Shown here one piece after another: positions 1 to 64,000 of a stretch of 64,000 nucleotides of DNA; within the stretch, counting starts at the first letter, position 1; each line of letters begins with the position of its first letter. Source of the DNA: a virus. Where the stretch lies: positions 177,649 through 241,648 of IMG/VR virus record IMGVR_UViG_3300032516_000001. One strand, given 5' to 3'. The position numbers and the translations under genes are program-made. The notes beneath the pieces are model-generated. The model saw nothing but the letters and a program-made list of their open reading frames with translations, had not been told where the DNA came from and did not search any database.

Positions 1-1465
1 TACCTGGCGTTTTCTCCTTCGGTTTGAAATCATCGGTATTCACGCCATTATATAACACTTTCCATTTTTCGGCCGGAAAACCAGAAGCCGGCTTCATGAA
101 ATTAGCGTGAGAATGAGAAACCACAGCCAGTGTGTCAACATATGACTCCCAGCCGGGTTCGCAGAGACTGAAATCGGTAACCTGTTGATCAAAAAGCCTG
201 AATTGGGTTGGGTTAGCTATTTTCAACGGTTCTGGAGTCATCCATGAACACAAAGCATCCCAATGTTGATCTTTATATATCGATGCCCATTCATCGTAAT
301 TGCAACAAACCACGCGTTCTAAATTAGCTGCTTTAGTAATTCCGGTAAATATTGTTATCCAATGCCCCCTACGAGCCATTTCGAGGGCATACATGATAAA
401 TGTCATTTCAGAACCAGTAAGCCCACGGTCTGATGTCCATATATTATCTACATCCATGGGTGCACGTATCTGAGACGGTGGGAAAAAGAACGCGCACCTA
501 AGCTTTCTACTAGATGGCTGTATTGGATCTACTATTGGTTGTATTTGCTTTATTTGCTCTCGAGTTCTCTTTATTTGCTCTCGAGTTCCTTTTAAATTCC
601 AGTTATTTACAAGTGGATAACCAAGATTTCTCTTTTTATGCCAAATTGCTTCATTTGAGGCATGTGATCTGGATTGCCGTGGAAGAGGAAAAACGCAATC
701 CGCATTAACTACATATACGATATTTGATGGATTGTTAACCCATTGGATACCTTTATTAGTTAATCGATCAGCGACATTGCTATTTTGATAGGCATAAGCC
801 CCATCTAAATCCTCATCCCAGCCATTGATATCGAGAATTGACGCCAATTTGCAGCTTTCATTTTTAGCATAGAAGAAAATAGATGAAATACCACCAATTG
901 GCATAGACAACTTTGGATCATTATTGCCTTTAAGTGGATCTATCAGTAATGAATCAATCGATTCGCATTCTTGATTTAGAATGCTCCACTTATAGTTGTT
1001 GAGCCTCCCGGATCCGATATCAGAAACATATTGATCGACTTGGTTTTCTTGGTATCTCGGAAAATCGGGGCTTAACTCCGGTAAACTCTTATATTGATTG
1101 GGACTTATTAATCCCGCGTTTATCCCATTAGCTTTATGGAACAAAGCATGTGTCTTTACACAATTTGACGGTAACCAAGTGTAATCATTGATAAATAAAA
1201 CGACTTCACTATTGGCATGAACTAAGGCGGTATTTATATATCTACCAAGGCTGTCAAGAGGAAACGGATTACTGATTGGTTCAATATGTCTTACTTTAAA
1301 AGCATACAATTTTTGGATTTCTTCAACCTCATTCTTCCTATATTTATAGATTCCATCCGAAATAATGAGTTCGAAATCAGTGAAAGATTGTTGTGCTAAG
1401 CTATTAAATATGATATCAAGTCCACCAACTCGCATCGTTGGCAGAATAATTGAGATGTACGGCAT
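1..1465 (-). CDS. Double-headed glycosyltransferase (GT2-like + GT4-like), partial
   Basis: Open reading frame from an ATG at 1465 that stays open to the left edge, so the C-terminus is missing (at least 488 codons). The N-terminus, starting MPYISIILPTMRVGGLD, is a GT-A/GT2-type nucleotide-sugar binding start and closely resembles the glycosyltransferase at 5700-6788. A linker near residues 290-310 contains a repeated TREQIK hexapeptide. After about residue 333 a second, GT-B/GT4-like domain begins (TSDRGLTGSE near residue 347, then a Rossmann-like region), matching the C-terminal half of the protein at 8235-10715. It is the last visible gene of the carbohydrate block and probably transfers two different sugars. 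Domain assignment is by motif and by similarity to the two neighbours; substrates are unknown. Confidence 0.8.
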   Translation of the reverse strand, partial: MPYISIILPTMRVGGLDIIFNSLAQQSFTDFELIISDGIYKYRKNEVEEIQKLYAFKVRHIEPISNPFPLDSLGRYINTALVHANSEVVLFINDYTWLPSNCVKTHALFHKANGINAGLISPNQYKSLPELSPDFPRYQENQVDQYVSDIGSGRLNNYKWSILNQECESIDSLLIDPLKGNNDPKLSMPIGGISSIFFYAKNESCKLASILDINGWDEDLDGAYAYQNSNVADRLTNKGIQWVNNPSNIVYVVNADCVFPLPRQSRSHASNEAIWHKKRNLGYPLVNNWNLKGTREQIKRTREQIKQIQPIVDPIQPSSRKLRCAFFFPPSQIRAPMDVDNIWTSDRGLTGSEMTFIMYALEMARRGHWITIFTGITKAANLERVVCCNYDEWASIYKDQHWDALCSWMTPEPLKIANPTQFRLFDQQVTDFSLCEPGWESYVDTLAVVSHSHANFMKPASGFPAEKWKVLYNGVNTDDFKPKEKTPG

Positions 1466-1474
1466 GATATACCT

Positions 1475-2437
1475 CTATGTTGATCTTACTTGAGACTCGA
1501 TCCATTTGTATGTCCGATTCATACCATCTTCAAAACCAATATGCGGTTCCCATTTCAACACACTACGAAGCATTGAGTTATCTGAATTTCTGCCACGAAC
1601 ACCCTGTGGTTTTGATTCGTCATATCGCTTTCTAATAGTCTTTCCGGCAATTTTTGCTACAATATCACACAATTCATTAATGGACACTAAACGATCCGTT
1701 CCAAGATTGATAGGATCGTGGTGATCGGATTCCATCAGACGTATCAATCCATCGACACAATCATCTATGAAACAATATGAACGTGTCTGTTTTCCATCAC
1801 CCCAAACCTCTATTTCATCATTAGACTTCGCTAATGCTATTTTACGGCATATAGCGGCGGGACTTTTTTCACGCCCACCATCATAAGTTCCCAGTGGACC
1901 GTATATATTATGGAACCGTACTACACGCGTATCGAAACCGAGATCTTCACGATAATGACGACATATTCTTTCCATCGTTAATTTTTCCCAGCCATATCCA
2001 TCTTCTGGTAATGCCGGGTATGCGTCCTCTTCACGCAGCGGAATGACGTTTACTTGTTCCTGCATGCTTGTCGGATATATACATGCTGAGGATGAAAATA
2101 GAAGACGTTTCGCATTATGTCTGAATGCTTCCTCGATAACATTCAAGTTAATACGCGAATTATTCACTATTATTTGACATCTGTGGCTCTCAATGAAACC
2201 TATCCCCCCCATATCAGCAGCTAAATGATAAATTCTATCATACGGTTCATCATCGAAAAACTTTTTCACAACAGATTCAGAGCGTAAATCAGTATTTGCG
2301 TAAAATTGGGTAGCAGTTGTCTTCCCAAATTCCGGAAATTTCAAATCCACTCCGGTAACTTCATGGCCATCATTAATTAACCTTGTAGTGAGATGACTCC
2401 CTATAAACCCGCCGGCCCCTGTTACCAGAATTCTCAT
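1475..2437 (-). CDS. GDP-mannose 3,5-epimerase-like NAD-dependent epimerase
   Basis: Extended short-chain dehydrogenase of 320 residues with the NAD-binding start VTGAGGFIGSH. It carries the active-site set of plant GDP-mannose 3,5-epimerases: the SSACIYP cysteine, YGWEK (Tyr-x3-Lys), RFHNIYGP, the lysine in GGREKSPAAICRK, and VRGRNSDN near the end. That enzyme converts GDP-D-mannose to GDP-L-galactose and GDP-L-gulose. Start ATG has an AGGTG Shine-Dalgarno. Followed in the same direction by a double glycosyltransferase and preceded 8 bp away by a UDP-sugar dehydrogenase, so it likely makes a rare activated sugar for the phage glycosyltransferases. Assignment to this epimerase type rather than GDP-fucose synthase or dTDP-glucose dehydratase rests on the complete motif set; exact substrate is inferred. 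Confidence 0.88.
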   Translation of the reverse strand: MRILVTGAGGFIGSHLTTRLINDGHEVTGVDLKFPEFGKTTATQFYANTDLRSESVVKKFFDDEPYDRIYHLAADMGGIGFIESHRCQIIVNNSRINLNVIEEAFRHNAKRLLFSSSACIYPTSMQEQVNVIPLREEDAYPALPEDGYGWEKLTMERICRHYREDLGFDTRVVRFHNIYGPLGTYDGGREKSPAAICRKIALAKSNDEIEVWGDGKQTRSYCFIDDCVDGLIRLMESDHHDPINLGTDRLVSINELCDIVAKIAGKTIRKRYDESKPQGVRGRNSDNSMLRSVLKWEPHIGFEDGMNRTYKWIESQVRST

Positions 2438-2445
2438 TTTATCAC

Positions 2446-3627
2446 CTATAGAGTGCTCGGAATCCTTAGTGACAAATCTAAAACTTTGATCTTAGATGAT
2501 TCAGCTAATCTATTACGAATATCAGGATAATCAACACAGAGTATGACAAAATCAGCATTGTTCACAACGTAATCGATATTCGGCGCATGAATCCAAGATG
2601 GTTTGATTTCAAGAACAATGTTCTTAACAGTTGGGTCATAGACAATCGGGTTTAGTTTCTCAATAGCGTTGGCTATCGTCATACCAACAGCATCAGTTAT
2701 ATCAAGCGCATTGGGCTTATAACCTAAGCCAACAACTGCAATTTTACGATTCGTGACCTCATGTAATTTGACCCATTCAGTAGCTATTTTTGCATATTTA
2801 TTGAGTGTCTGCGCGTGTGAATTCATCACAGCATCAGATGTAGGAGACTGATGGATGTCGTTCCAGATCAAACTATCTCTAGGGAGGCAAGGCCCGCCCG
2901 GAGGAGGGCCGGGTAACATATAACTTGTTCCGCCAATTCTCGGTTCAAATCCAAGTGCTCTGAAAACAACATCGGCATCTGCTCCCAGTTTTGATAGCTT
3001 GGCATTGATATCGTTGCCCCACGCACCACGCGCTGACAAGGTTGCGTTTATTGCTAATTTGGCGCAAGCGATTGAAATGACATTGCCACGCACTTCATTT
3101 GCGCATTTATTGTTCCAAATTGATGCTAATTCATCCTGAAGCTCTTTGCTGTCGACGTCATCACAACCCAAAAACATAATATGAGCATGAGCAAAATCGT
3201 AAGCTACCTGCCCCAATCTGATGAGTGGAGGATTATAGATTATCCGAAGTTTATTGTGACCATTACAAACTTCACGCGCATCGCGTGGGTCTAAAGTTGA
3301 CACCACATTTACTTTATATTTATCAGAAACAATGCTGTCGATTTCATTAATGATATTAGTTATGAATGCCGAAGATAGCGTTTTACCGGATAATGGAGTA
3401 GGTGCTATAACAAACGCCCACTCTGTTTTCTCTACAGCCTCGACAGATGAATCTGCTAAATTGAAATTCCATTCTATATGCTCAAACAGCGGGTTTTCTT
3501 TCCGCCGTAGCTTTCGCATCAACTCTTTATTTACATCGTACCCCCATACTTCGTGACCTAAACATCCAAGGTGATATGCCATGGGAAGACCGACCTTCCC
3601 GAGACCAAAAACGGCAATGCTTGTCAT
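2446..3627 (-). CDS. UDP-glucose/GDP-mannose 6-dehydrogenase family protein
   Basis: 393 residues with a Rossmann NAD motif at the extreme N-terminus (FGLGKVGLPMAYHLG). The central catalytic block GGPCLPRD has the thiolate cysteine of the nucleotide-sugar 6-dehydrogenase family (usual form GGSCFPKD). A C-terminal Rossmann domain follows (VVGLGYKPN...D). Family members oxidise the C6 hydroxyl of a UDP- or GDP-sugar to a uronic acid using two NAD. The protein is slightly shorter than typical members (about 430), and the usual S before the catalytic C is P. Together with the adjacent epimerase it supplies activated sugars to the cluster. UDP-glucose, UDP-ManNAc and GDP-mannose all remain possible substrates. 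Confidence 0.88.
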   Translation of the reverse strand: MTSIAVFGLGKVGLPMAYHLGCLGHEVWGYDVNKELMRKLRRKENPLFEHIEWNFNLADSSVEAVEKTEWAFVIAPTPLSGKTLSSAFITNIINEIDSIVSDKYKVNVVSTLDPRDAREVCNGHNKLRIIYNPPLIRLGQVAYDFAHAHIMFLGCDDVDSKELQDELASIWNNKCANEVRGNVISIACAKLAINATLSARGAWGNDINAKLSKLGADADVVFRALGFEPRIGGTSYMLPGPPPGGPCLPRDSLIWNDIHQSPTSDAVMNSHAQTLNKYAKIATEWVKLHEVTNRKIAVVGLGYKPNALDITDAVGMTIANAIEKLNPIVYDPTVKNIVLEIKPSWIHAPNIDYVVNNADFVILCVDYPDIRNRLAESSKIKVLDLSLRIPSTL

Positions 3628-3628
3628 T

Positions 3629-4921
3629 TCATTTTCCCTGTTTCAGTGCCTGCATTTTGAATTCCCACGCGTTATAGTGGCCCAATCTAGAAATATCAAC
3701 AAACCCAATTTTTCTTAACAGTGACTCTAAGGATGACTCGGTGTATCCCCATAAATGAAAATCGGCGTCATAAGTATTTCCACGCGTTCCCCAAATACAT
3801 GTTGCCCATTCATCAACCATCCCATCAGCAATAATCCTCTTTAATGCGAATTCCATATCAGTTACCATTATATATAACGATCCACCAGGTCGTAGTATGC
3901 GTAAACACTCATTTAGAACTTTCTCGCCAGCCTCGGCTGACAAATGATTGATCAGATGGATCATTTTAATCTTATCGGCGTGTCCATCGTGAAGTGGAAT
4001 AATACCTTTGCTAAGATCACATACAATATCAACCCCTGGAATTGCCCTAACATCTACATTGGGATGATAAACATCAGCAGAACCGCCACCCCCTAATTCG
4101 ACCCACGTCGATTGCCCACACGTAGAACATGTCGGGCCAACACCCCCTGGTGGCGGCATCGGACCAATTGCTTGATACTGTCGTACGTCCATACTCCGCT
4201 TTACATCAACTTGGCTGGAGTACATCTCATCATCTTTGATAAATTTTGCCCACATATAAGAATTACCATTGAAAATCCTGTAATGTTCGAGTTTCAATCC
4301 AAGCAGGGCTTGTAACTGTTCTATTGTATACCCTCTATTGTACGGACCTTCGTTAGTAAGTGCATTCTCATAAGGATAGTAAACTGTCGTATAAACCATG
4401 CAGAGAAATGTGCCACCGGGTTTAAGACATCGTTTAAATAATTCAACTACATATTGAACTTTTCCCGGTTGTATAGCATGCAAAACCCCATCCAAAAGTA
4501 TTAAATCAAACATTCCTAACTGATTAATATCATCATATTCTTTAAGCAAAACAGCTTTTGATGGATAACCTTCTAAAATTTTCGAGGTTAACTGCACATT
4601 TGAAGGAGTTATATCGACAGCAATAACATCCGCACCAGCTTGTGACATATAAAGTGAATCAACACCCATGCCACAGCCAAAATCCAAAACCCGCAAGCCT
4701 TTAAGATTTATAGCTAAAAGTTCTTCATAATAAATCTCACCTGTAAGAACTTTGTCCCAACGCATTCTGTTACGGAATTCCCAGTGTTCTTTAACATGTC
4801 GCTTTGTATCTTCGATATTATTAAGTGCGTCACTAGTTTTCTGAGCTGGTCCATCATCCCAAAAACACGCGTCCCAATATGCTATGGAATCCCGACTGAT
4901 TTGCGAATTTTCGTTCTTCAT
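3629..4921 (-). CDS. Tandem class I SAM methyltransferase (two domains)
   Basis: Two Rossmann methyltransferase domains in one chain. The first has the SAM motif VLDFGCGMGVDSLYM near residue 85 with the acidic VIAVD strand and LKPGGTF after it. The second, near residues 265-400, has WVELGGGGS and LRPGGSLYIMV and resembles SAM methyltransferases that act on sugars during polysaccharide synthesis. The frame extends to an ATG at 4936, but the ATG at 4921 has a clear GGAAGG Shine-Dalgarno and is preferred. It follows an FkbM methyltransferase by a few bases. Likely role: methylation of glycan residues (inference from context). The second domain has a degenerate SAM loop, so one domain may be structural. 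Confidence 0.75.
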   Translation of the reverse strand: MKNENSQISRDSIAYWDACFWDDGPAQKTSDALNNIEDTKRHVKEHWEFRNRMRWDKVLTGEIYYEELLAINLKGLRVLDFGCGMGVDSLYMSQAGADVIAVDITPSNVQLTSKILEGYPSKAVLLKEYDDINQLGMFDLILLDGVLHAIQPGKVQYVVELFKRCLKPGGTFLCMVYTTVYYPYENALTNEGPYNRGYTIEQLQALLGLKLEHYRIFNGNSYMWAKFIKDDEMYSSQVDVKRSMDVRQYQAIGPMPPPGGVGPTCSTCGQSTWVELGGGGSADVYHPNVDVRAIPGVDIVCDLSKGIIPLHDGHADKIKMIHLINHLSAEAGEKVLNECLRILRPGGSLYIMVTDMEFALKRIIADGMVDEWATCIWGTRGNTYDADFHLWGYTESSLESLLRKIGFVDISRLGHYNAWEFKMQALKQGK

Positions 4922-4938
4922 CGCATGGCCTTCCATCT

Positions 4939-5685
4939 TTACACAAATTCATTCGGAATGCATAGCAGATCAACACTGATAGGCGCACCGTGAGGTGAAA
5001 TACTTGCTATGTCGCTAGGCGTAGTTAAATTATTGGGGACCCTTGATATCGTTGTTACTGAATAATTCTCATTTAAAAGAAGTTTTCCGAGTTCAAATGA
5101 AGAATCTCCGACTTTATCCATGGTATAATTACATACTTCAACTACCATAGATGGCCTATATTTACGCAAACATTCTAAAGAACCACGTAATACGCGCAAT
5201 TCCCACCCATCAACGTCAATTTTGATGAAAGTTGGCTCTATATTTAGAATTGATACTATTTGATCTGTTGTTAACACCTCTACTGTAAATGGCTTTGCTT
5301 CCTTGAGTTCTACATAGGGTAAAAAATATTGGTTGTTCTTATTCAATTCATGATCCGGTGATAATAATGTCCAATGTCCTTGATGAACTACACTAATTGG
5401 GTTGCATGTCCGGCAATCGGATAAAGCTGCCCTGATGCATGTAACATTATTATATGTGAGATTTTGTACACGATTAACTAAACATGCGAATGCTTTAGGA
5501 CCCGGTTCTACGGCTACGACTTTTCCATCGTGGGAAGCTTCTATAGCCAACGGAATGGTTAAATCTCCTACGTTAGCCCCTATATCAATGATTACACATT
5601 TACCAAATCTTTTGATATAATTACGAAATGATGACAACAAATCAGTCTCATTGTAATTAGAAGCTATTTCACTGATAATATTCAT
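4939..5685 (-). CDS. FkbM family SAM-dependent methyltransferase
   Basis: 248 residues. Canonical FkbM signature: IDIGANVGDLTIPLA (SAM loop), VVAVEPGPKAF with the acidic Glu that binds the ribose, and the family-specific FIKIDVDGWELRVLRGS block. FkbM proteins O-methylate sugars or polyketide hydroxyls; in phage and bacterial surface clusters they usually cap glycans. Encoded between a GT2 glycosyltransferase and a double methyltransferase in the same transcription unit. Unlike the two other FkbM-like proteins at 6810-8226 it retains a standard motif II. Confidence 0.87.
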   Translation of the reverse strand: MNIISEIASNYNETDLLSSFRNYIKRFGKCVIIDIGANVGDLTIPLAIEASHDGKVVAVEPGPKAFACLVNRVQNLTYNNVTCIRAALSDCRTCNPISVVHQGHWTLLSPDHELNKNNQYFLPYVELKEAKPFTVEVLTTDQIVSILNIEPTFIKIDVDGWELRVLRGSLECLRKYRPSMVVEVCNYTMDKVGDSSFELGKLLLNENYSVTTISRVPNNLTTPSDIASISPHGAPISVDLLCIPNEFV

Positions 5686-5699
5686 AGTCTACTATCCAA

Positions 5700-6788
5700 T
5701 CATGGCGACTCTGGCCATATTTCACATCCCCAGTATTCTAAGTCACTAACGTCTATTGATTTTACCGGATGATTTCGCTCTTCTCTCCATAAATCTAAAC
5801 GCGATGCGAGTTCATCCATAATGTAATTATTTTTAGCATGACATATTTTTGAACGGTCATTTGACGCGTGTATTTCATTTCTACGCATCTCGTTGTAGTT
5901 CATTCCGTCTCTAAAACTCCACCTTCCTTCAATGCGTTCCTCCATGCCTCCCCATGGCAAAGATCCACAAATCCAGCGTGGATTTGGAACGATCGGGTCT
6001 TTCATTCTAGGTTCCCACCACAAATTGAGTCCAAGACCTTCAATCCTTATTGCAAAATCAGTATCCATCGGACCTTTCCCCCGTTCCAAACGTTCATCAA
6101 GGCCGCCCAATCTCCACAAGGTGTCACGCCTCATAGATTCATTTTTAACATGAATCCAACTAGGCGCCTTGGTACCCGGAACATTCCCAGACATAAGACG
6201 TCGGGAGTCTTGAATTTGATCCTGCCCGTGAACTTTTAAGGATGGAATAATCGAAGAATCGAAAGGTCCATCCTGGAATATAAACATTTCTGGTAAAATT
6301 CCGCCCTCGATTACTGGCGATGTAGTAACACAATGACCCGAATATCCAGATAAAGATGAATGGGCGTATTCCTTAGAAAAATCATAATCTCTCAGTAATT
6401 TTAATTTTGGAAGATCCGTATGCAGATATGGACCGATTAAATACAGATTATCTCTTTGTGAATGGTATTCAAGATGAGATTCGATCCACTCAGGATGACA
6501 ATAACAATAATCCTGTAATATTAGGATGTATTCACCACGCGCAAGAGCAAAAGCAGTGTTCCACGCAGAACAGAACGTAGTCCATTTACCATTACGTCTA
6601 TGTTCTGGTACGTGAATGCACTTAATTCCATATTTATTCGCTAAATCAATCACTTCGGAATGACGCTTTTCATAACGGTTATCACATATGATTAATTCGA
6701 AATCTTTAAAATTCTGATCTCGCATGCCAGCAAGAGTAATATCTAAACCGCCAGGTCTAAATGTAGAAACGCATACCGAAACTTTCAT
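5700..6788 (-). CDS. GT2-like glycosyltransferase
   Basis: 362 residues starting MKVSVCVSTFRPGGLD, a GT-A fold entry resembling the first domain of the partial enzyme at 1-1465. FELIICDNRY supplies the nucleotide-binding acidic position, and a second region (GGLDERLERGKGPMDTDFAIR) holds the 'GGfDE...ED' acceptor/catalytic block of GT2 enzymes. There is no second GT4 domain, so it is a single-headed relative of its neighbours. Upstream intergenic bases contain an AT-rich TATAGTATAG stretch. Acceptor and donor unknown. Confidence 0.82.
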   Translation of the reverse strand: MKVSVCVSTFRPGGLDITLAGMRDQNFKDFELIICDNRYEKRHSEVIDLANKYGIKCIHVPEHRRNGKWTTFCSAWNTAFALARGEYILILQDYCYCHPEWIESHLEYHSQRDNLYLIGPYLHTDLPKLKLLRDYDFSKEYAHSSLSGYSGHCVTTSPVIEGGILPEMFIFQDGPFDSSIIPSLKVHGQDQIQDSRRLMSGNVPGTKAPSWIHVKNESMRRDTLWRLGGLDERLERGKGPMDTDFAIRIEGLGLNLWWEPRMKDPIVPNPRWICGSLPWGGMEERIEGRWSFRDGMNYNEMRRNEIHASNDRSKICHAKNNYIMDELASRLDLWREERNHPVKSIDVSDLEYWGCEIWPESP

Positions 6789-6809
6789 GTGATTACTATA
6801 CTATACGAA

Positions 6810-7502
6810 TTAAGTTATTGGGAAATAGAGGCTATGGGAAATAGGACCACATGGAATAGTTGAAATCTCATTATATTTTACTCCAAATTTCCCACCAATA
6901 AGAGAATCTCGAATTTCTTCATAAATAGATGCACGTTTAAAAACATGGTTCTCAACTTGGATTTTCGGATGAAATTCAGATATAAGATTTTTTGATCCTT
7001 TTAAAACTTCTACCTCAGCCCCCTCAACATCTAATTTCATCCAATCCACGCGCGATAGATTAACCGAAGTCATCCATGAATCGATGATAGTCACCGGAAT
7101 GATATAACCATCACAGATCCCGGGATCCATGGAGAAAAATTCTTGTGTCATAGTATGCAACCAACCATCACGATCATAGACTCCGGATTCAATGACACAA
7201 CATTTATCGGACCACCCATTCAATGCTAAAGTTTTACGCAGTATATTTGCCTCTGATTCATCACCAGTTCCTTGAGGAGACCAGGCCCATACGTAAGAAG
7301 CTCCTTGCGCTAAAGCTGTAACTGTATATGAACCATAGGCTGCTCCGACGTCGAGGACGACATCCCCCGGGAGTATATGCCAATACGCCTCTCTAACAGA
7401 CGCCTCATCTTCAAATGTGTACCAAGTCGGGTGTTTTGGAATATTATCTAAACAAACGATTTTGTATGATTTTCCCCGAAACGTAAACTCTTTAATAGAC
7501 AT
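6810..7502 (-). CDS. FkbM-like methyltransferase, copy 2 of a tandem pair
   Basis: 230 residues. SAM loop VLDVGAAYGSYTVTALA and the FkbM block WMKLDVEGAEVEVLKGS are present. The normally acidic second motif reads YVWAWSPQG instead of the usual V-x-A-[FE]-EP. It shares most of its sequence with the gene immediately upstream (7507-8226), including SVNLSRVDWMKLDVEGAE, so the two arose by tandem duplication. Four bases separate the genes. The C-terminus ends PISHSLYFPIT. Likely a sugar O-methyltransferase whose cofactor pocket has diverged (inference). Confidence 0.8.
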   Translation of the reverse strand: MSIKEFTFRGKSYKIVCLDNIPKHPTWYTFEDEASVREAYWHILPGDVVLDVGAAYGSYTVTALAQGASYVWAWSPQGTGDESEANILRKTLALNGWSDKCCVIESGVYDRDGWLHTMTQEFFSMDPGICDGYIIPVTIIDSWMTSVNLSRVDWMKLDVEGAEVEVLKGSKNLISEFHPKIQVENHVFKRASIYEEIRDSLIGGKFGVKYNEISTIPCGPISHSLYFPIT

Positions 7503-7506
7503 GGAA

Positions 7507-8226
7507 TTAGATTATTGGGAAGTATAGACTATGGGAAATGAAATGATATGAAACAGTCGAGATTTCCCTATATCTTATCCCCAGTTTTCCTTCAACAAGA
7601 AGATCATAAACCTCTTGATACAAAGATGCGCGTCTAAAAAGGTGATTTTCAACGAGAATCTTTGGACAAAAATTAGATATTAGATTCTTAGCGCCTTTTA
7701 TAACTTCTCCTTCGGCCCCCTCAACGTCTAACTTCATCCAATCTACGCGCGATAGATTAACCGAAGTCATCCATGAATCGATCGTAGTTACCGGAATAAC
7801 ATCCAGAGGTAATCCGTTTGCCGGCCCATCCGGAATTGCGGGAGAGTCAGCATAAAATTCTTGTGTATCAACGTTTAACCAACCATCACGATCATAGACT
7901 CCAGATTCAATAACACAACATTTATCAGCCCATCCATTTAGCGCTAAAGTCTCACGCATCAACTGTGCCCCGGTATCAATGACCCCTCTTCCCGTATAAG
8001 GAGACCAAGCCCATACATAAGAGGCCCCCTGAGACAAAGCCGGCATCGTGTATGAGCCGTAGGAAGCCCCGATATCGAAAACAACATCATCCGGGAGTAT
8101 GTGCCAATTCCTATCTCTAACGGATGACTCATCTTCGAATGAATACCAACTCGGGTGGTCCTTGGTTTCTGTAGTATAAGCGATCTTATACATCTTTCCT
8201 CGAAACGTGAGTTCTTTTATGAGCAT
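7507..8226 (-). CDS. FkbM-like methyltransferase, copy 1 of a tandem pair
   Basis: 239 residues, paralogous to the following gene. It shares SAM loop VFDIGASYGSYTMPALS, the YVWAWSPYTG replacement of motif II, and WMKLDVEGAEGEVIKGA. It has about nine extra residues around the central loop. Lies 8 bp downstream of the GT2-TPR-GT4 enzyme, so it is probably co-translated. Duplication followed by loop divergence suggests that the two enzymes methylate different positions or sugars on the same glycan; this is inference. Confidence 0.8.
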   Translation of the reverse strand: MLIKELTFRGKMYKIAYTTETKDHPSWYSFEDESSVRDRNWHILPDDVVFDIGASYGSYTMPALSQGASYVWAWSPYTGRGVIDTGAQLMRETLALNGWADKCCVIESGVYDRDGWLNVDTQEFYADSPAIPDGPANGLPLDVIPVTTIDSWMTSVNLSRVDWMKLDVEGAEGEVIKGAKNLISNFCPKILVENHLFRRASLYQEVYDLLVEGKLGIRYREISTVSYHFISHSLYFPII

Positions 8227-8234
8227 ATGGCTAC

Positions 8235-10715
8235 CTAACTAGCTGCTTTATACATAGGAACGATGTTTTGTTCGACATCCTTAATAATGTCGTATAACAT
8301 TTTCTCCCAATCAACAGCAAGAGAATCCCATCCGAAATTATTCTTGGCGTATTGTTGCAGGGATATTCTATCTTCGTTCCCAAATTTAGTCATTGCCTGT
8401 ATAACAGCATTGGTCCATTTGTCTTGATAATCTTCTGAAAGCCAATCACCAGGAATCATATAACCACGCGGACCAACCGTTTCGTTCAAAGCGGCGATCG
8501 GTGACGTCACCATTCGTAATCCGGCCGCTTGTGCTTCCATAGCAGTAATACAGCTTGATTCGGAAAACCATGTCGAATATGCCCAAACACCTGAAGAAAG
8601 AAACTCTTTAGCTAATTCTATTTGGTTAATTCTGTCTTTGAAAAATATCCCGTATTTTTTACCATCTTCAAGTTGTTGCTTTAAACGAGCAATCAAAGCA
8701 AGTTGACCACGATCATTCATACTCGTGGCTGAAACCTCCCAATTTTTAAATCCATAAAATACATGTAATTCCGCATCAACAATTTTTTCACGAATCCTGG
8801 GCCAACAACACATAGCAACTTCAAGACCACGATCCGGGCTTGAACTATAAACGGCTTTATGCGGGTTACGATCAATTTTGAAATTAAACCTATCTAAATC
8901 TATACCATTACGGGTAGTAATAACCTGAGATGGATGAACAAATTTGTGAACAGACAAGAAGAAATCGTGGTGCCACTCACTAAGAACCAAGAATCGGTCG
9001 ATTTTCAACGCTCGTTCATGAGTAAGGGCGCCTCCAAGATGAATATCATGTACCCAACAAAACGATACCTTATATTTGATATTATATTCACTATCCATTA
9101 TATGTGGACGGCGTGAAGTAATGAATACGTCGCATTCTATGTTTCTACAATTAGTATGATGTATGTAATCAACACCATCATACTTCCCCTCAATTCCTAA
9201 ACAATCCCCGTAAACACGTACTTTGTGTCCTTTAGCTGCCAGTCTCTTTCCCATCTCGATGACAGCAGTTTCTGATCCGCCAATACCACCATCACGCATA
9301 GTTGCCGGCGTCCATGGTTCACAACTATTTCCTATATAGAATACTATATCCAGTTTTGGTGCGACAGAAGTTTCTAATTTTGGCGTAACAGGAGTATCTG
9401 ACTGTGCGACGCTCGATCCAGACGTAGTTGAACAAACTTTAGGAATAGTCTCAGACTCACCTACAAACGAAATAGATGCTCTTCCATGAATAACGTTTAT
9501 GACGAAACTTCTTACTTGTTCATCGATTACATTGCTATTCAATAACGTATTCAGACCCTGCTCTATTTTCTGTCGTGCAAAGAATTCTTCATATAATTTT
9601 TTGTTCAAAAGTAAACTGTCATCAGGTTTAATCAATAGTGCCTTATTCACACTTTCAAGAGCACCGCCTACATCTCCTATTTTATTTAGAGCTAGATTTA
9701 GATAACGGTGAATATCAAAATCTCGTTCGATTGGATTAACAAACAGAATAGTTTTTGTAGGCGGAAGCTGTAGTCCTAATTTAGCAAAATGAACGCTTTT
9801 CTCCCAATTTCGGTGTTCATTTGGTCCGCCCCGCTGTGCTAGATAATAATAACTCTTGGCTAGAGAAAAATAAGCTTCGGCCCAACCCTCGCGCACAGTT
9901 AACGCTTTAAGTGCCCATTCGACAGCATTATCATAGTCACCCCTATTTTGATAATGCTTGGCAATCTCGAGACATGCTAAAAATTTTTCATCGTCCCATC
10001 CTGATAATTCAACATAACGCTTATGAAATTTGATAGAACTTTCTATATCACCATTGTTTGCATACTCCAACCCAAGGTAATATAATTGTCGTATATCTGA
10101 TTCGCCAACCTTTGCAAAATGAGCCTTGAGAATTCTTAAGTTTCTGCCGGACTCAATAACCTTGCCCGATTGCATTCTGCGATGGATAATTGTTATACTG
10201 TCTTTTTGGTCCATCCATGTAGATCGTTTTGGTACTAACACTTCATGGACCGGGCCAGTCCATTTAAAAGCTTCTTTAGGAGTTACAATTCTTTCTCGAT
10301 AGTGGTAGCAAGTAATATTGCCTTTTTCATCATGAGCATACTCATACGGTAACATGACGAGAGTGGGTCTATCTCCTCGTTTAGAATCGTATTCTTTGAT
10401 TAATCCATCTATGTTTTCAGCGCCGCGAACTTCATCATCTCCATCAATCCACATCACCCAAGGCTGTGTGGCTAAGTCAAAGCTGCGCTGTCGAGCTTCA
10501 GCGAAATTTTCAATTCTGCCTTGGTCGTCATTACATTCAGTAAAAACCTCAACTTTGTTCGCGAAAGATCTAGCTATTTCAACAGTTGAGTCTGTTGATC
10601 CAGTATCAACTATTATTATCTCAGTTACGTATGGTCTTATTGATTGTAAGCAAGCGCCGATTTGACTTGCTTCATTTTTTACAATTAAACATACAGATAC
10701 CGGAGCTGGTGACAT
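8235..10715 (-). CDS. GT2–TPR–GT4 double-headed glycosyltransferase
   Basis: 826 residues. Domain 1 (about 1-200) is a GT2 enzyme: VSVCLIVKNEASQIGACL start, IIIVDTGSTDST, and the metal-binding triad as WIDGDDE. The middle (about 205-380) consists of TPR-like helical repeats (YYLGLEYANNGDIESSIKFH, YFSLAKSYYYLAQ, LNKIGDVGGALESVNKAL), which in other glycosyltransferases hold protein acceptors. A Thr/Pro/Ser-rich linker (about 430-455) leads to a GT4/GT-B domain with DGGIGGSETAVIEMGKRLA and the nucleotide-binding SESSCITAMEAQAAG block. TPR fusion favours a protein acceptor such as the fibre proteins encoded just upstream. It is the boundary gene between the fibre block and the sugar block. Confidence 0.87.
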   Translation of the reverse strand: MSPAPVSVCLIVKNEASQIGACLQSIRPYVTEIIIVDTGSTDSTVEIARSFANKVEVFTECNDDQGRIENFAEARQRSFDLATQPWVMWIDGDDEVRGAENIDGLIKEYDSKRGDRPTLVMLPYEYAHDEKGNITCYHYRERIVTPKEAFKWTGPVHEVLVPKRSTWMDQKDSITIIHRRMQSGKVIESGRNLRILKAHFAKVGESDIRQLYYLGLEYANNGDIESSIKFHKRYVELSGWDDEKFLACLEIAKHYQNRGDYDNAVEWALKALTVREGWAEAYFSLAKSYYYLAQRGGPNEHRNWEKSVHFAKLGLQLPPTKTILFVNPIERDFDIHRYLNLALNKIGDVGGALESVNKALLIKPDDSLLLNKKLYEEFFARQKIEQGLNTLLNSNVIDEQVRSFVINVIHGRASISFVGESETIPKVCSTTSGSSVAQSDTPVTPKLETSVAPKLDIVFYIGNSCEPWTPATMRDGGIGGSETAVIEMGKRLAAKGHKVRVYGDCLGIEGKYDGVDYIHHTNCRNIECDVFITSRRPHIMDSEYNIKYKVSFCWVHDIHLGGALTHERALKIDRFLVLSEWHHDFFLSVHKFVHPSQVITTRNGIDLDRFNFKIDRNPHKAVYSSSPDRGLEVAMCCWPRIREKIVDAELHVFYGFKNWEVSATSMNDRGQLALIARLKQQLEDGKKYGIFFKDRINQIELAKEFLSSGVWAYSTWFSESSCITAMEAQAAGLRMVTSPIAALNETVGPRGYMIPGDWLSEDYQDKWTNAVIQAMTKFGNEDRISLQQYAKNNFGWDSLAVDWEKMLYDIIKDVEQNIVPMYKAAS

Positions 10716-10763
10716 ATCAAAACGATACCGGTGTTAGGCTCTGTTAATAATCAGACATCGATA

Positions 10764-12701
10764 TTATGCTAACCATTGTGCCATCACGACGGCTGAATTA
10801 GATACAATGGGATCAGGAGCATATAAACCGGCCCAATCCGGAATATCAGTCACATTCCAGAATATGTATAACCCAGTATGAGTATCGATACCACGCATCT
10901 GGAAAAAATAGAAAGTAGTGGTAACTGTCGTAGAATCATTTACTGTTATCGCGGTCTCATCAATGGTAACCTGTATAACACTGATAATCTTCTCGGCCAG
11001 TGCCTCGTCAGTGACATCAATATCATCGGCAGCAATTACTACGATCTCAAAGCTAGCATTGATATTATCAACAATGGTGATTTCATCGCATCCAATTGAT
11101 TCGTCGATATCGATAATAGTACCCGTGATCAAGATACTATCGGACAGCTCCACAATGAGGTCGCTTGAACAAACAACGGTATCGACTACTACAGCAGTGT
11201 CAGACACTAACCGTCCGTAAATACTACTGTGCGCAACCGCGTCTATCACCTCGATGCTGTCTTCCGCCGACCGAATCGCATCCCGAGAAATAGCTACCTC
11301 ATCATCAGCTACTACGACAGCATCACTGATTGATCGTGACAGATCAGTCTCATAGGAAGTCTCGTCACCAATCAACGTTATGGTGTCACCCAACACCCTA
11401 ACGAAGACATTGGATCGTATAATCTCATCGGTGACCAATGCGGCATCACTTGAAGAACGAACCGTATCAGTAGCCAAAGCAACCGAATCCGTAATGGTAG
11501 TCGCATCATCTACCCCTATAGATAAGAGCTTATATAGCGCTACTTCGACATCATCGGTAATCTCCAGCGCTGTCTCTTCAATCTCTACCTCACCACCTAT
11601 TTCAGCTTCGATGACGATGCTGTCTGTAAGTTCGCTGATGTCGGCTACTGTAACGTAGGTGTACCGACCCCACAGCGCATTGTCAGTAGTATCTACAGCA
11701 TCAGATACTTCAACCGAAACAACAGCAAACTTCTTGGTCTCCGCCGAATCGGTGATCTCTGCTACATCACTCGCACTTGTGTTATTGCTCTTTGTCTTTT
11801 CGACTACATCAACAACTACCTCAGCATCAGTAGCATCAACGACAGCGAATCGATATGTCGATGCAGTGTCAGTGACTATAACTGTGTCACTAGGAACCCG
11901 CCCTAGAACAGATACCCTTGAGGCAGCATCGGCAACTTCTATCGTGTCACCAGGAATTCGATTGGCAAGCAATCCTCTAGTCGCCGAGTCAGCAGTTACA
12001 GCAGTATCACTTGCCGCAACAATAGCTGTACGAGTCTCAACACAGGAATCAGTGATTACAACTGTATCGTTTAGAGCAACTGTGTAGATGGCACCGAAAG
12101 CCGTGGTCGTGATTGCTGCGGCGGTGCCCACGCGCAAATCCACGTCGCTACCGGTGTTGTCACCAACTCCCGTAATCTCCCAAGCTACCTCAACAAACAA
12201 GTACTCATTTGTTAGCGTGATGGCGCCGGGATTGAAGCTTACGGTAGATGTCTGCGCTGCGGCCGTAGTCAGGTCCGTAACCGCAGAACCGACCTGAGCG
12301 GCACTTGTGATCTGTGTTGCACCAGAACCAGTGGCATTGGTACCACGATGCAATCGAATGCAGATCCTACCATCCTGAGTAGTACCCTTGGTGACGGCAA
12401 TGACAGGAAATGCAAAGGTCCAAGTACCGGCTGCAAAGATACCGTTGAGTGTGCCCTCCGTTCTAAACCCATTACCGTTAGTGTTATCGAGCGTACCATT
12501 GGGCATCGGAGTGGTGCTGAACGTGGACACCGCACGCTCGACCCCGGCGTACATATTGGACCATTGCCCACTCGTGATGGTCTTAGCAACAACCCACCCC
12601 GTACCCGTCGTCGCCGTCGAGGGCGCAGACCCGCCGTCCTGAAGCGACAGGAAAGTGCTACCAGAGGCGGCAGCGTTCTTCAGGTAGAGGGTCTTAGCCA
12701 T
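10764..12701 (-). CDS. Fibre-like repeat protein with SDTxxVTD repeats
   Basis: 645 residues. The N-terminal ~205 residues form a globular domain whose start (MAKTLYLKNAAASGS) resembles the protein at 18107-18655, probably a virion attachment module. Residues ~205-590 are roughly fifteen degenerate repeats of about 25 residues with the core [SG]D[TA]xxVTDxA, rich in Val/Thr/Asp and predicted to be short beta strands. A short non-repetitive C-terminus includes YFFQMRGIDTHTGLYIFW. A GGGGAG Shine-Dalgarno precedes the ATG. The same repeat continues in the upstream gene (12705-13946), only 3 bp away. Probably a tail or capsid fibre. No enzymatic motif seen. Confidence 0.72.
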   Translation of the reverse strand: MAKTLYLKNAAASGSTFLSLQDGGSAPSTATTGTGWVVAKTITSGQWSNMYAGVERAVSTFSTTPMPNGTLDNTNGNGFRTEGTLNGIFAAGTWTFAFPVIAVTKGTTQDGRICIRLHRGTNATGSGATQITSAAQVGSAVTDLTTAAAQTSTVSFNPGAITLTNEYLFVEVAWEITGVGDNTGSDVDLRVGTAAAITTTAFGAIYTVALNDTVVITDSCVETRTAIVAASDTAVTADSATRGLLANRIPGDTIEVADAASRVSVLGRVPSDTVIVTDTASTYRFAVVDATDAEVVVDVVEKTKSNNTSASDVAEITDSAETKKFAVVSVEVSDAVDTTDNALWGRYTYVTVADISELTDSIVIEAEIGGEVEIEETALEITDDVEVALYKLLSIGVDDATTITDSVALATDTVRSSSDAALVTDEIIRSNVFVRVLGDTITLIGDETSYETDLSRSISDAVVVADDEVAISRDAIRSAEDSIEVIDAVAHSSIYGRLVSDTAVVVDTVVCSSDLIVELSDSILITGTIIDIDESIGCDEITIVDNINASFEIVVIAADDIDVTDEALAEKIISVIQVTIDETAITVNDSTTVTTTFYFFQMRGIDTHTGLYIFWNVTDIPDWAGLYAPDPIVSNSAVVMAQWLA

Positions 12702-12704
12702 GAT

Positions 12705-13946
12705 TTATGACTCCCCTTCCCTGATAGAGATAGAAATAACACGACCCGCAGGCAGCGACCTCTCAATTTCCGCGGACCTAGCTGTAGCATCGGATGAAAT
12801 CGCATTATCACTGGCAGAAAGCACCAAAGAGCTGGCGTTCTCTACCTCATCATCAAGTATTATAGAATCACTGGCACTACGATTAAACTGTTCAGTAGCA
12901 ACCGATAAATCTGTTACCACAACAGAATCATCGGTTGCCACTGAACGAATTGCGTAGAGTCGCGTAGATGCCGAGTCTGCTGTTACCCCTGTATCATTGG
13001 CAGTCCTACTAAAGACCGAGACCACCCCAAGGGAATCTCCTGTGACGACCGTATCCTCCGTCACCCTAGAGGCAAAGGAACCAACTCCGGTTGCATCCGT
13101 AGTTACAACTGCATCGGCAGCGGACACAGTATTGACGACGGCAATATTCTCAATCGAGTCCCCAAGATCATAGAATGAACAGTTGAAGTAGAGCGGGTAG
13201 GAGTCAATCGTACCTGGCGAGGTACGAATCAGAATATCATTCTGGTAGTACCGAACTACGCCGTCCACTACCTCGACACGAAACACATCATCTGCCGAGT
13301 AGGGGATGAGGGGATCGGGGTAAATCCATATCCCCTCCTCTACCATCTCTACATACCCAGAGTCAATTAGGCAGAATCCGTAGGCCAAACAGTCCCACCC
13401 ATAGTCTGTGATGCCATAGCATAACCCAGCCATCACATTCATGACGGTGGCAGGAGTAAACTTGACGTATCCATTCACCGACACAGCGGCTACTGACGTT
13501 GCCCCCATGCCCCAGTTGCCACCAGTATCCATGGTAGATGTGAGGCTCGCCCCATCATCGTCGCACCAAACGATGTTGTTCCAGGTTCGATTCCACTTGG
13601 TTACTATGTAGCCGTCGTCGTTTCCTATATCGTAAATGACCAAGGAGTCGCTGGAACTACGGCCCAGCTCACCTAGTGCAGAAACTGCGTCTGTAGTGTC
13701 TACGGTGTCGGAGACCTCTGCACTGAGAATCTTATGCGCCGCAGCTACATCAGTAACATCAACAGTGTCGGAAACACTAACACTGTGCGTAACACCAGTC
13801 TGAGCCAAGTCAGTGACGACAACAACTTCAGCGTCCGCCAGGTACTCGACCGTGTACGGCGGTTCCGTGATGACGATGGAGTCGGATACCTTCACCTCTA
13901 TCAGGCGAGAACGGAACAGAATCGGTGTGAGTACGCCTTGGTTCAT
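12705..13946 (-). CDS. Repeat protein with a central concanavalin/LamG-like domain
   Basis: 413 residues: SDTxxVTD repeats at both ends (about 15-100 and 265-410) flank one lectin-like domain (about 110-260). That domain has the recurrent motifs NGYVKFT, GLCYGITDYG, DDVFRVEVVDGVVRYYQND and a closing hydrophobic strand. The same domain occurs four times in the protein at 16006-18123. The short N-terminus (MNQGVLTPILF) begins within a 20-bp tandem duplication. Likely a receptor- or glycan-binding fibre component. Carbohydrate binding is inferred from fold resemblance only. Confidence 0.7.
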   Translation of the reverse strand: MNQGVLTPILFRSRLIEVKVSDSIVITEPPYTVEYLADAEVVVVTDLAQTGVTHSVSVSDTVDVTDVAAAHKILSAEVSDTVDTTDAVSALGELGRSSSDSLVIYDIGNDDGYIVTKWNRTWNNIVWCDDDGASLTSTMDTGGNWGMGATSVAAVSVNGYVKFTPATVMNVMAGLCYGITDYGWDCLAYGFCLIDSGYVEMVEEGIWIYPDPLIPYSADDVFRVEVVDGVVRYYQNDILIRTSPGTIDSYPLYFNCSFYDLGDSIENIAVVNTVSAADAVVTTDATGVGSFASRVTEDTVVTGDSLGVVSVFSRTANDTGVTADSASTRLYAIRSVATDDSVVVTDLSVATEQFNRSASDSIILDDEVENASSLVLSASDNAISSDATARSAEIERSLPAGRVISISIREGES

Positions 13947-13971
13947 GGAACTACGCCTTGGTTCATGGAAC
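13932..13971. repeat. Exact 20-bp tandem duplication at a gene junction
   Basis: Two identical 20-bp copies (13932-13951 and 13952-13971) span the junction of two minus-strand genes. The rightward copy holds the stop codon of 13963-14796; the leftward copy holds the ATG of 12705-13946. On the minus strand the ATG in the rightward copy starts a 7-codon mini-ORF (MNQGVVP) that overlaps the upstream stop as ATGA. Its own TGA overlaps the next ATG as ATGA. Without the duplication the two genes would overlap directly. Confidence 0.95.
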
Positions 13972-14796
13972 TAGACCATAGAGGGCAACATCAAGACACC
14001 TATACGTGGTATCCGATGACGAGCACTGCACGTTCACTGAGAAGCGTTGTCCAGTTGGGACATCACACGGATAGATGTGTGTCTGTTGTGGATATCTCGA
14101 ATGGCAAGAGTAGCCCAGTGACAGGTGTAGGTTGGGCACGAGTATACGCTCTGAACTACTTGCGCCTGTCTCAATATCCATCATGTACATACCTAGATTA
14201 GTCTCAGTTGTATGACCGTCTGGACCGATCATGGCAAAGATCCCAGCGATGCGCTCAGAGCTGCTCGAAATAATCTGTGTCCTGACCCGGGTGTTTACTG
14301 TACCACCGGGATCCACCGAAACGCCACGATTGCTCGATGGCGAGTAGAGCGCTATGCAACGCGAGAAGCCAGGGGCTCCCATCGGTCCAGAACTAAATCC
14401 CTGGAGCATCGCGTAGATGCTACGACCATTTGTATCACACCGGGTACGTGCTGAGACACGCAATCCTGCTGGGATGTGCAGGGGAAGCACCACGTTTGAT
14501 GCCATCTCCTCCGTGTATCTAGTTCCCTGTAGCCGCAAGTCGGCAGCGATGACCCAGTAGTTGGCCGAACCGTCGTATACCCCCAAGTCAACCAGGTAGT
14601 CCTTGTGTGTGTCATCCAGGTCTGGAACAGCGAAGGACAGAACAACGTACTCATACGCAAATGCGGTGCTGCTTATGAGAGCGTTCCAGGAACCCTTGGC
14701 ATCGGCACCAGAAACTAACTCGATGCCCAGAGTGTTGCTCTGAAGCGTCGAAGCCTCGCTACGAACACCGAGCGCTGTATGGTATTGCAACGGCAT
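13963..14796 (-). CDS. Virion-type protein, paralogue B of a tandem pair
   Basis: 277 residues. Paralogous along its whole length to the gene just upstream (14808-15647). Shared elements are MPLQYH at the start, KGSWNALI, the PLHIPAG block, QGFSS..G.PGFSRC, the RTQIISSSS.R..IFA.IGPD segment, IETG.S.SERIL.PNL and the ending ALYGLVP. No known enzyme motif; the all-beta pattern and location among fibre genes suggest a structural or receptor-binding subunit. Function unassigned. Confidence 0.7.
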   Translation of the reverse strand: MPLQYHTALGVRSEASTLQSNTLGIELVSGADAKGSWNALISSTAFAYEYVVLSFAVPDLDDTHKDYLVDLGVYDGSANYWVIAADLRLQGTRYTEEMASNVVLPLHIPAGLRVSARTRCDTNGRSIYAMLQGFSSGPMGAPGFSRCIALYSPSSNRGVSVDPGGTVNTRVRTQIISSSSERIAGIFAMIGPDGHTTETNLGMYMMDIETGASSSERILVPNLHLSLGYSCHSRYPQQTHIYPCDVPTGQRFSVNVQCSSSDTTYRCLDVALYGLVP

Positions 14797-14807
14797 CGCT
14801 ACACCAG

Positions 14808-15647
14808 TTACGGAACGAGCCCATACAAGGAAAAGTCCATGTGTGAACCAGGGTCGGACTTGAGGCTGGACTGGTAGTTGACGGAAAAGCGCTCCCCGGC
14901 CGGTACATCGCAGGGGTATAGCGGCGTGACCTGTGGGAAGACTTTGTACTGATACTGTGCGTGCACGCCGTAGAGGTTTGGTGCCAATATGCGCTCAGAG
15001 CCAGACCCTCCAGTTTCTATGTCGATGCAGAGTTTGTTCATTGTGCCGCTAGCGTCGTAATCGGGCCCAATGACCGCAAAGATTGCTCCAACTCTAGCGC
15101 TGCTGCTTGAGATGATCTGAACCCTCGTGCGCGTGTTAGCGGCAGACACATCGCACGAAACCCCCTGACATGTACTGTCTGGAGTAAATAGTGTGACACA
15201 CCTAGAGAAGCCCGGCACCCCCATGTAGTTAGAGCTGAAGCCCTGTATTGTCACATCGACAATCGTGTTAGTGCCAGCAGAAGACAGCGCCCTCGCAGCC
15301 AAAAGAGAGCCCTTCGGAATGTGAAGTGGCAAGGGAATGTGCACGACGCTCTCCTGGTCATTCGGGTAGGAAAATGGCAAGTGCAGGTCCGGGGCTATGA
15401 TGAAATAGGTAGAGGAGCCATCATAGATGCCAATGTCTACCAAGAAGTCGACATCCGAGATGTCGTAGTTCAGCAGCTCCACAACTAGCAGCTCGTACGT
15501 AAAGGTAGTAGACGCAATGAGCGTGTTCCACGATCCCTTGATTAGCCCACCGGAGTAGCCAGCAGAGCACCCAAAGCCCCGCGTACCCGATTGCACTGCC
15601 GAGGCTTCGCAGCGTACGCCATGACTCTGATGATACTGAAGTGGCAT
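14808..15647 (-). CDS. Virion-type protein, paralogue A of a tandem pair
   Basis: 280 residues from the ATG at 15647. The open frame extends to 15671, but the start at 15647 (MPLQYHQSHG) matches the paralogue's start exactly and overlaps the upstream stop codon by one base (TGATG), the usual coupling arrangement here. Shared blocks with 13963-14796 include KGSWN, PLHIPKG, QGFSSNYMGVPGFSRC, RVQIISSSS and the ending SLYGLVP. Tandem duplication is clear; function is unknown, probably virion structural. Confidence 0.7.
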   Translation of the reverse strand: MPLQYHQSHGVRCEASAVQSGTRGFGCSAGYSGGLIKGSWNTLIASTTFTYELLVVELLNYDISDVDFLVDIGIYDGSSTYFIIAPDLHLPFSYPNDQESVVHIPLPLHIPKGSLLAARALSSAGTNTIVDVTIQGFSSNYMGVPGFSRCVTLFTPDSTCQGVSCDVSAANTRTRVQIISSSSARVGAIFAVIGPDYDASGTMNKLCIDIETGGSGSERILAPNLYGVHAQYQYKVFPQVTPLYPCDVPAGERFSVNYQSSLKSDPGSHMDFSLYGLVP

Positions 15648-15985
15648 CACTGCACCTGATAGACAGCCCACGGAAAAGCACGACCAGTTCCCTGTGTCTG
15701 CTTCAACGTGTAGCGCGTATAGTGTGGAGAGACCCTAGGAGTCGTCTCGAATAACGTCTCTGTCTGCGCACCTACTATGGTGTAGGTTTTCAGCAAACGC
15801 TCTGTGTCACTACTACGCGCCTTGCCGTACTCACGCAGCTCCAAAATGTCTGGGGTACTCCCACCGGTCATGTTCGCAGTGTCGACGGCAAGACAGTAGA
15901 CGTTTGCCGCAGAAATCGAAGCCAGCCCATGCTCTGTCGTGACTGTCGCCGTTTGACTTCCTGATGTGTAGACAGCTAAGGTCAT
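15647..15985 (-). CDS. Small virion-associated hypothetical protein
   Basis: 112 residues, start ATG with a clear AGGAG Shine-Dalgarno 8 bp upstream. Sequence is beta-rich and lacks transmembrane segments or catalytic motifs (start MTLAVYTSGSQTATV). Its TGA overlaps the ATG of the next gene by one base, so it is translated with the paralogue pair. Small proteins of this kind in fibre clusters can be connectors or assembly partners, but nothing in the sequence proves a role. Confidence 0.62.
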   Translation of the reverse strand: MTLAVYTSGSQTATVTTEHGLASISAANVYCLAVDTANMTGGSTPDILELREYGKARSSDTERLLKTYTIVGAQTETLFETTPRVSPHYTRYTLKQTQGTGRAFPWAVYQVQ

Positions 15986-16005
15986 TACTCACTCCTGTTG
16001 CAGGC

Positions 16006-18123
16006 TCAGCCCCCAAAGTTGACGTGTATGGTATGTGCAATGGAAACGGGTACTCCAACCGCCTGCGTGATGTTGATGTTGGTAAGGGTAGACGAGACAG
16101 TGTGGATTCCGGCGTCAACCACCATAGGTAACGTCGCAATGGTCTGGCTCGTGTACGCCAGTACCCCGTTCCGGTAGTACGACACTATTCCGTGCGAGGT
16201 CACCGCGATCTTGAACACGTCGTCAACGGAGAACCCCTCAGTGATGACCGCCACATAGGCCCCGTTCTCAATGATATAAGCGGAGTCCTCGTACAGGTAG
16301 ACCCCGTACTGGTAGTTGACCTGTGTAAATTCCTGATCACCGTGGTACGTGTTCAGACCGCATACCTTGTACTTGCTGACACCGTTCTCCGAGGTCTTGA
16401 ACTCCACGTAACCGCCATTGGAAGAGATCGTCTGTTTCGAGGTAGCCCCACAAGCCCATGGCTCGTACCCACCGACCTTCGTCATCCCATGCGCGGTGGT
16501 CGCTACTCCGACGATGTTTCTCCAATGCGCATTTTCACCGCGGGTAAGGACCGAGTCTGTAACAACAACCGCATTGGCGTCGGAACCGCTTACCGTGATG
16601 GCTGAGAAGCCGCGCGTGTTGTCGTAAATTTGGAAGCAGACGATGAGGCGCCCGGTTGATGACGTCGTGCTGGTGTAGACCAGCCCGCCATCCTTGTAAT
16701 ACCGGACCGTCGTACCAACACGCGCGATCTTGAACACGCTGGAGTTGGCCACGTAGGCAGGCCAACTAGAACCCGGATCGTGATAGGTACCGTTCTCCTT
16801 TACCTCATACGCAGGGGTCACTGCATTGGAACAGCAGATGGAGTAATTGAGGTAGTCGGCGGCCAACCCCTCGCCATCCGCGAGCCCAACGTTGCCAGCC
16901 ATCTCGAACAGGCTGGCCTTAAACTCCACATACCCATCACCATTGATGACGCCCAGCACGTAACCGCCAACGTAAACGCCATTGTTGGCCAGGTTCCTGG
17001 TGATGCTGGTTGCTGTAGTTGTGCAGTTAGCAACGTCATACCAGAACGTGTTAGTGTCAGCAACGTCTACCGTCTTAGTGATGGCAACATCAGAGACCGT
17101 CGAAGCTGTACTATAGCCCGAGTACGTGACCTTTAGAGGTGCGGCAACATATGCTTTAACGAGGCTGGTATACTTGACAACATTATCTATTGAGTAGGTA
17201 ACGACACCTCGTCTGACCTGAATACGAAACAGTGAGGCATTAGTGACTACTCCGTAGTCAGGTGTAGAGGAGAAGGGGTACTCATAGAGAAACGCTTTGG
17301 GGGTACCATCAAGAATGGAGTACCAGTTAAAATAACCACCGAACACATACGTCTCATACACTGCGGAGGAATACCCAAGACCAACCATTGCATTGTAGCC
17401 GACCCAAGCATCAAACGTAAATTCGACGAAGCCGTCTGCTTCGATGGTGCTTCGCGACCGCGCCATCGTACCTTCCCAGCCAGCACCAGGCAGTGTACGA
17501 AGCAATGATCTTTGGTCGGCATACAACCTGGCACCGTGGATATCCTCCCATATCTGAGTAGACAGCGCTACATCTATGCTTTCTGCTGCGATAAGACCAG
17601 GCGTGTTGTAAAGAGCGATGTTATTAAACCAACCAGTGTTCGTATAGAAGTCCATAATAATGTTCAGAGGACGGACGAGTGCGTCATGAACGCTTGTATA
17701 GATCAATGCGCCATCTTTGTAGTAACGGACTAGATTGCCATCTATCGCTATCTTCCAAACAGTGGAGGTCGTATAACTGGAATCAATGATGCTGTATCCG
17801 GTCTTGCCACCCCCCCACTCCCAGGCGTAGACGTTGCCGCTACCATTAAAATACAGACCGAAGTTTACGTTGTACGGAGTACCAGTGGTCCAAGTCGAGT
17901 TATACAACCCGCAGACCATCTGCTTACCAGTCATCGCTGTGAAGGTCAGATAGCCATTGTTATCGATATGTCCAGTAGATGAGCAACCGGCATCCCACGC
18001 GCCACCACCGCTATTTCTTGCTACGTAGGTCTGGGAATCGATGTTGACGTTGGCATTGTATCCCCAGTTAGGTGTTTGCTGAACCGGGGTAGAGCTGGTA
18101 GGGTCGTTAACTGAAACGTTCAT
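16006..18123 (-). CDS. Large fibre protein with four concanavalin/LamG-like domains
   Basis: 705 residues from the ATG at 18123, which has GGAG 8 bp upstream; the longer frame to 18174 is disfavoured. Four repeats of ~165 residues each run from NGYLTFT/DGYVEF through a GL(Y/G) segment to an 'xVxRYYKDGxLIYTS' motif. The four versions are LVRYYKDGALIYTS, VVTYSIDNVVKYTS, TVRYYKDGGLVYTS and IVSYYRNGVLAYTS. This beta-sandwich type occurs in bacterial surface adhesins and is often carbohydrate-binding (family knowledge). A single copy is present in 12705-13946. The gene overlaps its upstream neighbour by 17 bp. Probably a multivalent adhesin or receptor-binding fibre. Confidence 0.75.
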   Translation of the reverse strand: MNVSVNDPTSSTPVQQTPNWGYNANVNIDSQTYVARNSGGGAWDAGCSSTGHIDNNGYLTFTAMTGKQMVCGLYNSTWTTGTPYNVNFGLYFNGSGNVYAWEWGGGKTGYSIIDSSYTTSTVWKIAIDGNLVRYYKDGALIYTSVHDALVRPLNIIMDFYTNTGWFNNIALYNTPGLIAAESIDVALSTQIWEDIHGARLYADQRSLLRTLPGAGWEGTMARSRSTIEADGFVEFTFDAWVGYNAMVGLGYSSAVYETYVFGGYFNWYSILDGTPKAFLYEYPFSSTPDYGVVTNASLFRIQVRRGVVTYSIDNVVKYTSLVKAYVAAPLKVTYSGYSTASTVSDVAITKTVDVADTNTFWYDVANCTTTATSITRNLANNGVYVGGYVLGVINGDGYVEFKASLFEMAGNVGLADGEGLAADYLNYSICCSNAVTPAYEVKENGTYHDPGSSWPAYVANSSVFKIARVGTTVRYYKDGGLVYTSTTSSTGRLIVCFQIYDNTRGFSAITVSGSDANAVVVTDSVLTRGENAHWRNIVGVATTAHGMTKVGGYEPWACGATSKQTISSNGGYVEFKTSENGVSKYKVCGLNTYHGDQEFTQVNYQYGVYLYEDSAYIIENGAYVAVITEGFSVDDVFKIAVTSHGIVSYYRNGVLAYTSQTIATLPMVVDAGIHTVSSTLTNINITQAVGVPVSIAHTIHVNFGG

Positions 18124-18655
18124 AGGTGAGACTCCATGGGCCGGACGTGACATCATCAGCTTCATTAACTTCAAGCGTCATCTGCTGGTTGTCATAAGTG
18201 GAGTTGTTATAGACGGCTACCAACACCTCCCACATATCTGTGGCAGCACCAGCAGACCAACTTACACTTCCTGTTGACGCAACCTTGATACCGGTCCCTG
18301 TAAAGTTGGTCTGCGAATCTGTTTTTGTTTCCAAGTCTGCACTTGTTGAAACCCTGGCAAAATGACCGGCGGCATCATCTATGGTTTTAACTCCGTAGCG
18401 GATATCTGAACCAGCTGCGATACAGTCTAATTGAGCAGTATACGTACCAGTTGCCCACGCCGCATCCCCTACACCACCAGTTGGCCCTGTAAAGCAAAAC
18501 CCCAGTACCGAATCGCCTGGCCCTGGGTAATAGTTAATAAGGCCAGTGACTAAATTGCCCGCAGCACTTGTAGTTGTTAAGACGGCAGTGTTGCCACTTC
18601 TTGCGCTATGAACAGATGTTCCCGCGGCAGTGTTTGACAGGTAAAGATTACCCAT
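18107..18655 (-). CDS. Fibre-module protein with shared N-terminal domain
   Basis: 182 residues. Its start (MGNLYLSNTAAGTSVHS) aligns with the N-terminal domain of the protein at 10764-12701 (MAKTLYLKNAAASGSTF), followed by a beta-rich region. No repeats follow, so it may be a free-standing version of that attachment domain. It overlaps the start of the four-domain lectin-like protein by 17 bp, consistent with coupled expression. No catalytic motif. Confidence 0.65.
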   Translation of the reverse strand: MGNLYLSNTAAGTSVHSARSGNTAVLTTTSAAGNLVTGLINYYPGPGDSVLGFCFTGPTGGVGDAAWATGTYTAQLDCIAAGSDIRYGVKTIDDAAGHFARVSTSADLETKTDSQTNFTGTGIKVASTGSVSWSAGAATDMWEVLVAVYNNSTYDNQQMTLEVNEADDVTSGPWSLTYERFS

Positions 18656-18657
18656 GA

Positions 18658-19233
18658 CTAGCTTCTCACTTTGCCATCACGCAGACGGTCAACCGAAATG
18701 CCTTCAGTCCACTCGCGCCAACCGTGCAGAGTTTGGGCATCATGGTACTGCTTGTCCACTTCATCCTGTGTTCTGGTATACCCATTACCGCACGGAATGT
18801 GCCCGTGTCTCACCTTGTTATCATTGGGCTCTTTCCATTTCACCCGCTCATGCACAGTTGTGTTCTCGGTGTCCAGATACATAGCGTGATGCCTTGAACC
18901 AGCATCGGCATAGACCACACGACTCTGGCGCGTGTTGTATTTCCCGCCCACTTTGGGATCTGGGGCTAGGGGCAAGAACTGCCAAGTCACGGGGTCAATC
19001 TCAGGATCATCGTGCCAAGTAGTGATCCGACACCCTCGTCCAGCAATGGGCTCTACATGGCAGTGGTCAAATCCACTGAATTCAACACCTTGGATGTTCA
19101 CTGCCGCGATGAGTCCCGGACTGTCATCGATGGCAGACCCGTGATCCTTCTTGGCAAGCTTGTGCCAATCTTCACTGTCGACTTCTACCCAGTCCTCGGG
19201 GTTACTCTTGGCCCATTGCACTAGAATCTTCAT
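18658..19233 (-). CDS. Hypothetical phage protein
   Basis: 191 residues, ATG with AGGAG Shine-Dalgarno, ending 2 bp before the next ATG. Starts MKILVQWAKSNPEDWVEVD and is rich in Trp, His and Asp. The N-terminal MKILVQWAx(N)PxDW pattern resembles small proteins found near fibre genes in other large phages, but I do not recognise a named family. No signal peptide or membrane segment. Unknown function within the fibre operon. Confidence 0.62.
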   Translation of the reverse strand: MKILVQWAKSNPEDWVEVDSEDWHKLAKKDHGSAIDDSPGLIAAVNIQGVEFSGFDHCHVEPIAGRGCRITTWHDDPEIDPVTWQFLPLAPDPKVGGKYNTRQSRVVYADAGSRHHAMYLDTENTTVHERVKWKEPNDNKVRHGHIPCGNGYTRTQDEVDKQYHDAQTLHGWREWTEGISVDRLRDGKVRS

Positions 19234-19329
19234 GGTCCGCTCCTATACCCCAGATACATATAATCCGACACCCTCTGGGAGAGACCCGATGATGCCGGAC
19301 TTACGCCGTCCGGAGAAGACCGACCGGAC

Positions 19330-19647
19330 TCAGTTGAGCTTTGGAGGCTCGATGACGAAACGGCAGTCTCCTCGCGAACAGATGCGTGCACCATTGTGGT
19401 GCTCCTTCGTCTCCTTCCCGCATATGGGACATGGGTGACGAGCATTAATCATAATTTCTGGAGTCATTGCTGCTTGCTCGACACGCTTACGACATGTCCC
19501 ATTGGAACAAATGCGCCAGCCAAGTTGCTGATCCTCCTTCATAGCCGAACCACACCCAGGACATTTGTAGACTTTAATGCCGGGGTTGCTAGTTGAAACA
19601 ACTAGCACATGATCCGAAGAATCAATCGTATCTTTCAGAAAAGCCAT
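19330..19647 (-). CDS. Double zinc-ribbon protein
   Basis: 105 residues with two Cys4-type ribbons: CPGCGSAM...CSNGTC (about residues 34-54) and CPICGKETKEH...CSRGDC (about 73-96). ATG preceded by GGAGACTACCA. Probably a small metal-binding structural or regulatory protein; no fused catalytic domain. The 96 bp between it and the next gene (19234-19329) contain no convincing coding sequence. Confidence 0.68.
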   Translation of the reverse strand: MAFLKDTIDSSDHVLVVSTSNPGIKVYKCPGCGSAMKEDQQLGWRICSNGTCRKRVEQAAMTPEIMINARHPCPICGKETKEHHNGARICSRGDCRFVIEPPKLN

Positions 19648-19673
19648 TGGTAGTCTCCTATTTAGTCTTCGGG

Positions 19674-20183
19674 TTACGTAATACGAATACGGTAAGAAAT
19701 CTTCAGCTTATCTGCCTTCGTCTTCGCGACGGCGGTGTATACACATCGCATCATTGCTGTGCCACCGGGGCTGGTATGCTGACAAAGTAATACCACCTCC
19801 TTGGCTGCGGCAAATGACAGGATACCACCTGTAGTGGTACCAGCTCCGGATGGGTAGCTATTGATATACAAAAATGTCTGGCCCGTCGACATGGTTTTAC
19901 TATCAACCGTGTTTAGAGAGCCGCCTATAGGTGTCTGTACGTTGACGTTAGCCCCAGTTGCCGCTGCACTACCAGAACCAATACGCATCTGATCGAACAC
20001 TGTAGATTTGTGTCCAGATACTAGTTCCCAGATGTGCTTTTTACCGCAAGTTACCACAAGATTGTGTGATACTACACGCTTAGTACGTACAGGGCCATGC
20101 TTACCATCCCGCCAAACCTCAACTTCCACATAACCCCCAGCTCCAACATTATCAACTCTGTTTCGATTCTGCCGATTTTCCAT
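19674..20183 (-). CDS. Virion-type hypothetical protein
   Basis: 169 residues from the ATG at 20183, which has a GGAGAAGG Shine-Dalgarno; the open frame reaches 20303 but that start lies deep inside the upstream gene. The gene overlaps the preceding methyltransferase-glycosyltransferase gene by about 30 bp. Sequence GYVEVEVWRDGKHGPVRTKRV, a central Gly/Ser-rich stretch and repeated beta-strand patterns fit a small tail or neck protein. Unrecognised family. Confidence 0.62.
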   Translation of the reverse strand: MENRQNRNRVDNVGAGGYVEVEVWRDGKHGPVRTKRVVSHNLVVTCGKKHIWELVSGHKSTVFDQMRIGSGSAAATGANVNVQTPIGGSLNTVDSKTMSTGQTFLYINSYPSGAGTTTGGILSFAAAKEVVLLCQHTSPGGTAMMRCVYTAVAKTKADKLKISYRIRIT

Positions 20184-22029
20184 TTGCCTTCTCCAATCGT
20201 TCAATGTTACCACGAATCTCCGACAGTATTTTTTCAGATGCCCCTGCTGGAAGTAATTCCTCAACTCGTCTGGCCCAGTATAATGCCTTATCATATTCAC
20301 CAAGTTCAGTATAACATTCAGCCAGTTTCATCGCCGGTAAATAAGTATATGAGTCAAGATCAATCCACCACAGTGTAAACGGCATGTTACCAATTCGAGT
20401 TGATGCATACAAAAAAAACTGAATAGCTTGTTCCCAATTCTTCTCCTCTATAGCAATATCTCCAAGCCACATCCAGTGCTCAATACGGGTCCAATCTTCT
20501 TGCGAGCCTCCATACAACGTGACTTTTGCCTCTTCAAGACGTCCAAGTTTGGCATATTCTTTAGCAAGCAATAGACGCGTGTGATAGCGCATAATACCAT
20601 TATGATTCACAGCTAGAAATTCTAAAAAACGCTCAATGGCCTTCTCAGGATTAAAATCCCGCGTCTCCGAACCAAGATAGTGTAATGAGGTTTGATTTTC
20701 TTCAACGAGCCAATCACGTAATAACGTATATCGGTTCTGCTTAGCCCGCTGGTCTCTACGCTCCAATGCGCGCTTATGAACGCGTCTATGACTTGTTATG
20801 ACTTGAGGCATCTTTACACATAATTCATTGGTTGGCATGTCAAGAATATTGTGAGTGCTACGCTTAAACCGAAGGTCTGAGTGACGCCTGAAAAGCCATG
20901 GAAACGCCCATTGATCGCCTTGACCTTGACGTAATACATAACCAACTCTAGATGCTTTTGGCATTACTTTGTCTAGGTATAAAAGAGCATCTATACCAGC
21001 AGCCAAAGACTCATGAGCCTCTGTCATAAAGATCCAATCACCAACACAATGATCGATACACTGATTTCGAATATGAGCGAAATGGACACCACCGGATGGA
21101 ACACGATCATTAGACGGACCCTCAGGGTTCTCTAGATAGAACCACTTCTCAGCGTATTTTTCCACAATCTCGACAGTATTATCTTTAGTACGTGGATCGA
21201 TACCAACGACAATTTCATCAGCAATACCACGGAAACTAGCAAGCGTCTCACCAATATCAGCAGCTTCATCCCTAGCTGGAAACGTGACAGACAACTTATA
21301 TGGTTTATGAGCAACCTGACCAGCGATTCCAATCATGAATGGTCCTAAGACTTCGACCCGAGCATCTTCACCAAACGTTTCACGAAGTTCGTTCAGGAAC
21401 TCTAAAGCTGTCCACCTGATAGTGTGCTCAGACTCTTCTTCTGGTCCTAGACGATCATGAGGCACTGAGGCGATCAAACCTAGAGCCTGGCTATTAGCCA
21501 TCCTATAAATTCTTCTACGGGTACTCCAGGATAAATGCTCTAATACTTCGGTGCTAACCAATAAGTGCTCCTCAATCGACTTAAAGGCCTCATCTATATT
21601 AGACCACTGTTCCAAATGCACCTTCTTGGCTTCCAGGCCCCTATCTATAGCTGCCTTGATAGCTGTATCATTATGTTCCCATATGCAGACACTACATCCT
21701 TTTTGCTCTTTAAGACGTTGTCCAAGGATGCCAACACCGCCACCAAAGTCTACGACTTTCAAACCGGGCGGAACAAGTTCAAGAATCCGTTTATAAACTG
21801 GGTCCAGTTTTTTCTCACGCCATTCAGCCTGGATTTGATTTTTCCAACATTCATTCCAGTGATCTGGAGTATTGTTGGCAACATTTGCTGGAACCCACCT
21901 ACAATCTCCGAATGGTGGTTGTAATGTGTTGACTTCGCCAGCGGGGACAAACCCATGCGGAGTTTGCAAAATCTGCATGGTTGTATCTTCGTAGGAACGA
22001 CCGAACGATGTTGCGTCAAATTGTTTCAT
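20152..22029 (-). CDS. Methyltransferase–GT2–TPR fusion, coupled to the collagen gene
   Basis: 625 residues. Residues ~70-200 form a class I SAM methyltransferase (VVDFGGGVGILGQRL, then VSTEVLEHLSW). Residues ~245-430 form a GT2 glycosyltransferase (KLSVTFPARDEAADIGETL, DEIVVGIDPRTKDNTVEI). Residues ~440-610 are TPR-like repeats (LLAKEYAKLGRLEEAKVTL, WLGDIAIEEKNWEQAIQFF, LAECYTELGEYDKALYWA). The ATG lies only 6 bp after the stop of the giant collagen-like gene, the only sugar enzyme placed inside the fibre block. Its best supported role is glycosylation (and sugar methylation) of the collagen-like chain, with the TPR region as acceptor clamp. Domains are seen; the acceptor is inferred. Confidence 0.87.
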   Translation of the reverse strand: MKQFDATSFGRSYEDTTMQILQTPHGFVPAGEVNTLQPPFGDCRWVPANVANNTPDHWNECWKNQIQAEWREKKLDPVYKRILELVPPGLKVVDFGGGVGILGQRLKEQKGCSVCIWEHNDTAIKAAIDRGLEAKKVHLEQWSNIDEAFKSIEEHLLVSTEVLEHLSWSTRRRIYRMANSQALGLIASVPHDRLGPEEESEHTIRWTALEFLNELRETFGEDARVEVLGPFMIGIAGQVAHKPYKLSVTFPARDEAADIGETLASFRGIADEIVVGIDPRTKDNTVEIVEKYAEKWFYLENPEGPSNDRVPSGGVHFAHIRNQCIDHCVGDWIFMTEAHESLAAGIDALLYLDKVMPKASRVGYVLRQGQGDQWAFPWLFRRHSDLRFKRSTHNILDMPTNELCVKMPQVITSHRRVHKRALERRDQRAKQNRYTLLRDWLVEENQTSLHYLGSETRDFNPEKAIERFLEFLAVNHNGIMRYHTRLLLAKEYAKLGRLEEAKVTLYGGSQEDWTRIEHWMWLGDIAIEEKNWEQAIQFFLYASTRIGNMPFTLWWIDLDSYTYLPAMKLAECYTELGEYDKALYWARRVEELLPAGASEKILSEIRGNIERLEKANGKSAESKQS

Positions 22030-22035
22030 AATATC

Positions 22036-25000
22036 CTACGTTACCACTATTTCCGCATTGTCACATACGCAAGCATCGGTAGATGAAGCACCCTGTTTGA
22101 GTTGGACCTCATATGTTTTATTAGCATTTGGAAGATCGGACCCAGCGGCAAGAACAACAGTCGAAACTTCTGGCTGCAAAGACACACTTGCAGCCAATGG
22201 ATCCGTATTGACCACCACACTATCTGTTTGATTATATAAACGAAGCGTCGATGTGATACCTGCATTTGCTGTACGAAGTATGCAACGAAATGTAAATGTG
22301 GATCCTGAATACAACGAGGCATCAAATGTATTAACACCAATTATTTGATATCCAGTACTCCCATTTACGATCGTGGTGCCAGCAACAAACATGCATACTG
22401 AATCCCCAACGGCGCCCTGCGGACCAGTAGCACCAGTAACTCCAGGTGACCCCTGTGGACCAGTTGCACCGGTAATTCCGGGTGATCCTTGATTCCCTTG
22501 TGGCCCTGTGGCCCCCGTTACACCAGGAGATCCTTGGTCGCCCTGAGGGCCAGTGGCCCCGGTGACGCCGGGTGAACCTTGTGGCCCAGTCGCTCCGGTA
22601 ATTCCGGTAATTCCGGTAATTCCGGGTGAACCTTGATTCCCTTGCGGTCCAGTAACACCGGTAACTCCAGTAATTCCTGGTGATCCCTGGCCACCTTGCG
22701 GGCCAGTAGCGCCAGTAACTCCAGTTACACCCGGTGATCCTTGCGGTCCGGTCGCGCCAGTAACGCCCGTTATGCCCGGTGATCCTTGATCTCCTTGGGG
22801 TCCAGTTGCACCAGTAACTCCAGTGACCCCAGGAGACCCTTGATCACCTTGAGGGCCAGTCGCTCCTGTAACCCCAGTAACACCGGGACTTCCTTGTGGA
22901 CCAGTTGGTCCTGTTACACCAGTGACTCCAGGTGAACCCTGATCCCCTTGCGGTCCAGTGGCTCCTGTTACTCCAGGACTCCCTTGCGGACCAGTTGGTC
23001 CTGTGGCACCTGTAACCCCCGGAGACCCTTGTGGACCAGTTGCGCCAGTTACACCCGTTATACCGGGGCTTCCTTGAGGCCCGGTTGCGCCAGTTACACC
23101 CGTTATACCGGGGCTTCCTTGATCTCCTTGTGGTCCAGTAGCACCAGTTACTCCCTGTGGACCCGTTGGACCAGTAGCGCCTGTAGCTCCATCAGGACCA
23201 GTAGCACCAGTGACTCCGGGACTGCCTTGTGGCCCGGTGGGTCCTGTTGTACCAGTAATTCCAGGCGATCCTTGAGGGCCGGTTGGTCCTGTGGCACCTG
23301 TAACTCCGGGCGATCCTTGCGGTCCTGTAGGACCAGTCGCTCCAGTGACTCCGTCCGGTCCTGTTGCACCAGTGACTCCAGGAGATCCTTGCGGACCCGT
23401 GGGACCTGTCGCTCCGGTAGCTCCCTGTGGACCGGTAGCTCCTGTGACTCCAGGCGATCCTTGTGGTCCTGTAACTCCGGTAACTCCATCAGGACCTATG
23501 GGACCTGTAGCACCAGTTACTCCTTGCGGTCCAGTGGGACCAGTAGCCCCTGTAGCTCCATCTGGACCAGTAGCGCCCGTTACTCCCGGTGATCCTTGTG
23601 GTCCAGTCGGACCCGTCGCTCCTGTAACTCCGGGCGATCCCTGTGGACCAGTAGGACCTGTAACGCCTGTTACTCCAGTAGCTCCTCGCGGTCCAGTCGG
23701 ACCTGTGAATCCAGTGACACCAGGACTTCCTTGTGGTGCAGATACAGCCAATGTAGTTAGTATATGACTAGCATTAGCTGTTCCTTGATAATGCCAATGT
23801 GCTACACGTGCTGACGGACTCGCATTAAACGCTAATACGCGAACTAATATGCGATCAGTTGTACCAAGTGGGATATCACTAATAATTGTATGTTCGAGAT
23901 TATTGTAAACCGGTGACATGCTTGTAATATCAGATGTTGCCGCTGTTGTAAATAAAACAGTCTCGACACCAGCAACAGATTTAACGACTTGATACTTGTA
24001 TGTGCAAGTTCCGCCAGAGACGCTAAACCAAGAATGGAATTCCCATGTGCCAGCAGGGATACTTGAACCAGGAACTAATGCTAGTGTTGCATAAGTGTCT
24101 AACGCAACTCCTGCCGTATCATTACTTTCTACTATTACTGTTTCGTCAACAGGGGTCCCGCTAACTGGAACTCGAGTTAACTTCTCGTTATTTATTGATA
24201 ATGTAATCGATGGACCGGCACCTTGTTCTGTAAGTGCTACGAATGTAGCTAATGTCAGGTCTGACGCTGTGACTGCAGTGATGGGATAAGTTCCATCATT
24301 TAGTCCGCTAGTCGATCCAACGACTTTGACTTTCTGTCCAACTAAATAATTGTCAGCTGTAAAACTACCAGAATCACGATGAATGGTATCGGGATTTGTG
24401 TTAGCGAAAGAAATACCCGTCGAAGTTATCGTCGGAGTAATAATATCTGAAGTTATATTATCATACCAAAGTATCAACCCGGCGTTGACACCAACTGGTC
24501 CTTGAGCACCCGTTGGACCCGTCGCTCCAGTAGCCCCTTGTGGACCAGTTGCTCCAGTGACTCCAGTAGCCCCTTGCGGACCTGTAGCTCCTGTGACCCC
24601 AGTGACTCCGGGAGATCCTTGCGGACCAGTTGGTCCAGTAACGCCCGTAATTCCAGGACCCGTGGCGCCTGTGACTCCAGGCGATCCTTGCGGACCTGTA
24701 GCTCCGGTGACGCCTGTTACTCCCGGTGATCCTTGCGGTCCAGTCGGACCAGTAGCTCCCGTAGTTCCATCAGGTCCAGTTGCTCCTGTGACACCAGGTG
24801 ATCCTTGTGGACCAGTAGGACCTGTGGCTCCTGTAATACCAGGCGAACCCTGTGGTCCAGTAGCTCCTGTTACACCAGGTGATCCTTGCGGCCCAGTCGG
24901 TCCCGTTGCACCGGTCACTCCATCGGGACCAGTGGCTCCCGTAATCCCAGGTGATCCTTGCGGTCCAGTGGCGCCGGTAACCCCATCAGGCCCTGTAACT

Positions 25001-28000
25001 CCAGTTACGCCTGGTGACCCCTGTGGACCAGTTGCGCCTGTAACTCCGGTAACGCCCGGCGACCCTTGTGGGCCCGTTGCCCCAGTAACTCCATCAGGTC
25101 CTGTTGCGCCTGTAACCCCTGGTGATCCTTGTGAACCGGTAGCACCAGTGACGCCTGGTGATCCTTGCGGACCCGTGGGACCTGTTGCTCCGGTAGCCCC
25201 GTCAGGTCCAGTAGCTCCCGTAACACCAGGACTTCCCTGAGGACCTGTGGCTCCTGTAACTCCATCAGGCCCTGTAGCACCAGTGACGCCTGGTGATCCT
25301 TGTGGACCAGTAGCCCCTGTAACTCCATCAGGTCCAGTCGCGCCAGTGACACCAGGACTCCCTTGCGGTCCGGTTGCTCCTGTTACTCCGTCTGGACCAG
25401 TGGCTCCCGTTACTCCTGGTGAACCCTGTGGACCAGTAGCTCCGGTAACGCCGGGTGATCCTTGGGGGCCAGTTGGTCCAGTGGCTCCTGTTACTCCAGG
25501 ACTTCCCTGTGGCCCAGTTGCTCCTGTAACACCATCAGGTCCTGTTACTCCAGTAGCACCAGGACTCCCTTGCGGTCCGGTGGCACCAGTTGCACCGGGA
25601 GATCCTTGCGGACCAGTAGCACCCGTAACTCCGTCAGGACCAGTAGCACCAGTAACCCCTGGGGATCCCTGTGGCCCTGTAGCTCCTGTAACACCAGTAA
25701 TGCCTGGTGAACCCTGCGGGCCAGTAGCCCCTGTGACACCCGGAGAACCTTGAGGACCAGTGGCTCCTGTTACTCCATCAGGCCCCGTAACCCCTGGTGA
25801 TCCTTGAAGGCCTGTAGCACCATCAGGTCCTGTAGCGCCCGTAACACCAGGAGAACCCTGTGACCCTGTCGCACCAGTAACGCCTGGCGATCCTTGTGGA
25901 CCGGTAGCACCAGTTACTCCATCTGGTCCTGTAGCTCCAGTTACTCCGTCAGATCCAGTCGCACCTTGCGGACCGGTGGCGCCCGTCGCGCCTGGGGATC
26001 CTTGTGGACCAGTAGCACCAGTTGCTCCATCGGGGCCAGTAGCACCGGTTACTCCGGGAGATCCTTGTGGACCAGTTGCGCCATTTGGTCCTGTAGCACC
26101 CGTGATCCCGGGTGATCCTTGAGGCCCTGTCGCACCAGTGACTCCAGGAGATCCTTGTGGACCAGTAGCTCCTGTTACTCCGTCAATACCTGTCGCGCCT
26201 TGTGGACCGGTAGCTCCTGTGACCCCATCCGGACCGGTGGCCCCGGTTGCTCCCTGTGGGCCGGTTGGACCCGTTGCTCCAGTTATTCCCGGAGACCCTT
26301 GTGGTCCTGTAAATCCAGTTACTCCAGGACTTCCTTGATCACCCTGAGGGCCAGTAGCACCAGTTGCGCCCTGCGGACCGGTAGCACCTGTTGCTCCGGT
26401 TACGCCATCAACACCCGTTGCACCCTGCGGACCAGTGGCTCCGGTAACCCCGGTTATGCCTGGGGACCCCTGATCACCTTGAGACCCAGTAACACCAGTT
26501 ACACCAGGGCTGCCCTGATCACCCTGAGGACCAGTTGCACCAGTGACCCCGGTTATACCTGGTGATCCTTGATCTCCCTGCGGACCTGTCGCCCCAGTTA
26601 CACCCGTTACGCCCGGAGACCCTTGATCTCCTTGCGGACCAGTGGGTCCAGTAGCACCAGTGACGCCTGTTATTCCGGGGCTACCTTGCTCCCCTTGCGG
26701 ACCCGTAGCACCGGTAGCACCAGTAACTCCCGGACTTCCTTGCGGGCCCGTAACTCCCGTTACACCAGGCGACCCTTGGGGACCAGTAACGCCCGTCGAA
26801 CCCTGTGGTCCTGTAGCCCCCGTAACACCATCTGATCCGGTAGCTCCAGTTACACCATCAGAACCGGTAGCGCCTTGAGGCCCTGTCGCTCCAGTTATGC
26901 CCGGGGGTCCCTGAGGGCCTGTGGGACCAGTCGCCCCTTGTGGACCTGTGGCGCCGGTTACACCGTCGACACCCGTGGCGCCCTGCGGACCGGTAGCACC
27001 TGTAATTCCAGGACTACCCTGCGGACCAGTCGCTCCGGTTACTCCATCGACGCCAGTGGCGCCTTGTGGACCGGTCGCTCCGGTTACTCCATCAACACCT
27101 GTCGCGCCTTGAGGACCGGTTGCTCCAGTAACCCCATCAGGGCCAGTGACTCCGGGTGACCCTTGTGGACCAGTAGCTCCTGTAACTCCAGTTACACCAG
27201 GACTTCCCTGAGGTCCGGTAGTACCAGTAACCCCGTTAGGACCAGTCGCACCAGTTACGCCATCAACACCTGTTGCACCTTGTGGACCTGTTGCGCCGGT
27301 TGCTCCGTCAGGACCAGTCGCTCCTGTAACTCCAGGCGATCCCTGTGGGCCAGTAGCGCCCTGCGGACCGGTTGGTCCTGTTGCACCAGTTACACCTGGT
27401 GACCCCTGCGGACCGGTTGGTCCTGTTGCTCCAGTTACACCATCGGGACCTGTTGCCCCGGTGGCGCCTTGTGGCCCGGTAGCTCCAGTGACACCATCAA
27501 GTCCGGTGGCGCCTTGTGGCCCGGTAGCTCCAGTAACGCCAGGTGACCCCTGCGGCCCCGTTGCACCGTCAGGACCCGTAACTCCTGTTACACCAGGGGA
27601 TCCCTGTGGGCCTGTTGCTCCTGTAACTCCAGGACTACCCTGTGGGCCCGTAGCACCAGTAACACCTTGAAGCCCCGTAGCACCAGTAACACCGTTTGGT
27701 CCTGTGGCTCCAGTTACACCAGGAGATCCTTGAGGTCCCGTGGCGCCGGTTACTCCGTCTGGACCAGTCGCACCTGTAACCCCGGGTGATCCCTGCGGGC
27801 CAGTGGAACCAGTAGCACCGTTAGAACCAGTAGCTCCTGTTACTCCATCAAGTCCGGTAGCACCTTGAGGTCCAGTTGGTCCGGTAGCGCCTGTGACACC
27901 ATCAGGCCCAGTAACACCAGTTACACCGGGTGACCCCTGTGGACCAGTGGCGCCGGTTACTCCAGGACTTCCTTGCGGACCAGTGGCACCAGTTACACCC

Positions 28001-31000
28001 TGAGGCCCGGTAGCCCCGGTTACACCATCGGGACCAGTAACGCCTGGAGAACCCTGTGGGCCTGTCGCACCTGTAACACCTGGCGATCCCTGTGGACCAG
28101 TGGTTCCTGTAACCCCAGGCGATCCCTGTGGACCTGTAGCTCCAGTAACGCCATCGACTCCAGTTGCGCCCTGTGGGCCGGTCGGTCCGGTGGCTCCTGT
28201 CGCGCCATCAGGACCTGTCGCCCCAGTGACACCGGGTGAACCTTGAGCACCAGTTGATCCTGTTACACCTGGTGATCCTTGCGGACCTGTTGCGCCAGTG
28301 ACTCCATCTACGCCCGTTGCGCCTCGAGGCCCGGTCGCACCAGTAGCACCATCTATACCAGTGGCACCTTGTGATCCAGTCGCTCCCGTTACACCATCGA
28401 TCCCGGTCGCGCCTTGCGGACCAGTGGCTCCCGTAACACCTGGAGAACCTTGTGAACCCGTAGCTCCGGTTGCACCATCGGGACCCGTAGCACCGGTAAC
28501 ACCAGGAGATCCCTGTGATCCAGTTGCCCCTGTGACACCGGTTACTCCGTCAATACCAGTTGCGCCTTGCGGACCAGTGGCACCAGTTACTCCATCAGGA
28601 CCGGTGGCACCGGTAACGCCGTCAACGCCCGTCGCGCCTTGAGGACCAGTCGGTCCGGTGACACCAGTTACGCCGTCAATGCCCGTCGCGCCTTGCGGGC
28701 CGGTGGCTCCAGTAACCCCAGTTATTCCAGGACTTCCTTGAGGCCCTGTGGTTCCAGTTACTCCAGGCGATCCCTGTGGACCAGTAGCACCAGTGACCCC
28801 ATCGGGTCCAGTAGCACCGGTAACGCCTGGAGAACCCTGTGGTCCAGTCGCTCCCGTAACTCCATTAAGACCAGTAGCGCCTTGTGGGCCCGTAGCACCG
28901 GTAACACCTGGAGACCCTTGCGGACCCGTTGCGCCCGTGACGCCATCTGGTCCAGTAACACCCGTAACTCCAGGAGATCCCTGGGAACCAGTAGCACCGG
29001 TCACTCCGTCTACGCCGGTAGCACCTTGCGGACCAGTTGGCCCCGTAGCACCGGTAACACCATCAGGTCCAGTGGCTCCCGTTACTCCAGTGGCGCCCTG
29101 AGAACCCGTAGCACCGGTAACACCAGGGCTGCCTTGCGGACCAGTGGCGCCAGTGGCGCCGTCCGGACCCGTTGCTCCTGTAACACCGTCAGGTCCTGTT
29201 GCGCCAGTGACTCCAGGCGATCCTTGTGGACCGGTAATGCCGGTTACACCGGGGCTTCCTTGATCACCCTGCGGTCCGGTAGCACCGGTTACACCTGGTG
29301 AGCCTTGTGGACCAGTAGCACCCGTTACTCCGTCAGGACCTGTAAATCCTGTGACTCCGGGGCTTCCCTGCGGACCGGTTGCTCCAGTTACACCGTTGAC
29401 ACCAGTTGCGCCCTGCGGACCAGTAGCGCCAGTGGCTCCATCAGGACCGGTAGCACCAGTTACTCCAGGTGATCCCTGCGGACCAGTTGCTCCTGTAACA
29501 CCGGTTACCCCAGGACTTCCCTGTGGTCCGGTTGCGCCAGTAATCCCATCAATACCCGTAGCGCCTTGGGGGCCAGTCGCACCTGTAACTCCGTCAGGAC
29601 CTGTGGCTCCGGTTACGCCCGGTGACCCCTGCGGACCAGTAGCTCCTGTTGCTCCATCCGGACCGGTGGCCCCTGTGACCCCATCAGGCCCCGTAGCACC
29701 AGTGACACCTGGAGAACCTTGTGATCCAGTCGCTCCAGTTGCCCCATCTGGTCCTGTCGCACCAGTTACGCCGTCAATTCCGGTCGCACCTTGTGGACCT
29801 GTTGTCCCAGTAACCCCATCAGGTCCCGTAGCTCCAGTAACTCCGGGTGATCCTTGAGGACCAGTGGCTCCTGTTGCGCCGTCTGGTCCAGTAGCACCGG
29901 TAACCCCCGGGGATCCCTGCGGACCAGTAGCACCGGTTACTCCATCAGGCCCAGTAGCGCCAGTAACGCCGTCAATTCCAGTGGCGCCCCGTGGACCAGT
30001 AGCACCGGTTACTCCATCAACACCTGTAGCACCCCGGGGGCCGGTCGCTCCTGTAGTTCCATCAGGACCTGTAGCACCGGTAACCCCGGGTGAACCTTGT
30101 GGACCGGTTGCTCCTGTAGTCCCATCGGGACCAGTAGCGCCAGTTACTCCATCAGGACCAGTAGCACCAGTAGCGCCGTCAGGGCCGGTAGCCCCTGTGA
30201 CTCCCGGAGACCCTTGCGGACCTGTAGCACCGGTAACCCCGTCAATGCCCGTAGCGCCTTGTGGGCCCGTAGCACCGGTAACTCCATCAGAACCGGTAGC
30301 ACCTCGGGGTCCTGTCGCTCCAATTACACCATCAGGGCCGGTTGCACCAGTTACTCCGGGAGACCCTTGGGGGCCAGTCGGCCCTGTCGCCCCAGTTACT
30401 CCATCAACACCCGTCGCACCTTGTGGGCCTGTTGCCCCAGTAGCGCCATCAGGACCAGTGGCACCAGTGACTCCTGGACTTCCCTGCGGACCCGTAGCAC
30501 CAGTTGCACCGTCAGGTCCCGTAGCACCAGTTGCACCGTCAGGTCCCGTAGCACCTGTAACGCCTGGTGAACCCTGCGGACCCGTTGCGCCAGTAACACC
30601 GTCGATACCAGTCGCACCCTGCGGCCCAATGGGACCGGTGGCTCCTGTGACACCATCTATGCCAGTCGCACCCCGAGGTCCTGTAGCACCAGTAACACCA
30701 TCGATCCCGGTCGCACCTTGAGGACCGGTGGGTCCGGTAGCGCCAGTTACTCCGTCTGGTCCAGTTGCGCCAGTAACTCCTGGCGATCCTTGCGGACCGG
30801 TGGCACCAGTAAGGCCGTCAGGTCCTGTGGCTCCAGTTACACCAGGTGATCCTTGCGGACCAGTGGGGCCAGTTGCCCCAGTTACTCCGTCATGACCAGT
30901 TGCGCCAGTAACCCCAGGTGAACCTTGAGGTCCTGTGGCGCCAGTTACTCCATCAATTCCGGTGACGCCTTGCGGACCTGTCGTCCCAGTTACACCCGGA

Positions 31001-33918
31001 GAACCCTGCGGGCCTGTTGCACCGGTTGCACCATCAGGCCCGGTTGCTCCTGTTACTCCTGGAGATCCCTGGGGACCAGTTGGTCCAGTGGCACCAGTAA
31101 CTCCATCAATACCCGTCGCGCCTTGCGGACCAGTAGCACCGGTTACTCCGTCGGGTCCAATAGCCCCTTGCGGACCGGTCGTTCCTGTTACTCCATCAGG
31201 TCCTGTGGCACCAGTAACTCCGGGTGATCCTTGGGGACCGGTAGCGCCAGTGACTCCAGGTGATCCTTGAGGGCCAGTAGCACCGGTTACTCCGTCGGGC
31301 CCCGTAGCACCTTGTGGACCAGTTGCTCCTGTAACACCATCAGGACCTGTGGCGCCGGTTACTCCCGGAGATCCTTGTGGACCGGTCGCGCCTGTTACTC
31401 CATCAGGCCCTGTTGCTCCCGTAACCCCAGGCGATCCCTGTGGACCAGTAGCACCAGTGACCCCATCGGGTCCAGTAGCACCGGTAATACCAGGTGATCC
31501 TTGATTCCCTTGTGGGCCAGTCGCTCCCGTAACTCCCGGTGAACCTTGTGGACCTGTAACACCAGTAACGCCTGGTGATCCTTGATCTCCTTGTTGCCCT
31601 GTAGGACCGACTGGTCCCGTAGAACCAGTGCCGACACCCGGTGGTCCTTGTGGCCCAGTTGCTCCGGTGACTCCTGGTGAACCCTGATCACCTTGGGGAC
31701 CTGTAGCGCCAACAATTCCTGGTGATCCTTGATCTCCTTGGGAACCCGTAGGACCGGTAGCACCCGTTACGCCAGTGATTCCTGGTGAACCTTGAAGTCC
31801 AGTAACTCCTGGCGAGCCTTGGTCACCCTGTGGTCCAGTAGGCCCGGTAGCCCCAGTGACTCCTTGTGGCCCAGTTGCTCCTGTTGGTCCAACAGGCCCT
31901 GTAGAACCAGTTCCAACTCCTTGCGGCCCTTGGGGACCTGTGGCACCAGTAACACCCGGTGGCCCTTGATCTCCTTGAAGACCAGTAACCCCGGGCAATC
32001 CCTGATCTCCCTGTGGACCAGTAGGTCCGGTAGATCCAGTAACTCCGGGTGATCCTTGTTCTCCCTGTGGACCTGTAGGGCCAGTTACTCCTGGCGATCC
32101 TTGCGGTCCGGTAACGCCAGGCGATCCTTGTATTCCTTGAGGACCAGTAACTCCTGGCGATCCCTGTGGACCAGTTGTTCCTTGCGGTCCAGTAGGTCCA
32201 GTTGGACCAGTAGCTCCTTGATGCCCTACGGGTCCAGGTAACCCAGTAGCTCCTCTAGGACCAGGAACGCCTTGTACACCCTGAGGACCGGTCGGTCCCG
32301 TCGAACCGATAGGTCCAGTTGGACCGGTAGCTCCTGTTATCCCAGGAGATCCTTGTGTTCCCTGAGGCCCTGTAGCTCCTTGCGGCCCTGTGGGACCTGT
32401 GGCTCCTGTAACTCCTTGGAGTCCTGTAAATCCAGGAGACCCTTGAGTTCCTTGTGGACCTGTCGAACCAGTTACACCAGGTGATCCTTGAACGCCTTGT
32501 AACCCAGTCGCACCAGTGACACCGGGTGATCCTTGAATTCCTTGTGGTCCAGTAATGCCCTGCAGTCCTATAGAACCAGTTGGACCAGTTGCGCCGGTAA
32601 CACCAGGTGATCCTTGAATTCCTTGTAATCCAGTAACGCCCTGGACGCCGGTAGACCCTTGAGGTCCAGTAACGCCTGTAATACCTTGTGGACCTGTTGG
32701 ACCGGTAGCTCCCTGAGGTCCTGTTGGACCGGTAGCTCCCTGAGGTCCTGTTGGACCTGTAACCCCTCGCGGGCCATTATCCCCCTGAGGACCAGTGGCT
32801 CCTTGTGGACCTGTGGGTCCGGTTGGACCAGTCGATCCAGTTACTCCCTGTGGACCTGTAACCCCCTGTGGACCTGTAACTCCTTGTGGTCCGATATCCC
32901 CTTGTGGACCTGTGGGGCCGGTCGGACCCTGAATACCGGCTGGACCGGTTACTCCTTGCGCTCCCGTGGCCCCGAGAGGGCCTTGAACACCAGTTGCCCC
33001 CTGAGGACCCGTTACCCCTGGAGAACCCTGTGGACCTGTCGTCCCAGGGCTTCCTTGGGGTCCTGTAACCCCAGTAGCTCCACGTAATCCGGTAGCTCCC
33101 TGAGGCCCAGTCGGGCCAGTATCTCCTTGATGTCCTATGGGTCCTGGTAATCCAGTAGCTCCCCTTGGTCCAGGAATGCCCTGCACTCCTTGGGGACCTG
33201 TTGGGCCTGTGGCCCCTGTTGGACCAGTGGCTCCTGTGGGACCAGGAAGTCCAGTGGCCCCTCTAGGCCCAGTTATGCCTGGACCGGTTACTCCTTGGGG
33301 ACCAGTTGGACCAGTGGCTCCTGTTACCCCAGGAGATCCTTGGATACCTTGAATGCCTGCGGGCCCGATAGCTCCTGTTGGACCAGTGACACCAGTGATT
33401 CCATGTGCCCCGGTCGGCCCGATAGACCCTGTTGAACCAACGGGACCAATTGGACCAGTGGCGCCTGTGATACCAGGTGATCCTTGTGCACCGGTAGCTC
33501 CGGTAACCCCTGGAGATCCTATTATGCCTTGGGGACCAGTAGCTCCCTGTGGTCCTATAGCTCCCGTAGTTCCAATAGGACCGGTTGGACCTGTAACCCC
33601 TTGTATGCCTGTTAGACCAACTGGTCCTGTAGGACCAATTGGCCCAGTAACACCAGGGCTACCTTGGATACCCTGCGGGCCAATTGGCCCGATAGATCCA
33701 GTAGCTCCTGCCGGTCCCGTTAATCCAACCGGACCTGTTAAACCAGGACTTCCCTGAATACCCTGTGGACCTGTAGCCCCGGCAGTGCCTGCAGAACCAG
33801 TGGGCCCAATCGGACCAGTGACCCCCTGCGGACCAGTTGGACCTGTCGGCCCTGGCGGTCCAGTTGCTCCTGTCGCGGATCTCAGTCCGCGTGGGTTTCC
33901 ACAATTCTGCTGGGACAT
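22036..33918 (-). CDS. Giant collagen-like fibre protein (3,960 residues)
   Basis: An 11.9-kb gene. After a short head ([17 protein letters not shown]), nearly the whole chain is perfect Gly-X-Y triplets, roughly 1,190 of them. The usual units are [12 protein letters not shown] and GATGPDGVT, with Thr dominating the Y position and Pro frequent. A non-collagen beta-rich insert of about 250 residues lies near residues 3143-3394. The C-terminal ~125 residues (from about 3835) are globular and probably trimerise the chain. Collagen-like trimers occur in phage tail fibres, BclA of Bacillus spores and giant-virus fibrils (family knowledge). There is no prolyl hydroxylase nearby, and stability may instead come from Thr glycosylation. 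Unit lengths vary in multiples of nine bases, so recombination has kept the frame. Confidence 0.93.
23740..24490 (-). other. Non-collagenous insert domain inside the collagen-like protein
   Basis: About 250 residues of non-Gly-X-Y sequence between two collagen stretches of the giant fibre gene. It opens [17 protein letters not shown] and ends [14 protein letters not shown]. It is rich in Thr, Val and Ser with a predicted jelly-roll-like beta pattern. It may be a second trimerisation or receptor-binding head, a hinge, or a relic of fusion between two collagen genes. Boundaries are approximate. Confidence 0.8.
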
Positions 33919-33919
33919 A

Positions 33920-35116
33920 TTAACTTGCAGCAGTTAGAGTAATTCCCACAGAACCTGGAGCCCCGGGCTGCCCTTTTTCAGCTACTATGAGCCTGGCTGT
34001 TAAAGCTCCTCCTGGCACACAGATGTGAATAATTGAATTCACTGGTGCATTTGAATCTGGAATTGGTCCAGCTAAATCTTGCAAATACATGTTTTGAGTG
34101 GCGGTTGGATCCGATACCGTATAGTTAAAATCTATCATAGTTTCTTGTGATTCTTCCACGCCATTGCCCCAAAGAAGCTTGAATTCCGGATAACCATCTG
34201 CTATCCCTCTTACATATGTTATGTAAAAAGTTAGTTGTCTGATTCGTTCTGGAATTACATAGAATGGTTGGTTGGTCCAACCTCCACCAGCTGGAAGCAC
34301 TTGAGTTGCTAAGTGAACAACTCTCGGAATTTCATATGGACAACACTGATTCATGGGCGGTACTGGCGGGATTGGAACATAAATGACGGTGCATGGAATA
34401 CTGCACGTTGAAGAAGAACATGATGTACAACATGCCAACGCATTCGAGACCGTGGCCGACCTACATACCAATCCAGAGGTATTAATAACCGAAAAAGGCA
34501 TGGATTTAGCCTCAATCGGTGAATCAGCTTGTTCCATGTATTCCCAAGTAATGATATAATCGCCACCAATCATATTAACCGATAAATAAGCATAATATTC
34601 ACCAACACCGACTCTAACAGCAGCAGTTTTTGCTGTTACAGCAGTCCCCAAAGCATCATATATGGTCCAAAAGACACTAAATGGATCTATTGGCAACCCG
34701 TCATCATTTTTAACATAGAGTGGTAAATCACCTGGTCCCAGAAGAGCTCCACGTAAATACGAAAACTCTCCGGCTAATGGTATTCCATCGGCCGTTATCG
34801 GACCGCAAGAGCTATAACTCGATGGATTTACTACGAAGAATTGTTCAGTATCAACTGAAATTTGGTCGCCAGATTCGTCCTGCCACTGCCATTGAATGAA
34901 ATAATTTCCTGTTTTATCAGTCACACTCCATGGAGCATAATATTCACCCGTATTAGCTTTGATGGCGCACAAATTTTTTCCGGATATTTGTGCGCCATCC
35001 GAAGCATAAACTGTCCATCTAACATCAAAAGCGTCCTGAGGGTAACCGTTTGGATTAGTTAAGTATAATCGCAGGTCCCCTTCAGATAGCTTTGTCTGGG
35101 CTGAAAAAGCTGGCAT
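33920..35116 (-). CDS. Virion protein with two Ig-like domains and a Cys-rich hinge
   Basis: 398 residues. Two related beta-sandwich domains: residues ~12-100 ([23 protein letters not shown]...GEYYAPW...GNYFIQWQW) and ~125-215 ([20 protein letters not shown]...GEYYAYL...GDYIITWEY). A Cys-rich hinge around residues 225-260 (CCTSC...CSIPC...QCCP) could form inter-chain disulphides. A C-terminal beta domain ends in [10 protein letters not shown], a short collagen-like tail. The stop lies one base before the collagen gene's ATG. Probably the collar or base to which the collagen-like fibre attaches (inference). Confidence 0.74.
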
Positions 35117-35120
35117 TTAT

Positions 35121-35504
35121 TCATCTCACAAATGTCGCGTTTAATCCACTAGACCCTGTAGACTTAAATGACCCAGACGGAACAATGTCATAGTCCTTGA
35201 TTAATTCTATGCTATATGATGCATGTTTCGTTATAATGCGCCAAAATCCGACCATATGAGGAAAAAATCTCAAGCTATAGAATCCATTGGCGATTTCGTT
35301 AAAATATATACTACCGGATGAAATTGAAGAATCAACGATGCCGGTCCCGTCAATCAGGGGCCAATTTAAAACGCCGTTATTAACGAATACTGTGCATGTT
35401 AAATTTGCCGGTACAATGCCTACCGATCTTATAATTGAATTTATCGGATAATAAAAATCAAGCTGCTCATATATGACTGAACCAGCAGTTACAATGCGAC
35501 TCAT
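35121..35504 (-). CDS. Small single Ig-like virion protein
   Basis: 127 residues resembling one Ig-like domain of the next gene: LTCTVFVNNGVLNWPLI, then GFYSLRFFPHMVGFWRIIT, which parallels the GEYYAPW...GNYFIQW arrangement. Lies 4 bp upstream of the two-domain protein and is co-oriented. Likely an accessory structural subunit of the fibre attachment. The 68 bp upstream (35505-35572) are AT-rich with a TATTAGTATA stretch and no gene. Confidence 0.65.
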   Translation of the reverse strand: MSRIVTAGSVIYEQLDFYYPINSIIRSVGIVPANLTCTVFVNNGVLNWPLIDGTGIVDSSISSGSIYFNEIANGFYSLRFFPHMVGFWRIITKHASYSIELIKDYDIVPSGSFKSTGSSGLNATFVR

Positions 35505-35572
35505 ACTTAATGAATCGAATTAGCATCTTATGATATTTAAAATATTAGTATACCGAGTGACCAATCTCCCAA

Positions 35573-35827
35573 TTACGAGACATCAAAACACATTTCCTTA
35601 AAGTTCTTGATTTCTGTTGCAAATGCATTAGCAACAACCATTCCCCGTCCAGAATAATAAGCCTCCCGCATATCGGAAATTGACCCACCAGGATTTATAA
35701 ATATGAAATATACTCTCTGTCCCTGTCTACGAGTCCGAAGTAGTTGACAGCCTGAGATCTTTAAATAAGCCGCCAAATATATATCATGAAATTCGCACTC
35801 ATCAGTTTCCTGTTTAATGTCTGTCAT
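35573..35827 (-). CDS. DUF5659-like small protein
   Basis: 84 residues with the pattern of the DUF5659 family: an EFHDIYLAAYLKISGCQLL start, a central RRQGQRVYFIFIN strand, a YYSGRGMVVANAFATEIKNFK helix. These small proteins occur in many large phages and have no known function. No membrane segment. Assigned by recalled family pattern, not by a search. Confidence 0.65.
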   Translation of the reverse strand: MTDIKQETDECEFHDIYLAAYLKISGCQLLRTRRQGQRVYFIFINPGGSISDMREAYYSGRGMVVANAFATEIKNFKEMCFDVS

Positions 35828-35878
35828 ATAATCTACCTATGATCATACTTTACTGGAAATAAAGACTATAAAAACAAA

Positions 35879-36706
35879 TCATGCGTTTGCTGATTGAACA
35901 CGATGCTTCCTCATCCAATTTTTTCTCCATTCTCTCTTGCATATCAAGCATTCACGTGATCCTTTACTATTGATTACAGTATTTTCAACCGAGTACTCAT
36001 GACCTTTGGGACAATGAGTCTTGTTTTTATTCAATATAGAACCATGAGCGAGTCCACTCTGACATCTATTGCGAAATTCCGGATCTTTCCACAATTCAGC
36101 ATTTCTAGTTCGATACTCAGAGTCCCACATAAGCTTGGATGACGAAGAACGTTTTGCTTTAGATTCGGGTGTTGACTTTGTTACTTTTGAAGCTTCGATT
36201 ATGCGAGCCTTAATTGCTGGATCAGTAACATTATTTCGCAATATAGGAATCACTTTCTCACGAAATTCAGGATTCTGCCATAATTTCTTTGATTTCGCAG
36301 ATCTTTGTGCTGGAGTCAAAGAAGCATTTACTTTAGTCATGACCCGTAACATTTTTTCACGAAATTCGGGACGATCCCAAGGATTGTTATACGGATGCGG
36401 TGCATGGTCCCCACCTTTTGCTAAGTTAAACCCCTTATCCGGATCTCTTGTATTGAAATGATTGATCCATTTTTCCTCAGCAGCATTGGCTGCTTCTAAC
36501 GTATCGCAAATTTCTAGAATTCCATGAGTGAATGCATCTTTTCCATATTTACGGATAGCATTCCAAAAATGGGCACAACCTCTGCCCCGCTTGTGTTTTG
36601 CATTCGCTATATGCTGATTCCAACGCTTCATCATCGTTAATTTGGTTAACCCGATGTAACGACGGCCGGAATGTATATGCGAATAAATCGTCCAGTGAAG
36701 TCCCAT
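35879..36706 (-). CDS. GIY-YIG homing endonuclease, copy A
   Basis: 275 residues. GIY-YIG nuclease domain at 1-95 (WTIYSHIHSGRRYIGLT, MKRWNQHI, EEKWINHF, GFNLAKGG) with the conserved Tyr, Arg, Glu and Asn. Residues ~105-210 carry repeats of the type WQNPEFREKVI, a DNA-contact module. The C-terminus is a Cys/His finger (HCPKGHEYS...CLICKREW). Free-standing between a DUF5659 gene and virion genes; two further copies are at 42052 and 47326. A mobile genetic element, not needed for virion assembly. Confidence 0.87.
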   Translation of the reverse strand: MGLHWTIYSHIHSGRRYIGLTKLTMMKRWNQHIANAKHKRGRGCAHFWNAIRKYGKDAFTHGILEICDTLEAANAAEEKWINHFNTRDPDKGFNLAKGGDHAPHPYNNPWDRPEFREKMLRVMTKVNASLTPAQRSAKSKKLWQNPEFREKVIPILRNNVTDPAIKARIIEASKVTKSTPESKAKRSSSSKLMWDSEYRTRNAELWKDPEFRNRCQSGLAHGSILNKNKTHCPKGHEYSVENTVINSKGSRECLICKREWRKNWMRKHRVQSANA

Positions 36707-36751
36707 AAGGAACTTTACCAGACGATCTATTCAACCGATATTCGTAAGCCG

Positions 36752-37585
36752 CTAAATTGTGAAGACCGAAACCCCGTCGTCTTCAACGATGTACGCCGCA
36801 ATCCCGGCCGGCAATCCAATCCTTGCTCCTCCAGGCTGGAAAGTGACGCTACGTAATTTGCTCAAATTTCCCCAAACGTATGACAGCAGAACCGGCCCGG
36901 TCTCTACTAACCTTGGAGCTATTACATCAGCAATCCCATTTGCATTATCACCATCACGCAACAGGGCCTGTTGTGCAGCAGTGAGTAGTGTAAATGTGGA
37001 CATACCGTTTATTGCAGCTACAGAAACGTTAATTGTGGTTGGGGTTGGACGGACGATTGCTGCTACTGCAGCAACAGTCAGCCCAACTACTGTGTCTCCC
37101 AATACGTTGTATCCAAGAATTGCATTCAATGTAGAACCATTTGCTCCAGTATCGAGTTGAATTCTTGCTGCTGGTCCTGAATTGGTCGGAGCCACAGTAT
37201 TGATTTGAACATGATTGGCTCCGTCATTTACAGCTATGAACGGCAACCCATTTACATAGAATCCGGAATTAAGATTGGCTATAACGGTCGCTATGGGAAC
37301 AGCAGCGCCAGAAGTTACGGTAATGCTAGTAAAAGTGGCGGCAGCTGTCTGTTTGATCTTGAGAACGTTGGCGGGGGCCGTAGTAGCAAAGGTTGCGGCT
37401 CCGACAGATCCTCTCAGAGAAAGAATCCCCCATCTATTCAATGGTACTAGCAAATCTGCCACTGTAGCATAACGAAAATATCTACTCTGTCCTCTCGGCT
37501 CGCTTGAGAAACAACGTTGTGACGTGTTTTCTACGTCATTGAGATAAAATCTCTGAATGTCTGTTCGAACAAATCCGATACGCAT
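36752..37585 (-). CDS. Virion-type protein, paralogue 1
   Basis: 277 residues from the ATG at 37585, which has GGAG 7 bp upstream and matches the paralogue's MRVGIVRTD start. The frame extends to 37621. Paralogous to 37637-38446: shared RTDxxxxYxxDVENxxQRCFSxEPxGQSR, INTVAP.SGP and IVEDDGVxVF-type endings. Beta-rich with Ala/Thr/Val repeats. Probably a structural protein; the GIY-YIG gene just downstream may have invaded here. Confidence 0.66.
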   Translation of the reverse strand: MRIGFVRTDIQRFYLNDVENTSQRCFSSEPRGQSRYFRYATVADLLVPLNRWGILSLRGSVGAATFATTAPANVLKIKQTAAATFTSITVTSGAAVPIATVIANLNSGFYVNGLPFIAVNDGANHVQINTVAPTNSGPAARIQLDTGANGSTLNAILGYNVLGDTVVGLTVAAVAAIVRPTPTTINVSVAAINGMSTFTLLTAAQQALLRDGDNANGIADVIAPRLVETGPVLLSYVWGNLSKLRSVTFQPGGARIGLPAGIAAYIVEDDGVSVFTI

Positions 37586-37636
37586 CTTTCTACTCCTGGC
37601 ATAGGGCCTTTGCCACGCCAACCACTGGCATTCTTA

Positions 37637-38446
37637 TCACGGAGGATAAGAATAAACAGTTACACCGTCTTCTTCAACGACAGCTGCGGCTATTCCAGCA
37701 ACTAATCCATCTGGCTTGAATGCAGCAACACGCATCTTGCTGATAACGCCTTTAGCGAAAGACATAACAGCTAGAGGTGTTTCAACAAATTGTGGGGCAA
37801 CCAGATCAGCAATAGCTAGAGTTAAAGCGGCTTTCTGCGCAGTCGTTAAACTAGCAAATGTTGATAGTCCAATAATCTGGGCAGATGAAACATTGATCGT
37901 AACGGCGGTTGGATAAACCGCTGTTTTAAGAGCTGTCAACGTTAATCCGCTTAACGCTACCCCATCAGCAAGACCAAGTGGAGTATTCAATAAAGAACCG
38001 TGAGCAAAAGTATCAGTCGAAAGGATAGCGGATGGTCCGCTATTTGGGGCTACGGTATTAATCTGAATTCTGTTGATGCCACCATAAATAGACGCAATAT
38101 ATGGTAAATTGTTAGTTGCAAACCCTGCGTTTAAATCATCACGAATAACGGTCTTGAGTGTCGGATTGACAGCGGTTACTGCTATGCTGACAAAAGCACC
38201 AGAAGTCGGATTCTTAATTAGGAGATGATGATTTACCGACGTGTCAACCGAAGCATTATTATCTGTTCCAACGAGAGACAATATGGCATGAGTATTTAAT
38301 GCCGATAACAATTCAGCATCAGATGGACGTCTAACATTCCGACTCTGTCCCGGCGGCTCATGAGAAAAGCAGCGTTGAACTCTGCTCTCCACATCAGCAA
38401 TGTAAACGCCATTTCCCAGGTCGGTGCGTACTATTCCAACTCTCAT
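37637..38446 (-). CDS. Virion-type protein, paralogue 2
   Basis: 269 residues, MRVGIVRTDLGNGVYIADVESRVQRCFSHEPPGQSRNVR start region matching the downstream paralogue. The pair arose by tandem duplication and then diverged; the N-terminal 40 residues and C-terminal 20 are best conserved. No catalytic motif. Likely copies of a repeated surface or tail subunit. Confidence 0.66.
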   Translation of the reverse strand: MRVGIVRTDLGNGVYIADVESRVQRCFSHEPPGQSRNVRRPSDAELLSALNTHAILSLVGTDNNASVDTSVNHHLLIKNPTSGAFVSIAVTAVNPTLKTVIRDDLNAGFATNNLPYIASIYGGINRIQINTVAPNSGPSAILSTDTFAHGSLLNTPLGLADGVALSGLTLTALKTAVYPTAVTINVSSAQIIGLSTFASLTTAQKAALTLAIADLVAPQFVETPLAVMSFAKGVISKMRVAAFKPDGLVAGIAAAVVEEDGVTVYSYPP

Positions 38447-38467
38447 GTTGATGGTTTCCTTGAGGTC

Positions 38468-39040
38468 CTATAGTGAGAAAACGTTTGACAACTTGGAATT
38501 AGATTGTACTCGAACTGTCCAACCGGCGCCATTAATCGGGGCTCCAATCGTTACCTTGAGATTGGTGAATTGAATTTGAGCTGCGATATGGACCGAGAAA
38601 TCAGCCTGAGGAATTCTCTGGGTGACACCCGCCGGATTCGTGATATCTACATATGTAATATCGGGAGTTAATGAAAGAAAAGTGGTACCAGCAATTATAG
38701 TAGGACCACCACCAGCATTACCCGCAGCAGTAACCGTAGGAGTAGCCACTAATAGCGAACTGAAGACGGCGACAGTTACTATTCCATCAGTCTCGAGCCC
38801 GCCTATTACTCCGTCAGGCTCCATGGCCAACAAGACCTCGTCGGTCTGGACCATGTCAATATACCCCTTACGCGTAGTATCAACGACACCCCAGAAGGGA
38901 ACATATATCTTCTGTTTAGCCCTCTGAGCATAAGGAGGACTATCAGAATTACCTTGACTCTTATCTATCTTATCTAAAAGAATAGATGCATCGCCAACGA
39001 TGGTCTGCTCATTGATGACTCTGGTCAACAGAATAGGCAT
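38468..39040 (-). CDS. Virion-type hypothetical protein
   Basis: 190 residues, ATG preceded by CAGGAGAAGC. N-terminal half includes PPYAQRAKQKIYVPFWG and a VDTTRKGYIDMVQTDEVLLA segment; the C-terminal half is beta-rich. Arrangement in a run of similarly sized beta proteins suggests a tail or baseplate component. No recognised family. Confidence 0.62.
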   Translation of the reverse strand: MPILLTRVINEQTIVGDASILLDKIDKSQGNSDSPPYAQRAKQKIYVPFWGVVDTTRKGYIDMVQTDEVLLAMEPDGVIGGLETDGIVTVAVFSSLLVATPTVTAAGNAGGGPTIIAGTTFLSLTPDITYVDITNPAGVTQRIPQADFSVHIAAQIQFTNLKVTIGAPINGAGWTVRVQSNSKLSNVFSL

Positions 39041-39073
39041 GTGCTTCTCCTGATTTAGTACCCGATAAACAGT

Positions 39074-39754
39074 TTACAAACCCAACGGGTTATTCCGAAG
39101 GGTGAAAGTGGCATTCATCTCAGTACCACCACCACCATTCTCTCCTCTAACAAATATTTGAGTCACTGATGTTGTGCGTTGTTCCATAGTTTTAAATATG
39201 GTGGTTACCGGTTGAATACCGAACTCGGCCCCAAATCTATCATAAGCTACATACAAATTATTCCCCCCATCATTAGATATTTGGAAGTCATTGCATTGCA
39301 TAGGAAGCTGGATTTCGAGAGATGCAGTTATATCAGCTCCTGCAGGAACTGTTCCGTGTAATACAATAGCACGGAACGGAACTGGGTTATATGGCATAAT
39401 TAAATGCATAGCTTCTGCCGTACCCGGCGCACCAGAAGCTAATACCGGTGTCACTTGAATGAAGAATGGCACACTATCTGCTACCGCTGGAACAGCAATA
39501 GTGTACATATCAGGGTCAAATACAAATCTGCATACTCCCCTATGCTGACTACCAGGGACAGGGACATCCACAGACCTGTAGGTAGCAGTATCCAATACTT
39601 GCAATCCCCCATTGGGGACTGTTTCAAATAAAGCGAATGCGGTATCGAAATTAACAGCAGCCGCGAATTCAAACCCAACTACACCGTCCCGAAGTCGAAT
39701 ACTGAGATCAACTAAATTGAGCCTACGCCTAGTTACAGAAATCGATCTTGGCAT
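39074..39754 (-). CDS. Virion-type hypothetical protein
   Basis: 226 residues, beta-rich, start MPRSISVTRRRLNLVDLSIR. Features such as GVCRFVFDPDMY and LEIQLPMQCNDFQISNDGGNNLYVAYD suggest a structural beta-sandwich protein of the tail module. No enzyme motif, no membrane segment. First of the run of virion proteins after the zinc-ribbon gene. Confidence 0.62.
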   Translation of the reverse strand: MPRSISVTRRRLNLVDLSIRLRDGVVGFEFAAAVNFDTAFALFETVPNGGLQVLDTATYRSVDVPVPGSQHRGVCRFVFDPDMYTIAVPAVADSVPFFIQVTPVLASGAPGTAEAMHLIMPYNPVPFRAIVLHGTVPAGADITASLEIQLPMQCNDFQISNDGGNNLYVAYDRFGAEFGIQPVTTIFKTMEQRTTSVTQIFVRGENGGGGTEMNATFTLRNNPLGL

Positions 39755-39782
39755 CTCGTGATAGCCAAGGGATTAAAAGCCT

Positions 39783-40190
39783 CTATATGATTTTAGTAGC
39801 TCTTTCTTCGGCAATTTTAGAATCATAGGACGCCGCTTTCTCTGATCCGACATCCTTAGTGGCCATTTCTTTGGCTTCTGTCCAATCCGATGCTTCATTC
39901 CCTTTATAATTTGGAATGGCTTTAGTTTTAATATTTCCGTACCTATTCTTTTGTCTGCGGCTCGCATCATGACTAGCTTTTATACGCTGGGCCTGAATAC
40001 GACCACCTTTAGATGGCCATGATCCAGTTGGACCATCTATAAGAATAAACTCTATACCCTTAGGATTAAATTTATATATACATTTAGCCCCACATTTAAC
40101 ACATTTGGGCTCAAATTCTTTAAATTTATCTACTGAACAAACTTCTTCTTGTACAGCACCACATTTAGTACACGCGAAATCATACCTCAT
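39783..40190 (-). CDS. FmdB-type zinc-ribbon protein
   Basis: 135 residues from the ATG at 40190 (MRYDFACTKCG), 8 bp after the upstream stop; a longer frame to 40232 lies inside the upstream gene. Two CxxC pairs (CTKC and CVKC, about residues 7-30) resemble the FmdB regulatory ribbon, followed by a basic, Lys/Arg-rich region typical of small head-associated phage proteins. Likely nucleic-acid or protein contact; exact role unknown. Confidence 0.67.
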   Translation of the reverse strand: MRYDFACTKCGAVQEEVCSVDKFKEFEPKCVKCGAKCIYKFNPKGIEFILIDGPTGSWPSKGGRIQAQRIKASHDASRRQKNRYGNIKTKAIPNYKGNEASDWTEAKEMATKDVGSEKAASYDSKIAEERATKII

Positions 40191-40198
40191 GTTATACG

Positions 40199-41563
40199 TT
40201 ACTTTTCTTCTTCCTCCTCCGGTTCTTCCCATTCTATATCTTCATCAGTAATTTCTTCAGGTTTGCCTTTAACTTTAACTTTAGGCTCAGGCTCAGATTC
40301 CCAGTCTATATCTTCATCGGTAATGCCCTGGGATTCAGCTTCTTTAGATTCGTCTAAATGCCCCTCCCAGTGCTTCTCTTCATCTTCAGACTCAGCAGAA
40401 TCTTTGTCCCAGTCTATATCTTCTTCGGTAATTTCTTCCCATTTAATCTCTGGGGTTTCCTCTTCTTCTTTCTCTTCTTCCTCGACCTTCTCCGCTTTTT
40501 CAGCCTCCGCTTCGATCCCCTCTATTTCTTCCGGATCTTCTATTTCTTCCCACTCGACATCGACATCATCGGCGTCTTCTGCCTGCTCTAACGGAATTTG
40601 AACGACGCCCTCGAGTTTATCCCAATTATCATCAACCTTCTTCAATACCTCTTCTTCATCTAAATCAGCATTCTCTGCAGCAATTTCCTTCGTAAAAGAA
40701 TCTAATCTGGTAGTAACAGCATATGCATGCTTACATAACCAGTATTTACGTTCAGGGTCTCTAATGTCTGGGGGAGATGCGGTCCCATGCGGTTCTCCTA
40801 ATAAATACCCGTTTTTCTTGGCATGATATTCAGGACCATTCCATTGCCAAAATGGGCAATCACAGGTTATGGCGACATGGTGCAAATCTGAAAGTGACGC
40901 TTTAACTATATGGGGAGCTTTCTTATTGCTATTAACTGAGAATGTGTAGACTCTATTTCTTTTATCAAATGAAACGAATTTAACATTACATATTTCAGCT
41001 TTCTCACGAATTTTGGCTGGGGTGTGAGTTTCTAATTCATCCGATTTTAAAGCCAAACGGACAATCATGACGTGCGGAATAACGGATGAATGTCGTACTG
41101 GCTTCTCCTCTGTTCTGTACGGATACTTCCAGTATTGAGTCATGTCGATATCGGTTGGGTATGATGTATCAGTCGGATTTTGAATATTTTCATCGAATAA
41201 ATATTCCTGATGATGAGTCATACTATCAGCACCATCAATATCAAAGATAGACCCTGGATCAGATGATGGAACCGTTGGCTCAACATCATCATAAGTGAAT
41301 GTTTTAGTCCCGAACCAGTCCGCCTCTTCAGTTTGTCCAGACGGAGTTTCATCTTCAGCAACTCTGGTTGAAGCAATTCTTGAAGCTATTTGACCAACAT
41401 TCGATTCCATTTCTACGGTTACTGGTATAACAAATAATGGACGTAGATGCGACGGTATCGCACTACAGAAACTCAAAACATCCGGATATATGTCTTGATC
41501 CTGCCAAGCATAATAAGCAGCATCCGATAAAATAAAGCCACGAATACCATCATCTTTAGACAT
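40199..41563 (-). CDS. SWIM-finger protein with acidic 'ITDEDIDWE' tail repeats
   Basis: 454 residues. A SWIM-type zinc finger is visible: CDC at 234-236 and CKH at 277-279 (C-x-C...C-x-H), usually a DNA- or protein-binding module. The last ~130 residues are extremely acidic and contain a repeated nonapeptide in three clear versions (EITEEDIDWD, GITDEDIDWE, EITDEDIEWE) plus a looser VEWEEIEDPEE. An N-terminal helix VGQIASRIASTRVAEDE matches a motif recurring in other proteins of this window. Possible roles include DNA mimicry, scaffold or packaging partner; no family identified. Confidence 0.66.
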   Translation of the reverse strand: MSKDDGIRGFILSDAAYYAWQDQDIYPDVLSFCSAIPSHLRPLFVIPVTVEMESNVGQIASRIASTRVAEDETPSGQTEEADWFGTKTFTYDDVEPTVPSSDPGSIFDIDGADSMTHHQEYLFDENIQNPTDTSYPTDIDMTQYWKYPYRTEEKPVRHSSVIPHVMIVRLALKSDELETHTPAKIREKAEICNVKFVSFDKRNRVYTFSVNSNKKAPHIVKASLSDLHHVAITCDCPFWQWNGPEYHAKKNGYLLGEPHGTASPPDIRDPERKYWLCKHAYAVTTRLDSFTKEIAAENADLDEEEVLKKVDDNWDKLEGVVQIPLEQAEDADDVDVEWEEIEDPEEIEGIEAEAEKAEKVEEEEKEEEETPEIKWEEITEEDIDWDKDSAESEDEEKHWEGHLDESKEAESQGITDEDIDWESEPEPKVKVKGKPEEITDEDIEWEEPEEEEEK

Positions 41564-41653
41564 CGATCACCTGCTCAGCCAATTTTGATTTAGCATAGTC
41601 AATTACATTAAAATCTAAGTAGACTAGTAACATCACCACGAGGGACAAATTGA

Positions 41654-42019
41654 TCAGTCATCTACTTCAACTCCCTCTGTCATAGGGTTCCCAGTTCGAC
41701 GTGGGATCTTTAACCTGATATCCTCGAGAACCCTTTCTAATTCATCAACTTTTTCCGGACGTAACAATTGTCTCAGTTCCTCTTGATCAATTTTATCTAT
41801 TACCATAGCAGAGGCATTTAAAGAATTCTCAAGTTTGGCTAATAAATTTGGAGCCCCGTATATAATGTCGCCAGCAATCGCATAAAGATGATCCTTATGC
41901 GTGCTGGCGTTCACCAATTCAATTGCACGAATTATATGTCTTTTTAATTCTTCACAATATAATCTCGCATCTGATATTTCTTCTTGAAGACACGCAGTGG
42001 CACCGGCAGTTTTATCCAC
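41654..42019 (-). CDS. Helical hypothetical protein
   Basis: 121 residues, GTG start. Highly helical with two amphipathic segments (ISDARLYCEELKRHIIRAIEL and EELRQLLRPEKVDELERVL). No known domain. The 90 bp between it and the SWIM-finger gene hold no evident gene or hairpin. Start codon choice is uncertain since no good Shine-Dalgarno is visible. Confidence 0.5.
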   Translation of the reverse strand: MDKTAGATACLQEEISDARLYCEELKRHIIRAIELVNASTHKDHLYAIAGDIIYGAPNLLAKLENSLNASAMVIDKIDQEELRQLLRPEKVDELERVLEDIRLKIPRRTGNPMTEGVEVDD

Positions 42020-42051
42020 ACCGAGGCTTGTCTATCAAAGTCCTGGCGTAT

Positions 42052-42912
42052 TTAATATTTCTTCAACCTCTTCATTAGAAAATATTCTTTCAGTCGATCC
42101 CTGATCTTTGCACGAACCTCAGGACTGCGTGTTTTTCCTTTTAACCCTTTTGATATATTAGCTCGATGTTCAGCACTGAATGGTTTCTTTGACTTTCCCT
42201 TGGTAGATGCTGAAATTTTGGCTCGATGTTCAGCGCTAAGTTTCTTTCCTCTACATCTATCTCCTATTTTAACTCGATTCTCATGGCTTATGATTTTCCC
42301 TTTATTGGCGTTCGATAATTTCATCTTAACTTCAGGTCTTGACTGTATTTCCTTCGATATATCAGACATCTTAGTGCGAAATCCAGGTCGTTTCCATAAT
42401 TCTTTAGATGCTATTGAATTCCTGGCTTTTATAATCTCTCGATATCCCGGCTTCTCCCACATATCTTTAGATATTTTAGAAGCTTTAGCTCTAAGGCTCG
42501 GATCCAAGTATGAGTTTCGAGTTGATGCGATCACCTTTTCTCGATATTCAGAGTTTTGCCACAATTTTCTAACAATTTCAGATCTTTGAATTCTAGATAC
42601 TGACGGTGCGTATTCGCCACCCTTCGTTAAATTGAATCCTCTATCCGGATTTCTTGAGTCATAAAATTTAATCCACTTAACCTCAGCAATTCCGGCTGAC
42701 TCTAATGTATCACAAATTTCTAATATTTTATGAGTAAATGCATCTTTTCCATATTTACGAATAGCATTAGGAAAATGCCATCGGCCGTCTTTTGAACTTT
42801 TAGCAGCATAAATATGATTCTTCCACCTCTTCTCCATTGTCTGAGAAGTCAGACCGATATAACGCCGACCAGAATCAATATGTGTATGACAATAGATCGT
42901 CCAATGCTTCAC
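42052..42912 (-). CDS. GIY-YIG homing endonuclease, copy B
   Basis: 286 residues, GTG start preceded by AGGACCG, an arrangement shared with copy C at 47326. GIY-YIG domain 1-95 (WTIYCHTHIDSGRRYIGLTS, EKRWKNHI, EVKWIKFY, GFNLTKGG). Then DNA-binding repeats (WQNSEYREKVI) and two NUMOD3-like motifs (LSAEHRAKISASTKGK, FSAEHRANISKGLKGK). It lacks the C-terminal Cys finger of copies A and C, so the DNA-recognition tail differs. Free-standing mobile gene. Confidence 0.87.
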   Translation of the reverse strand: MKHWTIYCHTHIDSGRRYIGLTSQTMEKRWKNHIYAAKSSKDGRWHFPNAIRKYGKDAFTHKILEICDTLESAGIAEVKWIKFYDSRNPDRGFNLTKGGEYAPSVSRIQRSEIVRKLWQNSEYREKVIASTRNSYLDPSLRAKASKISKDMWEKPGYREIIKARNSIASKELWKRPGFRTKMSDISKEIQSRPEVKMKLSNANKGKIISHENRVKIGDRCRGKKLSAEHRAKISASTKGKSKKPFSAEHRANISKGLKGKTRSPEVRAKIRDRLKEYFLMKRLKKY

Positions 42913-42924
42913 ACTGGAACGGTC

Positions 42925-43908
42925 CTATAAAAGCTTGGAAAATTTGATCTTGAGAACCTTCCTCATTTTCTTACCTTCAGCTTCATAAAGAGCCCTTAAC
43001 AACGCAGGCTCTTCACCAAGTTCCTTGATTCGCTGAAGTTTATCCTCTGGCTTGGCGAAGAAATTCCAATCCTCAGGGAATGACGGACATATACTGCGTG
43101 CTATCTGCAGTTTGGAATCCCCACTAGATTCAACTTCTTCAATGACCGATTTTTTGGCGATCCTACCCGGAGGACCACTAGTATCTTTAACTTTGATATC
43201 ACCCTCGGAAACTACGCGGCTATTTCTAACTTTCCCTATAATACGACCCTCATTATCTTCGTCTGTTTGAATATCAGTCGGATCTATTTTCCCAAGATTA
43301 GTCGATACCGATACGCCCTCAGTACTAGTACTGAACCCGCGTTTTCCAGTACCTCCGTCTGCTCTACCATATCCTTTTTCGAAGCTAATCTCTTCAAGTG
43401 CACTGGCCAAGCCAGTTTCCTTCGTCACATCGGCTACCATGTTCGTGGCAGTGCGGACTTTTGCCACAACTTCGCCTTCTTGAACATCGACATGGAGTCC
43501 AACTATTCTCTTATCTCCTTTAGTCAGATGCTTCCCCTGTTTCATGGCCGACTCGCGATCCCCCACTTGGAGAATCACGTCTTCATCATGATCATGGGTA
43601 GATAAAGCAGTGGGAGCATTTCGTTGAACTCGATGGAATTCACGATTGACTGACTGGGCCTTAGCGAGACTCCGCTCTGGACGAATTGGTGCAATACCAT
43701 CACCTTGTTGAGTAAGGGTGGCCCAACCTTCTTTGACGGCTCCGCGCAGTCCCGGTTGTGGAAATTCAGCCCCCGCATACTTAACTATAGTCCCGTCGTA
43801 TTCAAACTCGTCACCTTTCTGAATATCCAAGGTGTCCTTGCCACCAACACGAATCTTCATTTGAGCGTAAAATTTCCGGTAGTCGCCACGTTTCCATTGA
43901 ATTTCCAT
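42925..43908 (-). CDS. Hypothetical phage protein, possibly virion-associated
   Basis: 327 residues with an ideal AAGGAG Shine-Dalgarno. N-terminal ~75 residues are beta-rich (FEYDGTIVKYAGAEFPQPGLRGAVKEGW); the middle is polar with a VVAKVRTATNMVADVTKETG segment; the C-terminus has a SICPSFPEDWNFFAKPEDKL helix region. Similar proteins with this N-terminal pattern occur near head genes of large phages as far as I recall, but I cannot name a family. Divergent from the plus-strand GT51 gene. Confidence 0.58.
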   Translation of the reverse strand: MEIQWKRGDYRKFYAQMKIRVGGKDTLDIQKGDEFEYDGTIVKYAGAEFPQPGLRGAVKEGWATLTQQGDGIAPIRPERSLAKAQSVNREFHRVQRNAPTALSTHDHDEDVILQVGDRESAMKQGKHLTKGDKRIVGLHVDVQEGEVVAKVRTATNMVADVTKETGLASALEEISFEKGYGRADGGTGKRGFSTSTEGVSVSTNLGKIDPTDIQTDEDNEGRIIGKVRNSRVVSEGDIKVKDTSGPPGRIAKKSVIEEVESSGDSKLQIARSICPSFPEDWNFFAKPEDKLQRIKELGEEPALLRALYEAEGKKMRKVLKIKFSKLL

Positions 43909-43976
43909 GTTGAACTCCTTAAATTCGATATACTATACAGCAAAAACGGCAAATTCAATATAAAAACTCTAAAACT
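43909..43976. promoter_or_regulatory. Divergent promoter region
   Basis: 68 bp between the minus-strand gene at 42925 and the plus-strand GT51 gene. On the plus strand TTGAAC (43910-43915) and TATACA (43934-43939) are 18 bp apart, a fair sigma-70-type match. The overlapping ACTATA offers a TATAGT -10 on the other strand but without a well-spaced -35. The start of the GT51 gene has no clear Shine-Dalgarno. Confidence 0.4.
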
Positions 43977-45965
43977 ATGACATCCAAACTACGCAAACTA
44001 GTGGTCGTTACTATCGCTTTGGCAGTCATGGCCATTTCAGCATATATGTACGCCCCGATTTGGATCAGGCACAAAATTAAAGAGAAAGCTGATACGTACG
44101 GCATCCAAATAGACGTAGGAAAAGTAGAATTGCATTTCAATAGGGTAGTATTATCAGACATCCCAATATCGTCATCATATTTCCCAGGTCAGAAACTATC
44201 CATATCAACGGCAACAGTATATTTCGGATTGTCTGGGATACATCAAATAGTGATATCTGGTGGCGATTTAAAGATAACGGGTATTTTTTCCGAAATTAAG
44301 AAACAATTCTCTGAATGGGGACATCGATCTACCTCCGCAAATACTTCAGAACATAAATCAAAATTTGATATCAAGTTTGACTCGATAAATGCAACATGGC
44401 AGTCTCCATATAATGGTATTAACCAAATATCAGTTGATGGAATCAACAACTCAAATTCCAATATCAATGCGAATGCTATAACAATAGATACTGCGGCAGG
44501 GTCTACACACATAAGCCATGTAGAATATGAGAATGAGTCCAAAACCCTATCTATTAATACAATCAAATCTGAGGTTAACGACCTTGGACCAATAAAGCTT
44601 CTTCAATCGCAGAATGAACCACAAAACAGATCGACTCTTGGAAATGATGAAAATGCGTTATATAGAATCCATGTAACAAGCTATGAATTAAAAGCAATGG
44701 ATCATGAAATTATAGCGTCTGATGTGATTTTACGCATGCACCCGTTTTCGATTCAAGCTCGAGAGGCTAATGTAGACAATAAGATTAAGATGATTAGTCC
44801 ATGGGTTAGTATACAAAAATTGCCGCAAGGATTGTCGTCTATAGTATCCATTGAGTCTATCACAACATCGAATCCAACAATCACTGATGAAACAATCATT
44901 ACGAAACCAATAGCATTAAGTTTACGGATAATAGATCAATATGCCGAAATCGAAGCTAGTATATACAAAACTCCATTTAAGTTAGGTATTCACAAAGATG
45001 ATAATGTAATCCGATTCGATTTGATTATGGAGAAGACGCCTTGTCAGGATATTTTGGATTCCATCCCACAAGGAGTGAAGTCAGTTATTAATGAAATGAA
45101 ATTAGACGGAAGTTTGTCTTGGGAAGTGCGTGGTCTTGTCGATTTGATCCCCGAGACGCAACTAAGAATGGACCCTGAGATCGAATTAAAACTGAGTAAT
45201 TCATGTAAAATCACCAAAATTCCCGATGAACTGTCAGTGACTAAATTGCGGAAACCATTCAAACGCATAGTATTAGATCAAACCAAAACCCCGTTTGAAA
45301 TAACTAACGGACCAGGAACAGAAGGATGGGTTCCAAATGGGCTCGTATCCCAATTTGTAGCTTTATCATTCAGAACCATGGAAGATCCGGGCTTCCTCGC
45401 TCATCATGGATTCGATATTCAGGCAATAGAAAATTCCATTAAAGAAAACATCAAGTCTAAGAAGTTCTTACGAGGAGCCAGCACTATCACGATGCAACTG
45501 GCCAAAAACTTATGGCTCAATAGAAGTAAAACTCTTGCCAGAAAAATTCAAGAAGCTTTCCTCACAATGTATCTAGAGCAAGCCCTGAACAAAGACGAAA
45601 TATTAGAATTATATATGAACGTGGTTGAATTTGGACCCAAAATTTATGGGATCGGAAAGGCCTCGAGATACTATTTCAATAAATATCCGACTGATTTAAC
45701 CCTAGGACAATCGTTATTTCTAGCCTCTGTTCTCCCTAATCCTAAAGTTCAGTTCTTTGATGCTAACGGGGATCTCAATCCGAAACGAGCCGATTATCTG
45801 AAAAGAGTTATGAAAGCGATGATGGATAGAAAACTCATCTCGCAAGACGAATATGATGATGGGGTAAAAGAAGTCTTGAAATTTAAACGATCATCTGTCA
45901 CAACTGACGAAATAGTAGAGATTCAACCAGACCCAGATCCATGGCAAGTATCAGTCACTCAATAA
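43977..45965 (+). CDS. Membrane-anchored peptidoglycan glycosyltransferase (GT51) with AsmA-like N-terminus
   Basis: 662 residues. A single N-terminal membrane segment (about 6-24, LVVVTIALAVMAISAYMYA) precedes a ~400-residue beta-rich AsmA-like region (IDVGKVELHFNRVVLSDIPI). It ends in a GT51 domain (about 445-630). All family motifs are visible: EDPGFLAHHGFD with catalytic Glu469, RGASTITMQLAKNLWL at ~499, and RKIQEAFLTMYLEQALNKDEI leading into YMNVVEFG. GT51 polymerises lipid II into glycan strands in the periplasm. No transpeptidase domain is present, as in MtgA-type enzymes. Similar AsmA-GT51 fusions are known from Gram-negative bacteria, so acquisition from a host is likely. A GT51 gene is very unusual in a phage. 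Confidence 0.9.
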   Translation: MTSKLRKLVVVTIALAVMAISAYMYAPIWIRHKIKEKADTYGIQIDVGKVELHFNRVVLSDIPISSSYFPGQKLSISTATVYFGLSGIHQIVISGGDLKITGIFSEIKKQFSEWGHRSTSANTSEHKSKFDIKFDSINATWQSPYNGINQISVDGINNSNSNINANAITIDTAAGSTHISHVEYENESKTLSINTIKSEVNDLGPIKLLQSQNEPQNRSTLGNDENALYRIHVTSYELKAMDHEIIASDVILRMHPFSIQAREANVDNKIKMISPWVSIQKLPQGLSSIVSIESITTSNPTITDETIITKPIALSLRIIDQYAEIEASIYKTPFKLGIHKDDNVIRFDLIMEKTPCQDILDSIPQGVKSVINEMKLDGSLSWEVRGLVDLIPETQLRMDPEIELKLSNSCKITKIPDELSVTKLRKPFKRIVLDQTKTPFEITNGPGTEGWVPNGLVSQFVALSFRTMEDPGFLAHHGFDIQAIENSIKENIKSKKFLRGASTITMQLAKNLWLNRSKTLARKIQEAFLTMYLEQALNKDEILELYMNVVEFGPKIYGIGKASRYYFNKYPTDLTLGQSLFLASVLPNPKVQFFDANGDLNPKRADYLKRVMKAMMDRKLISQDEYDDGVKEVLKFKRSSVTTDEIVEIQPDPDPWQVSVTQ

Positions 45966-46217
45966 ATTCATTAACCTATCATATTCCGCATCATTAGCTA
46001 CATTAACTTCAATACAAGTAGGGGTCGCCATTCGTCTGATTGGCCGTACCCTAAGTTGTAACTTTTTCAATTCTGATGCAATTCTACTTTTACTAGGTCG
46101 ATCTGACTTATCTATGTCATTTGCTATACGCTTCAGCGCAGCGATCAATTGTTTAGGAGTCAACTGATGACCATCAGGAACAACTCGAGTTGACTCTACA
46201 AAATAGTTGATGTCCAT
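45951..46217 (-). CDS. Small protein with the shared 'kPxxVAxxLrxIA' module
   Basis: 88 residues, convergent with and overlapping the GT51 gene by 15 bp. Its centre, LTPKQLIAALKRIANDIDKS followed by DRPSKSRIASELKK, matches the N-terminal module of the proteins at 48580, 52266 and 53519, though here it lies after ~17 other residues. C-terminal beta pair. Function unknown; see the family note under the findings. Confidence 0.62.
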   Translation of the reverse strand: MDINYFVESTRVVPDGHQLTPKQLIAALKRIANDIDKSDRPSKSRIASELKKLQLRVRPIRRMATPTCIEVNVANDAEYDRLMNLLSD

Positions 46218-46253
46218 ATATATAATTATACCATTAGAATTGTATGTTAGTCT

Positions 46254-46844
46254 ATGTGGAAGGACGAAAAAGCTGGAACACTGAATGAAGCCGTCCGTAT
46301 CTTATCCGATTTGATAGTTGATCTACCAGCATCAGTATTGCCGTGCATTTTGGCCATTAGATTAGATAACATTGACGCTGAAGTAAAACGGTTAATTATA
46401 CCTGTAATATCAGAAGCATATAAAACTCCAGAATTTCTACTAGATATGGCACCGGCTCAAGATAAAGAAATTCTAGTAAAACACATAAAACACACCATAG
46501 AACGAATCAACAATTTCATACAATTACAACAACACCCAGATAATCTACCTGAGATCTTATATGGACAACGTGAATTCGGATGCGTTTATCTTCCAACAGA
46601 ACTATTGAAAAGACTTTATGTGATAGGCGAATCCATCTTAGATTCAAGAGTAAATAAAATCAAATTAGAGGAAGATTTTGTGATGAATAGCGCCAAGGTT
46701 ATGTTACTAGCTGCTGATTGGGTTGAATATTCCAAACGCAAGTGGGGAATCATGGATGGATCGGAAATGACTGTAGTATCCCCGCTATCTAAAGAAGAAG
46801 CAAAGAACGCTGTTCCAGATATTGAAACTACTCCGCCTTTTTGA
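46254..46844 (+). CDS. Helical hypothetical protein
   Basis: 196 residues on the plus strand, mostly alpha-helical (LNEAVRILSDLIVDLPASVL, ILVKHIKHTIERINNFIQL). No catalytic or metal motif recognised, ending PDIETTPPF. Its 3' end overlaps the convergent zinc-ribbon gene by 17 bp. Unknown function among accessory genes. Confidence 0.58.
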   Translation: MWKDEKAGTLNEAVRILSDLIVDLPASVLPCILAIRLDNIDAEVKRLIIPVISEAYKTPEFLLDMAPAQDKEILVKHIKHTIERINNFIQLQQHPDNLPEILYGQREFGCVYLPTELLKRLYVIGESILDSRVNKIKLEEDFVMNSAKVMLLAADWVEYSKRKWGIMDGSEMTVVSPLSKEEAKNAVPDIETTPPF

Positions 46845-47010
46845 GTATAACTATCGAAGCAATTTGTTCGCGAGACCCGTCTGCTTCAGCCTCTTTGGCG
46901 GTATTTTCGATAGTCTGTTTACATGTTTTACATCCGGCCTTGACTCCGGAAAAAGGATTGTCTTTACCACAATCAGGACATTTATCCAGTTCTGTTGCAA
47001 TTGAAATCAT
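46828..47010 (-). CDS. Small zinc-ribbon protein
   Basis: 60 residues. Two CxxC pairs (CPDCGKDNPFSGVKAGCKTC, about residues 11-30) form a likely Cys4 ribbon, followed by a charged helix ending SREQIASIVILKKAE, a variant of the QIA motif seen elsewhere in the window. ATG start. Possibly a regulatory or head-associated small protein. Confidence 0.6.
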   Translation of the reverse strand: MISIATELDKCPDCGKDNPFSGVKAGCKTCKQTIENTAKEAEADGSREQIASIVILKKAE

Positions 47011-47053
47011 ACCATAAATAATGATTAAAGTTTAGTGAATCGTAAAGTTTGCT

Positions 47054-47311
47054 ATGGAATTCACTGAATTGCCTTGGGTGTTAATTAGTGCCGGACAAGT
47101 TCGATGTAATATATGTAAGAAAATTGCTAAACTCGATACCATTACATTAGAAGAATTTATTCGGGAACATGCAGAACATAAGGCTCCGCCAACCCATTAT
47201 CCGGTTGGTGATATGGTGGCTAAAGTGACTAAGGCTTTGGGAATTACTAAAAGATGTTCCGGTTGCGAGCAGCGCAGATACGATTGGAATAGAAGGATAC
47301 TAAAACATTAA
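47054..47311 (+). CDS. Small CxxC protein
   Basis: 85 residues with CNIC (about residue 18) and a C-terminal CSGCEQRRYDWNRR, preceded by GDMVAKVTKALGIT. The ending resembles a widespread small phage protein type with 'GD..xK.TKxLGI..CxxCxxRxxxLN' whose function is unknown (recalled pattern). It precedes the GIY-YIG gene by 14 bp. Confidence 0.6.
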   Translation: MEFTELPWVLISAGQVRCNICKKIAKLDTITLEEFIREHAEHKAPPTHYPVGDMVAKVTKALGITKRCSGCEQRRYDWNRRILKH

Positions 47312-47325
47312 TAGGACCGCCCGGT

Positions 47326-48252
47326 GTGGAACAAAAACACTGGACAATCTACTGTCATATTCATATCGATTCTAGTCGTCGTTATATTGGTTTAACCTCC
47401 CAAACAATAGAAAAACGATGGAAAAATCATATATACGCCGCCAAATCTTCCAAAAATGGGAAATGGCATTTCCCTAACGCTATCCAGAAATATGGCCCTG
47501 AGGCATTTTCTCACGAAATACTTGAAGTATGCGACACATTAGAAACAGCTAAATTATCGGAAATTAAATGGATTAAATTTTATAACACCAGAGATCCGGG
47601 AAAAGGATTTAATTCAACGAAAGGTGGCGACTACATACCACCAACACCTAAAATTCAAAGAACTGAAATCTCTAAAAGATTATGGCAAGACCCGGAATTT
47701 CGCTCCAAAATGTTAGCCGCTACCTGGAATAGACCAGGTTATCGTCAAAAGGTGCTCGAGTCATTAAAGAGAACAAATGCCACACCGGAGTCCAAGGAAA
47801 ACCATTCCGTGGCCTCAAAAACCAAATGGCAGGATCCTAATTTTCGAATCAGGAACGCTGAATCTTATAAAACTGCTTATTTAAACCCGATAAATAGAAA
47901 TAAACGCATTGAAACTATGAAAAAAACATTCGCTACACCAGAGTCAAAATCAAAACGCTCCAAATCTTCAAAACTGGTGTGGCAAAATCCTGAACTTCGA
48001 GCTAAAGATGCCGAACGATGGAAGGATCCAGTTTATCGGGCTAAATGTCAACACGGACTTATACGAGGAACTGAACTGAACAAAAGAAAAACCCACTGTC
48101 CCCATGGACATGAATATTCAATTAAAAATACTTGGTTCGATAAAAAAGGACATAGATTCTGTCTAACATGTAAACATTCTATAGTTAATGAATGTATGCG
48201 TAAACTTAGATTAAAACGTAAAATGGAACAAGTTGTTACTCAAAATTACTGA
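47326..48252 (+). CDS. GIY-YIG homing endonuclease, copy C
   Basis: 308 residues on the plus strand, GTG start preceded by AGGACCGCC as in copy B. GIY-YIG domain (HWTIYCHIHIDSSRRYIGLT, EKRWKNHI, EIKWIKFY, GFNSTKGG), then WQDPEFRSKM-type DNA-contact repeats and a C-terminal Cys/His finger (HCPHGHEYSIKN...FCLTCKH) as in copy A. The only copy on the plus strand. It is a chimera-like sibling: N-terminal half closest to B, C-terminal finger like A. Confidence 0.87.
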   Translation: MEQKHWTIYCHIHIDSSRRYIGLTSQTIEKRWKNHIYAAKSSKNGKWHFPNAIQKYGPEAFSHEILEVCDTLETAKLSEIKWIKFYNTRDPGKGFNSTKGGDYIPPTPKIQRTEISKRLWQDPEFRSKMLAATWNRPGYRQKVLESLKRTNATPESKENHSVASKTKWQDPNFRIRNAESYKTAYLNPINRNKRIETMKKTFATPESKSKRSKSSKLVWQNPELRAKDAERWKDPVYRAKCQHGLIRGTELNKRKTHCPHGHEYSIKNTWFDKKGHRFCLTCKHSIVNECMRKLRLKRKMEQVVTQNY

Positions 48253-48571
48253 ATCCGCTTCCCCCATGAGTGGGTGAACTCCCAGGTCCTGTCCATCTAT
48301 CTAAGTCGTTCGAATTATATCCTCTACCTTTATTCTCTATCCCTCTAGGAGCTAATTTCAATCCGTACCCAGCCAATTCTTTTCTAATTTCAGCCACTGG
48401 GCGTTTTAATCTATAATTCAAAGCTTGTAAATCATCCGCGGTATATGTATCGCGTTCATCATCAATTAAATATTGAACGAAATCTTCAATACTGGCGTAT
48501 TCTGGAGCACTTTTATAGGTGATACTTAATCGAATTAAGGCAACACGAGCAGCAATTTGTAAAAAATTCAT
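48236..48571 (-). CDS. Hypothetical protein with N-terminal QIAARVA motif
   Basis: 111 residues starting MNFLQIAARVALIRLSITYK. The middle is an acidic helical region (DDERDTYTADDLQALNYRL), and the C-terminus is Gly/Ser/Pro-rich (TGPGSSPTHGGSGFSNFE). The start motif matches MNLFQIAGTR and MGLFQIASRVA in 51392-52216. Convergent overlap of 17 bp with the GIY-YIG gene. Function unknown. Confidence 0.6.
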   Translation of the reverse strand: MNFLQIAARVALIRLSITYKSAPEYASIEDFVQYLIDDERDTYTADDLQALNYRLKRPVAEIRKELAGYGLKLAPRGIENKGRGYNSNDLDRWTGPGSSPTHGGSGFSNFE

Positions 48572-48579
48572 ATTCGAAA

Positions 48580-48768
48580 CTATTTTTGATTAAGATACCG
48601 AGCAGCAATCCGCTCAGCCATGGTGAAAGGTTTAACCTCTTTAGAAGGTTTTATCGCCGCCAGTACCTGTTTTAAACTTTTGACTACTAAGTCTTGACTC
48701 GGATTATCAGAATTCTCAATTCCGGTGGCAATTTGACACAGACGATCGGCTAATTCTTCGGGCTTCAT
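48580..48768 (-). CDS. Small two-module protein (MKPxxVA head, AARYLNQK tail)
   Basis: 62 residues from the ATG at 48768 (MKPEELADRLCQIATG). The longer frame to 48855 begins with TTG and overlaps the divergent gene, so it is disfavoured. The head module (about 1-40) is shared with 52266 and 53519. The tail AERIAARYLNQK is identical to the one encoded after the 52266 frame in another frame. This gene therefore shows what an intact head-plus-tail protein looks like. Function unknown. Confidence 0.62.
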   Translation of the reverse strand: MKPEELADRLCQIATGIENSDNPSQDLVVKSLKQVLAAIKPSKEVKPFTMAERIAARYLNQK

Positions 48769-48812
48769 ACTTGAACGTTGGTATTGAAAACCTAACAGTA
48801 TTGTTATTACAC

Positions 48813-49223
48813 ATGGCAGTAAGAAAAACATTTGTGTATGGGTATCCAGAACCAACTCCGATACCCGGAAAACGCTTTATTGAAGTTGGAGATAAGAACT
48901 TTGCTATTGTTGATGAATCCAATTATGATCAACTTAAAATACATACTTGGTCATTGGACTGTAGGAGCGAACCCGTAACTAGAATACGCATCGATGAATT
49001 AAATTTGATTACGGTACGTATGAAAAACATGATTCTCAATAAGAACCCTTCAAAAGGATACTGTGTCAAATATTTGAATGGAAACCCTCTCGATAATTCT
49101 CGGAAAAACATAAAATTGATGACGCTGAAACAAGCTCGAGAATTGGACCGTCAAATGTTTGGCCCTCGAATATGTAAGAAAAAAGAATACAAGAAATTCA
49201 TCCGAAAGATCCTGGCTCGATAA
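48813..49223 (+). CDS. Degenerate HNH-like endonuclease
   Basis: 136 residues from the ATG at 48813 (MAVRKTFVYGYPEP); an upstream TTG frame is less likely. An HNH-type core reads GYCVKYLNGNPLDNSRKNIKL, matching the usual (V/I)DHINGNPLDNRxxNLR, but with Lys-Tyr where the catalytic His normally is. The upstream FIEVGDKNFAIVDESNYDQL block resembles the region preceding HNH domains in phage homing enzymes. Probably an inactivated or divergent HNH homing endonuclease. Confidence 0.65.
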   Translation: MAVRKTFVYGYPEPTPIPGKRFIEVGDKNFAIVDESNYDQLKIHTWSLDCRSEPVTRIRIDELNLITVRMKNMILNKNPSKGYCVKYLNGNPLDNSRKNIKLMTLKQARELDRQMFGPRICKKKEYKKFIRKILAR

Positions 49224-49231
49224 CTATTCTT

Positions 49232-49339
49232 CTAGCTCTGTAAGTTGAATCCATCGTCGACTGGTTTGGTAAATGCATGAACGACTCCGTAAGTGTCATA
49301 TTTATCGCCCTCCATCAACACATGAATAGTCTTACTCAT
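49232..49339 (-). CDS. Short ORF coupled to the upstream gene
   Basis: 35 codons starting MSKTIHVLMEGDKYDTYGVV and ending LQS. Its ATG overlaps the stop of 49336-49950 as ATGA, the same coupling seen elsewhere here. The composition resembles a real beta-strand peptide rather than random sequence. Supported only by arrangement and codon pattern. Confidence 0.45.
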   Translation of the reverse strand: MSKTIHVLMEGDKYDTYGVVHAFTKPVDDGFNLQS

Positions 49340-49950
49340 CCGAATATCTCCGTTAGATACTGATCATACTTAGTTTGATCTTTAGCTTGCGGTAACTTAA
49401 TCCACTGAATGCTTTCGAAGTCAATATCAGATGGATTTGGCGCAGAATCTTTGGTCCAGTTCAAAAGCCCGACAGAAAGATTCCTTCTTAATTTATTTTT
49501 GATACTACCAAAAGTACCCGTATTAAGAGAAATGAAGGTAAGCGGCTTAAAAAGCAAAGAATATGTGGCTTCAGGATGAACTGGAAATCCGGTATGTAAT
49601 TGGAAGTTGATCTTCCAACGGTCGATAGATTTTTGTAATTGCGGAAAACAGACAATCGCATATCTATCATCTTTTTCTTTGACGACAAATTCGAACCATT
49701 CTTCTGGCTTATTTTCAGACCAGCACACTAAATGCTCATAAATTGCAGATGCATTATCGAATAAGAGAACTGGAGCAAAATTTCCATGATTATTTACCCA
49801 AAGACAACCCTTGGCCATTCCTGATGGTAATCCATCTATAGTTTTAGCTAGAGCTTCGGCATCCTCAGATTTGAGGTTATGCATGGGCCAAGTAGGACCA
49901 ATAAGAAGAGGGCAATATGAAATAACTACATAAACCGGAGGCTTATCCAT
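49336..49950 (-). CDS. Hypothetical phage protein
   Basis: 204 residues starting MDKPPVYVVISYCPLLIGPT. Mixed alpha/beta, with segments such as GCLWVNNHGNFAPVLLFD and EEWFEFVVKEKDDRYAIVCFPQ. No recognised motif and no membrane segment. Lies 29 bp downstream of thymidine kinase, probably in the same transcript. Confidence 0.6.
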   Translation of the reverse strand: MDKPPVYVVISYCPLLIGPTWPMHNLKSEDAEALAKTIDGLPSGMAKGCLWVNNHGNFAPVLLFDNASAIYEHLVCWSENKPEEWFEFVVKEKDDRYAIVCFPQLQKSIDRWKINFQLHTGFPVHPEATYSLLFKPLTFISLNTGTFGSIKNKLRRNLSVGLLNWTKDSAPNPSDIDFESIQWIKLPQAKDQTKYDQYLTEIFG

Positions 49951-49979
49951 ATTACAATATACATCAATATATCCGGAAT

Positions 49980-50549
49980 TTACGGTTGTCCTAATTTATC
50001 GTGATAACATCCATAACATACAGGAATGTATGATTCATCCCCACCAAGCTGTATTTGTTCACCGCTCAAGGTGGGCTTACCATTTAATAACCTCATATTC
50101 ATAGTGGCTTTTTTGTTACAGAATTGGCAGGTAACCTTAATCTCTTCGATGCTATCTGCCAATTCCATAAGCCGAGCGGATCCGGGAAATAACTTCCCCC
50201 TGAAATCTGTCCTTAAACCATAGCATATGACCGGAATATTATGAACACGCGATATTTCTCTCAATTGTTCAACCACGGATGGAGAAAGAAACTGAGCTTC
50301 ATCCGCAAGAATACAACTAATTTTAGTTGGATTGAGTATATTGATAATCGTACTTTCCTTAACTAATATATCGGCCTCTGTATCTAGTCCGGCTCGAGAA
50401 GTCACTTTCCTAACACCGTATCTATCATCGAGGGCCGGTTTGATTATGATTACGTTCTTACCTTGATCTTTATAATTATGTGCCACTGCCAAGAGATTTA
50501 GAGTTTTGGCGCTTCGCATCGCACCATATCGAAAATATAATTTTGCCAT
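49980..50549 (-). CDS. tdk: Thymidine kinase
   Basis: 189 residues from the ATG at 50549 (MAKLYFRYGAMRSAKT); a longer TTG frame is unlikely. Type II thymidine kinase features: P-loop YGAMRSAKT, Walker B ILADEAQFL, the CYGLRTDFRGKLFPGSARL loop, and a C-terminal Cys4 zinc site (CQFC...CYGC). Converts thymidine to dTMP with ATP, a nucleotide-salvage gene common in large phages. Divergent from a plus-strand gene; the shared intergenic contains a GTACACATAGTAC dyad. Confidence 0.93.
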   Translation of the reverse strand: MAKLYFRYGAMRSAKTLNLLAVAHNYKDQGKNVIIIKPALDDRYGVRKVTSRAGLDTEADILVKESTIINILNPTKISCILADEAQFLSPSVVEQLREISRVHNIPVICYGLRTDFRGKLFPGSARLMELADSIEEIKVTCQFCNKKATMNMRLLNGKPTLSGEQIQLGGDESYIPVCYGCYHDKLGQP

Positions 50550-50584
50550 GTACACATAGTACAATAGAAAATGTACTTTGATCC

Positions 50585-50875
50585 ATGGCTGGCTGGTATC
50601 CTGAAAAACCGATCGAAATATTAGAATCAGTTCTAAATTCAGCCAAATTCGCCGAATGGGTATGCCTAGAGCTTTCGCATGTTAGGCGCGCGCACGAAAA
50701 TAACAAGCAAACACTGGAAAGAATAATTGAGATGAGCAAAAAGATTATATGTGCTGAGTGTCGCGGATCAGGACGCAGTATGTATTCTGAACGTATGTGT
50801 ACTGTTTGTCACGGAACCGGTGAAAAAGCCTATGATCCGTTTTTGCCTATAGTGAAGGATGTTATGGATAAATAA
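50585..50875 (+). CDS. Small DnaJ-type zinc-motif protein
   Basis: 96 residues. Helical N-terminal ~55 residues, then a CxxCxGxG-like pair: CAECRGSG and CTVCHGTG, as in the cysteine-rich region of DnaJ. No J-domain is present. Possibly a redox or zinc-binding adapter. Plus strand, divergent from tdk. Confidence 0.65.
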   Translation: MAGWYPEKPIEILESVLNSAKFAEWVCLELSHVRRAHENNKQTLERIIEMSKKIICAECRGSGRSMYSERMCTVCHGTGEKAYDPFLPIVKDVMDK

Positions 50876-51136
50876 TTACTTCTTGATTTTAGTTACGCCT
50901 CTTGTATTATACACACCTATTCCGGTATTTTCAGTCATCGTCCATCCAAGCTTCTCTTCATACTCCATGACTTGGGCGACTATACATTCTTCTTCAGTGT
51001 GCTCTTTATCTGGATATAACCTCATTCCGCAATGAGGGCAAATTTTACCCGGTATCACTAATAATTCAGTTCGTACCGGAAATAGACCAAATTCCTCAAC
51101 TTCCCCTACCTTATACATTCCAGACGGAGTCTTCAT
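50876..51136 (-). CDS. Capsid C-terminal-like fragment carrying a zinc-knuckle insert
   Basis: 86 residues. Residues ~3-30 (PSGMYKVGEVEEFGLFPVRT) and ~63-82 (GWTMTENTGIGVYNTRGV) align with consecutive parts of the C-terminal end of the capsid protein at 56812-57708 (EPEHFGRIPVRTELTVL and GFSMFENLGIGAYNPRG). Between them sits a C-x2-C-x10-H-x4-C knuckle (CPHCGMRLYPDKEHTEEEC) replacing a short capsid loop. The upstream gene bears the same knuckle. It reads as a capsid-end module freed and re-used, perhaps a decoy, cement or assembly factor (inference). Confidence 0.7.
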   Translation of the reverse strand: MKTPSGMYKVGEVEEFGLFPVRTELLVIPGKICPHCGMRLYPDKEHTEEECIVAQVMEYEEKLGWTMTENTGIGVYNTRGVTKIKK

Positions 51137-51378
51137 TCCACATCCATCATTTCATCATCTTCATGTATTTGAGCAACAATACATTCATCTTCTGTATGAG
51201 GCCTGTCCTCTGGCATTTTCATGCCGCAAGTCATGCAATATTTCTCAGCTTTGAAACTGGTATTTCCAACTTTTGAAGAAACATGGATTAACGGTAATTT
51301 CTCCACTATTTTCTCTTCTACTTTTCCCCCACGTTTTCTGGCCATTGCGGTCAGAAATTTAAACCAAACCGAAGACAT
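51133..51378 (-). CDS. Zinc-knuckle protein paired with the capsid-like fragment
   Basis: 81 residues. The C-terminal half has CMTCGMKMPEDRPHTEDEC followed by IVAQIHEDDE, nearly the same knuckle as in the next gene (CPHCGM...HTEEECIVAQ). N-terminus is basic (MARKRGGKVEEK). Its stop overlaps the next ATG as ATGA, so the two are coupled. A palindrome TACTATATAGTA (51378-51389) overlaps its start region. Function unknown. Confidence 0.65.
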   Translation of the reverse strand: MSSVWFKFLTAMARKRGGKVEEKIVEKLPLIHVSSKVGNTSFKAEKYCMTCGMKMPEDRPHTEDECIVAQIHEDDEMMDVE

Positions 51379-51391
51379 ACTATATAGTACA

Positions 51392-52216
51392 TCAAAGTAA
51401 GACTAACCAAATTTGCGGTTGGATCTTAAAGGCTTCGGCCAGCATCAATCTGGTATTTCCAGCAACCAGTGTATAAACACCACTCGGCATTTTCAAAACT
51501 ATAGGAGCCGGCATCTGGCTACCAGATTCAAAACCCTTAATAATTCTCTTCCAATCTCTAACAAATTCGTCTGAATATTGAATAGCTTCGGCCACGGATG
51601 ATACATCCGTGTAATTATCTAAATTATCCCAGATAGTCGAATTGAGAAGGACAAGTTTCCCACTGTTAAATGCATCAATTATGGATTGTACCGGTAAATT
51701 TTCTTCCAATGAAACGCGATTGACTTCACCCATCTCCTCTGTAAGAGACGGTTTGACCCATACAACATCCCAATTTATTTCATTCTTTATTTTATCAATC
51801 TCGATAGGAGATAATTCAGATATATTTATGTTCGCAGCTACACGGGATGCAATTTGAAATAAACCCATAACAGAAGCTGTCTTAAAAGGCTTGACTATTT
51901 GAAGATAACTGTAGAAATGCTGCCAATTATCAATTATATCGTCTGTGAATTCGATATAGAGATGTCGCCCTCCAAATGTATAACTGCTTCGTTTAAAAAA
52001 TTCATACTCAGCAAATAATTTTTCGATTTCCTCCAGTTTGTCCTCATCTTCCGAACTTATTGTAATATAAGGACGCTTGTTCGATTCTAGATGACCTTGA
52101 CACGACGCTATAGTGTTTATACCGTCCAGGTTATTGATAAAATGAACTACCTGTTGAAAATACCTGTCGAGATCTAATTTACGAATACGAGTCCCGGCGA
52201 TCTGAAATAAATTCAT
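51392..52216 (-). CDS. Two-module protein with ParB-like C-terminus
   Basis: 274 residues. Residues 1-110: MNLFQIAGTRIRKL start, then an INTIASCQGHLES...RPYITIS block. Around residue 117 a second MGLFQIASRVA appears, so the gene looks like two units fused in frame. The C-terminal ~45 residues (LKMPSGVYTLVAGNTRLMLAEAF) match the ParB/Srx-like nuclease or nucleotide-hydrolase pattern with a GNTRL core. Its ATG overlaps a TAA in the -1 frame of the upstream gene (TAATG). Confidence 0.62.
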   Translation of the reverse strand: MNLFQIAGTRIRKLDLDRYFQQVVHFINNLDGINTIASCQGHLESNKRPYITISSEDEDKLEEIEKLFAEYEFFKRSSYTFGGRHLYIEFTDDIIDNWQHFYSYLQIVKPFKTASVMGLFQIASRVAANINISELSPIEIDKIKNEINWDVVWVKPSLTEEMGEVNRVSLEENLPVQSIIDAFNSGKLVLLNSTIWDNLDNYTDVSSVAEAIQYSDEFVRDWKRIIKGFESGSQMPAPIVLKMPSGVYTLVAGNTRLMLAEAFKIQPQIWLVLL

Positions 52217-52265
52217 TATTTTTGATTAAGATATCTAGCAGCAATCCGCTCAGCAATGGAAGACG
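52216..52265 (-). other. Conserved coding tail in the -1 frame of 52266-52670
   Basis: Immediately after the 0-frame stop of the upstream gene, the -1 frame is open and encodes GEYLTSSIAERIAARYLNQK, ending in TAA that overlaps the next gene's ATG. The last 12 residues are identical to the tail of 48580-48768. This indicates that the tail is real protein and reached either by -1 frameshifting or by an indel. Confidence 0.7.
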
Positions 52266-52670
52266 TCAAATACTCACCTTTAAACGCTGGATCCTGTTAA
52301 CGAAATCACGCCCACTCATATCAGCAGTAAAAGGGATGGTGATAGTTCCACGAGACGTAGTGATGGTTACATTACCGGCATCCGGATCACCAGAAACAGA
52401 CACATTAACTGGATCTTTCAGATTCGCAACAGGTACAGAACGCTTGACAAGGTCCTCAAGAACACCGTCACCAAGATTAAGGATGTCATAAAGTGTCGCG
52501 TCCGGAGTAAGGCCCTGCTCATGAAACCATGTCCAGGGCCCGATGCCGGCTGTAAGTACAGCGAGGATTCGCTTAATATCTTGTGCCACCAATGACTTGT
52601 CTGGCTTGCGAGAAGTCTCGATAGCGGTAGCAATCTTACGAAGATAATTCGCAACCTGACTAGGTTTCAT
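52266..52670 (-). CDS. Protein with MKPSQVA head module; candidate -1 frameshift gene
   Basis: 134 residues in the 0 frame. Head module (1-40: MKPSQVANYLRKIATAIETS and KPDKSLVAQDIKRIL), then a region with a Thr/Val-rich beta segment (VNVSVSGDPDAGNVTITTS). The 0 frame ends LKVSI a few codons after a T_TTA_AAG heptamer (see site at 52278). In the -1 frame it would continue to AERIAARYLNQK for a total of about 150 residues. ATG region shares ~28 bp of upstream sequence with 53519-53956. Function unknown. Confidence 0.62.
   Translation of the reverse strand: MKPSQVANYLRKIATAIETSRKPDKSLVAQDIKRILAVLTAGIGPWTWFHEQGLTPDATLYDILNLGDGVLEDLVKRSVPVANLKDPVNVSVSGDPDAGNVTITTSRGTITIPFTADMSGRDFVNRIQRLKVSI
52278..52284 (-). 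promoter_or_regulatory. Candidate -1 ribosomal frameshift heptamer
   Basis: On the minus strand the gene reads CG T TTA AAG GTG in frame, an X_XXY_YYZ heptamer (T_TTA_AAG) with the 0-frame stop TGA 3 codons later. Slippage by -1 yields TTT AAA GGT GAG and joins the frame to the conserved tail AERIAARYLNQK. An obvious downstream stem-loop was not found by eye. Confidence 0.5.
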
Positions 52671-52696
52671 AATATTATTATTTAATTAACAAAGGT

Positions 52697-53134
52697 CTAA
52701 TCAGAATTGTCGTGGACGATGATGGCGATTTTACCAATCATACCTTTGAATATCTCGGTATCAGCTATTATTTCGACAGGAATCCAAGATTCCCCATAAG
52801 CCAATGGATCTTCCATAATTTCACGCACTATAGATAAGTCATGCAATGGTTTAAATGGAAACCCGTTCGTTAGAATGAAGTCACCCTTGGTTTTTTCTTT
52901 CATATCATCCAAGAATGCGTCGACCCTCTTCTCATCATAATCAGTCATCCATTCATCACTAAATGGGTCAGTATCTGGCATCCAATTAGCAGGTAATGGA
53001 ATATAAAATCCTTTAACTCTCGGATGAGTACAAAGTAATCCGCCACTCTGATTGGAAATCAATACCCCATTATCGTCCAATACTATTATGCCTATATAGC
53101 TAGTTACAGAATGACATGACAGATCGATAAACAT
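52697..53134 (-). CDS. Hypothetical protein, tentatively DUF6210-like
   Basis: 145 residues. The N-terminal IIVLDDNGVLISNQSGGLLC followed by THPRVKGFYIPLPANW resembles the DUF6210 pattern (V..pxGVxYxNQxGGxxCxxxxVEGFxVPL), of unknown function; recalled, not searched. No membrane segment. Preceded by the structured non-coding stretch at 53135-53518. Confidence 0.5.
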   Translation of the reverse strand: MFIDLSCHSVTSYIGIIVLDDNGVLISNQSGGLLCTHPRVKGFYIPLPANWMPDTDPFSDEWMTDYDEKRVDAFLDDMKEKTKGDFILTNGFPFKPLHDLSIVREIMEDPLAYGESWIPVEIIADTEIFKGMIGKIAIIVHDNSD

Positions 53135-53518
53135 AAATTAAAATACACGTAAGCCCTGGAGATTTTCGGCCCCAGGGCTCACACCATCCCGAGAAAGACT
53201 AGATCGCCCCAAGAGGGCCACTCGAACCATTCGATTTATTTGGTTTCTTACGCAGCCCTGGTTTGCCATAAGCTGCCAAGCCATACCGATAAATAGCCTG
53301 TACCAAGCACAATATGAATATGAGACTAGTTCATTTTGTGCGTCATGTTTTGATGGTGCTATCACTCAAAGCAAATATTATGAATCAGCCGGACACGACA
53401 CCTGGCATGATGTTCATGCTAGAGTGATAACTGCCAAAATCACGCGAGATATGGCGTTAGTACTACGAATTATGAACGAATAGTTAAAGTGTGATTATCA
53501 AACTAAACTAAAGCCCAA
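53135..53518. other. 384-bp intergenic region with hairpin and orphan plus-strand frame
   Basis: No convincing start codon-bearing gene lies here. A hairpin (53152-53179) and a GGCCC/GGGGC inverted stretch near 53206-53218 are present, and AGCCCTGG recurs near 53260. On the plus strand one frame is open for ~100 codons to a TAG at 53481-53483. The final part reads like protein (SSFCASCFDGAITQSKYYES, WHDVHARVITAKI) but has no ATG/GTG/TTG start. It could be a gene remnant, an overlapping part of a split gene, or a non-coding RNA locus. Confidence 0.45.
53152..53179 (-). terminator. Hairpin, terminator-like
   Basis: An 8-bp perfect stem AGCCCTGG/CCAGGGCT with a 12-nt loop. On the minus strand it precedes ATTTTAATTT and then the ATG of 52697-53134, so it sits at the end of the upstream transcript. 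It lacks a strong U-run, hence only a moderate call. Confidence 0.45.
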
Positions 53519-53956
53519 TTAAAGTTCGGACATTGCTGCGTATGCTTTTTCCAATGCTTTTTCCACAGTTTTCCCATCTCCTCCTAACTCAAATTCGGCG
53601 TCATTTGGATCCTGAAGTGGAAGTCCCTGATAATAAAATCCACCAGGCCCATTCCAAATAGCCAAATATTCCAAACCCTCATCCTCAATAATAACTGCGT
53701 TATTCTCTCCTGCGTTCAAATAATCTGAAACCTCGTTAAAATCATTTATTGTGCGCCACTCGGCGTCGCCAGAGGGATCATTCATTCCATCATATGATGT
53801 AAATTTACCTTGAAATTTGAAGTTTGGATCGTATAATGAAATACCGGCAATCAACTTTCGAAGATCTCTCGCAACTAACAGTCTATCTGGCTTACGAGAT
53901 TTCTCAATAGCAGATGCTATACGACGGAGATAACTAGCAACTTGACTCGGTTTCAT
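53519..53956 (-). CDS. Protein with MKPSQVA head module
   Basis: 145 residues. Head module 1-40 (MKPSQVASYLRRIASAIEKS, KPDRLLVARDLRKL) nearly identical to that of 52266-52670, fused to a different body (EDEGLEYLAIWNGPGGFYYQ, DDxxDAEFELGGDG-type acidic end). Shared bases upstream of the ATG (CCTTTGTT[G/A]ATTAAATAATA...) show that head and leader were duplicated together. Function unknown. Confidence 0.63.
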   Translation of the reverse strand: MKPSQVASYLRRIASAIEKSRKPDRLLVARDLRKLIAGISLYDPNFKFQGKFTSYDGMNDPSGDAEWRTINDFNEVSDYLNAGENNAVIIEDEGLEYLAIWNGPGGFYYQGLPLQDPNDAEFELGGDGKTVEKALEKAYAAMSEL

Positions 53957-53983
53957 AATATTATTTAATCAACAAAGGTTTAA

Positions 53984-54265
53984 TTAATGATCACACCCTA
54001 AAACGCGGCGAAGCCAATCGACCTGAGGTCCAATAGCATCCCGAATTGTATTCCTAGTGCATTCCGCACCAGTCCTATACGCTTCAATGGTGGCAGTGGA
54101 AACTGGAATGTTGGCTGCAATCAGACGTTGAGAAATTATTTTACTCTGATCCTTCCCACCAAAATCTGTACGGATCACTTTTAGAATAGTGACTAGAACC
54201 TCCCGTATGGAGGTTCCAGGATCTCCGTCGATAGCAGGATTGCGCTGACCAGTTTGTCTAACCAT
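53984..54265 (-). CDS. Small hypothetical protein, possibly DNA-binding
   Basis: 93 residues from the ATG at 54265. Contains IISQRLIAANIPVSTATIEAY followed by RTGAECTRNTIRDAI, a helix-turn-helix-like spacing, but no firm family match. Basic/acidic mix, no Cys pair. Sits between the endonuclease-methyltransferase gene and the MKPSQVA family. Confidence 0.5.
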   Translation of the reverse strand: MVRQTGQRNPAIDGDPGTSIREVLVTILKVIRTDFGGKDQSKIISQRLIAANIPVSTATIEAYRTGAECTRNTIRDAIGPQVDWLRRVLGCDH

Positions 54266-54291
54266 AGGCAAACATACACCTCAACTTAGAC

Positions 54292-56607
54292 TCAATACCC
54301 AAAAATATGAATAAACTGCGACCGATGTAAATGTTTCACTGTCCCGAATTTATATTGAGTTCTATGATGAAGACCAGCCTTTTCGAGCGAAAACATGAAC
54401 GGTTCTATAAATGAATATTGATGAGTATCGAAAATATGTAAAGCCAGCACTCCATTATTACTCAAAACCTTAGCGGATAATGCCGCAAAGGGTTCAACAA
54501 AATTCTTTTGCCAATCAGCGAATGAATCGGTAGGTACTATGCCGTTATAATTTTCCACATTATAATATGGAGGCCCTGCAAGAATCATATCAAAATGTTC
54601 ATCTGTCTTCTGCATATATTGTAAAGCATCAATGCATAAAGCCTGCATTTTACACACGCCTAATGATTGAGAATCCTCAAGTATTTTTCTGATTGCATTA
54701 ATTGTCAACTCTTGAAGATCCGTGCCAACATAATTTTTTACGTATTTATTGAGGGCGCAAGCTAAAGCCCTGCCACACCAACCAGCAAACGGGTCGAATA
54801 CAGATTTCGGTCTATATGTATTTAGTAAAGCTGCGGCACCGGATGGTCGAAAATGACCTGGTGCCGAAACCATCTCCATGATTCTACGAGCCAATAATTT
54901 GTTAGTAAGTGCCTGATCTCTAGATAATATGCTCGTAACAGCTTTCCGGACAATGACCTCATCCTTCCAAGCCATAACAAATGATGGCTGTCTGTAATGA
55001 TTGGCAGAAAATCGATGAGGACAAATGGCATCCAAGTAGGTTAATCCATCTTGAATAAAAGGTAGTACCCCATCCTTCGGAAGACATGTTTTCAATCGTT
55101 CCTGAAGATCACCAAGATATTCCAATATTGGTTGATCCAACATTCTTTGAGGAGAGTGTGAATGAACAACGAAATTCACTATTTCATCAAGGTATGTTTG
55201 TTGTTTTTCATCCGGCATCTCTCTAAATTTCGAGGTTGGAAACTTGGTCGATAAAGGATCATCAGCATAAGCTGTTGCACCTCTGGATACCGGCGGGAGC
55301 TTCCTTGCCATTCGTGGGTGTATGTACGGCTGTACTATCTCAAAAAATCGCGCACGAGCAGGGGTCCCACGAACTTTGAGCAGTCTGATGTTCTTCCGTT
55401 TTACATGATAGAAGTTAACATCAAACCTACATGTCAAAGCTTCACAAATCGCGTCATAATCCGCAGCCGGAAAATACATTGCGATGGATGGGAATCCAGA
55501 ATCGTATGTTCCATCATCCATATACCAGATTGCCAGGGATAATTCACTCAAATTTTCAAAAATATTAATATTTGGATTCTTACACCCATCAGCCCCAAAT
55601 TTTTTTCTAAGTGATGGGTCATAAAATCTGGGATACCATTCACAAAGAGTATCAGTTCGAATCGATGTATATGAGATGAAATCGAATAATCGCCCATCAA
55701 CATATTTGCGCTGTTGGTGGATAATTGGTTGTAGACATTTTACTTGATCGGCACTCCATTCAGTATATTCTCTATCTGCTATCTTATGACCAACTCTGAA
55801 ATAAGCTGCCTTCCCCATAGCCACTGGAACTAGACATCCGTCTCCCAACAAATGACCAATCATTATATCAATAACCCTCTGAGATAAATCGATTGGTAAA
55901 TGCAGAAGAGAAGATCTCTCAATATCAGATTTACGAAATCTAGTCTTGATGGTAGAAGGACGAACACCATATCGTTTAGCAAGTTCTTGATAAGTAAGTC
56001 TATTCACAATGGCTTCTTTAATTTTCTCGCTGTCTAATGTTTCAATACTTAACTTACCTGATGCTACTCGTCTCGCATCTGATGAAATTGTTGATAAACC
56101 CAATTTCATCCTAAGGTATCTGACCTGACTAGCTAGTAGTCCAGCATCACGAGCAATCTGTACATCAGATTTAATCCCGTCATATAAAGATTTAACTTTG
56201 ATCAAGGCATGATCTAGATACTGGAATTTGGCGTTTTGGTGCACTCCATTGGCTATGATCAATTTTTCAAGCATATCATAAGAATATTTAGCACTGCATC
56301 GTGAACAGTATCTGCGAGAGCAAGCCAAAGAGGTATCAAGAAACTCAGAACCGCATAGATAACAATGTTTATGACGTCTTGGGTTTCTTTGTGCTAAATC
56401 TGGAACCACGTCATGTTTGGATACGATCGCGTTAATTCTGCAAGTGAGACAGATTTTTGAAGTCACCCGGGGAGTTTCATCATAGAACTGCAGACCACAA
56501 GAACATTGTTTGACTCTACCCCGATGTTTACGCCGATCATAAAATCGGTTTCTAAACTCTTCTGGAACGTCAACTCCGTCTATTTGCTCAATGTATATCT
56601 TTTTCAT
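54292..56607 (-). CDS. LAGLIDADG endonuclease–DNA methyltransferase fusion
   Basis: 771 residues. N-terminus: two Cys-rich fingers (CSCG...CLTC about residues 35-60, CYLCG...CSRC about 82-105) and helix-turn-helix-like stretches (LTYQELAKRYGVRPSTIKT). Middle (~245-430): LAGLIDADG endonuclease with both motifs, IMIGHLLGDGCL and LAIWYMDDGTY. C-terminal ~300 residues: a DNA methyltransferase with SAM block VFDPFAGWCGRALACAL and catalytic AGPPYY, of the N4-cytosine/N6-adenine type. Such fusions are rare. The gene sits in the head module directly downstream of the capsid gene, as mobile genes often do, with its own promoter. Methylation could protect its own cleavage site (inference). Confidence 0.85.
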   Translation of the reverse strand: MKKIYIEQIDGVDVPEEFRNRFYDRRKHRGRVKQCSCGLQFYDETPRVTSKICLTCRINAIVSKHDVVPDLAQRNPRRHKHCYLCGSEFLDTSLACSRRYCSRCSAKYSYDMLEKLIIANGVHQNAKFQYLDHALIKVKSLYDGIKSDVQIARDAGLLASQVRYLRMKLGLSTISSDARRVASGKLSIETLDSEKIKEAIVNRLTYQELAKRYGVRPSTIKTRFRKSDIERSSLLHLPIDLSQRVIDIMIGHLLGDGCLVPVAMGKAAYFRVGHKIADREYTEWSADQVKCLQPIIHQQRKYVDGRLFDFISYTSIRTDTLCEWYPRFYDPSLRKKFGADGCKNPNINIFENLSELSLAIWYMDDGTYDSGFPSIAMYFPAADYDAICEALTCRFDVNFYHVKRKNIRLLKVRGTPARARFFEIVQPYIHPRMARKLPPVSRGATAYADDPLSTKFPTSKFREMPDEKQQTYLDEIVNFVVHSHSPQRMLDQPILEYLGDLQERLKTCLPKDGVLPFIQDGLTYLDAICPHRFSANHYRQPSFVMAWKDEVIVRKAVTSILSRDQALTNKLLARRIMEMVSAPGHFRPSGAAALLNTYRPKSVFDPFAGWCGRALACALNKYVKNYVGTDLQELTINAIRKILEDSQSLGVCKMQALCIDALQYMQKTDEHFDMILAGPPYYNVENYNGIVPTDSFADWQKNFVEPFAALSAKVLSNNGVLALHIFDTHQYSFIEPFMFSLEKAGLHHRTQYKFGTVKHLHRSQFIHIFGY

Positions 56608-56640
56608 GTCGTAAAACCGATTGTTTTGTTCTATACATTA

Positions 56641-56667
56641 TTCAGTATAGCACATTACTATACTGAA
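56641..56667. promoter_or_regulatory. Operator-like dyad over the promoter
   Basis: Perfect 10-bp inverted repeat TTCAGTATAG/CTATACTGAA separated by 7 bp. It covers the -10 and touches the -35 of the minus-strand promoter, a classic position for a dimeric repressor. No repressor gene is evident nearby. Confidence 0.6.
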
Positions 56668-56672
56668 GTCAA
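56644..56672 (-). promoter_or_regulatory. Strong sigma-70-like promoter for the endonuclease–methyltransferase gene
   Basis: Minus strand: TTGACT (56667-56672), exactly 17 bp, TATACT (56644-56649). Both hexamers match the bacterial consensus at 5 of 6 positions with ideal spacing. Predicted start near 56637, giving a ~30-nt leader equal to the inverted-repeat arm. Confidence 0.72.
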
Positions 56673-56744
56673 GTAATTAGTGATTAATAGTTATAGAACA
56701 AAACAATCGGTTTTACGACATGAATAACCTCTTCAGATACGCCA

Positions 56745-56780
56745 AAGCCCGAGATGCTATCAACATAGCACCCCGGGCTT
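56745..56780 (-). terminator. Strong hairpin downstream of the capsid gene
   Basis: Two-part stem: 7 bp AAGCCCG/CGGGCTT outside and 6 bp TGCTAT/ATAGCA inside, with a 3x3 internal loop and a CAAC tetraloop. It lies 32 bp after the capsid stop codon on the minus strand. No U-run follows, so it may act as a terminator with help, or as a 3' mRNA stabiliser. Confidence 0.62.
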
Positions 56781-56784
56781 CGGA

Positions 56785-56799
56785 GACCCACTTTGGGTC
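56785..56799 (-). terminator. Second hairpin downstream of the capsid gene
   Basis: A 6-bp perfect stem GACCCA/TGGGTC with a 3-nt loop, immediately before the larger hairpin at 56745-56780 in transcript order. Tandem hairpins fit termination or 3' end protection of an abundant capsid mRNA. Confidence 0.5.
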
Positions 56800-56811
56800 A
56801 GAGAAACGCCT

Positions 56812-57708
56812 TTAACGGGTTACGATAAGGCGCACGAGACCACGCGGGTTGTACGCGCCAATCCCGAGGTTCTCGAACATCGAGAAACCGATGGTCCGCT
56901 CTTCCGGATTATCGGCAGAAAGAACGGTCAGCTCAGTCCTAACCGGGATCCGGCCGAAGTGCTCTGGCTCGCAGCAAACGTAAACAACGCCTGCGGGGAC
57001 AAGACGCGACACGATGAACTGGGCGTTCCAGCCCGTAGCCATCAGGCCGGTCTTCCACAGCGTTGCCTGGCTCTCGATGTCGAGCACGTCGCGACCGAAT
57101 TTCCGGATGTCGGCATAATCGACCGCGTTCATGTAGACTCGAGCCACCCGAAGGTCATGACGCTCGATCTCGGCAAACGCGTCCGCGAGGACGGCCGGCG
57201 AAATCGGGGCCACAACCGGGATGTCCGGGTTCGTGCCCGCGGGGAGCGAGTCGAATCCGGCGATGGCAATGGCATCCATGATGGTGAAGACACGATCGTC
57301 TTCAGCCGCCTGGATCTGCGCCTTGCCAAGGTCCTGCATACGCTTCAGGAGGTCGTACCGACGCTCCTTGATCTGAGTTAACGGAGCCTTGAGAAGCGCC
57401 GCTATCTCAAAAAGGGGGAAGATCACACGGCGAGGTTTCATGATCGCCGTGATGGAAGTTCCCTCTTCACCGATCACGTATGCAGTGACGTCTGGATCCT
57501 TGTCGTACAGAGGCAGGGCACCATCGGGAAGCTGTTCGACCAAGAAGGTCTTACGGCCTACCGATGAGTAGTCACGCCGCTCGCGCAAGGGCTGAATCAT
57601 CGAGGCGGCCAGGCGCTTACGCCCTGCCGACGTCCCGATAAACTTGTCAACAATCTGCTCCTTGATTGTGTTGTCCACAACCTGGACGCCGAAATTATTG
57701 GTAGGCAT
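56812..57708 (-). CDS. Major capsid protein (HK97-fold)
   Basis: 298 residues. Pattern of the large-phage capsid family: a charged N-arm with RRDYSSVGRKTFLVEQLPDG, a long central helix region (LTQIKERRYDLLKRMQDLGKAQIQ) and the C-terminal 'PEHFGRIPVRTELTVL' strand followed by GFSMFENLGIGAYNPRGLV. Good AGAGG Shine-Dalgarno and strong hairpins downstream fit high expression. Position next to scaffold and a minor head gene supports it. Its C-terminal end is mirrored in the small protein at 50876-51136. Base composition is much GC-richer than the inteins nearby. Confidence 0.82.
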   Translation of the reverse strand: MPTNNFGVQVVDNTIKEQIVDKFIGTSAGRKRLAASMIQPLRERRDYSSVGRKTFLVEQLPDGALPLYDKDPDVTAYVIGEEGTSITAIMKPRRVIFPLFEIAALLKAPLTQIKERRYDLLKRMQDLGKAQIQAAEDDRVFTIMDAIAIAGFDSLPAGTNPDIPVVAPISPAVLADAFAEIERHDLRVARVYMNAVDYADIRKFGRDVLDIESQATLWKTGLMATGWNAQFIVSRLVPAGVVYVCCEPEHFGRIPVRTELTVLSADNPEERTIGFSMFENLGIGAYNPRGLVRLIVTR

Positions 57709-57745
57709 GATATTGTCCTCTCATCCTTTCAATTCATCTCGCTGC

Positions 57746-58423
57746 TCAGATGAGCAACTCAATGAACATCTCGATTCCGTGGGAGTCAGGAGGTGAAAGG
57801 ACGATGGCCATGCGAATAATGTCATATTCGCAGGCTGCGCCAGTGTGGATGGCCCCACCGAGGTTTGCTGCAGTGATCCACAGCGCCTCGTAGGAGTCTA
57901 CCCAGCGGTTGGTCAGGTATCCATTAATCGACGCGTAGAGGAACTGTCCCTCTGTGTACGGCACAGTCAGTGCGTCGCCAATGGCTCCATCAACAGCAAT
58001 TTGCTTCTGCGTCTCGTAGAGCTTGACGCCAACAGCACCACCACGAAGATGGGGGCACTTGCCAGATGCTACGCCAGGAGTATTCTCGTACGCATTGCCA
58101 AGCGCATCATTGATGAACAGCCCGAGAGGTCGGGTGTTCGCAGTGAAGGCTAAAGCAGGCGCAACTGCTCCGCCCACGACGTTGCCACCAGCAACATCAG
58201 GACGGGTAAATGCCACTGATCCCCCGAGAACGCCACGCTTCACATTTGCAGGAAGCGTAGTCGATCGCGCGAGAGCAACGGCGGTTCCAACGTTTGGGTT
58301 ACTCTGCGTGTATCCATCCGGTGCAAGAACAGGAATAGTGTCCTTGAAAATCGAATAGAGGATACGCAGGGCACCTTGGGTGAGTAGGAAATCACCCGAA
58401 GACTGTCCACCTATATCGCCCAT
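57746..58423 (-). CDS. Putative minor head/decoration protein
   Basis: 225 residues between the scaffold-like and capsid genes, with GGAG Shine-Dalgarno. Beta-rich and Gly/Ala/Val-rich (PNVGTAVALARSTTLPANV, GGNVVGGAVAPALAFTANT) with no enzyme motif. By position it may be a capsid decoration or stabilising protein. The family is not recognised. Confidence 0.58.
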   Translation of the reverse strand: MGDIGGQSSGDFLLTQGALRILYSIFKDTIPVLAPDGYTQSNPNVGTAVALARSTTLPANVKRGVLGGSVAFTRPDVAGGNVVGGAVAPALAFTANTRPLGLFINDALGNAYENTPGVASGKCPHLRGGAVGVKLYETQKQIAVDGAIGDALTVPYTEGQFLYASINGYLTNRWVDSYEALWITAANLGGAIHTGAACEYDIIRMAIVLSPPDSHGIEMFIELLI

Positions 58424-58637
58424 TGGTCACTCCAGCTCTGTTGGCAAGTATCTCATCAACGTCCAAGAATTCCATCGATCCGGGGGTTTCAGTCCGTTTC
58501 CGCGAAACCATTCCATTCACGACAAAACTCAATTCAATCGATTAGACCTTCCCTCCAGTTTCTGCGGTTATCTGCGTATCTTCTATTAGTATCTGATCAA
58601 CCAGGGCCGCTCGGTTAAGATACGGCCCGGATGAACT
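58424..58637. other. 214-bp intergenic in the head module with hairpin
   Basis: Between the scaffold-like and minor head genes. Contains a 6-bp stem GGGCCG/CGGCCC (58604-58628) just after the scaffold stop on the minus strand, a possible attenuator lowering downstream scaffold-to-capsid read-through. A 27-codon minus frame (MEFLDVDEILANRAG...) overlaps the next ATG but is not supported. Confidence 0.5.
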
Positions 58638-59957
58638 TCATTGACCTGGGCGCTCCCAGAGATTCTCGAGGGATGCCTCTTGCTTGACCTTGCTGACCTG
58701 TACCTGGCCAATCTTCTTGGCGCCAGTGCTGGCCATGCGGACAAACCCAGTCTCACGCATGATCTGCTCCTGCTCGGATGCCTTGATCTCACGATGGGCC
58801 TGGACTTCGGGGTCATCTGAGAAGAGGTTGTCTAGGTCGCTTGTATCCTTGTCAGATGCTGTTCGACCCTCAGAGTCATCCTCATCAAATGTGATGTCCG
58901 GCGTGGCTGTAGCCGCCATCATCGGCGACGGACCGGGCATTGGTGTAACCTCTGCTGGCGGCTGCTCGAACAAGTCGGTCAGCTCAGGAGCGGGTGATGG
59001 GGACGGAAGGGCACCAGGAGCTGCCTCCTGAGATTCCTGCTGGAGCAGCTGCTGGAGCATGCTCTTGATCTCAGCATCCATGCAACCGCATTCAGTGGTT
59101 GAAGCGGAATCGGTGGCAGCGGAATCGGTGGCGGTAGAATCGGTGGCGGCGCTTGCAGTCTCCTCTTCTCCTCCTTCTTCCTCTTCCTCTTCCTCTTCTT
59201 CTTCTTCGGCCTTACCTTCAGCCTTCTCAGCTTTTGGGGGCTCTTTTCCCTTTTCCTCGGACGAAACCGTGGCGTCCTTCTTCTCAGGCTCGAGGCCTTC
59301 CGGCTTCTCTTCCTCAAGGGCGACCTTTACGGTCTTGAGAATCTCTTTGAGGGTCGGATCATCGACCTTCATAAACATGGAAGCTATATGCTCCACATGC
59401 TCCTCTTTCGGATTCTCGGGCAGGAGGCGAGCCGCGAGCTTGCAACAAGCAAGAGCACGACGGAATTTTACCTGCTTTGGAAGAGCATCCGGGGAAACCT
59501 GATCGAGCCGGCGAAGCGTAGAAGCAATAACGGGTCCGGGTAGTGCCATCAAATCACAGGCCTGGGCCTCGACTAGCTTCTGATCGTCTGAACGTAGGAG
59601 GACGCGAGCAAGACGTTCAACAGCGGAAGCTTTTCGCTCGGCAGCGGCACGGGCATTATCATATTTGCCCTTGCCACCCCACTGATCGGAATCCTTGTGG
59701 CTCCAGGTGTCATCCCGGAATTCACCGAATCCGACCTCATTCCGCTTTACATGATCCCCCTCGTATTCTTTCTTGACATGGGGGTCAGAATTCGCGGGAG
59801 TCTCGGCCCATTCATCCGGGCTGCCAGACTCATACTCAACAGGTGATGGCTGCGGATGTTCCTGGTTCATAGTGTAAGGGTCAGCGGTCCTCACGGTTGC
59901 TGCCTCACGACGAACCGGGTTGGCCGAGTCGGACCAGGTGCTTCGCCAACGTGACAT
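58638..59957 (-). CDS. Acidic scaffold-like head protein
   Basis: 439 residues. Highly charged and low in hydrophobics: a helical centre (AERKASAVERLARVLLRSDDQ), a long Glu run near residue 240 (EEEEEEEEEEE), a TDSTATDSAATDSAST repeat, then Pro/Ser-rich and acidic stretches. The C-terminus is basic (TGAKKIGQVQVSKVKQEAS). Such composition and its position next to the capsid gene are typical of scaffolding or prohead-core proteins. Function inferred from position; no family motif. Confidence 0.6.
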   Translation of the reverse strand: MSRWRSTWSDSANPVRREAATVRTADPYTMNQEHPQPSPVEYESGSPDEWAETPANSDPHVKKEYEGDHVKRNEVGFGEFRDDTWSHKDSDQWGGKGKYDNARAAAERKASAVERLARVLLRSDDQKLVEAQACDLMALPGPVIASTLRRLDQVSPDALPKQVKFRRALACCKLAARLLPENPKEEHVEHIASMFMKVDDPTLKEILKTVKVALEEEKPEGLEPEKKDATVSSEEKGKEPPKAEKAEGKAEEEEEEEEEEEGGEEETASAATDSTATDSAATDSASTTECGCMDAEIKSMLQQLLQQESQEAAPGALPSPSPAPELTDLFEQPPAEVTPMPGPSPMMAATATPDITFDEDDSEGRTASDKDTSDLDNLFSDDPEVQAHREIKASEQEQIMRETGFVRMASTGAKKIGQVQVSKVKQEASLENLWERPGQ

Positions 59958-59998
59958 ATTACAAATGCCTCCTACAAGATTTCAGCTTCATCAATGCC

Positions 59999-62900
59999 TT
60001 AAAATTTGGATAGTGAAGCTATTCTACCCTTCCACCGAAAAAACTGCTGTTCTTCAGGTGTCAAAACTCTTCCGAGCTTGACCCTGCAGGCTGTGAGATA
60101 AGAGGTCTCGCTGGGGTATCCATCAATTGATCCAATATCTATTGCAATTTTATATAAATCTGATGAATAATTATGAGACCTAACAGTATCTTCAATCCAT
60201 GAAAGGATTATCAGATCTCGCGGATTCATTTCTGTAGCTATAATGGCCTTAGGCCCACCTTCATGAACGACTTTGTAAGCCCATGAAGCCCATTTGATCA
60301 ATTTACTATTGTTTTTAAATACTTTATTTAATCGCCGATTAAATTCTTGCGAAGATCTAACTACATTATCAAGTGAGTCTTCAACTCCACCAGCCGGGAC
60401 TGGCTTGGAAGGAGGAACAATTGTACCAACATCTTCAGAATTAGGTTTTAATTGCTTATCTAATCCTTTAACAATGCTCTCCAAAAGCATTTCTTGAGCT
60501 TTCTCAAGAAGCTCCTTCATTTTATCAACCGGAATTTCCGGTTCATCAGCTGGTTTATCATCATCTGATTTATCATCGGCTGGTTTGTCTTCGGTATCAC
60601 CGCCCTCTAGGATAGAATCCATTGAGGCGTCAGCATCTTCAGGCTTATCTTCAGCTGGTCCATCCTCAGGTGGCTCATCAGCTGGTTTATCCTCAGGATC
60701 TTGGGCTTTTTTAATCATAGACGCAGCCTTCTTTATACCATCAGATTTCATAAAATCCTTCCTTAATTCGAAAATAGAAACTGCATCATGCAATTTGCTA
60801 GCTAATATTTCCACATCAGGATTCAATAGATTTCGACGTACAGCACCACGAAACGCTGGACTGCGAACCCAAGAAGCCTCTATAAATTGATTACTATTCG
60901 GAACGCTTACATGTCCAACAAGCTCAGCTATAGGATGTTGTACACCACTATCATCAATAAACTGAGAACCTTTCCCCTCATATTGAACGCAGCTGCAATT
61001 ATGTACTGCTACACCATTGGCAACATAAGAATGATCATTCTCAACTTCCAAATTATAGACATCACCATGATATGGTTGAACATTTTTTGACCTAACTCTA
61101 TGAACTAAATAATTTCCAAATTTCTTAAAACCATCGAAAAAACCGTCCATTTTAGAAGATTTAATATTTTTATCTATAAATCTAGTGTTATCCGAAAATC
61201 CTATATTTTCTGGGATATGTAAAGCGAATATTGGCAACCACCCACGTTCATCTCTAATTGGTACTGATTCACCGTTAATAACATTTCTAAATTCAACTGA
61301 TTTACCATTAAATAACGCTGAATATCTTGAATAGTATCCACATCTTGCAGCAATAGTATGCATTTGTGTCAACAAATTAAAAGAAGTAGTATTACCAATG
61401 ATACCGAATTTACTATTGTGGCCATCACCATTCAACCAAGTAAACAAAATGTGCTTCTGAATATCAGAATCCCAAAGCACAACATCAGAATTTAATTTTT
61501 TCTCATTTGAATATTCACCACAGTATGTATAAAAAAATTCAGCAACGGATTTATCCATAAAAGTTACTACCGAGCAATTTATTTTTGCTAGTTTACGTCT
61601 TGCGACTACTATATCTAATGACCCATAGGCCCAATTTCTATTGCATACCTTGCATTTTAAACAATCGTCACGTCCTTTGCGATGCCTAACATTCCTTAAA
61701 TATTCAGATGGTGCCCCACAGTCAGGACAAACAGCATCTTCCGGAATTGATCTACTATTACTATTTCTAACAACAGGTTTTATGTTATTTTTAAATATTA
61801 TATCAGTCCATAACAATTTCTTACGACTAGATTTCGAAAATACTTTATTCAACAATAGTTCAGTTTCAGCCGATAACGTATCGTGTTCATGGGAACCAAA
61901 TGTAAATGTAATACCAACTCTTTCATTATTCCTCTTTATATAACACCCTTCCGACAAGAAGTACCCGATTAACCTAGCCTTATCAATTGTAGCATCGTCA
62001 GTGTTTTTAACTTCTTGTGGTATTGGAAACCCTAAATAATCACCAGGAATGACATCTTTTGCTTCTACAAAATCAAAAGATAAGTCATCTTTAATAGATG
62101 CTGCTTTTTGTATAGATTTAATATTAGAATGTTGATTCGGGTTCACTAATCTAGTATTATGTCCAGTAATATATCTTCTTTGGAATGATTTTATAGATCC
62201 ACGTTCATGTTCAATGGTCCGATGAAGTTTTTCACCGCAACCACACGCACAAAATTGTGCAGGTCGTAGAACAAAAAATGGATGCTCAGGTGTAGATCTG
62301 ATTGGATCCGGTATACCATCAATATCAAAATTTATGAGATCGCCAGCATAATGTCTTGAAATAGTTTTAGTTACTATTTCAGAATTACCGGTATGGGTTA
62401 TAATCTTATCACCTTCGACTATTTCATTAATATATCTGTGTGTTCCATCAGATTTCAATATGAAAGTATTTTCAGGAAAACATAATTGGCTGTCGTCGGC
62501 AGCAACATTTCCACATTTAGTACAAACTGTAAATAACGAAATACAATTAGAAACACCTACACCATTTGCAATATATGAGTGATCACCATCGACCTCCATA
62601 TCATAAACAAATCCATCATATTCAAATTCATCGATTTTCTTCACCCTAGAAAATAAATACCCACCAGAAATCCATCTATCAGAATTACCTGGAGTATATT
62701 TTATACTATCAAGATGAGATTTGATTTTCAATGACGGAATTTTCTTAACCCCGTCATTACGCAATCTTATTTGATAATCAATTCCACCAGAATTTGGTAA
62801 TAATTTGGTGCCATTACGTTTTACTACTGATAAAGTACTAACTATCCCGCATCTAAGTAATATCGACATATATTGGCACGCCAAGTTTTCATTTCTAGTA

Positions 62901-64000
62901 GATATGAAAACTTGCTTTGTACCTCTCTTAGTAGTAGATACGCACCCATCTGAATCAATTACTCCTGATATAAACGCAAGTTGATGATCAATAGGCCAGG
63001 ATACGATATCAGAACTAAGAAGTTTATTTAATGCTTTATTTCCAAAAACATATGAGTCAATAAGATTACGAACAGTTCTACTTGAAGAAATTAAATAATC
63101 GGCTCCCCTTCTTTGAGAACGTAAGACCTGCTTCGATTCATTTCTTTTATCTACAACACGTCCAAGTTTTTTATAACCGTTAACCCAATTATACCCAGTG
63201 CGACGACTTATATTAGATTCTTTACATAAATTTGTAAAAGAACCATCATAATTATTCATCGCATTAAAAAATTCAGTTTTACAAATCGATCCACCATCAG
63301 AAGTTATGCGAGTTTCTCCAGCTTTCCATGAAATTTGATTTATAGATGAAATAATATCCTCTATTATTTCTGGATATTTCGAATCACAAACTATTCCAAT
63401 TCCAGTACTAGAATCATGTTTATTTTGCCATTTCCAACCATCTCCAACCCACAACCCAAGAAGACGAGCTTCTTTTATTGAAATTTTAGGTTCAACTATG
63501 GTATTCGGAATCGGAGTAGCAACAACATCATTTATTTGAATGGAACCAGCTTCAAGTTTTTCGAATCTATAATCATCATGGTTCAATAAGTTACGACCAT
63601 TCTTCTTAATATAAGTTAATTCTTTACGTGGAACTACATAGAAATTATGATTATAAGTTGACTCAACTATTGGTAAACCAGAAACCTTAATTCGTCGCAT
63701 AGACCATCTATTTTGACGAATTTGAAGATTTTTAACAAGACAGACATTCCCTTTTTGGGAAAGAACCATCATGTTAGGACGAATTTCTTCAATCGGAATA
63801 ACAGAACCATCCTCGAGTGTAATGCGAGTCCCTGGGAAGAAACACCCCATACTCAGGGCGTTAACTTTTCCACCTAATATATCTCCAATTAGTAAATTAT
63901 GCTTCCGATCTGTTGCGACAAGAATATCTACATAAACTGTTTCACCGAGGTCTCGAGCTACCGCATCAACAATAAACCCCTTTGATAATTCTGGTAATTG
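59999..64000 (-). CDS. Head-module protein interrupted by two inteins, partial
   Basis: Open to the right edge, so the true N-terminus is missing. Visible exteins: N-terminal FIVDAVARDLGETVYVDILV...GDILGGKVNALSMG, a 21-residue middle CISLFTVCTKCGNVAADDSQ-L, then CSCVQYEG...IAELVGHVSVPN. The C-terminal region has acidic repeats (EDKPADEPPEDGPAED) and a helical end (LIKWASWAYKVVHEGG, FFRWKGRIASLSKF). The spliced Cys-rich core resembles a 'SMGC...CxxCG...CxC' pattern I associate with large-phage head-assembly proteins, possibly the prohead protease or a partner. Inteins at 62546-63844 and 60998-62482. Identity of the host protein is uncertain. Confidence 0.72.
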   Translation of the reverse strand, partial: QLPELSKGFIVDAVARDLGETVYVDILVATDRKHNLLIGDILGGKVNALSMGCFFPGTRITLEDGSVIPIEEIRPNMMVLSQKGNVCLVKNLQIRQNRWSMRRIKVSGLPIVESTYNHNFYVVPRKELTYIKKNGRNLLNHDDYRFEKLEAGSIQINDVVATPIPNTIVEPKISIKEARLLGLWVGDGWKWQNKHDSSTGIGIVCDSKYPEIIEDIISSINQISWKAGETRITSDGGSICKTEFFNAMNNYDGSFTNLCKESNISRRTGYNWVNGYKKLGRVVDKRNESKQVLRSQRRGADYLISSSRTVRNLIDSYVFGNKALNKLLSSDIVSWPIDHQLAFISGVIDSDGCVSTTKRGTKQVFISTRNENLACQYMSILLRCGIVSTLSVVKRNGTKLLPNSGGIDYQIRLRNDGVKKIPSLKIKSHLDSIKYTPGNSDRWISGGYLFSRVKKIDEFEYDGFVYDMEVDGDHSYIANGVGVSNCISLFTVCTKCGNVAADDSQLCFPENTFILKSDGTHRYINEIVEGDKIITHTGNSEIVTKTISRHYAGDLINFDIDGIPDPIRSTPEHPFFVLRPAQFCACGCGEKLHRTIEHERGSIKSFQRRYITGHNTRLVNPNQHSNIKSIQKAASIKDDLSFDFVEAKDVIPGDYLGFPIPQEVKNTDDATIDKARLIGYFLSEGCYIKRNNERVGITFTFGSHEHDTLSAETELLLNKVFSKSSRKKLLWTDIIFKNNIKPVVRNSNSRSIPEDAVCPDCGAPSEYLRNVRHRKGRDDCLKCKVCNRNWAYGSLDIVVARRKLAKINCSVVTFMDKSVAEFFYTYCGEYSNEKKLNSDVVLWDSDIQKHILFTWLNGDGHNSKFGIIGNTTSFNLLTQMHTIAARCGYYSRYSALFNGKSVEFRNVINGESVPIRDERGWLPIFALHIPENIGFSDNTRFIDKNIKSSKMDGFFDGFKKFGNYLVHRVRSKNVQPYHGDVYNLEVENDHSYVANGVAVHNCSCVQYEGKGSQFIDDSGVQHPIAELVGHVSVPNSNQFIEASWVRSPAFRGAVRRNLLNPDVEILASKLHDAVSIFELRKDFMKSDGIKKAASMIKKAQDPEDKPADEPPEDGPAEDKPEDADASMDSILEGGDTEDKPADDKSDDDKPADEPEIPVDKMKELLEKAQEMLLESIVKGLDKQLKPNSEDVGTIVPPSKPVPAGGVEDSLDNVVRSSQEFNRRLNKVFKNNSKLIKWASWAYKVVHEGGPKAIIATEMNPRDLIILSWIEDTVRSHNYSSDLYKIAIDIGSIDGYPSETSYLTACRVKLGRVLTPEEQQFFRWKGRIASLSKF
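60998..62482 (-). mobile_element. Intein 2 with LAGLIDADG endonuclease
   Basis: 495 residues. N-terminal splice Cys in CFPENTFILKSDGTHRYINE, the block-B-like STPEHPFFV, and C-terminal splice HSYVANGVAVHN followed by Cys+1 (CSCVQ). Endonuclease motifs LIGYFLSEGCY and LFTWLNGDGHN. A Cys4-type finger (CPDCG...CKVCNRNW) lies inside. Inserted directly before a conserved Cys of the extein zinc cluster, 21 codons after intein 1. AT-rich versus the neighbouring head genes. Confidence 0.92.
62546..63844 (-). mobile_element. Intein 1 with LAGLIDADG endonuclease
   Basis: 433 residues. N-terminal splice Cys in CFFPGTRITLEDGSVIPIEE, a block-B-like VESTYNHNFYV, and C-terminal splice HSYIANGVGVSN before Cys+1 (CISLF). 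Two LAGLIDADG motifs: LLGLWVGDGWKW and LAFISGVIDSDGCV. It interrupts the same Cys-rich extein segment as intein 2. The apparent ATG at 63850 (MGCFFPG) is simply extein Met-Gly before the intein, not the gene start. Confidence 0.92.

What the first reader, a model, noticed from the sequence alone, without database searches (positions are those of the whole stretch)
22036..33918. An 11.9-kb collagen gene coupled to a TPR glycosyltransferase and a full sugar pathway
The 3,960-residue Gly-X-Y protein has Thr at most Y positions. A methyltransferase–GT2–TPR gene starts 6 bp after it, and at least nine sugar-related genes follow on the same strand, including a GDP-mannose 3,5-epimerase, a UDP-sugar dehydrogenase and double-headed glycosyltransferases. 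Bacterial BclA and giant-virus fibril collagens are glycosylated on this kind of chain (established). A phage that makes, glycosylates and methylates its own collagen whiskers would be new.
Basis: partly seen in the sequence, partly recalled or inferred. Interest (0 to 1): 0.93.

Follow-up and report, generated by a model that had tools for sequence, protein, structure and literature searches.

The report
Jumbo-phage collagen with glycosylation gene cassette
A lineage of giant bacteria-infecting viruses carries a gene for a roughly micrometre-long collagen fibre directly ahead of its own sugar-attaching and sugar-making enzymes, related to those that bacteria use to sugar-coat their spore collagens, so these viruses probably decorate their own collagen fibres with sugars.

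Summary
Window 22036-33918(-) is one 3,960-aa collagen ORF (1,189 Gly-X-Y triplets, Thr at 54.7% of Y). A methyltransferase-GT2-TPR gene starts 6 bp later. Nine more sugar or methyl-transfer genes follow on the same strand, but after a 9.5-kb block of nine structural-looking genes.

The interpretation survives its own refutation test, with one correction. The gene 6 bp away (P0002) was not found as a full-length homologue in any record tested, and it lacks the GT2 DXD motif. The conserved partner is the GT2-TPR-GT4 gene at 8235-10715. In 25 of 32 phage contigs with a full-length relative (at least 40% identity), Thr-rich collagen lies upstream on the same strand; in one it also lies downstream. 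Near the major capsid gene collagen appears in 7 of 80 loci. Its nearest bacterial relatives also sit beside collagen genes. The documented model is Clostridioides difficile SgtA, which puts O-GlcNAc on Thr of BclA3 collagen repeats.

The cassette encodes UDP-glucose dehydrogenase, UDP-xylose synthase and GDP-mannose 3,5-epimerase. The cultured phage Tunturi_5 carries a simpler pair.

Best reading: a tailed jumbo phage O-glycosylates Thr of its own fibre collagen. Glycan identity, methylation and virion location are untested.

The parts
33920..35116 (-). P0003, tandem Ig-like protein encoded directly upstream of the collagen; likely fibre partner or virion anchor
   Evidence: Homologues (34-51% id) in 9 other viral contigs, each followed within 31-412 bp by a Gly-X-Thr collagen. 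Low-confidence model (pLDDT 65), two Ig-like domains plus a beta C-terminus. No Pfam or PHROG family.
22036..33918 (-). Giant collagen-like protein, 3,960 aa; proposed acceptor of O-glycans on Thr in Y position
   Evidence: homologue of 2,424 aa in the same place in a 436-kb relative.
20152..22029 (-). P0002: methyltransferase-GT2-TPR fusion, 6 bp after the collagen; SAM motif VVDFGGGVG intact, GT2 DXD replaced by MTEAHE; accessory or diverged
   Evidence: no full-length homologue in related phages.
10764..20303 (-). Nine structural-looking genes (two 49%-identical paralogues at 13963/14808; repeat proteins at 16006, 12705, 10764); other candidate fibres or decorations and possible acceptors
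   Evidence: No Pfam family; the three large ones have no PHROG family. Repeats share similarity with each other.
8235..10715 (-). GT2-TPR-GT4 fusion, 826 aa: the conserved collagen-linked glycosyltransferase; GT-A DGDD and GT-B EX7E motifs intact
   Evidence: Full-length relatives in 32 viral contigs at >=40% id, 25 with upstream Thr-rich collagen. PDB sequence hits GmaR and SunS. Fold hits SunS, SPINDLY, OGT.
7507..8226 (-). FkbM-family methyltransferase
   Evidence: Pfam PF05050, NCBIfam TIGR01444.
6810..7502 (-). FkbM-family methyltransferase
   Evidence: Pfam PF05050.
5700..6788 (-). GT2 glycosyltransferase
   Evidence: Pfam PF00535, 42.8 bits.
4939..5685 (-). FkbM-family methyltransferase
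   Evidence: Pfam PF05050, NCBIfam TIGR01444.
3629..4936 (-). Two-domain SAM methyltransferase
   Evidence: Pfam Methyltransf_23/11, two stretches.
2446..3627 (-). UDP-glucose 6-dehydrogenase-type nucleotide-sugar dehydrogenase
1475..2437 (-). GDP-mannose 3,5-epimerase (makes GDP-L-galactose)
   Evidence: phmmer 313 bits to 2c59 against 120 bits for the next family.
2..1465 (-). GT2-GT4 double-headed glycosyltransferase (continues beyond the window edge)
   Evidence: Pfam; 701-aa open frame and GT4 part in the adjoining locus L018.
56812..57708 (-). Major capsid protein (context: places the virus among tailed jumbo phages)
   Evidence: phrog_2522; 77% id to LR745208.1, 45% to Tunturi_5, 36% to phage G.

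Best explanation
A tailed jumbo phage encodes a very long collagen fibre plus a dedicated cassette that O-glycosylates it. The GT2-TPR half of the 8235-10715 enzyme puts the first sugar on Thr in the Y position of Gly-X-Thr triplets, with the TPR solenoid holding the acceptor chain. The fused GT4 half and the other GTs extend that sugar. The phage's own UDP-glucose dehydrogenase, UDP-xylose synthase (just outside the window) and GDP-mannose 3,5-epimerase supply activated sugars, and the methyltransferases cap or modify them. The collagen has no Lys in Y for the animal/mimivirus hydroxylysine route; glycosylated Thr could do the job that hydroxyproline does elsewhere and stabilise a roughly 1-um triple helix. 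Shown: genes, order, families, conserved linkage, intact motifs. Inferred: acceptor, sugar identity, stabilisation, virion location.
For: (1) Conserved order across phages: a 436-kb relative has the P0003 homologue, a 2,424-aa Gly-X-Thr collagen, short structural genes, GT2-TPR-MT-GT4 (58-60% id), then SDRs, GTs and radical SAM; that fusion ORF holds the only GT2 match in the record. (2) 25 of 32 viral contigs with a full-length relative at >=40% id have Thr-rich collagen upstream on the same strand, 21 of 28 after clustering at 70%; downstream 1 (which has both), antisense 0. Control: 7 of 80 major-capsid loci (Fisher p 1e-12; sign test 1e-7; neither corrected for phylogeny). (3) P0003 homologues: 9 of 9 followed by Gly-X-Thr collagen. 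(4) Bacterial relatives, found without reference to collagen: Gly-X-Y density 112 bases per kb within 1.5 kb of the GT against 15-18 per kb further out; 37 of 80 loci adjacent. (5) SgtA, a GT2 (aa 1-260) plus TPR (aa 262-358) enzyme encoded next to bclA3, adds beta-O-GlcNAc to Thr of collagen-repeat peptides in vitro (PMC7157674). (6) Nearest solved enzymes act on protein or peptide: GmaR, SunS; folds SunS, SPINDLY, OGT. (7) Thr is 34-67% of Y in ten GT-bearing contigs, but 7-12% with Lys 17-42% in four capsid-related phages with collagen and no such GT. (8) UXS confirmed in the relative's cassette: 347 bits against 129, and an intein-split copy in this genome.
Against: No biochemical or virion data. 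Within single genomes the GT-to-collagen distance alone is weak evidence (combined p 0.05), and in this window the two lie 11 kb apart. In relative G009 the cassette lies about 18 kb from the collagen, not just downstream. Some capsid-related contigs (L263, L264, L271) have Thr-rich collagen with no GT2-TPR among the 80 loci kept, though that list is truncated. A podovirus (ctKR88) has the same double-headed GT next to its capsid gene and no collagen, so collagen is not the only possible acceptor. SgtA itself was not aligned here.
Confidence: 0.74

Rival explanations
1. The cassette glycosylates other virion proteins: the short fibre or decoration proteins encoded between collagen and GT, or capsid proteins. 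Collagen is merely a neighbour in the structural module.
For: Nine structural-looking genes lie between P0002 and the GT. In ctKR88 the GT2-TPR-GT4 follows the capsid gene and there is no collagen. Virion capsid and tail-tube glycosylation is established in mycobacteriophages (Freeman 2023, cited in PMC12619734).
Against: The genes in between are not conserved between phages, while collagen is the constant upstream partner. The bacterial relatives are also collagen-adjacent. Thr in Y tracks the enzyme.
Confidence: 0.15
2. The cassette remodels the host surface (O-antigen, capsule or receptor), for example to block superinfection.
For: Nucleotide-sugar enzymes, FkbM methyltransferases and GT4 enzymes are typical of surface-polysaccharide clusters; some GTs match exopolysaccharide families weakly.
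Against: No flippase, polymerase, ligase or membrane GT was found among the annotated cassette genes. The GT2-TPR architecture and its best solved or fold matches are protein or peptide glycosyltransferases. The linked genes are collagen and fibre-like genes.
Confidence: 0.07
3. The GTs decorate phage DNA bases (as in T-even and related phages), using pentose or hexose donors.
For: UDP-xylose supply, and phage-encoded DNA glycosyltransferases exist (cited in PMC12619734).
Against: No base-hydroxymethylating enzyme was seen beside the cassette; the TPR-GT2 family is protein-directed; linkage is to fibre genes, not replication genes.
Confidence: 0.03

Closest known systems
SgtA-BclA3 collagen O-glycosylation of Clostridioides difficile spores
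   Same: GT2 followed by TPR, encoded beside a collagen gene with Thr as acceptor (PMC7157674). Firmicute relatives of the phage enzyme sit beside collagens in the same way and share the DxDD, YRER and HEV motifs.
   Different: Here in tailed phages, fused to a second (GT4) glycosyltransferase and often a methyltransferase, with a sugar-nucleotide pathway alongside; the sugar is probably not only GlcNAc.
Mimivirus collagen modification by L230 (PMC9614988)
   Same: A virus encodes both a collagen and its glycosyltransferase.
   Different: L230 hydroxylates Lys and glucosylates hydroxylysine; the phage collagen has no Lys in Y and the enzyme family differs.
Virion glycosylation of mycobacteriophage capsid and tail tube (Freeman 2023, cited in PMC12619734)
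   Same: Phage-encoded GTs modify the phage's own virion proteins.
   Different: Acceptor is capsid or tail tube, not collagen; no collagen-GT gene pair described.
Riftia cuticle collagen with glycosylated Thr in Y (Mann 1996, Bann 2000, cited in PMC10141479)
   Same: Thr rather than hydroxyproline dominates the helix-stabilising Y position.
   Different: Animal protein; galactose; different enzymes (enzyme difference from own knowledge).
Collagen-like phage proteins (prophages of E. coli O157:H7, PMC3368898; SPP1 gp12, cited in PMC13212656)
   Same: Collagen repeats in phage structural proteins.
   Different: No linked glycosylation cassette is known to me for them; their chains are far shorter (own knowledge).

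Membership tests
SgtA-type collagen O-glycosyltransferase system | GT2 domain with DXD followed by TPR | tested here: met
   8235-10715: GT2 1-190, helical TPR 190-410, D91/D93/D94 invariant in six relatives. P0002 fails on the DXD.
SgtA-type collagen O-glycosyltransferase system | Encoded next to a collagen gene with Thr in the repeats | tested here: met
   25 of 32 viral contigs, upstream on the same strand. In this window the GT is 11 kb away in the same-strand block.
SgtA-type collagen O-glycosyltransferase system | Sequence relationship to collagen-adjacent bacterial enzymes | tested here: met
   Top bacterial relatives at 27-35% id, 37 of 80 with collagen within 1.5 kb. SgtA itself not compared.
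SgtA-type collagen O-glycosyltransferase system | Transfers beta-O-GlcNAc to Thr of collagen repeats | not testable with these tools
   Needs enzyme assay.
Mimivirus L230-type collagen modification | Hydroxylysine in Y as glycosylation site | tested here: not met
   0 Lys at Y in 1,189 triplets.
Collagen-like protein (PF01391) | Long uninterrupted Gly-X-Y runs | tested here: met
   Runs of 66, 151, 31, 775, 18 and 148 triplets; Pfam matches above cut-off.
Collagen-like protein (PF01391) | Forms a triple helix | not testable with these tools
   Needs circular dichroism or structure.
Phage virion glycosylation system | Glycan found on a virion protein | not testable with these tools
   Needs virion mass spectrometry.
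Tailed jumbo phage (phage G / Tunturi_5 capsid group) | Related major capsid protein | tested here: met
   77%, 45% and 36% identity to LR745208.1, Tunturi_5 and phage G.

The most novel reading that the evidence does not exclude
A widespread lineage of jumbo phages builds micrometre-long collagen fibres whose Thr side chains carry a phage-made, xylose- and L-galactose-containing, methyl-capped glycan that replaces hydroxyproline as the helix stabiliser and gives the virion a sugar coat: a self-contained viral collagen glycosylation system.
Probability: 0.35. Interest if true: 0.9.

Novelty: new variant of a known kind. Interest (0 to 1): 0.76.

Why it matters
It would be the first phage system known to me that makes, activates and attaches sugars to its own collagen, and it is lineage-wide rather than a curiosity of one contig. 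It links three separate observations: bacterial spore-collagen glycosylation, Thr-glycosylated collagens that do without hydroxyproline, and phage virion glycosylation. It gives a concrete function to large, so far unexplained sugar clusters in jumbo phages. It is testable now in a cultured relative, Tunturi_5. It also points to new enzymes for making glycosylated recombinant collagen.

Tried and rejected
P0002 as the key enzyme: no full-length homologue in viral contigs, phage records or 12 related genomes, and no DXD. Gene distance within single genomes as evidence: only combined p 0.05 because collagens are many. P0003 alone as query found one relative; the six-row alignment found nine. UXS single-sequence scan found only the source contig, so UXS could not serve as a control; the capsid gene was used instead. 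P0003 fold search gave only generic Ig-like matches with low TM-scores. Hydroxylysine route rejected: no Lys in Y. Literature searches for a described phage collagen-glycosylation pair found none in the held library; subscription papers and preprints are not held.

Full report
**What is in the window.** The window is the last 64 kb of a 241,648-bp virus record. The virus is a tailed phage. Its major capsid protein at 56812-57708 is 77% identical to LR745208.1 (a 485-kb uncultured phage), 45% to the cultured jumbo phage Tunturi_5 and 36% to Bacillus phage G. The collagen ORF is real: 3,960 aa with 1,189 Gly-X-Y triplets. Thr makes up 54.7% of Y, Ser occurs once in Y and Lys never. Relatives have collagens of 2,424 aa and at least 2,079 aa in the same position, so the length is unlikely to be an assembly artefact. 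At the canonical rise of about 0.29 nm per residue (own knowledge) the chain would span about 1 um.

The gene 6 bp downstream (P0002) does combine a methyltransferase, GT2 and TPR. No other full-length copy was found in viral contigs, phage records or 12 related genomes. Where the rest of the family has D-x-D it reads M-T-E-A-H-E. The better candidate is the 826-aa GT2-TPR-GT4 fusion at 8235-10715. Both of its catalytic motifs are intact, and AlphaFold gives a GT-A domain, a helical TPR stretch and a GT-B domain.

**Conservation of the pair.** In the 436-kb relative the order is P0003 homologue, collagen, four short genes, GT2-TPR-MT-GT4, SDR, GT, UXS, two GT4 and a radical SAM. The ORF of that fusion holds the record's only GT2 match. 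Across IMG/VR, the contigs examined include 32 with a full-length relative at 40% identity or more. Of these, 25 have Thr-rich collagen upstream on the same strand, one of them downstream as well, and none antisense. With at least 8 kb of upstream sequence the figure is 19 of 23. After clustering at 70% identity it is 21 of 28 clusters. Loci around the capsid gene of related phages have collagen in 7 of 80 cases. Full-length relatives below 40% identity have it upstream in only 2 of 13. The Ig-like protein P0003 is followed by a Gly-X-Thr collagen in 9 of 9 contigs. These tests are not corrected for shared ancestry.

**What the enzyme family does.** The nearest solved proteins by sequence, apart from designed TPR proteins, are GmaR, which modifies flagellin (own knowledge), and SunS, a peptide S-glycosyltransferase. 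By fold they are SunS, SPINDLY and OGT. All act on protein or peptide. The 80 closest bacterial loci, nearly all Firmicutes, were found with patterns that have nothing to do with collagen. Within 1.5 kb of the enzyme they carry 112 Gly-X-Y bases per kb, against 15-18 per kb further out, and 37 loci have a collagen that close. The documented example is C. difficile SgtA: GT2 plus TPR, encoded beside bclA3, adding beta-O-GlcNAc to Thr of collagen-repeat peptides (PMC7157674).

**Co-variation of the acceptor.** In ten GT-bearing contigs Thr fills 34-67% of Y. In four capsid-related phages with collagen but no detectable GT2-TPR (Gordonia phages CherryTomatoes and Skog, Eggerthella LE2-3, phage G) Thr is 7-12% and Lys 17-42%. 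Against this, three capsid-related contigs have very Thr-rich collagen with no GT2-TPR among the loci kept, and that list is truncated.

**Sugar supply.** The window encodes a UDP-glucose dehydrogenase and a GDP-mannose 3,5-epimerase. Just beyond its edge lie a UDP-glucuronate decarboxylase (UDP-xylose synthase) interrupted by an intein, a sugar C-methyltransferase and a Gfo/Idh oxidoreductase. UXS is the conserved SDR of the cassette in relatives (347 bits against 129 for the next family). Together these would supply UDP-GlcA, UDP-xylose and GDP-L-galactose. Whether these sugars reach the collagen is inference.

**Proposed mechanism.** Shown: genes, order, families, motifs and conserved linkage. 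Inferred: the GT2-TPR half starts the glycan on Thr in Y; the GT4 half and other GTs extend it; methyltransferases cap it. Glycosylated Thr in Y is reported to stabilise a collagen triple helix in Riftia (Mann 1996, Bann 2000, cited in PMC10141479), which suggests why Thr dominates here. The mimivirus hydroxylysine route (PMC9614988) cannot apply because Y has no Lys.

**A cultured test system.** Tunturi_5 encodes a collagen-bearing tail fibre gp29 (Thr 59% of 105 triplets) and a GT2-TPR enzyme gp35 about 3.7 kb away on the opposite strand. It is a myovirus with a 113-nm head, and its paper mentions gp35 only as a glycosyltransferase and does not mention collagen.

**Limits.** No experiment supports glycosylation here. 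Distance within single genomes is weak evidence. The podovirus ctKR88 shows that a related double-headed enzyme can exist without collagen, next to a capsid gene. Other virion proteins therefore remain possible acceptors.

Noticed in passing
L018:11864-15301 (record 171864-175301), just outside the window: UDP-xylose synthase gene interrupted by an intein with a LAGLIDADG endonuclease. In relative L036 the radical-SAM gene of the same cassette carries an intein instead.
   Followed up: partly
59999-64000: A long ORF next to the capsid gene carries intein-splicing and LAGLIDADG domains, apparently two inteins; the host protein was not identified.
   Followed up: no
35879-36706, 42052-42912, 47326-48252; also L011, L012, L017: Many related GIY-YIG homing endonucleases scattered through the genome, one of them close to the collagen operon.
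   Followed up: no
record 78363-79394, 93222-98132, 136025-136597: Three further collagen genes in the same phage with the same Thr-rich Y position; the 1,636-aa one sits in a conserved structural block shared with the 436-kb relative.
   Followed up: partly
L263, L264, L271: Capsid-related contigs with 67-100% Thr in Y in collagen runs near the capsid gene and no GT2-TPR among the loci kept: a possible exception to the rule.
   Followed up: no
L179 (MW202524.1, ctKR88): A 42.6-kb podovirus carries a GT2-TPR-GT4 homologue (32% id) next to its major capsid gene, with methyltransferases and no collagen: perhaps a capsid glycosylation system.
   Followed up: partly
L036 and L352: Contigs 3300024054_000269 and 3300024054_000008 (both about 182 kb, same sample) end in a collagen repeat and may be two halves of one genome broken in the repeat.
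   Followed up: no
43977-45965: A 662-aa plus-strand protein with a peptidoglycan glycosyltransferase (Transgly) domain, conserved at 30% in the 436-kb relative: unusual for a phage.
   Followed up: no

Follow-up and report, generated by a model that had tools for sequence, protein, structure and literature searches.

A conserved huge-phage gene encodes a protein with AsmA-like and GT51 peptidoglycan glycosyltransferase domains and has a myxobacterial sister group

The window analyzed here, a stretch of 64 kb of DNA, forms the end of a 241,648-bp IMG/VR record, and on its plus strand at positions 43977-45965 lies an ORF with an ATG start and without an internal stop that encodes a protein of 662 residues. 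Based on the ORF itself, Pfam, matches to solved structures, AlphaFold2 (AF2) modeling and Foldseek, this is an AsmA-like/GT51 peptidoglycan glycosyltransferase gene, whose product consists of an N-terminal transmembrane helix, a beta groove of the AsmA/chorein type and then a GT51 domain with full catalytic motifs. The transmembrane segment that a preliminary description had claimed is indeed present at residues 8-26 (43998-44054, +), as seen by hydropathy and in a modeled helix at residues 2-40. Hydropathy analysis also shows that K/R residues precede this segment, and by the positive-inside rule the N-terminus is therefore predicted to be cytoplasmic and the body of the protein is expected to face the periplasm. 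The AF2 model, calculated from a 51-sequence alignment (mean pLDDT 89.9, pTM 0.78), has the transmembrane helix, a long series of strands from about residue 43 to 450 and then the helical GT51 domain, and a second model, of a protein from the other phage group (see below), gave the same topology and the same fold matches. A Pfam legume-lectin match to the 662-residue protein (0.023) was below the cut-off and was disregarded, and a promoter scan around the gene gave fewer matches than in shuffled sequences and is uninformative.

The GT51 domain occupies residues 450-638 (45324-45890, +) by Pfam and Foldseek. Its match to Transgly (PF00912) covers residues 450-607 with E=3.9e-46 and a score of 157 bits, where the cut-off is 27, and among solved structures its nearest relatives are the GT domains of class A PBPs and of monofunctional enzymes (E down to 5e-27). 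The C-terminal part of the model matches the GT domain of Aquifex PBP1A with a TM score on the target of 0.83-0.85, and the lysozyme-like fold of GT51 is met by Foldseek matches to 3nb6, 3d3h and 2oqo (E about 1e-11 to 1e-10). Both catalytic glutamates are in place, E469 in motif 1 (EDPGFLAHHG, 45381-45410, +; consensus EDxxFxxHxG) and E526 in motif 3 (RKIQE, 45540-45554, +; consensus RKxxE), and these are accompanied by motif 4 (ELYMN, 45606-45620, +). Motifs 1 to 4 are kept in all 36 phage ORFs, and an alignment of 12 phage sequences is invariant at E469-D470, H476, G478, S502-T503, Q507, K510-N511, R522-K523, E526, E544, and Y546. Motif 2 reads GASTITMQ (45474-45497, +) rather than the usual QQ form, a common feature that does not define catalysis. 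The Q-to-M change runs through nearly the whole sub-family, including most of the bacterial homologues, and it is therefore a sub-family variation and neither decay nor loss of a catalytic glutamate. The preliminary description of a phage-encoded GT51 protein with an AsmA-like domain, intact motifs and a catalytic Glu469 thus held, with its numbering correct and with motif 2 in the MQ form; the support comes from the capsid context, PF00912 and a fold match for the AsmA part.

That fold match concerns residues 43-449 (44103-45323, +), the fast-evolving groove domain, which was assigned from AF2, Foldseek, dN/dS and the matches of a homologue. Pfam gave no match to an AsmA-clan profile in the N-domain of the phage proteins. 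The homologue from Flavobacterium is matched by DUF748 at E=1e-11, below the curated cut-off, and by AsmA at E=1.7e-4, both with sequence profiles. In structural searches the N-terminal part matches the bridge-like lipid-transfer protein LPD-3 (E=9e-11) and the N-terminal domain of Atg2 (probability 1.0), and AsmA-like proteins are predicted to have the same fold as LPD-3 and the Atg2 N-domain (PMC8593681). Both AF2 models meet the criterion of the AsmA superfamily fold, an N-terminal transmembrane helix followed by a chorein-like groove of repeating beta strands. Among predicted viral structures there were three matches at E <= 1e-3, all to giant-virus proteins and the best to a chorein-domain protein, and no GT51 relative was named among the 50 best matches. 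The hydrophobic alternation of the groove strands was not significant (p=0.19). A disulfide between Cys356 and Cys410 (region 45042-45206, +) is possible by inference, as both are invariant in the 12-phage alignment and their equivalents are invariant in A5 too. The groove probably holds lipid, either lipid II or phospholipid, or spaces the membrane from the wall, and its function is not shown.

The GT51 gene sits 11 kb from the gene of the major head protein (56812-57708, -; phrog_2522, E=8e-46), which marks the record as phage and is 77% identical to that of the 485-kb uncultured huge phage LR745208 and 36% identical to that of Bacillus phage G. On its other side is a conserved divergent block that runs toward collagen-repeat fibre-like genes, beginning with a protein of 327 aa and unknown function that is also found in eight related GT51-holding phage loci (42925-43908, -) and continuing with proteins of 121 aa (41654-42019, -), 454 aa with a weak SWIM zinc-finger match (40199-41563, -), 149 aa (39783-40232, -), and 226 aa (39074-39754, -). 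In 18 distinct records with this block, GT51 is near it in 12 and missing in 6, and we therefore regard GT51 as an accessory slot at a conserved locus and not as a core gene. There was none in the 11 records (of 11) of the next MCP subclade; many of the records, with and without the block, are fragments. Of 12 loci with the gene, 11 have it on the opposite strand from the capsid gene. The preliminary description had raised the concern of a chimeric join; syntenic copies on contigs from independent metagenomes, where the gene occupies the same place, lead us to reject both an assembly chimera and host contamination. As its position near phage hallmark genes is conserved across these independent assemblies, it is a genuine phage gene.

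Several other features of this phage should be noted. Two ORFs flanking the GT51 region (42052-42912 and 47326-48252) encode GIY-YIG endonucleases, making the region rich in mobile elements, and related GIY-YIG homing endonucleases are numerous across the record, including 35879-36706. A 771-aa ORF with a LAGLIDADG domain (54292-56607, -) adjoins the major head gene. The gene at 22036-33918 (-) encodes a 3960-aa protein with massive collagen triple-helix repeats, probably a giant fibre, and is a GC island (0.62 versus about 0.40 around it). A surface-glycan cassette at 1475-10715 (-) includes a nucleotide-sugar epimerase, a UDP-glucose dehydrogenase, several methyltransferases and glycosyltransferases. 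There is an actin-like protein of the Volactin family (PF25216, E=1.5e-65; L239:10042-11109, about 150042-151109 of the window's own record, -), and a probable endolysin, an M15 peptidase with a PG_binding_1 domain, at L086:15716-16546 (+). Near the same locus in relatives are a Mom-like DNA-modification protein and a LigT/Acb1-like protein, possibly anti-CBASS (L189:4861-6285 and L192:14993-15637). A search for Terminase_6N gave no match in the window's own record and is uninformative.

A capsid search of IMG/VR returned 456 relatives, of which 80 were kept, and PF00912 was found in 12 of 41 records of capsid relatives, with the same architecture wherever the ORF was complete. A search of IMG/VR with the single GT51 protein gave no match, the sequences being too divergent, and a profile search based on an alignment recovered 35 loci, and many of their contigs are 200-529 kb long. 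Including that of the window there are 36 phage ORFs of the AsmA-like/GT51 architecture, about 31 of them distinct and most with the same capsid family; phrog_2522 occurs in 14 of 19 further viral GT51 records and in none of 14 control genomes. For diverged pairs with unsaturated dS only, dN/dS is 0.075 and 0.13 in the GT51 domain versus 0.26 and 0.34 in the N-domain, showing that the former is under purifying selection and the latter is evolving fast. The two main phage groups are concordant between the GT51 and capsid trees. One carrier (L215, on the 426,960-bp record G027) has a group-A capsid but a group-B GT51, and two others (L196 and L213) have very different capsids. A Mantel test of GT51 against MCP distances gave r=0.17 (p=0.065) overall and r=0.50 within group A, pointing to a mixed vertical and horizontal history, which we read as mostly vertical descent with at least one exchange between phages.

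A genome scan identified homologues with the same architecture in Myxococcota and Bacteroidota, and these bacterial loci (L103-L182), mostly with the MQ motif, are widespread in Polyangia and occur in many Bacteroidota. In a careful tree with PBP1A rows as outgroup, the 31 phage rows form one clade (bootstrap 99, SH-aLRT 91) that is sister to nine Polyangiaceae-type rows (98/89) and nested among Myxococcota. From this nesting we infer the direction of transfer, and the history appears to be one ancient acquisition by phages from a Polyangiaceae-related (Myxococcota) bacterium. Sampling for the tree by sequence patterns of the phage family is a source of bias; a scan of the Polyangia class, which includes Sorangium, used no such patterns and found GT51 matches in 59 of 59 genomes, mostly in long ORFs matched from about residue 345, and the cellular relative therefore looks like a housekeeping gene. 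A Sorangium cellulosum protein is 47% identical to the phage protein over residues 345-634. The phage major capsid protein, sought as evidence of a host, was not found in 379 Myxococcota genomes. The phage family points to Myxococcota as its likely hosts, now or in the past, although no host has been assigned to these huge phages and the host is unproven. The conserved huge-phage family and its myxobacterial sister group go beyond the preliminary description. The bacterial AsmA-like/GT51 family is known at the domain level and is apparently uncharacterized, in that we found no functional study.

Monofunctional GT51 enzymes work at the outer face of the inner membrane, where they link lipid II units to form glycan strands. 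We now put forward a hypothetical role in which the phage supplies the host with a wall polymerase that is active during infection. Anchored by its transmembrane helix in the inner membrane of the host, the protein would expose the GT51 domain to the periplasm and there polymerize host lipid II to glycan strands. Searches whose positive controls worked gave no transpeptidase (PF00905, PF03734) in 25 carriers, several of them fragments, so that crosslinking of the new strands would have to be left to host enzymes. The phage polymerase would keep up or raise wall synthesis after host expression has been shut down, and the host cell would thereby survive the long infection needed for a phage of 200-530 kb. 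In favor of wall support are the conserved locus near capsid genes, the housekeeping-like cellular relatives, the intact motifs and the low GT51 dN/dS; against it are the accessory nature of the gene, the absence of the capsid from Myxococcota genomes and the groove-strand alternation (p=0.19). That the enzyme is active and useful is our inference from purifying selection, an unbroken active site in all copies and exchange among phages, and the transfer between phage lineages seen in L215 suggests that the gene pays. We give wall support a probability of roughly 0.5, as the role is inferred and the activity, the time of expression and the host are unproven.

Wall maintenance, exclusion and sabotage make similar sequence predictions. 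The rival that survives best, and which remains possible, is superinfection exclusion or envelope remodeling, where an extra polymerase alters the wall and competing phages cannot penetrate or inject. The GT51 gene is accessory and exchangeable between phages, its island, with capsid genes on one side and fibre-like genes on the other, is variable, the phage also has the surface-glycan cassette, and the ways in which phages modify capsule and peptidoglycan to keep out rivals have been discussed (PMC7824862). However, purifying selection on GT51 resembles that on a housekeeping enzyme and not on an arms-race factor, although the N-domain evolves fast, and to our knowledge no exclusion system works through a GT51. 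We consider it unlikely that the role is wall sabotage, in which lipid II is diverted by a GT51 that has no crosslinking partner, and the resulting glycan stays uncrosslinked and is broken down by host enzymes, with precursor drain, a division block or an aid to lysis as the proposed outcome. The searches turned up no transpeptidase in the 662-aa protein or in any of the 25 carriers, as sabotage would have it, but the bacterial homologues are normal chromosomal genes with the same monofunctional architecture, so that the absence is inherited and not an adaptation, and the phage already has its probable endolysin. Repair at the injection site by a particle-borne protein that reseals the wall after DNA entry is very unlikely: the gene adjoins the block leading toward fibre-like genes, but it is on the strand opposite to the capsid gene in nearly all loci and an N-terminal inner-membrane anchor is ill-suited to a virion protein. 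Equally improbable is a lipid-transfer role in which it is the groove that does the work, supplying the growing envelope of an enlarged host with phospholipid or lipid-linked precursors, and the GT51 domain serves as a tether or polymerizing sink, since, although both phage models match bridge-like lipid-transfer folds and AsmA-like proteins have been proposed as phospholipid transporters (PMC8593681), it is the N-domain that is shorter and fast evolving in phages and GT51 that is conserved, and a hydrophobic lining of the groove is not shown. The roles listed in the preliminary description (injection-site repair, delay of lysis, wall thickening, burst timing) were guesses that the sequence ranks only weakly.

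Returning to wall support, a bolder form of it is that a widespread huge-phage lineage builds host wall with a lipid II polymerase of its own to which a lipid-transfer groove is fused, and that this groove might deliver lipid II to the enzyme at a distance from the membrane; we regard this as clearly less likely than not. What is known of how phages act on peptidoglycan concerns, almost without exception, its degradation or inhibition. Lytic enzymes and surface modification are mentioned in jumbo-phage reviews and in the huge-phage paper, and 'peptidoglycan biosynthesis' is listed among the auxiliary genes of large phages with no polymerase named in the relevant passages (PMC10732071). The passages searched in the mostly open-access literature do not mention a phage GT51, and an earlier report cannot be excluded. 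The preliminary description had proposed a search of phage databases for GT51, and the outcome is a huge-phage family in IMG/VR and no genuine case among deposited phage genomes, where 56 records have a GT51 match. Some of these were checked by annotation, and the short, unannotated or chromosome-sized rest were judged by size and label. The annotations that were read point to cellular genes: mtgA of MaAM05, set among secDF, glyS, and fabI; the GT51 of MW462191, which follows closely on capsid and terminase genes and has fimbriae genes beside it; mgt of phiSabovST1, beside chromosomal recX; and pbpC of a Klebsiella record, with ndk and rlmN-type genes. We propose that the phage gene is a host-derived auxiliary gene whose peptidoglycan-making function, its activity unproven, is new for phages as far as can be checked. 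That about thirty distinct copies of a polymerase are conserved in huge phages and held under purifying selection implies that some phages gain from making wall, and raises the question of how giant phages prevent their host cells from breaking during a long infection, or shut out rivals at the envelope. Attention is drawn as well to a widespread, apparently uncharacterized bacterial enzyme in which a wall polymerase is combined with a lipid-transfer fold.

Among known systems, Bacillus phage G and the huge phage LR745208 (485 kb) have the same capsid family as the phage of the window, and no GT51 match was found in either record. MtgA (TIGR02070, monofunctional biosynthetic peptidoglycan transglycosylase) is likewise a monofunctional GT51 behind a single transmembrane helix, but it lacks the AsmA groove, and the phage protein does not meet the MtgA equivalog (152.9 bits versus a cut-off of 182.65). 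With class A PBPs such as PBP1A it has the GT51 fold in common but not the transpeptidase, as the protein ends after GT51 and neither it nor the record contains PF00905. TamB, YhdP, and YdbH and the eukaryotic Atg2 and LPD-3 have, as in the phage protein, an N-terminal anchor and then a chorein-like groove, but the phage groove is about 400 aa and fused to an enzyme, whereas in TamB, YhdP, and YdbH the stretch said to cross the periplasm is longer than 700 aa (PMC8593681). The AsmA-like/GT51 proteins of Polyangiaceae/Myxococcota and Bacteroidota have the same domain order (transmembrane helix, groove, GT51) and the MQ motif. These bacterial genes are chromosomal, and the Myxococcota homologues have longer N-domains, in ORFs mostly of 700-1000 aa, whereas the phage proteins fall in a clade apart and their grooves are shorter and diverged. 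What is new is the long retention by huge phages of an ordinary bacterial protein family.
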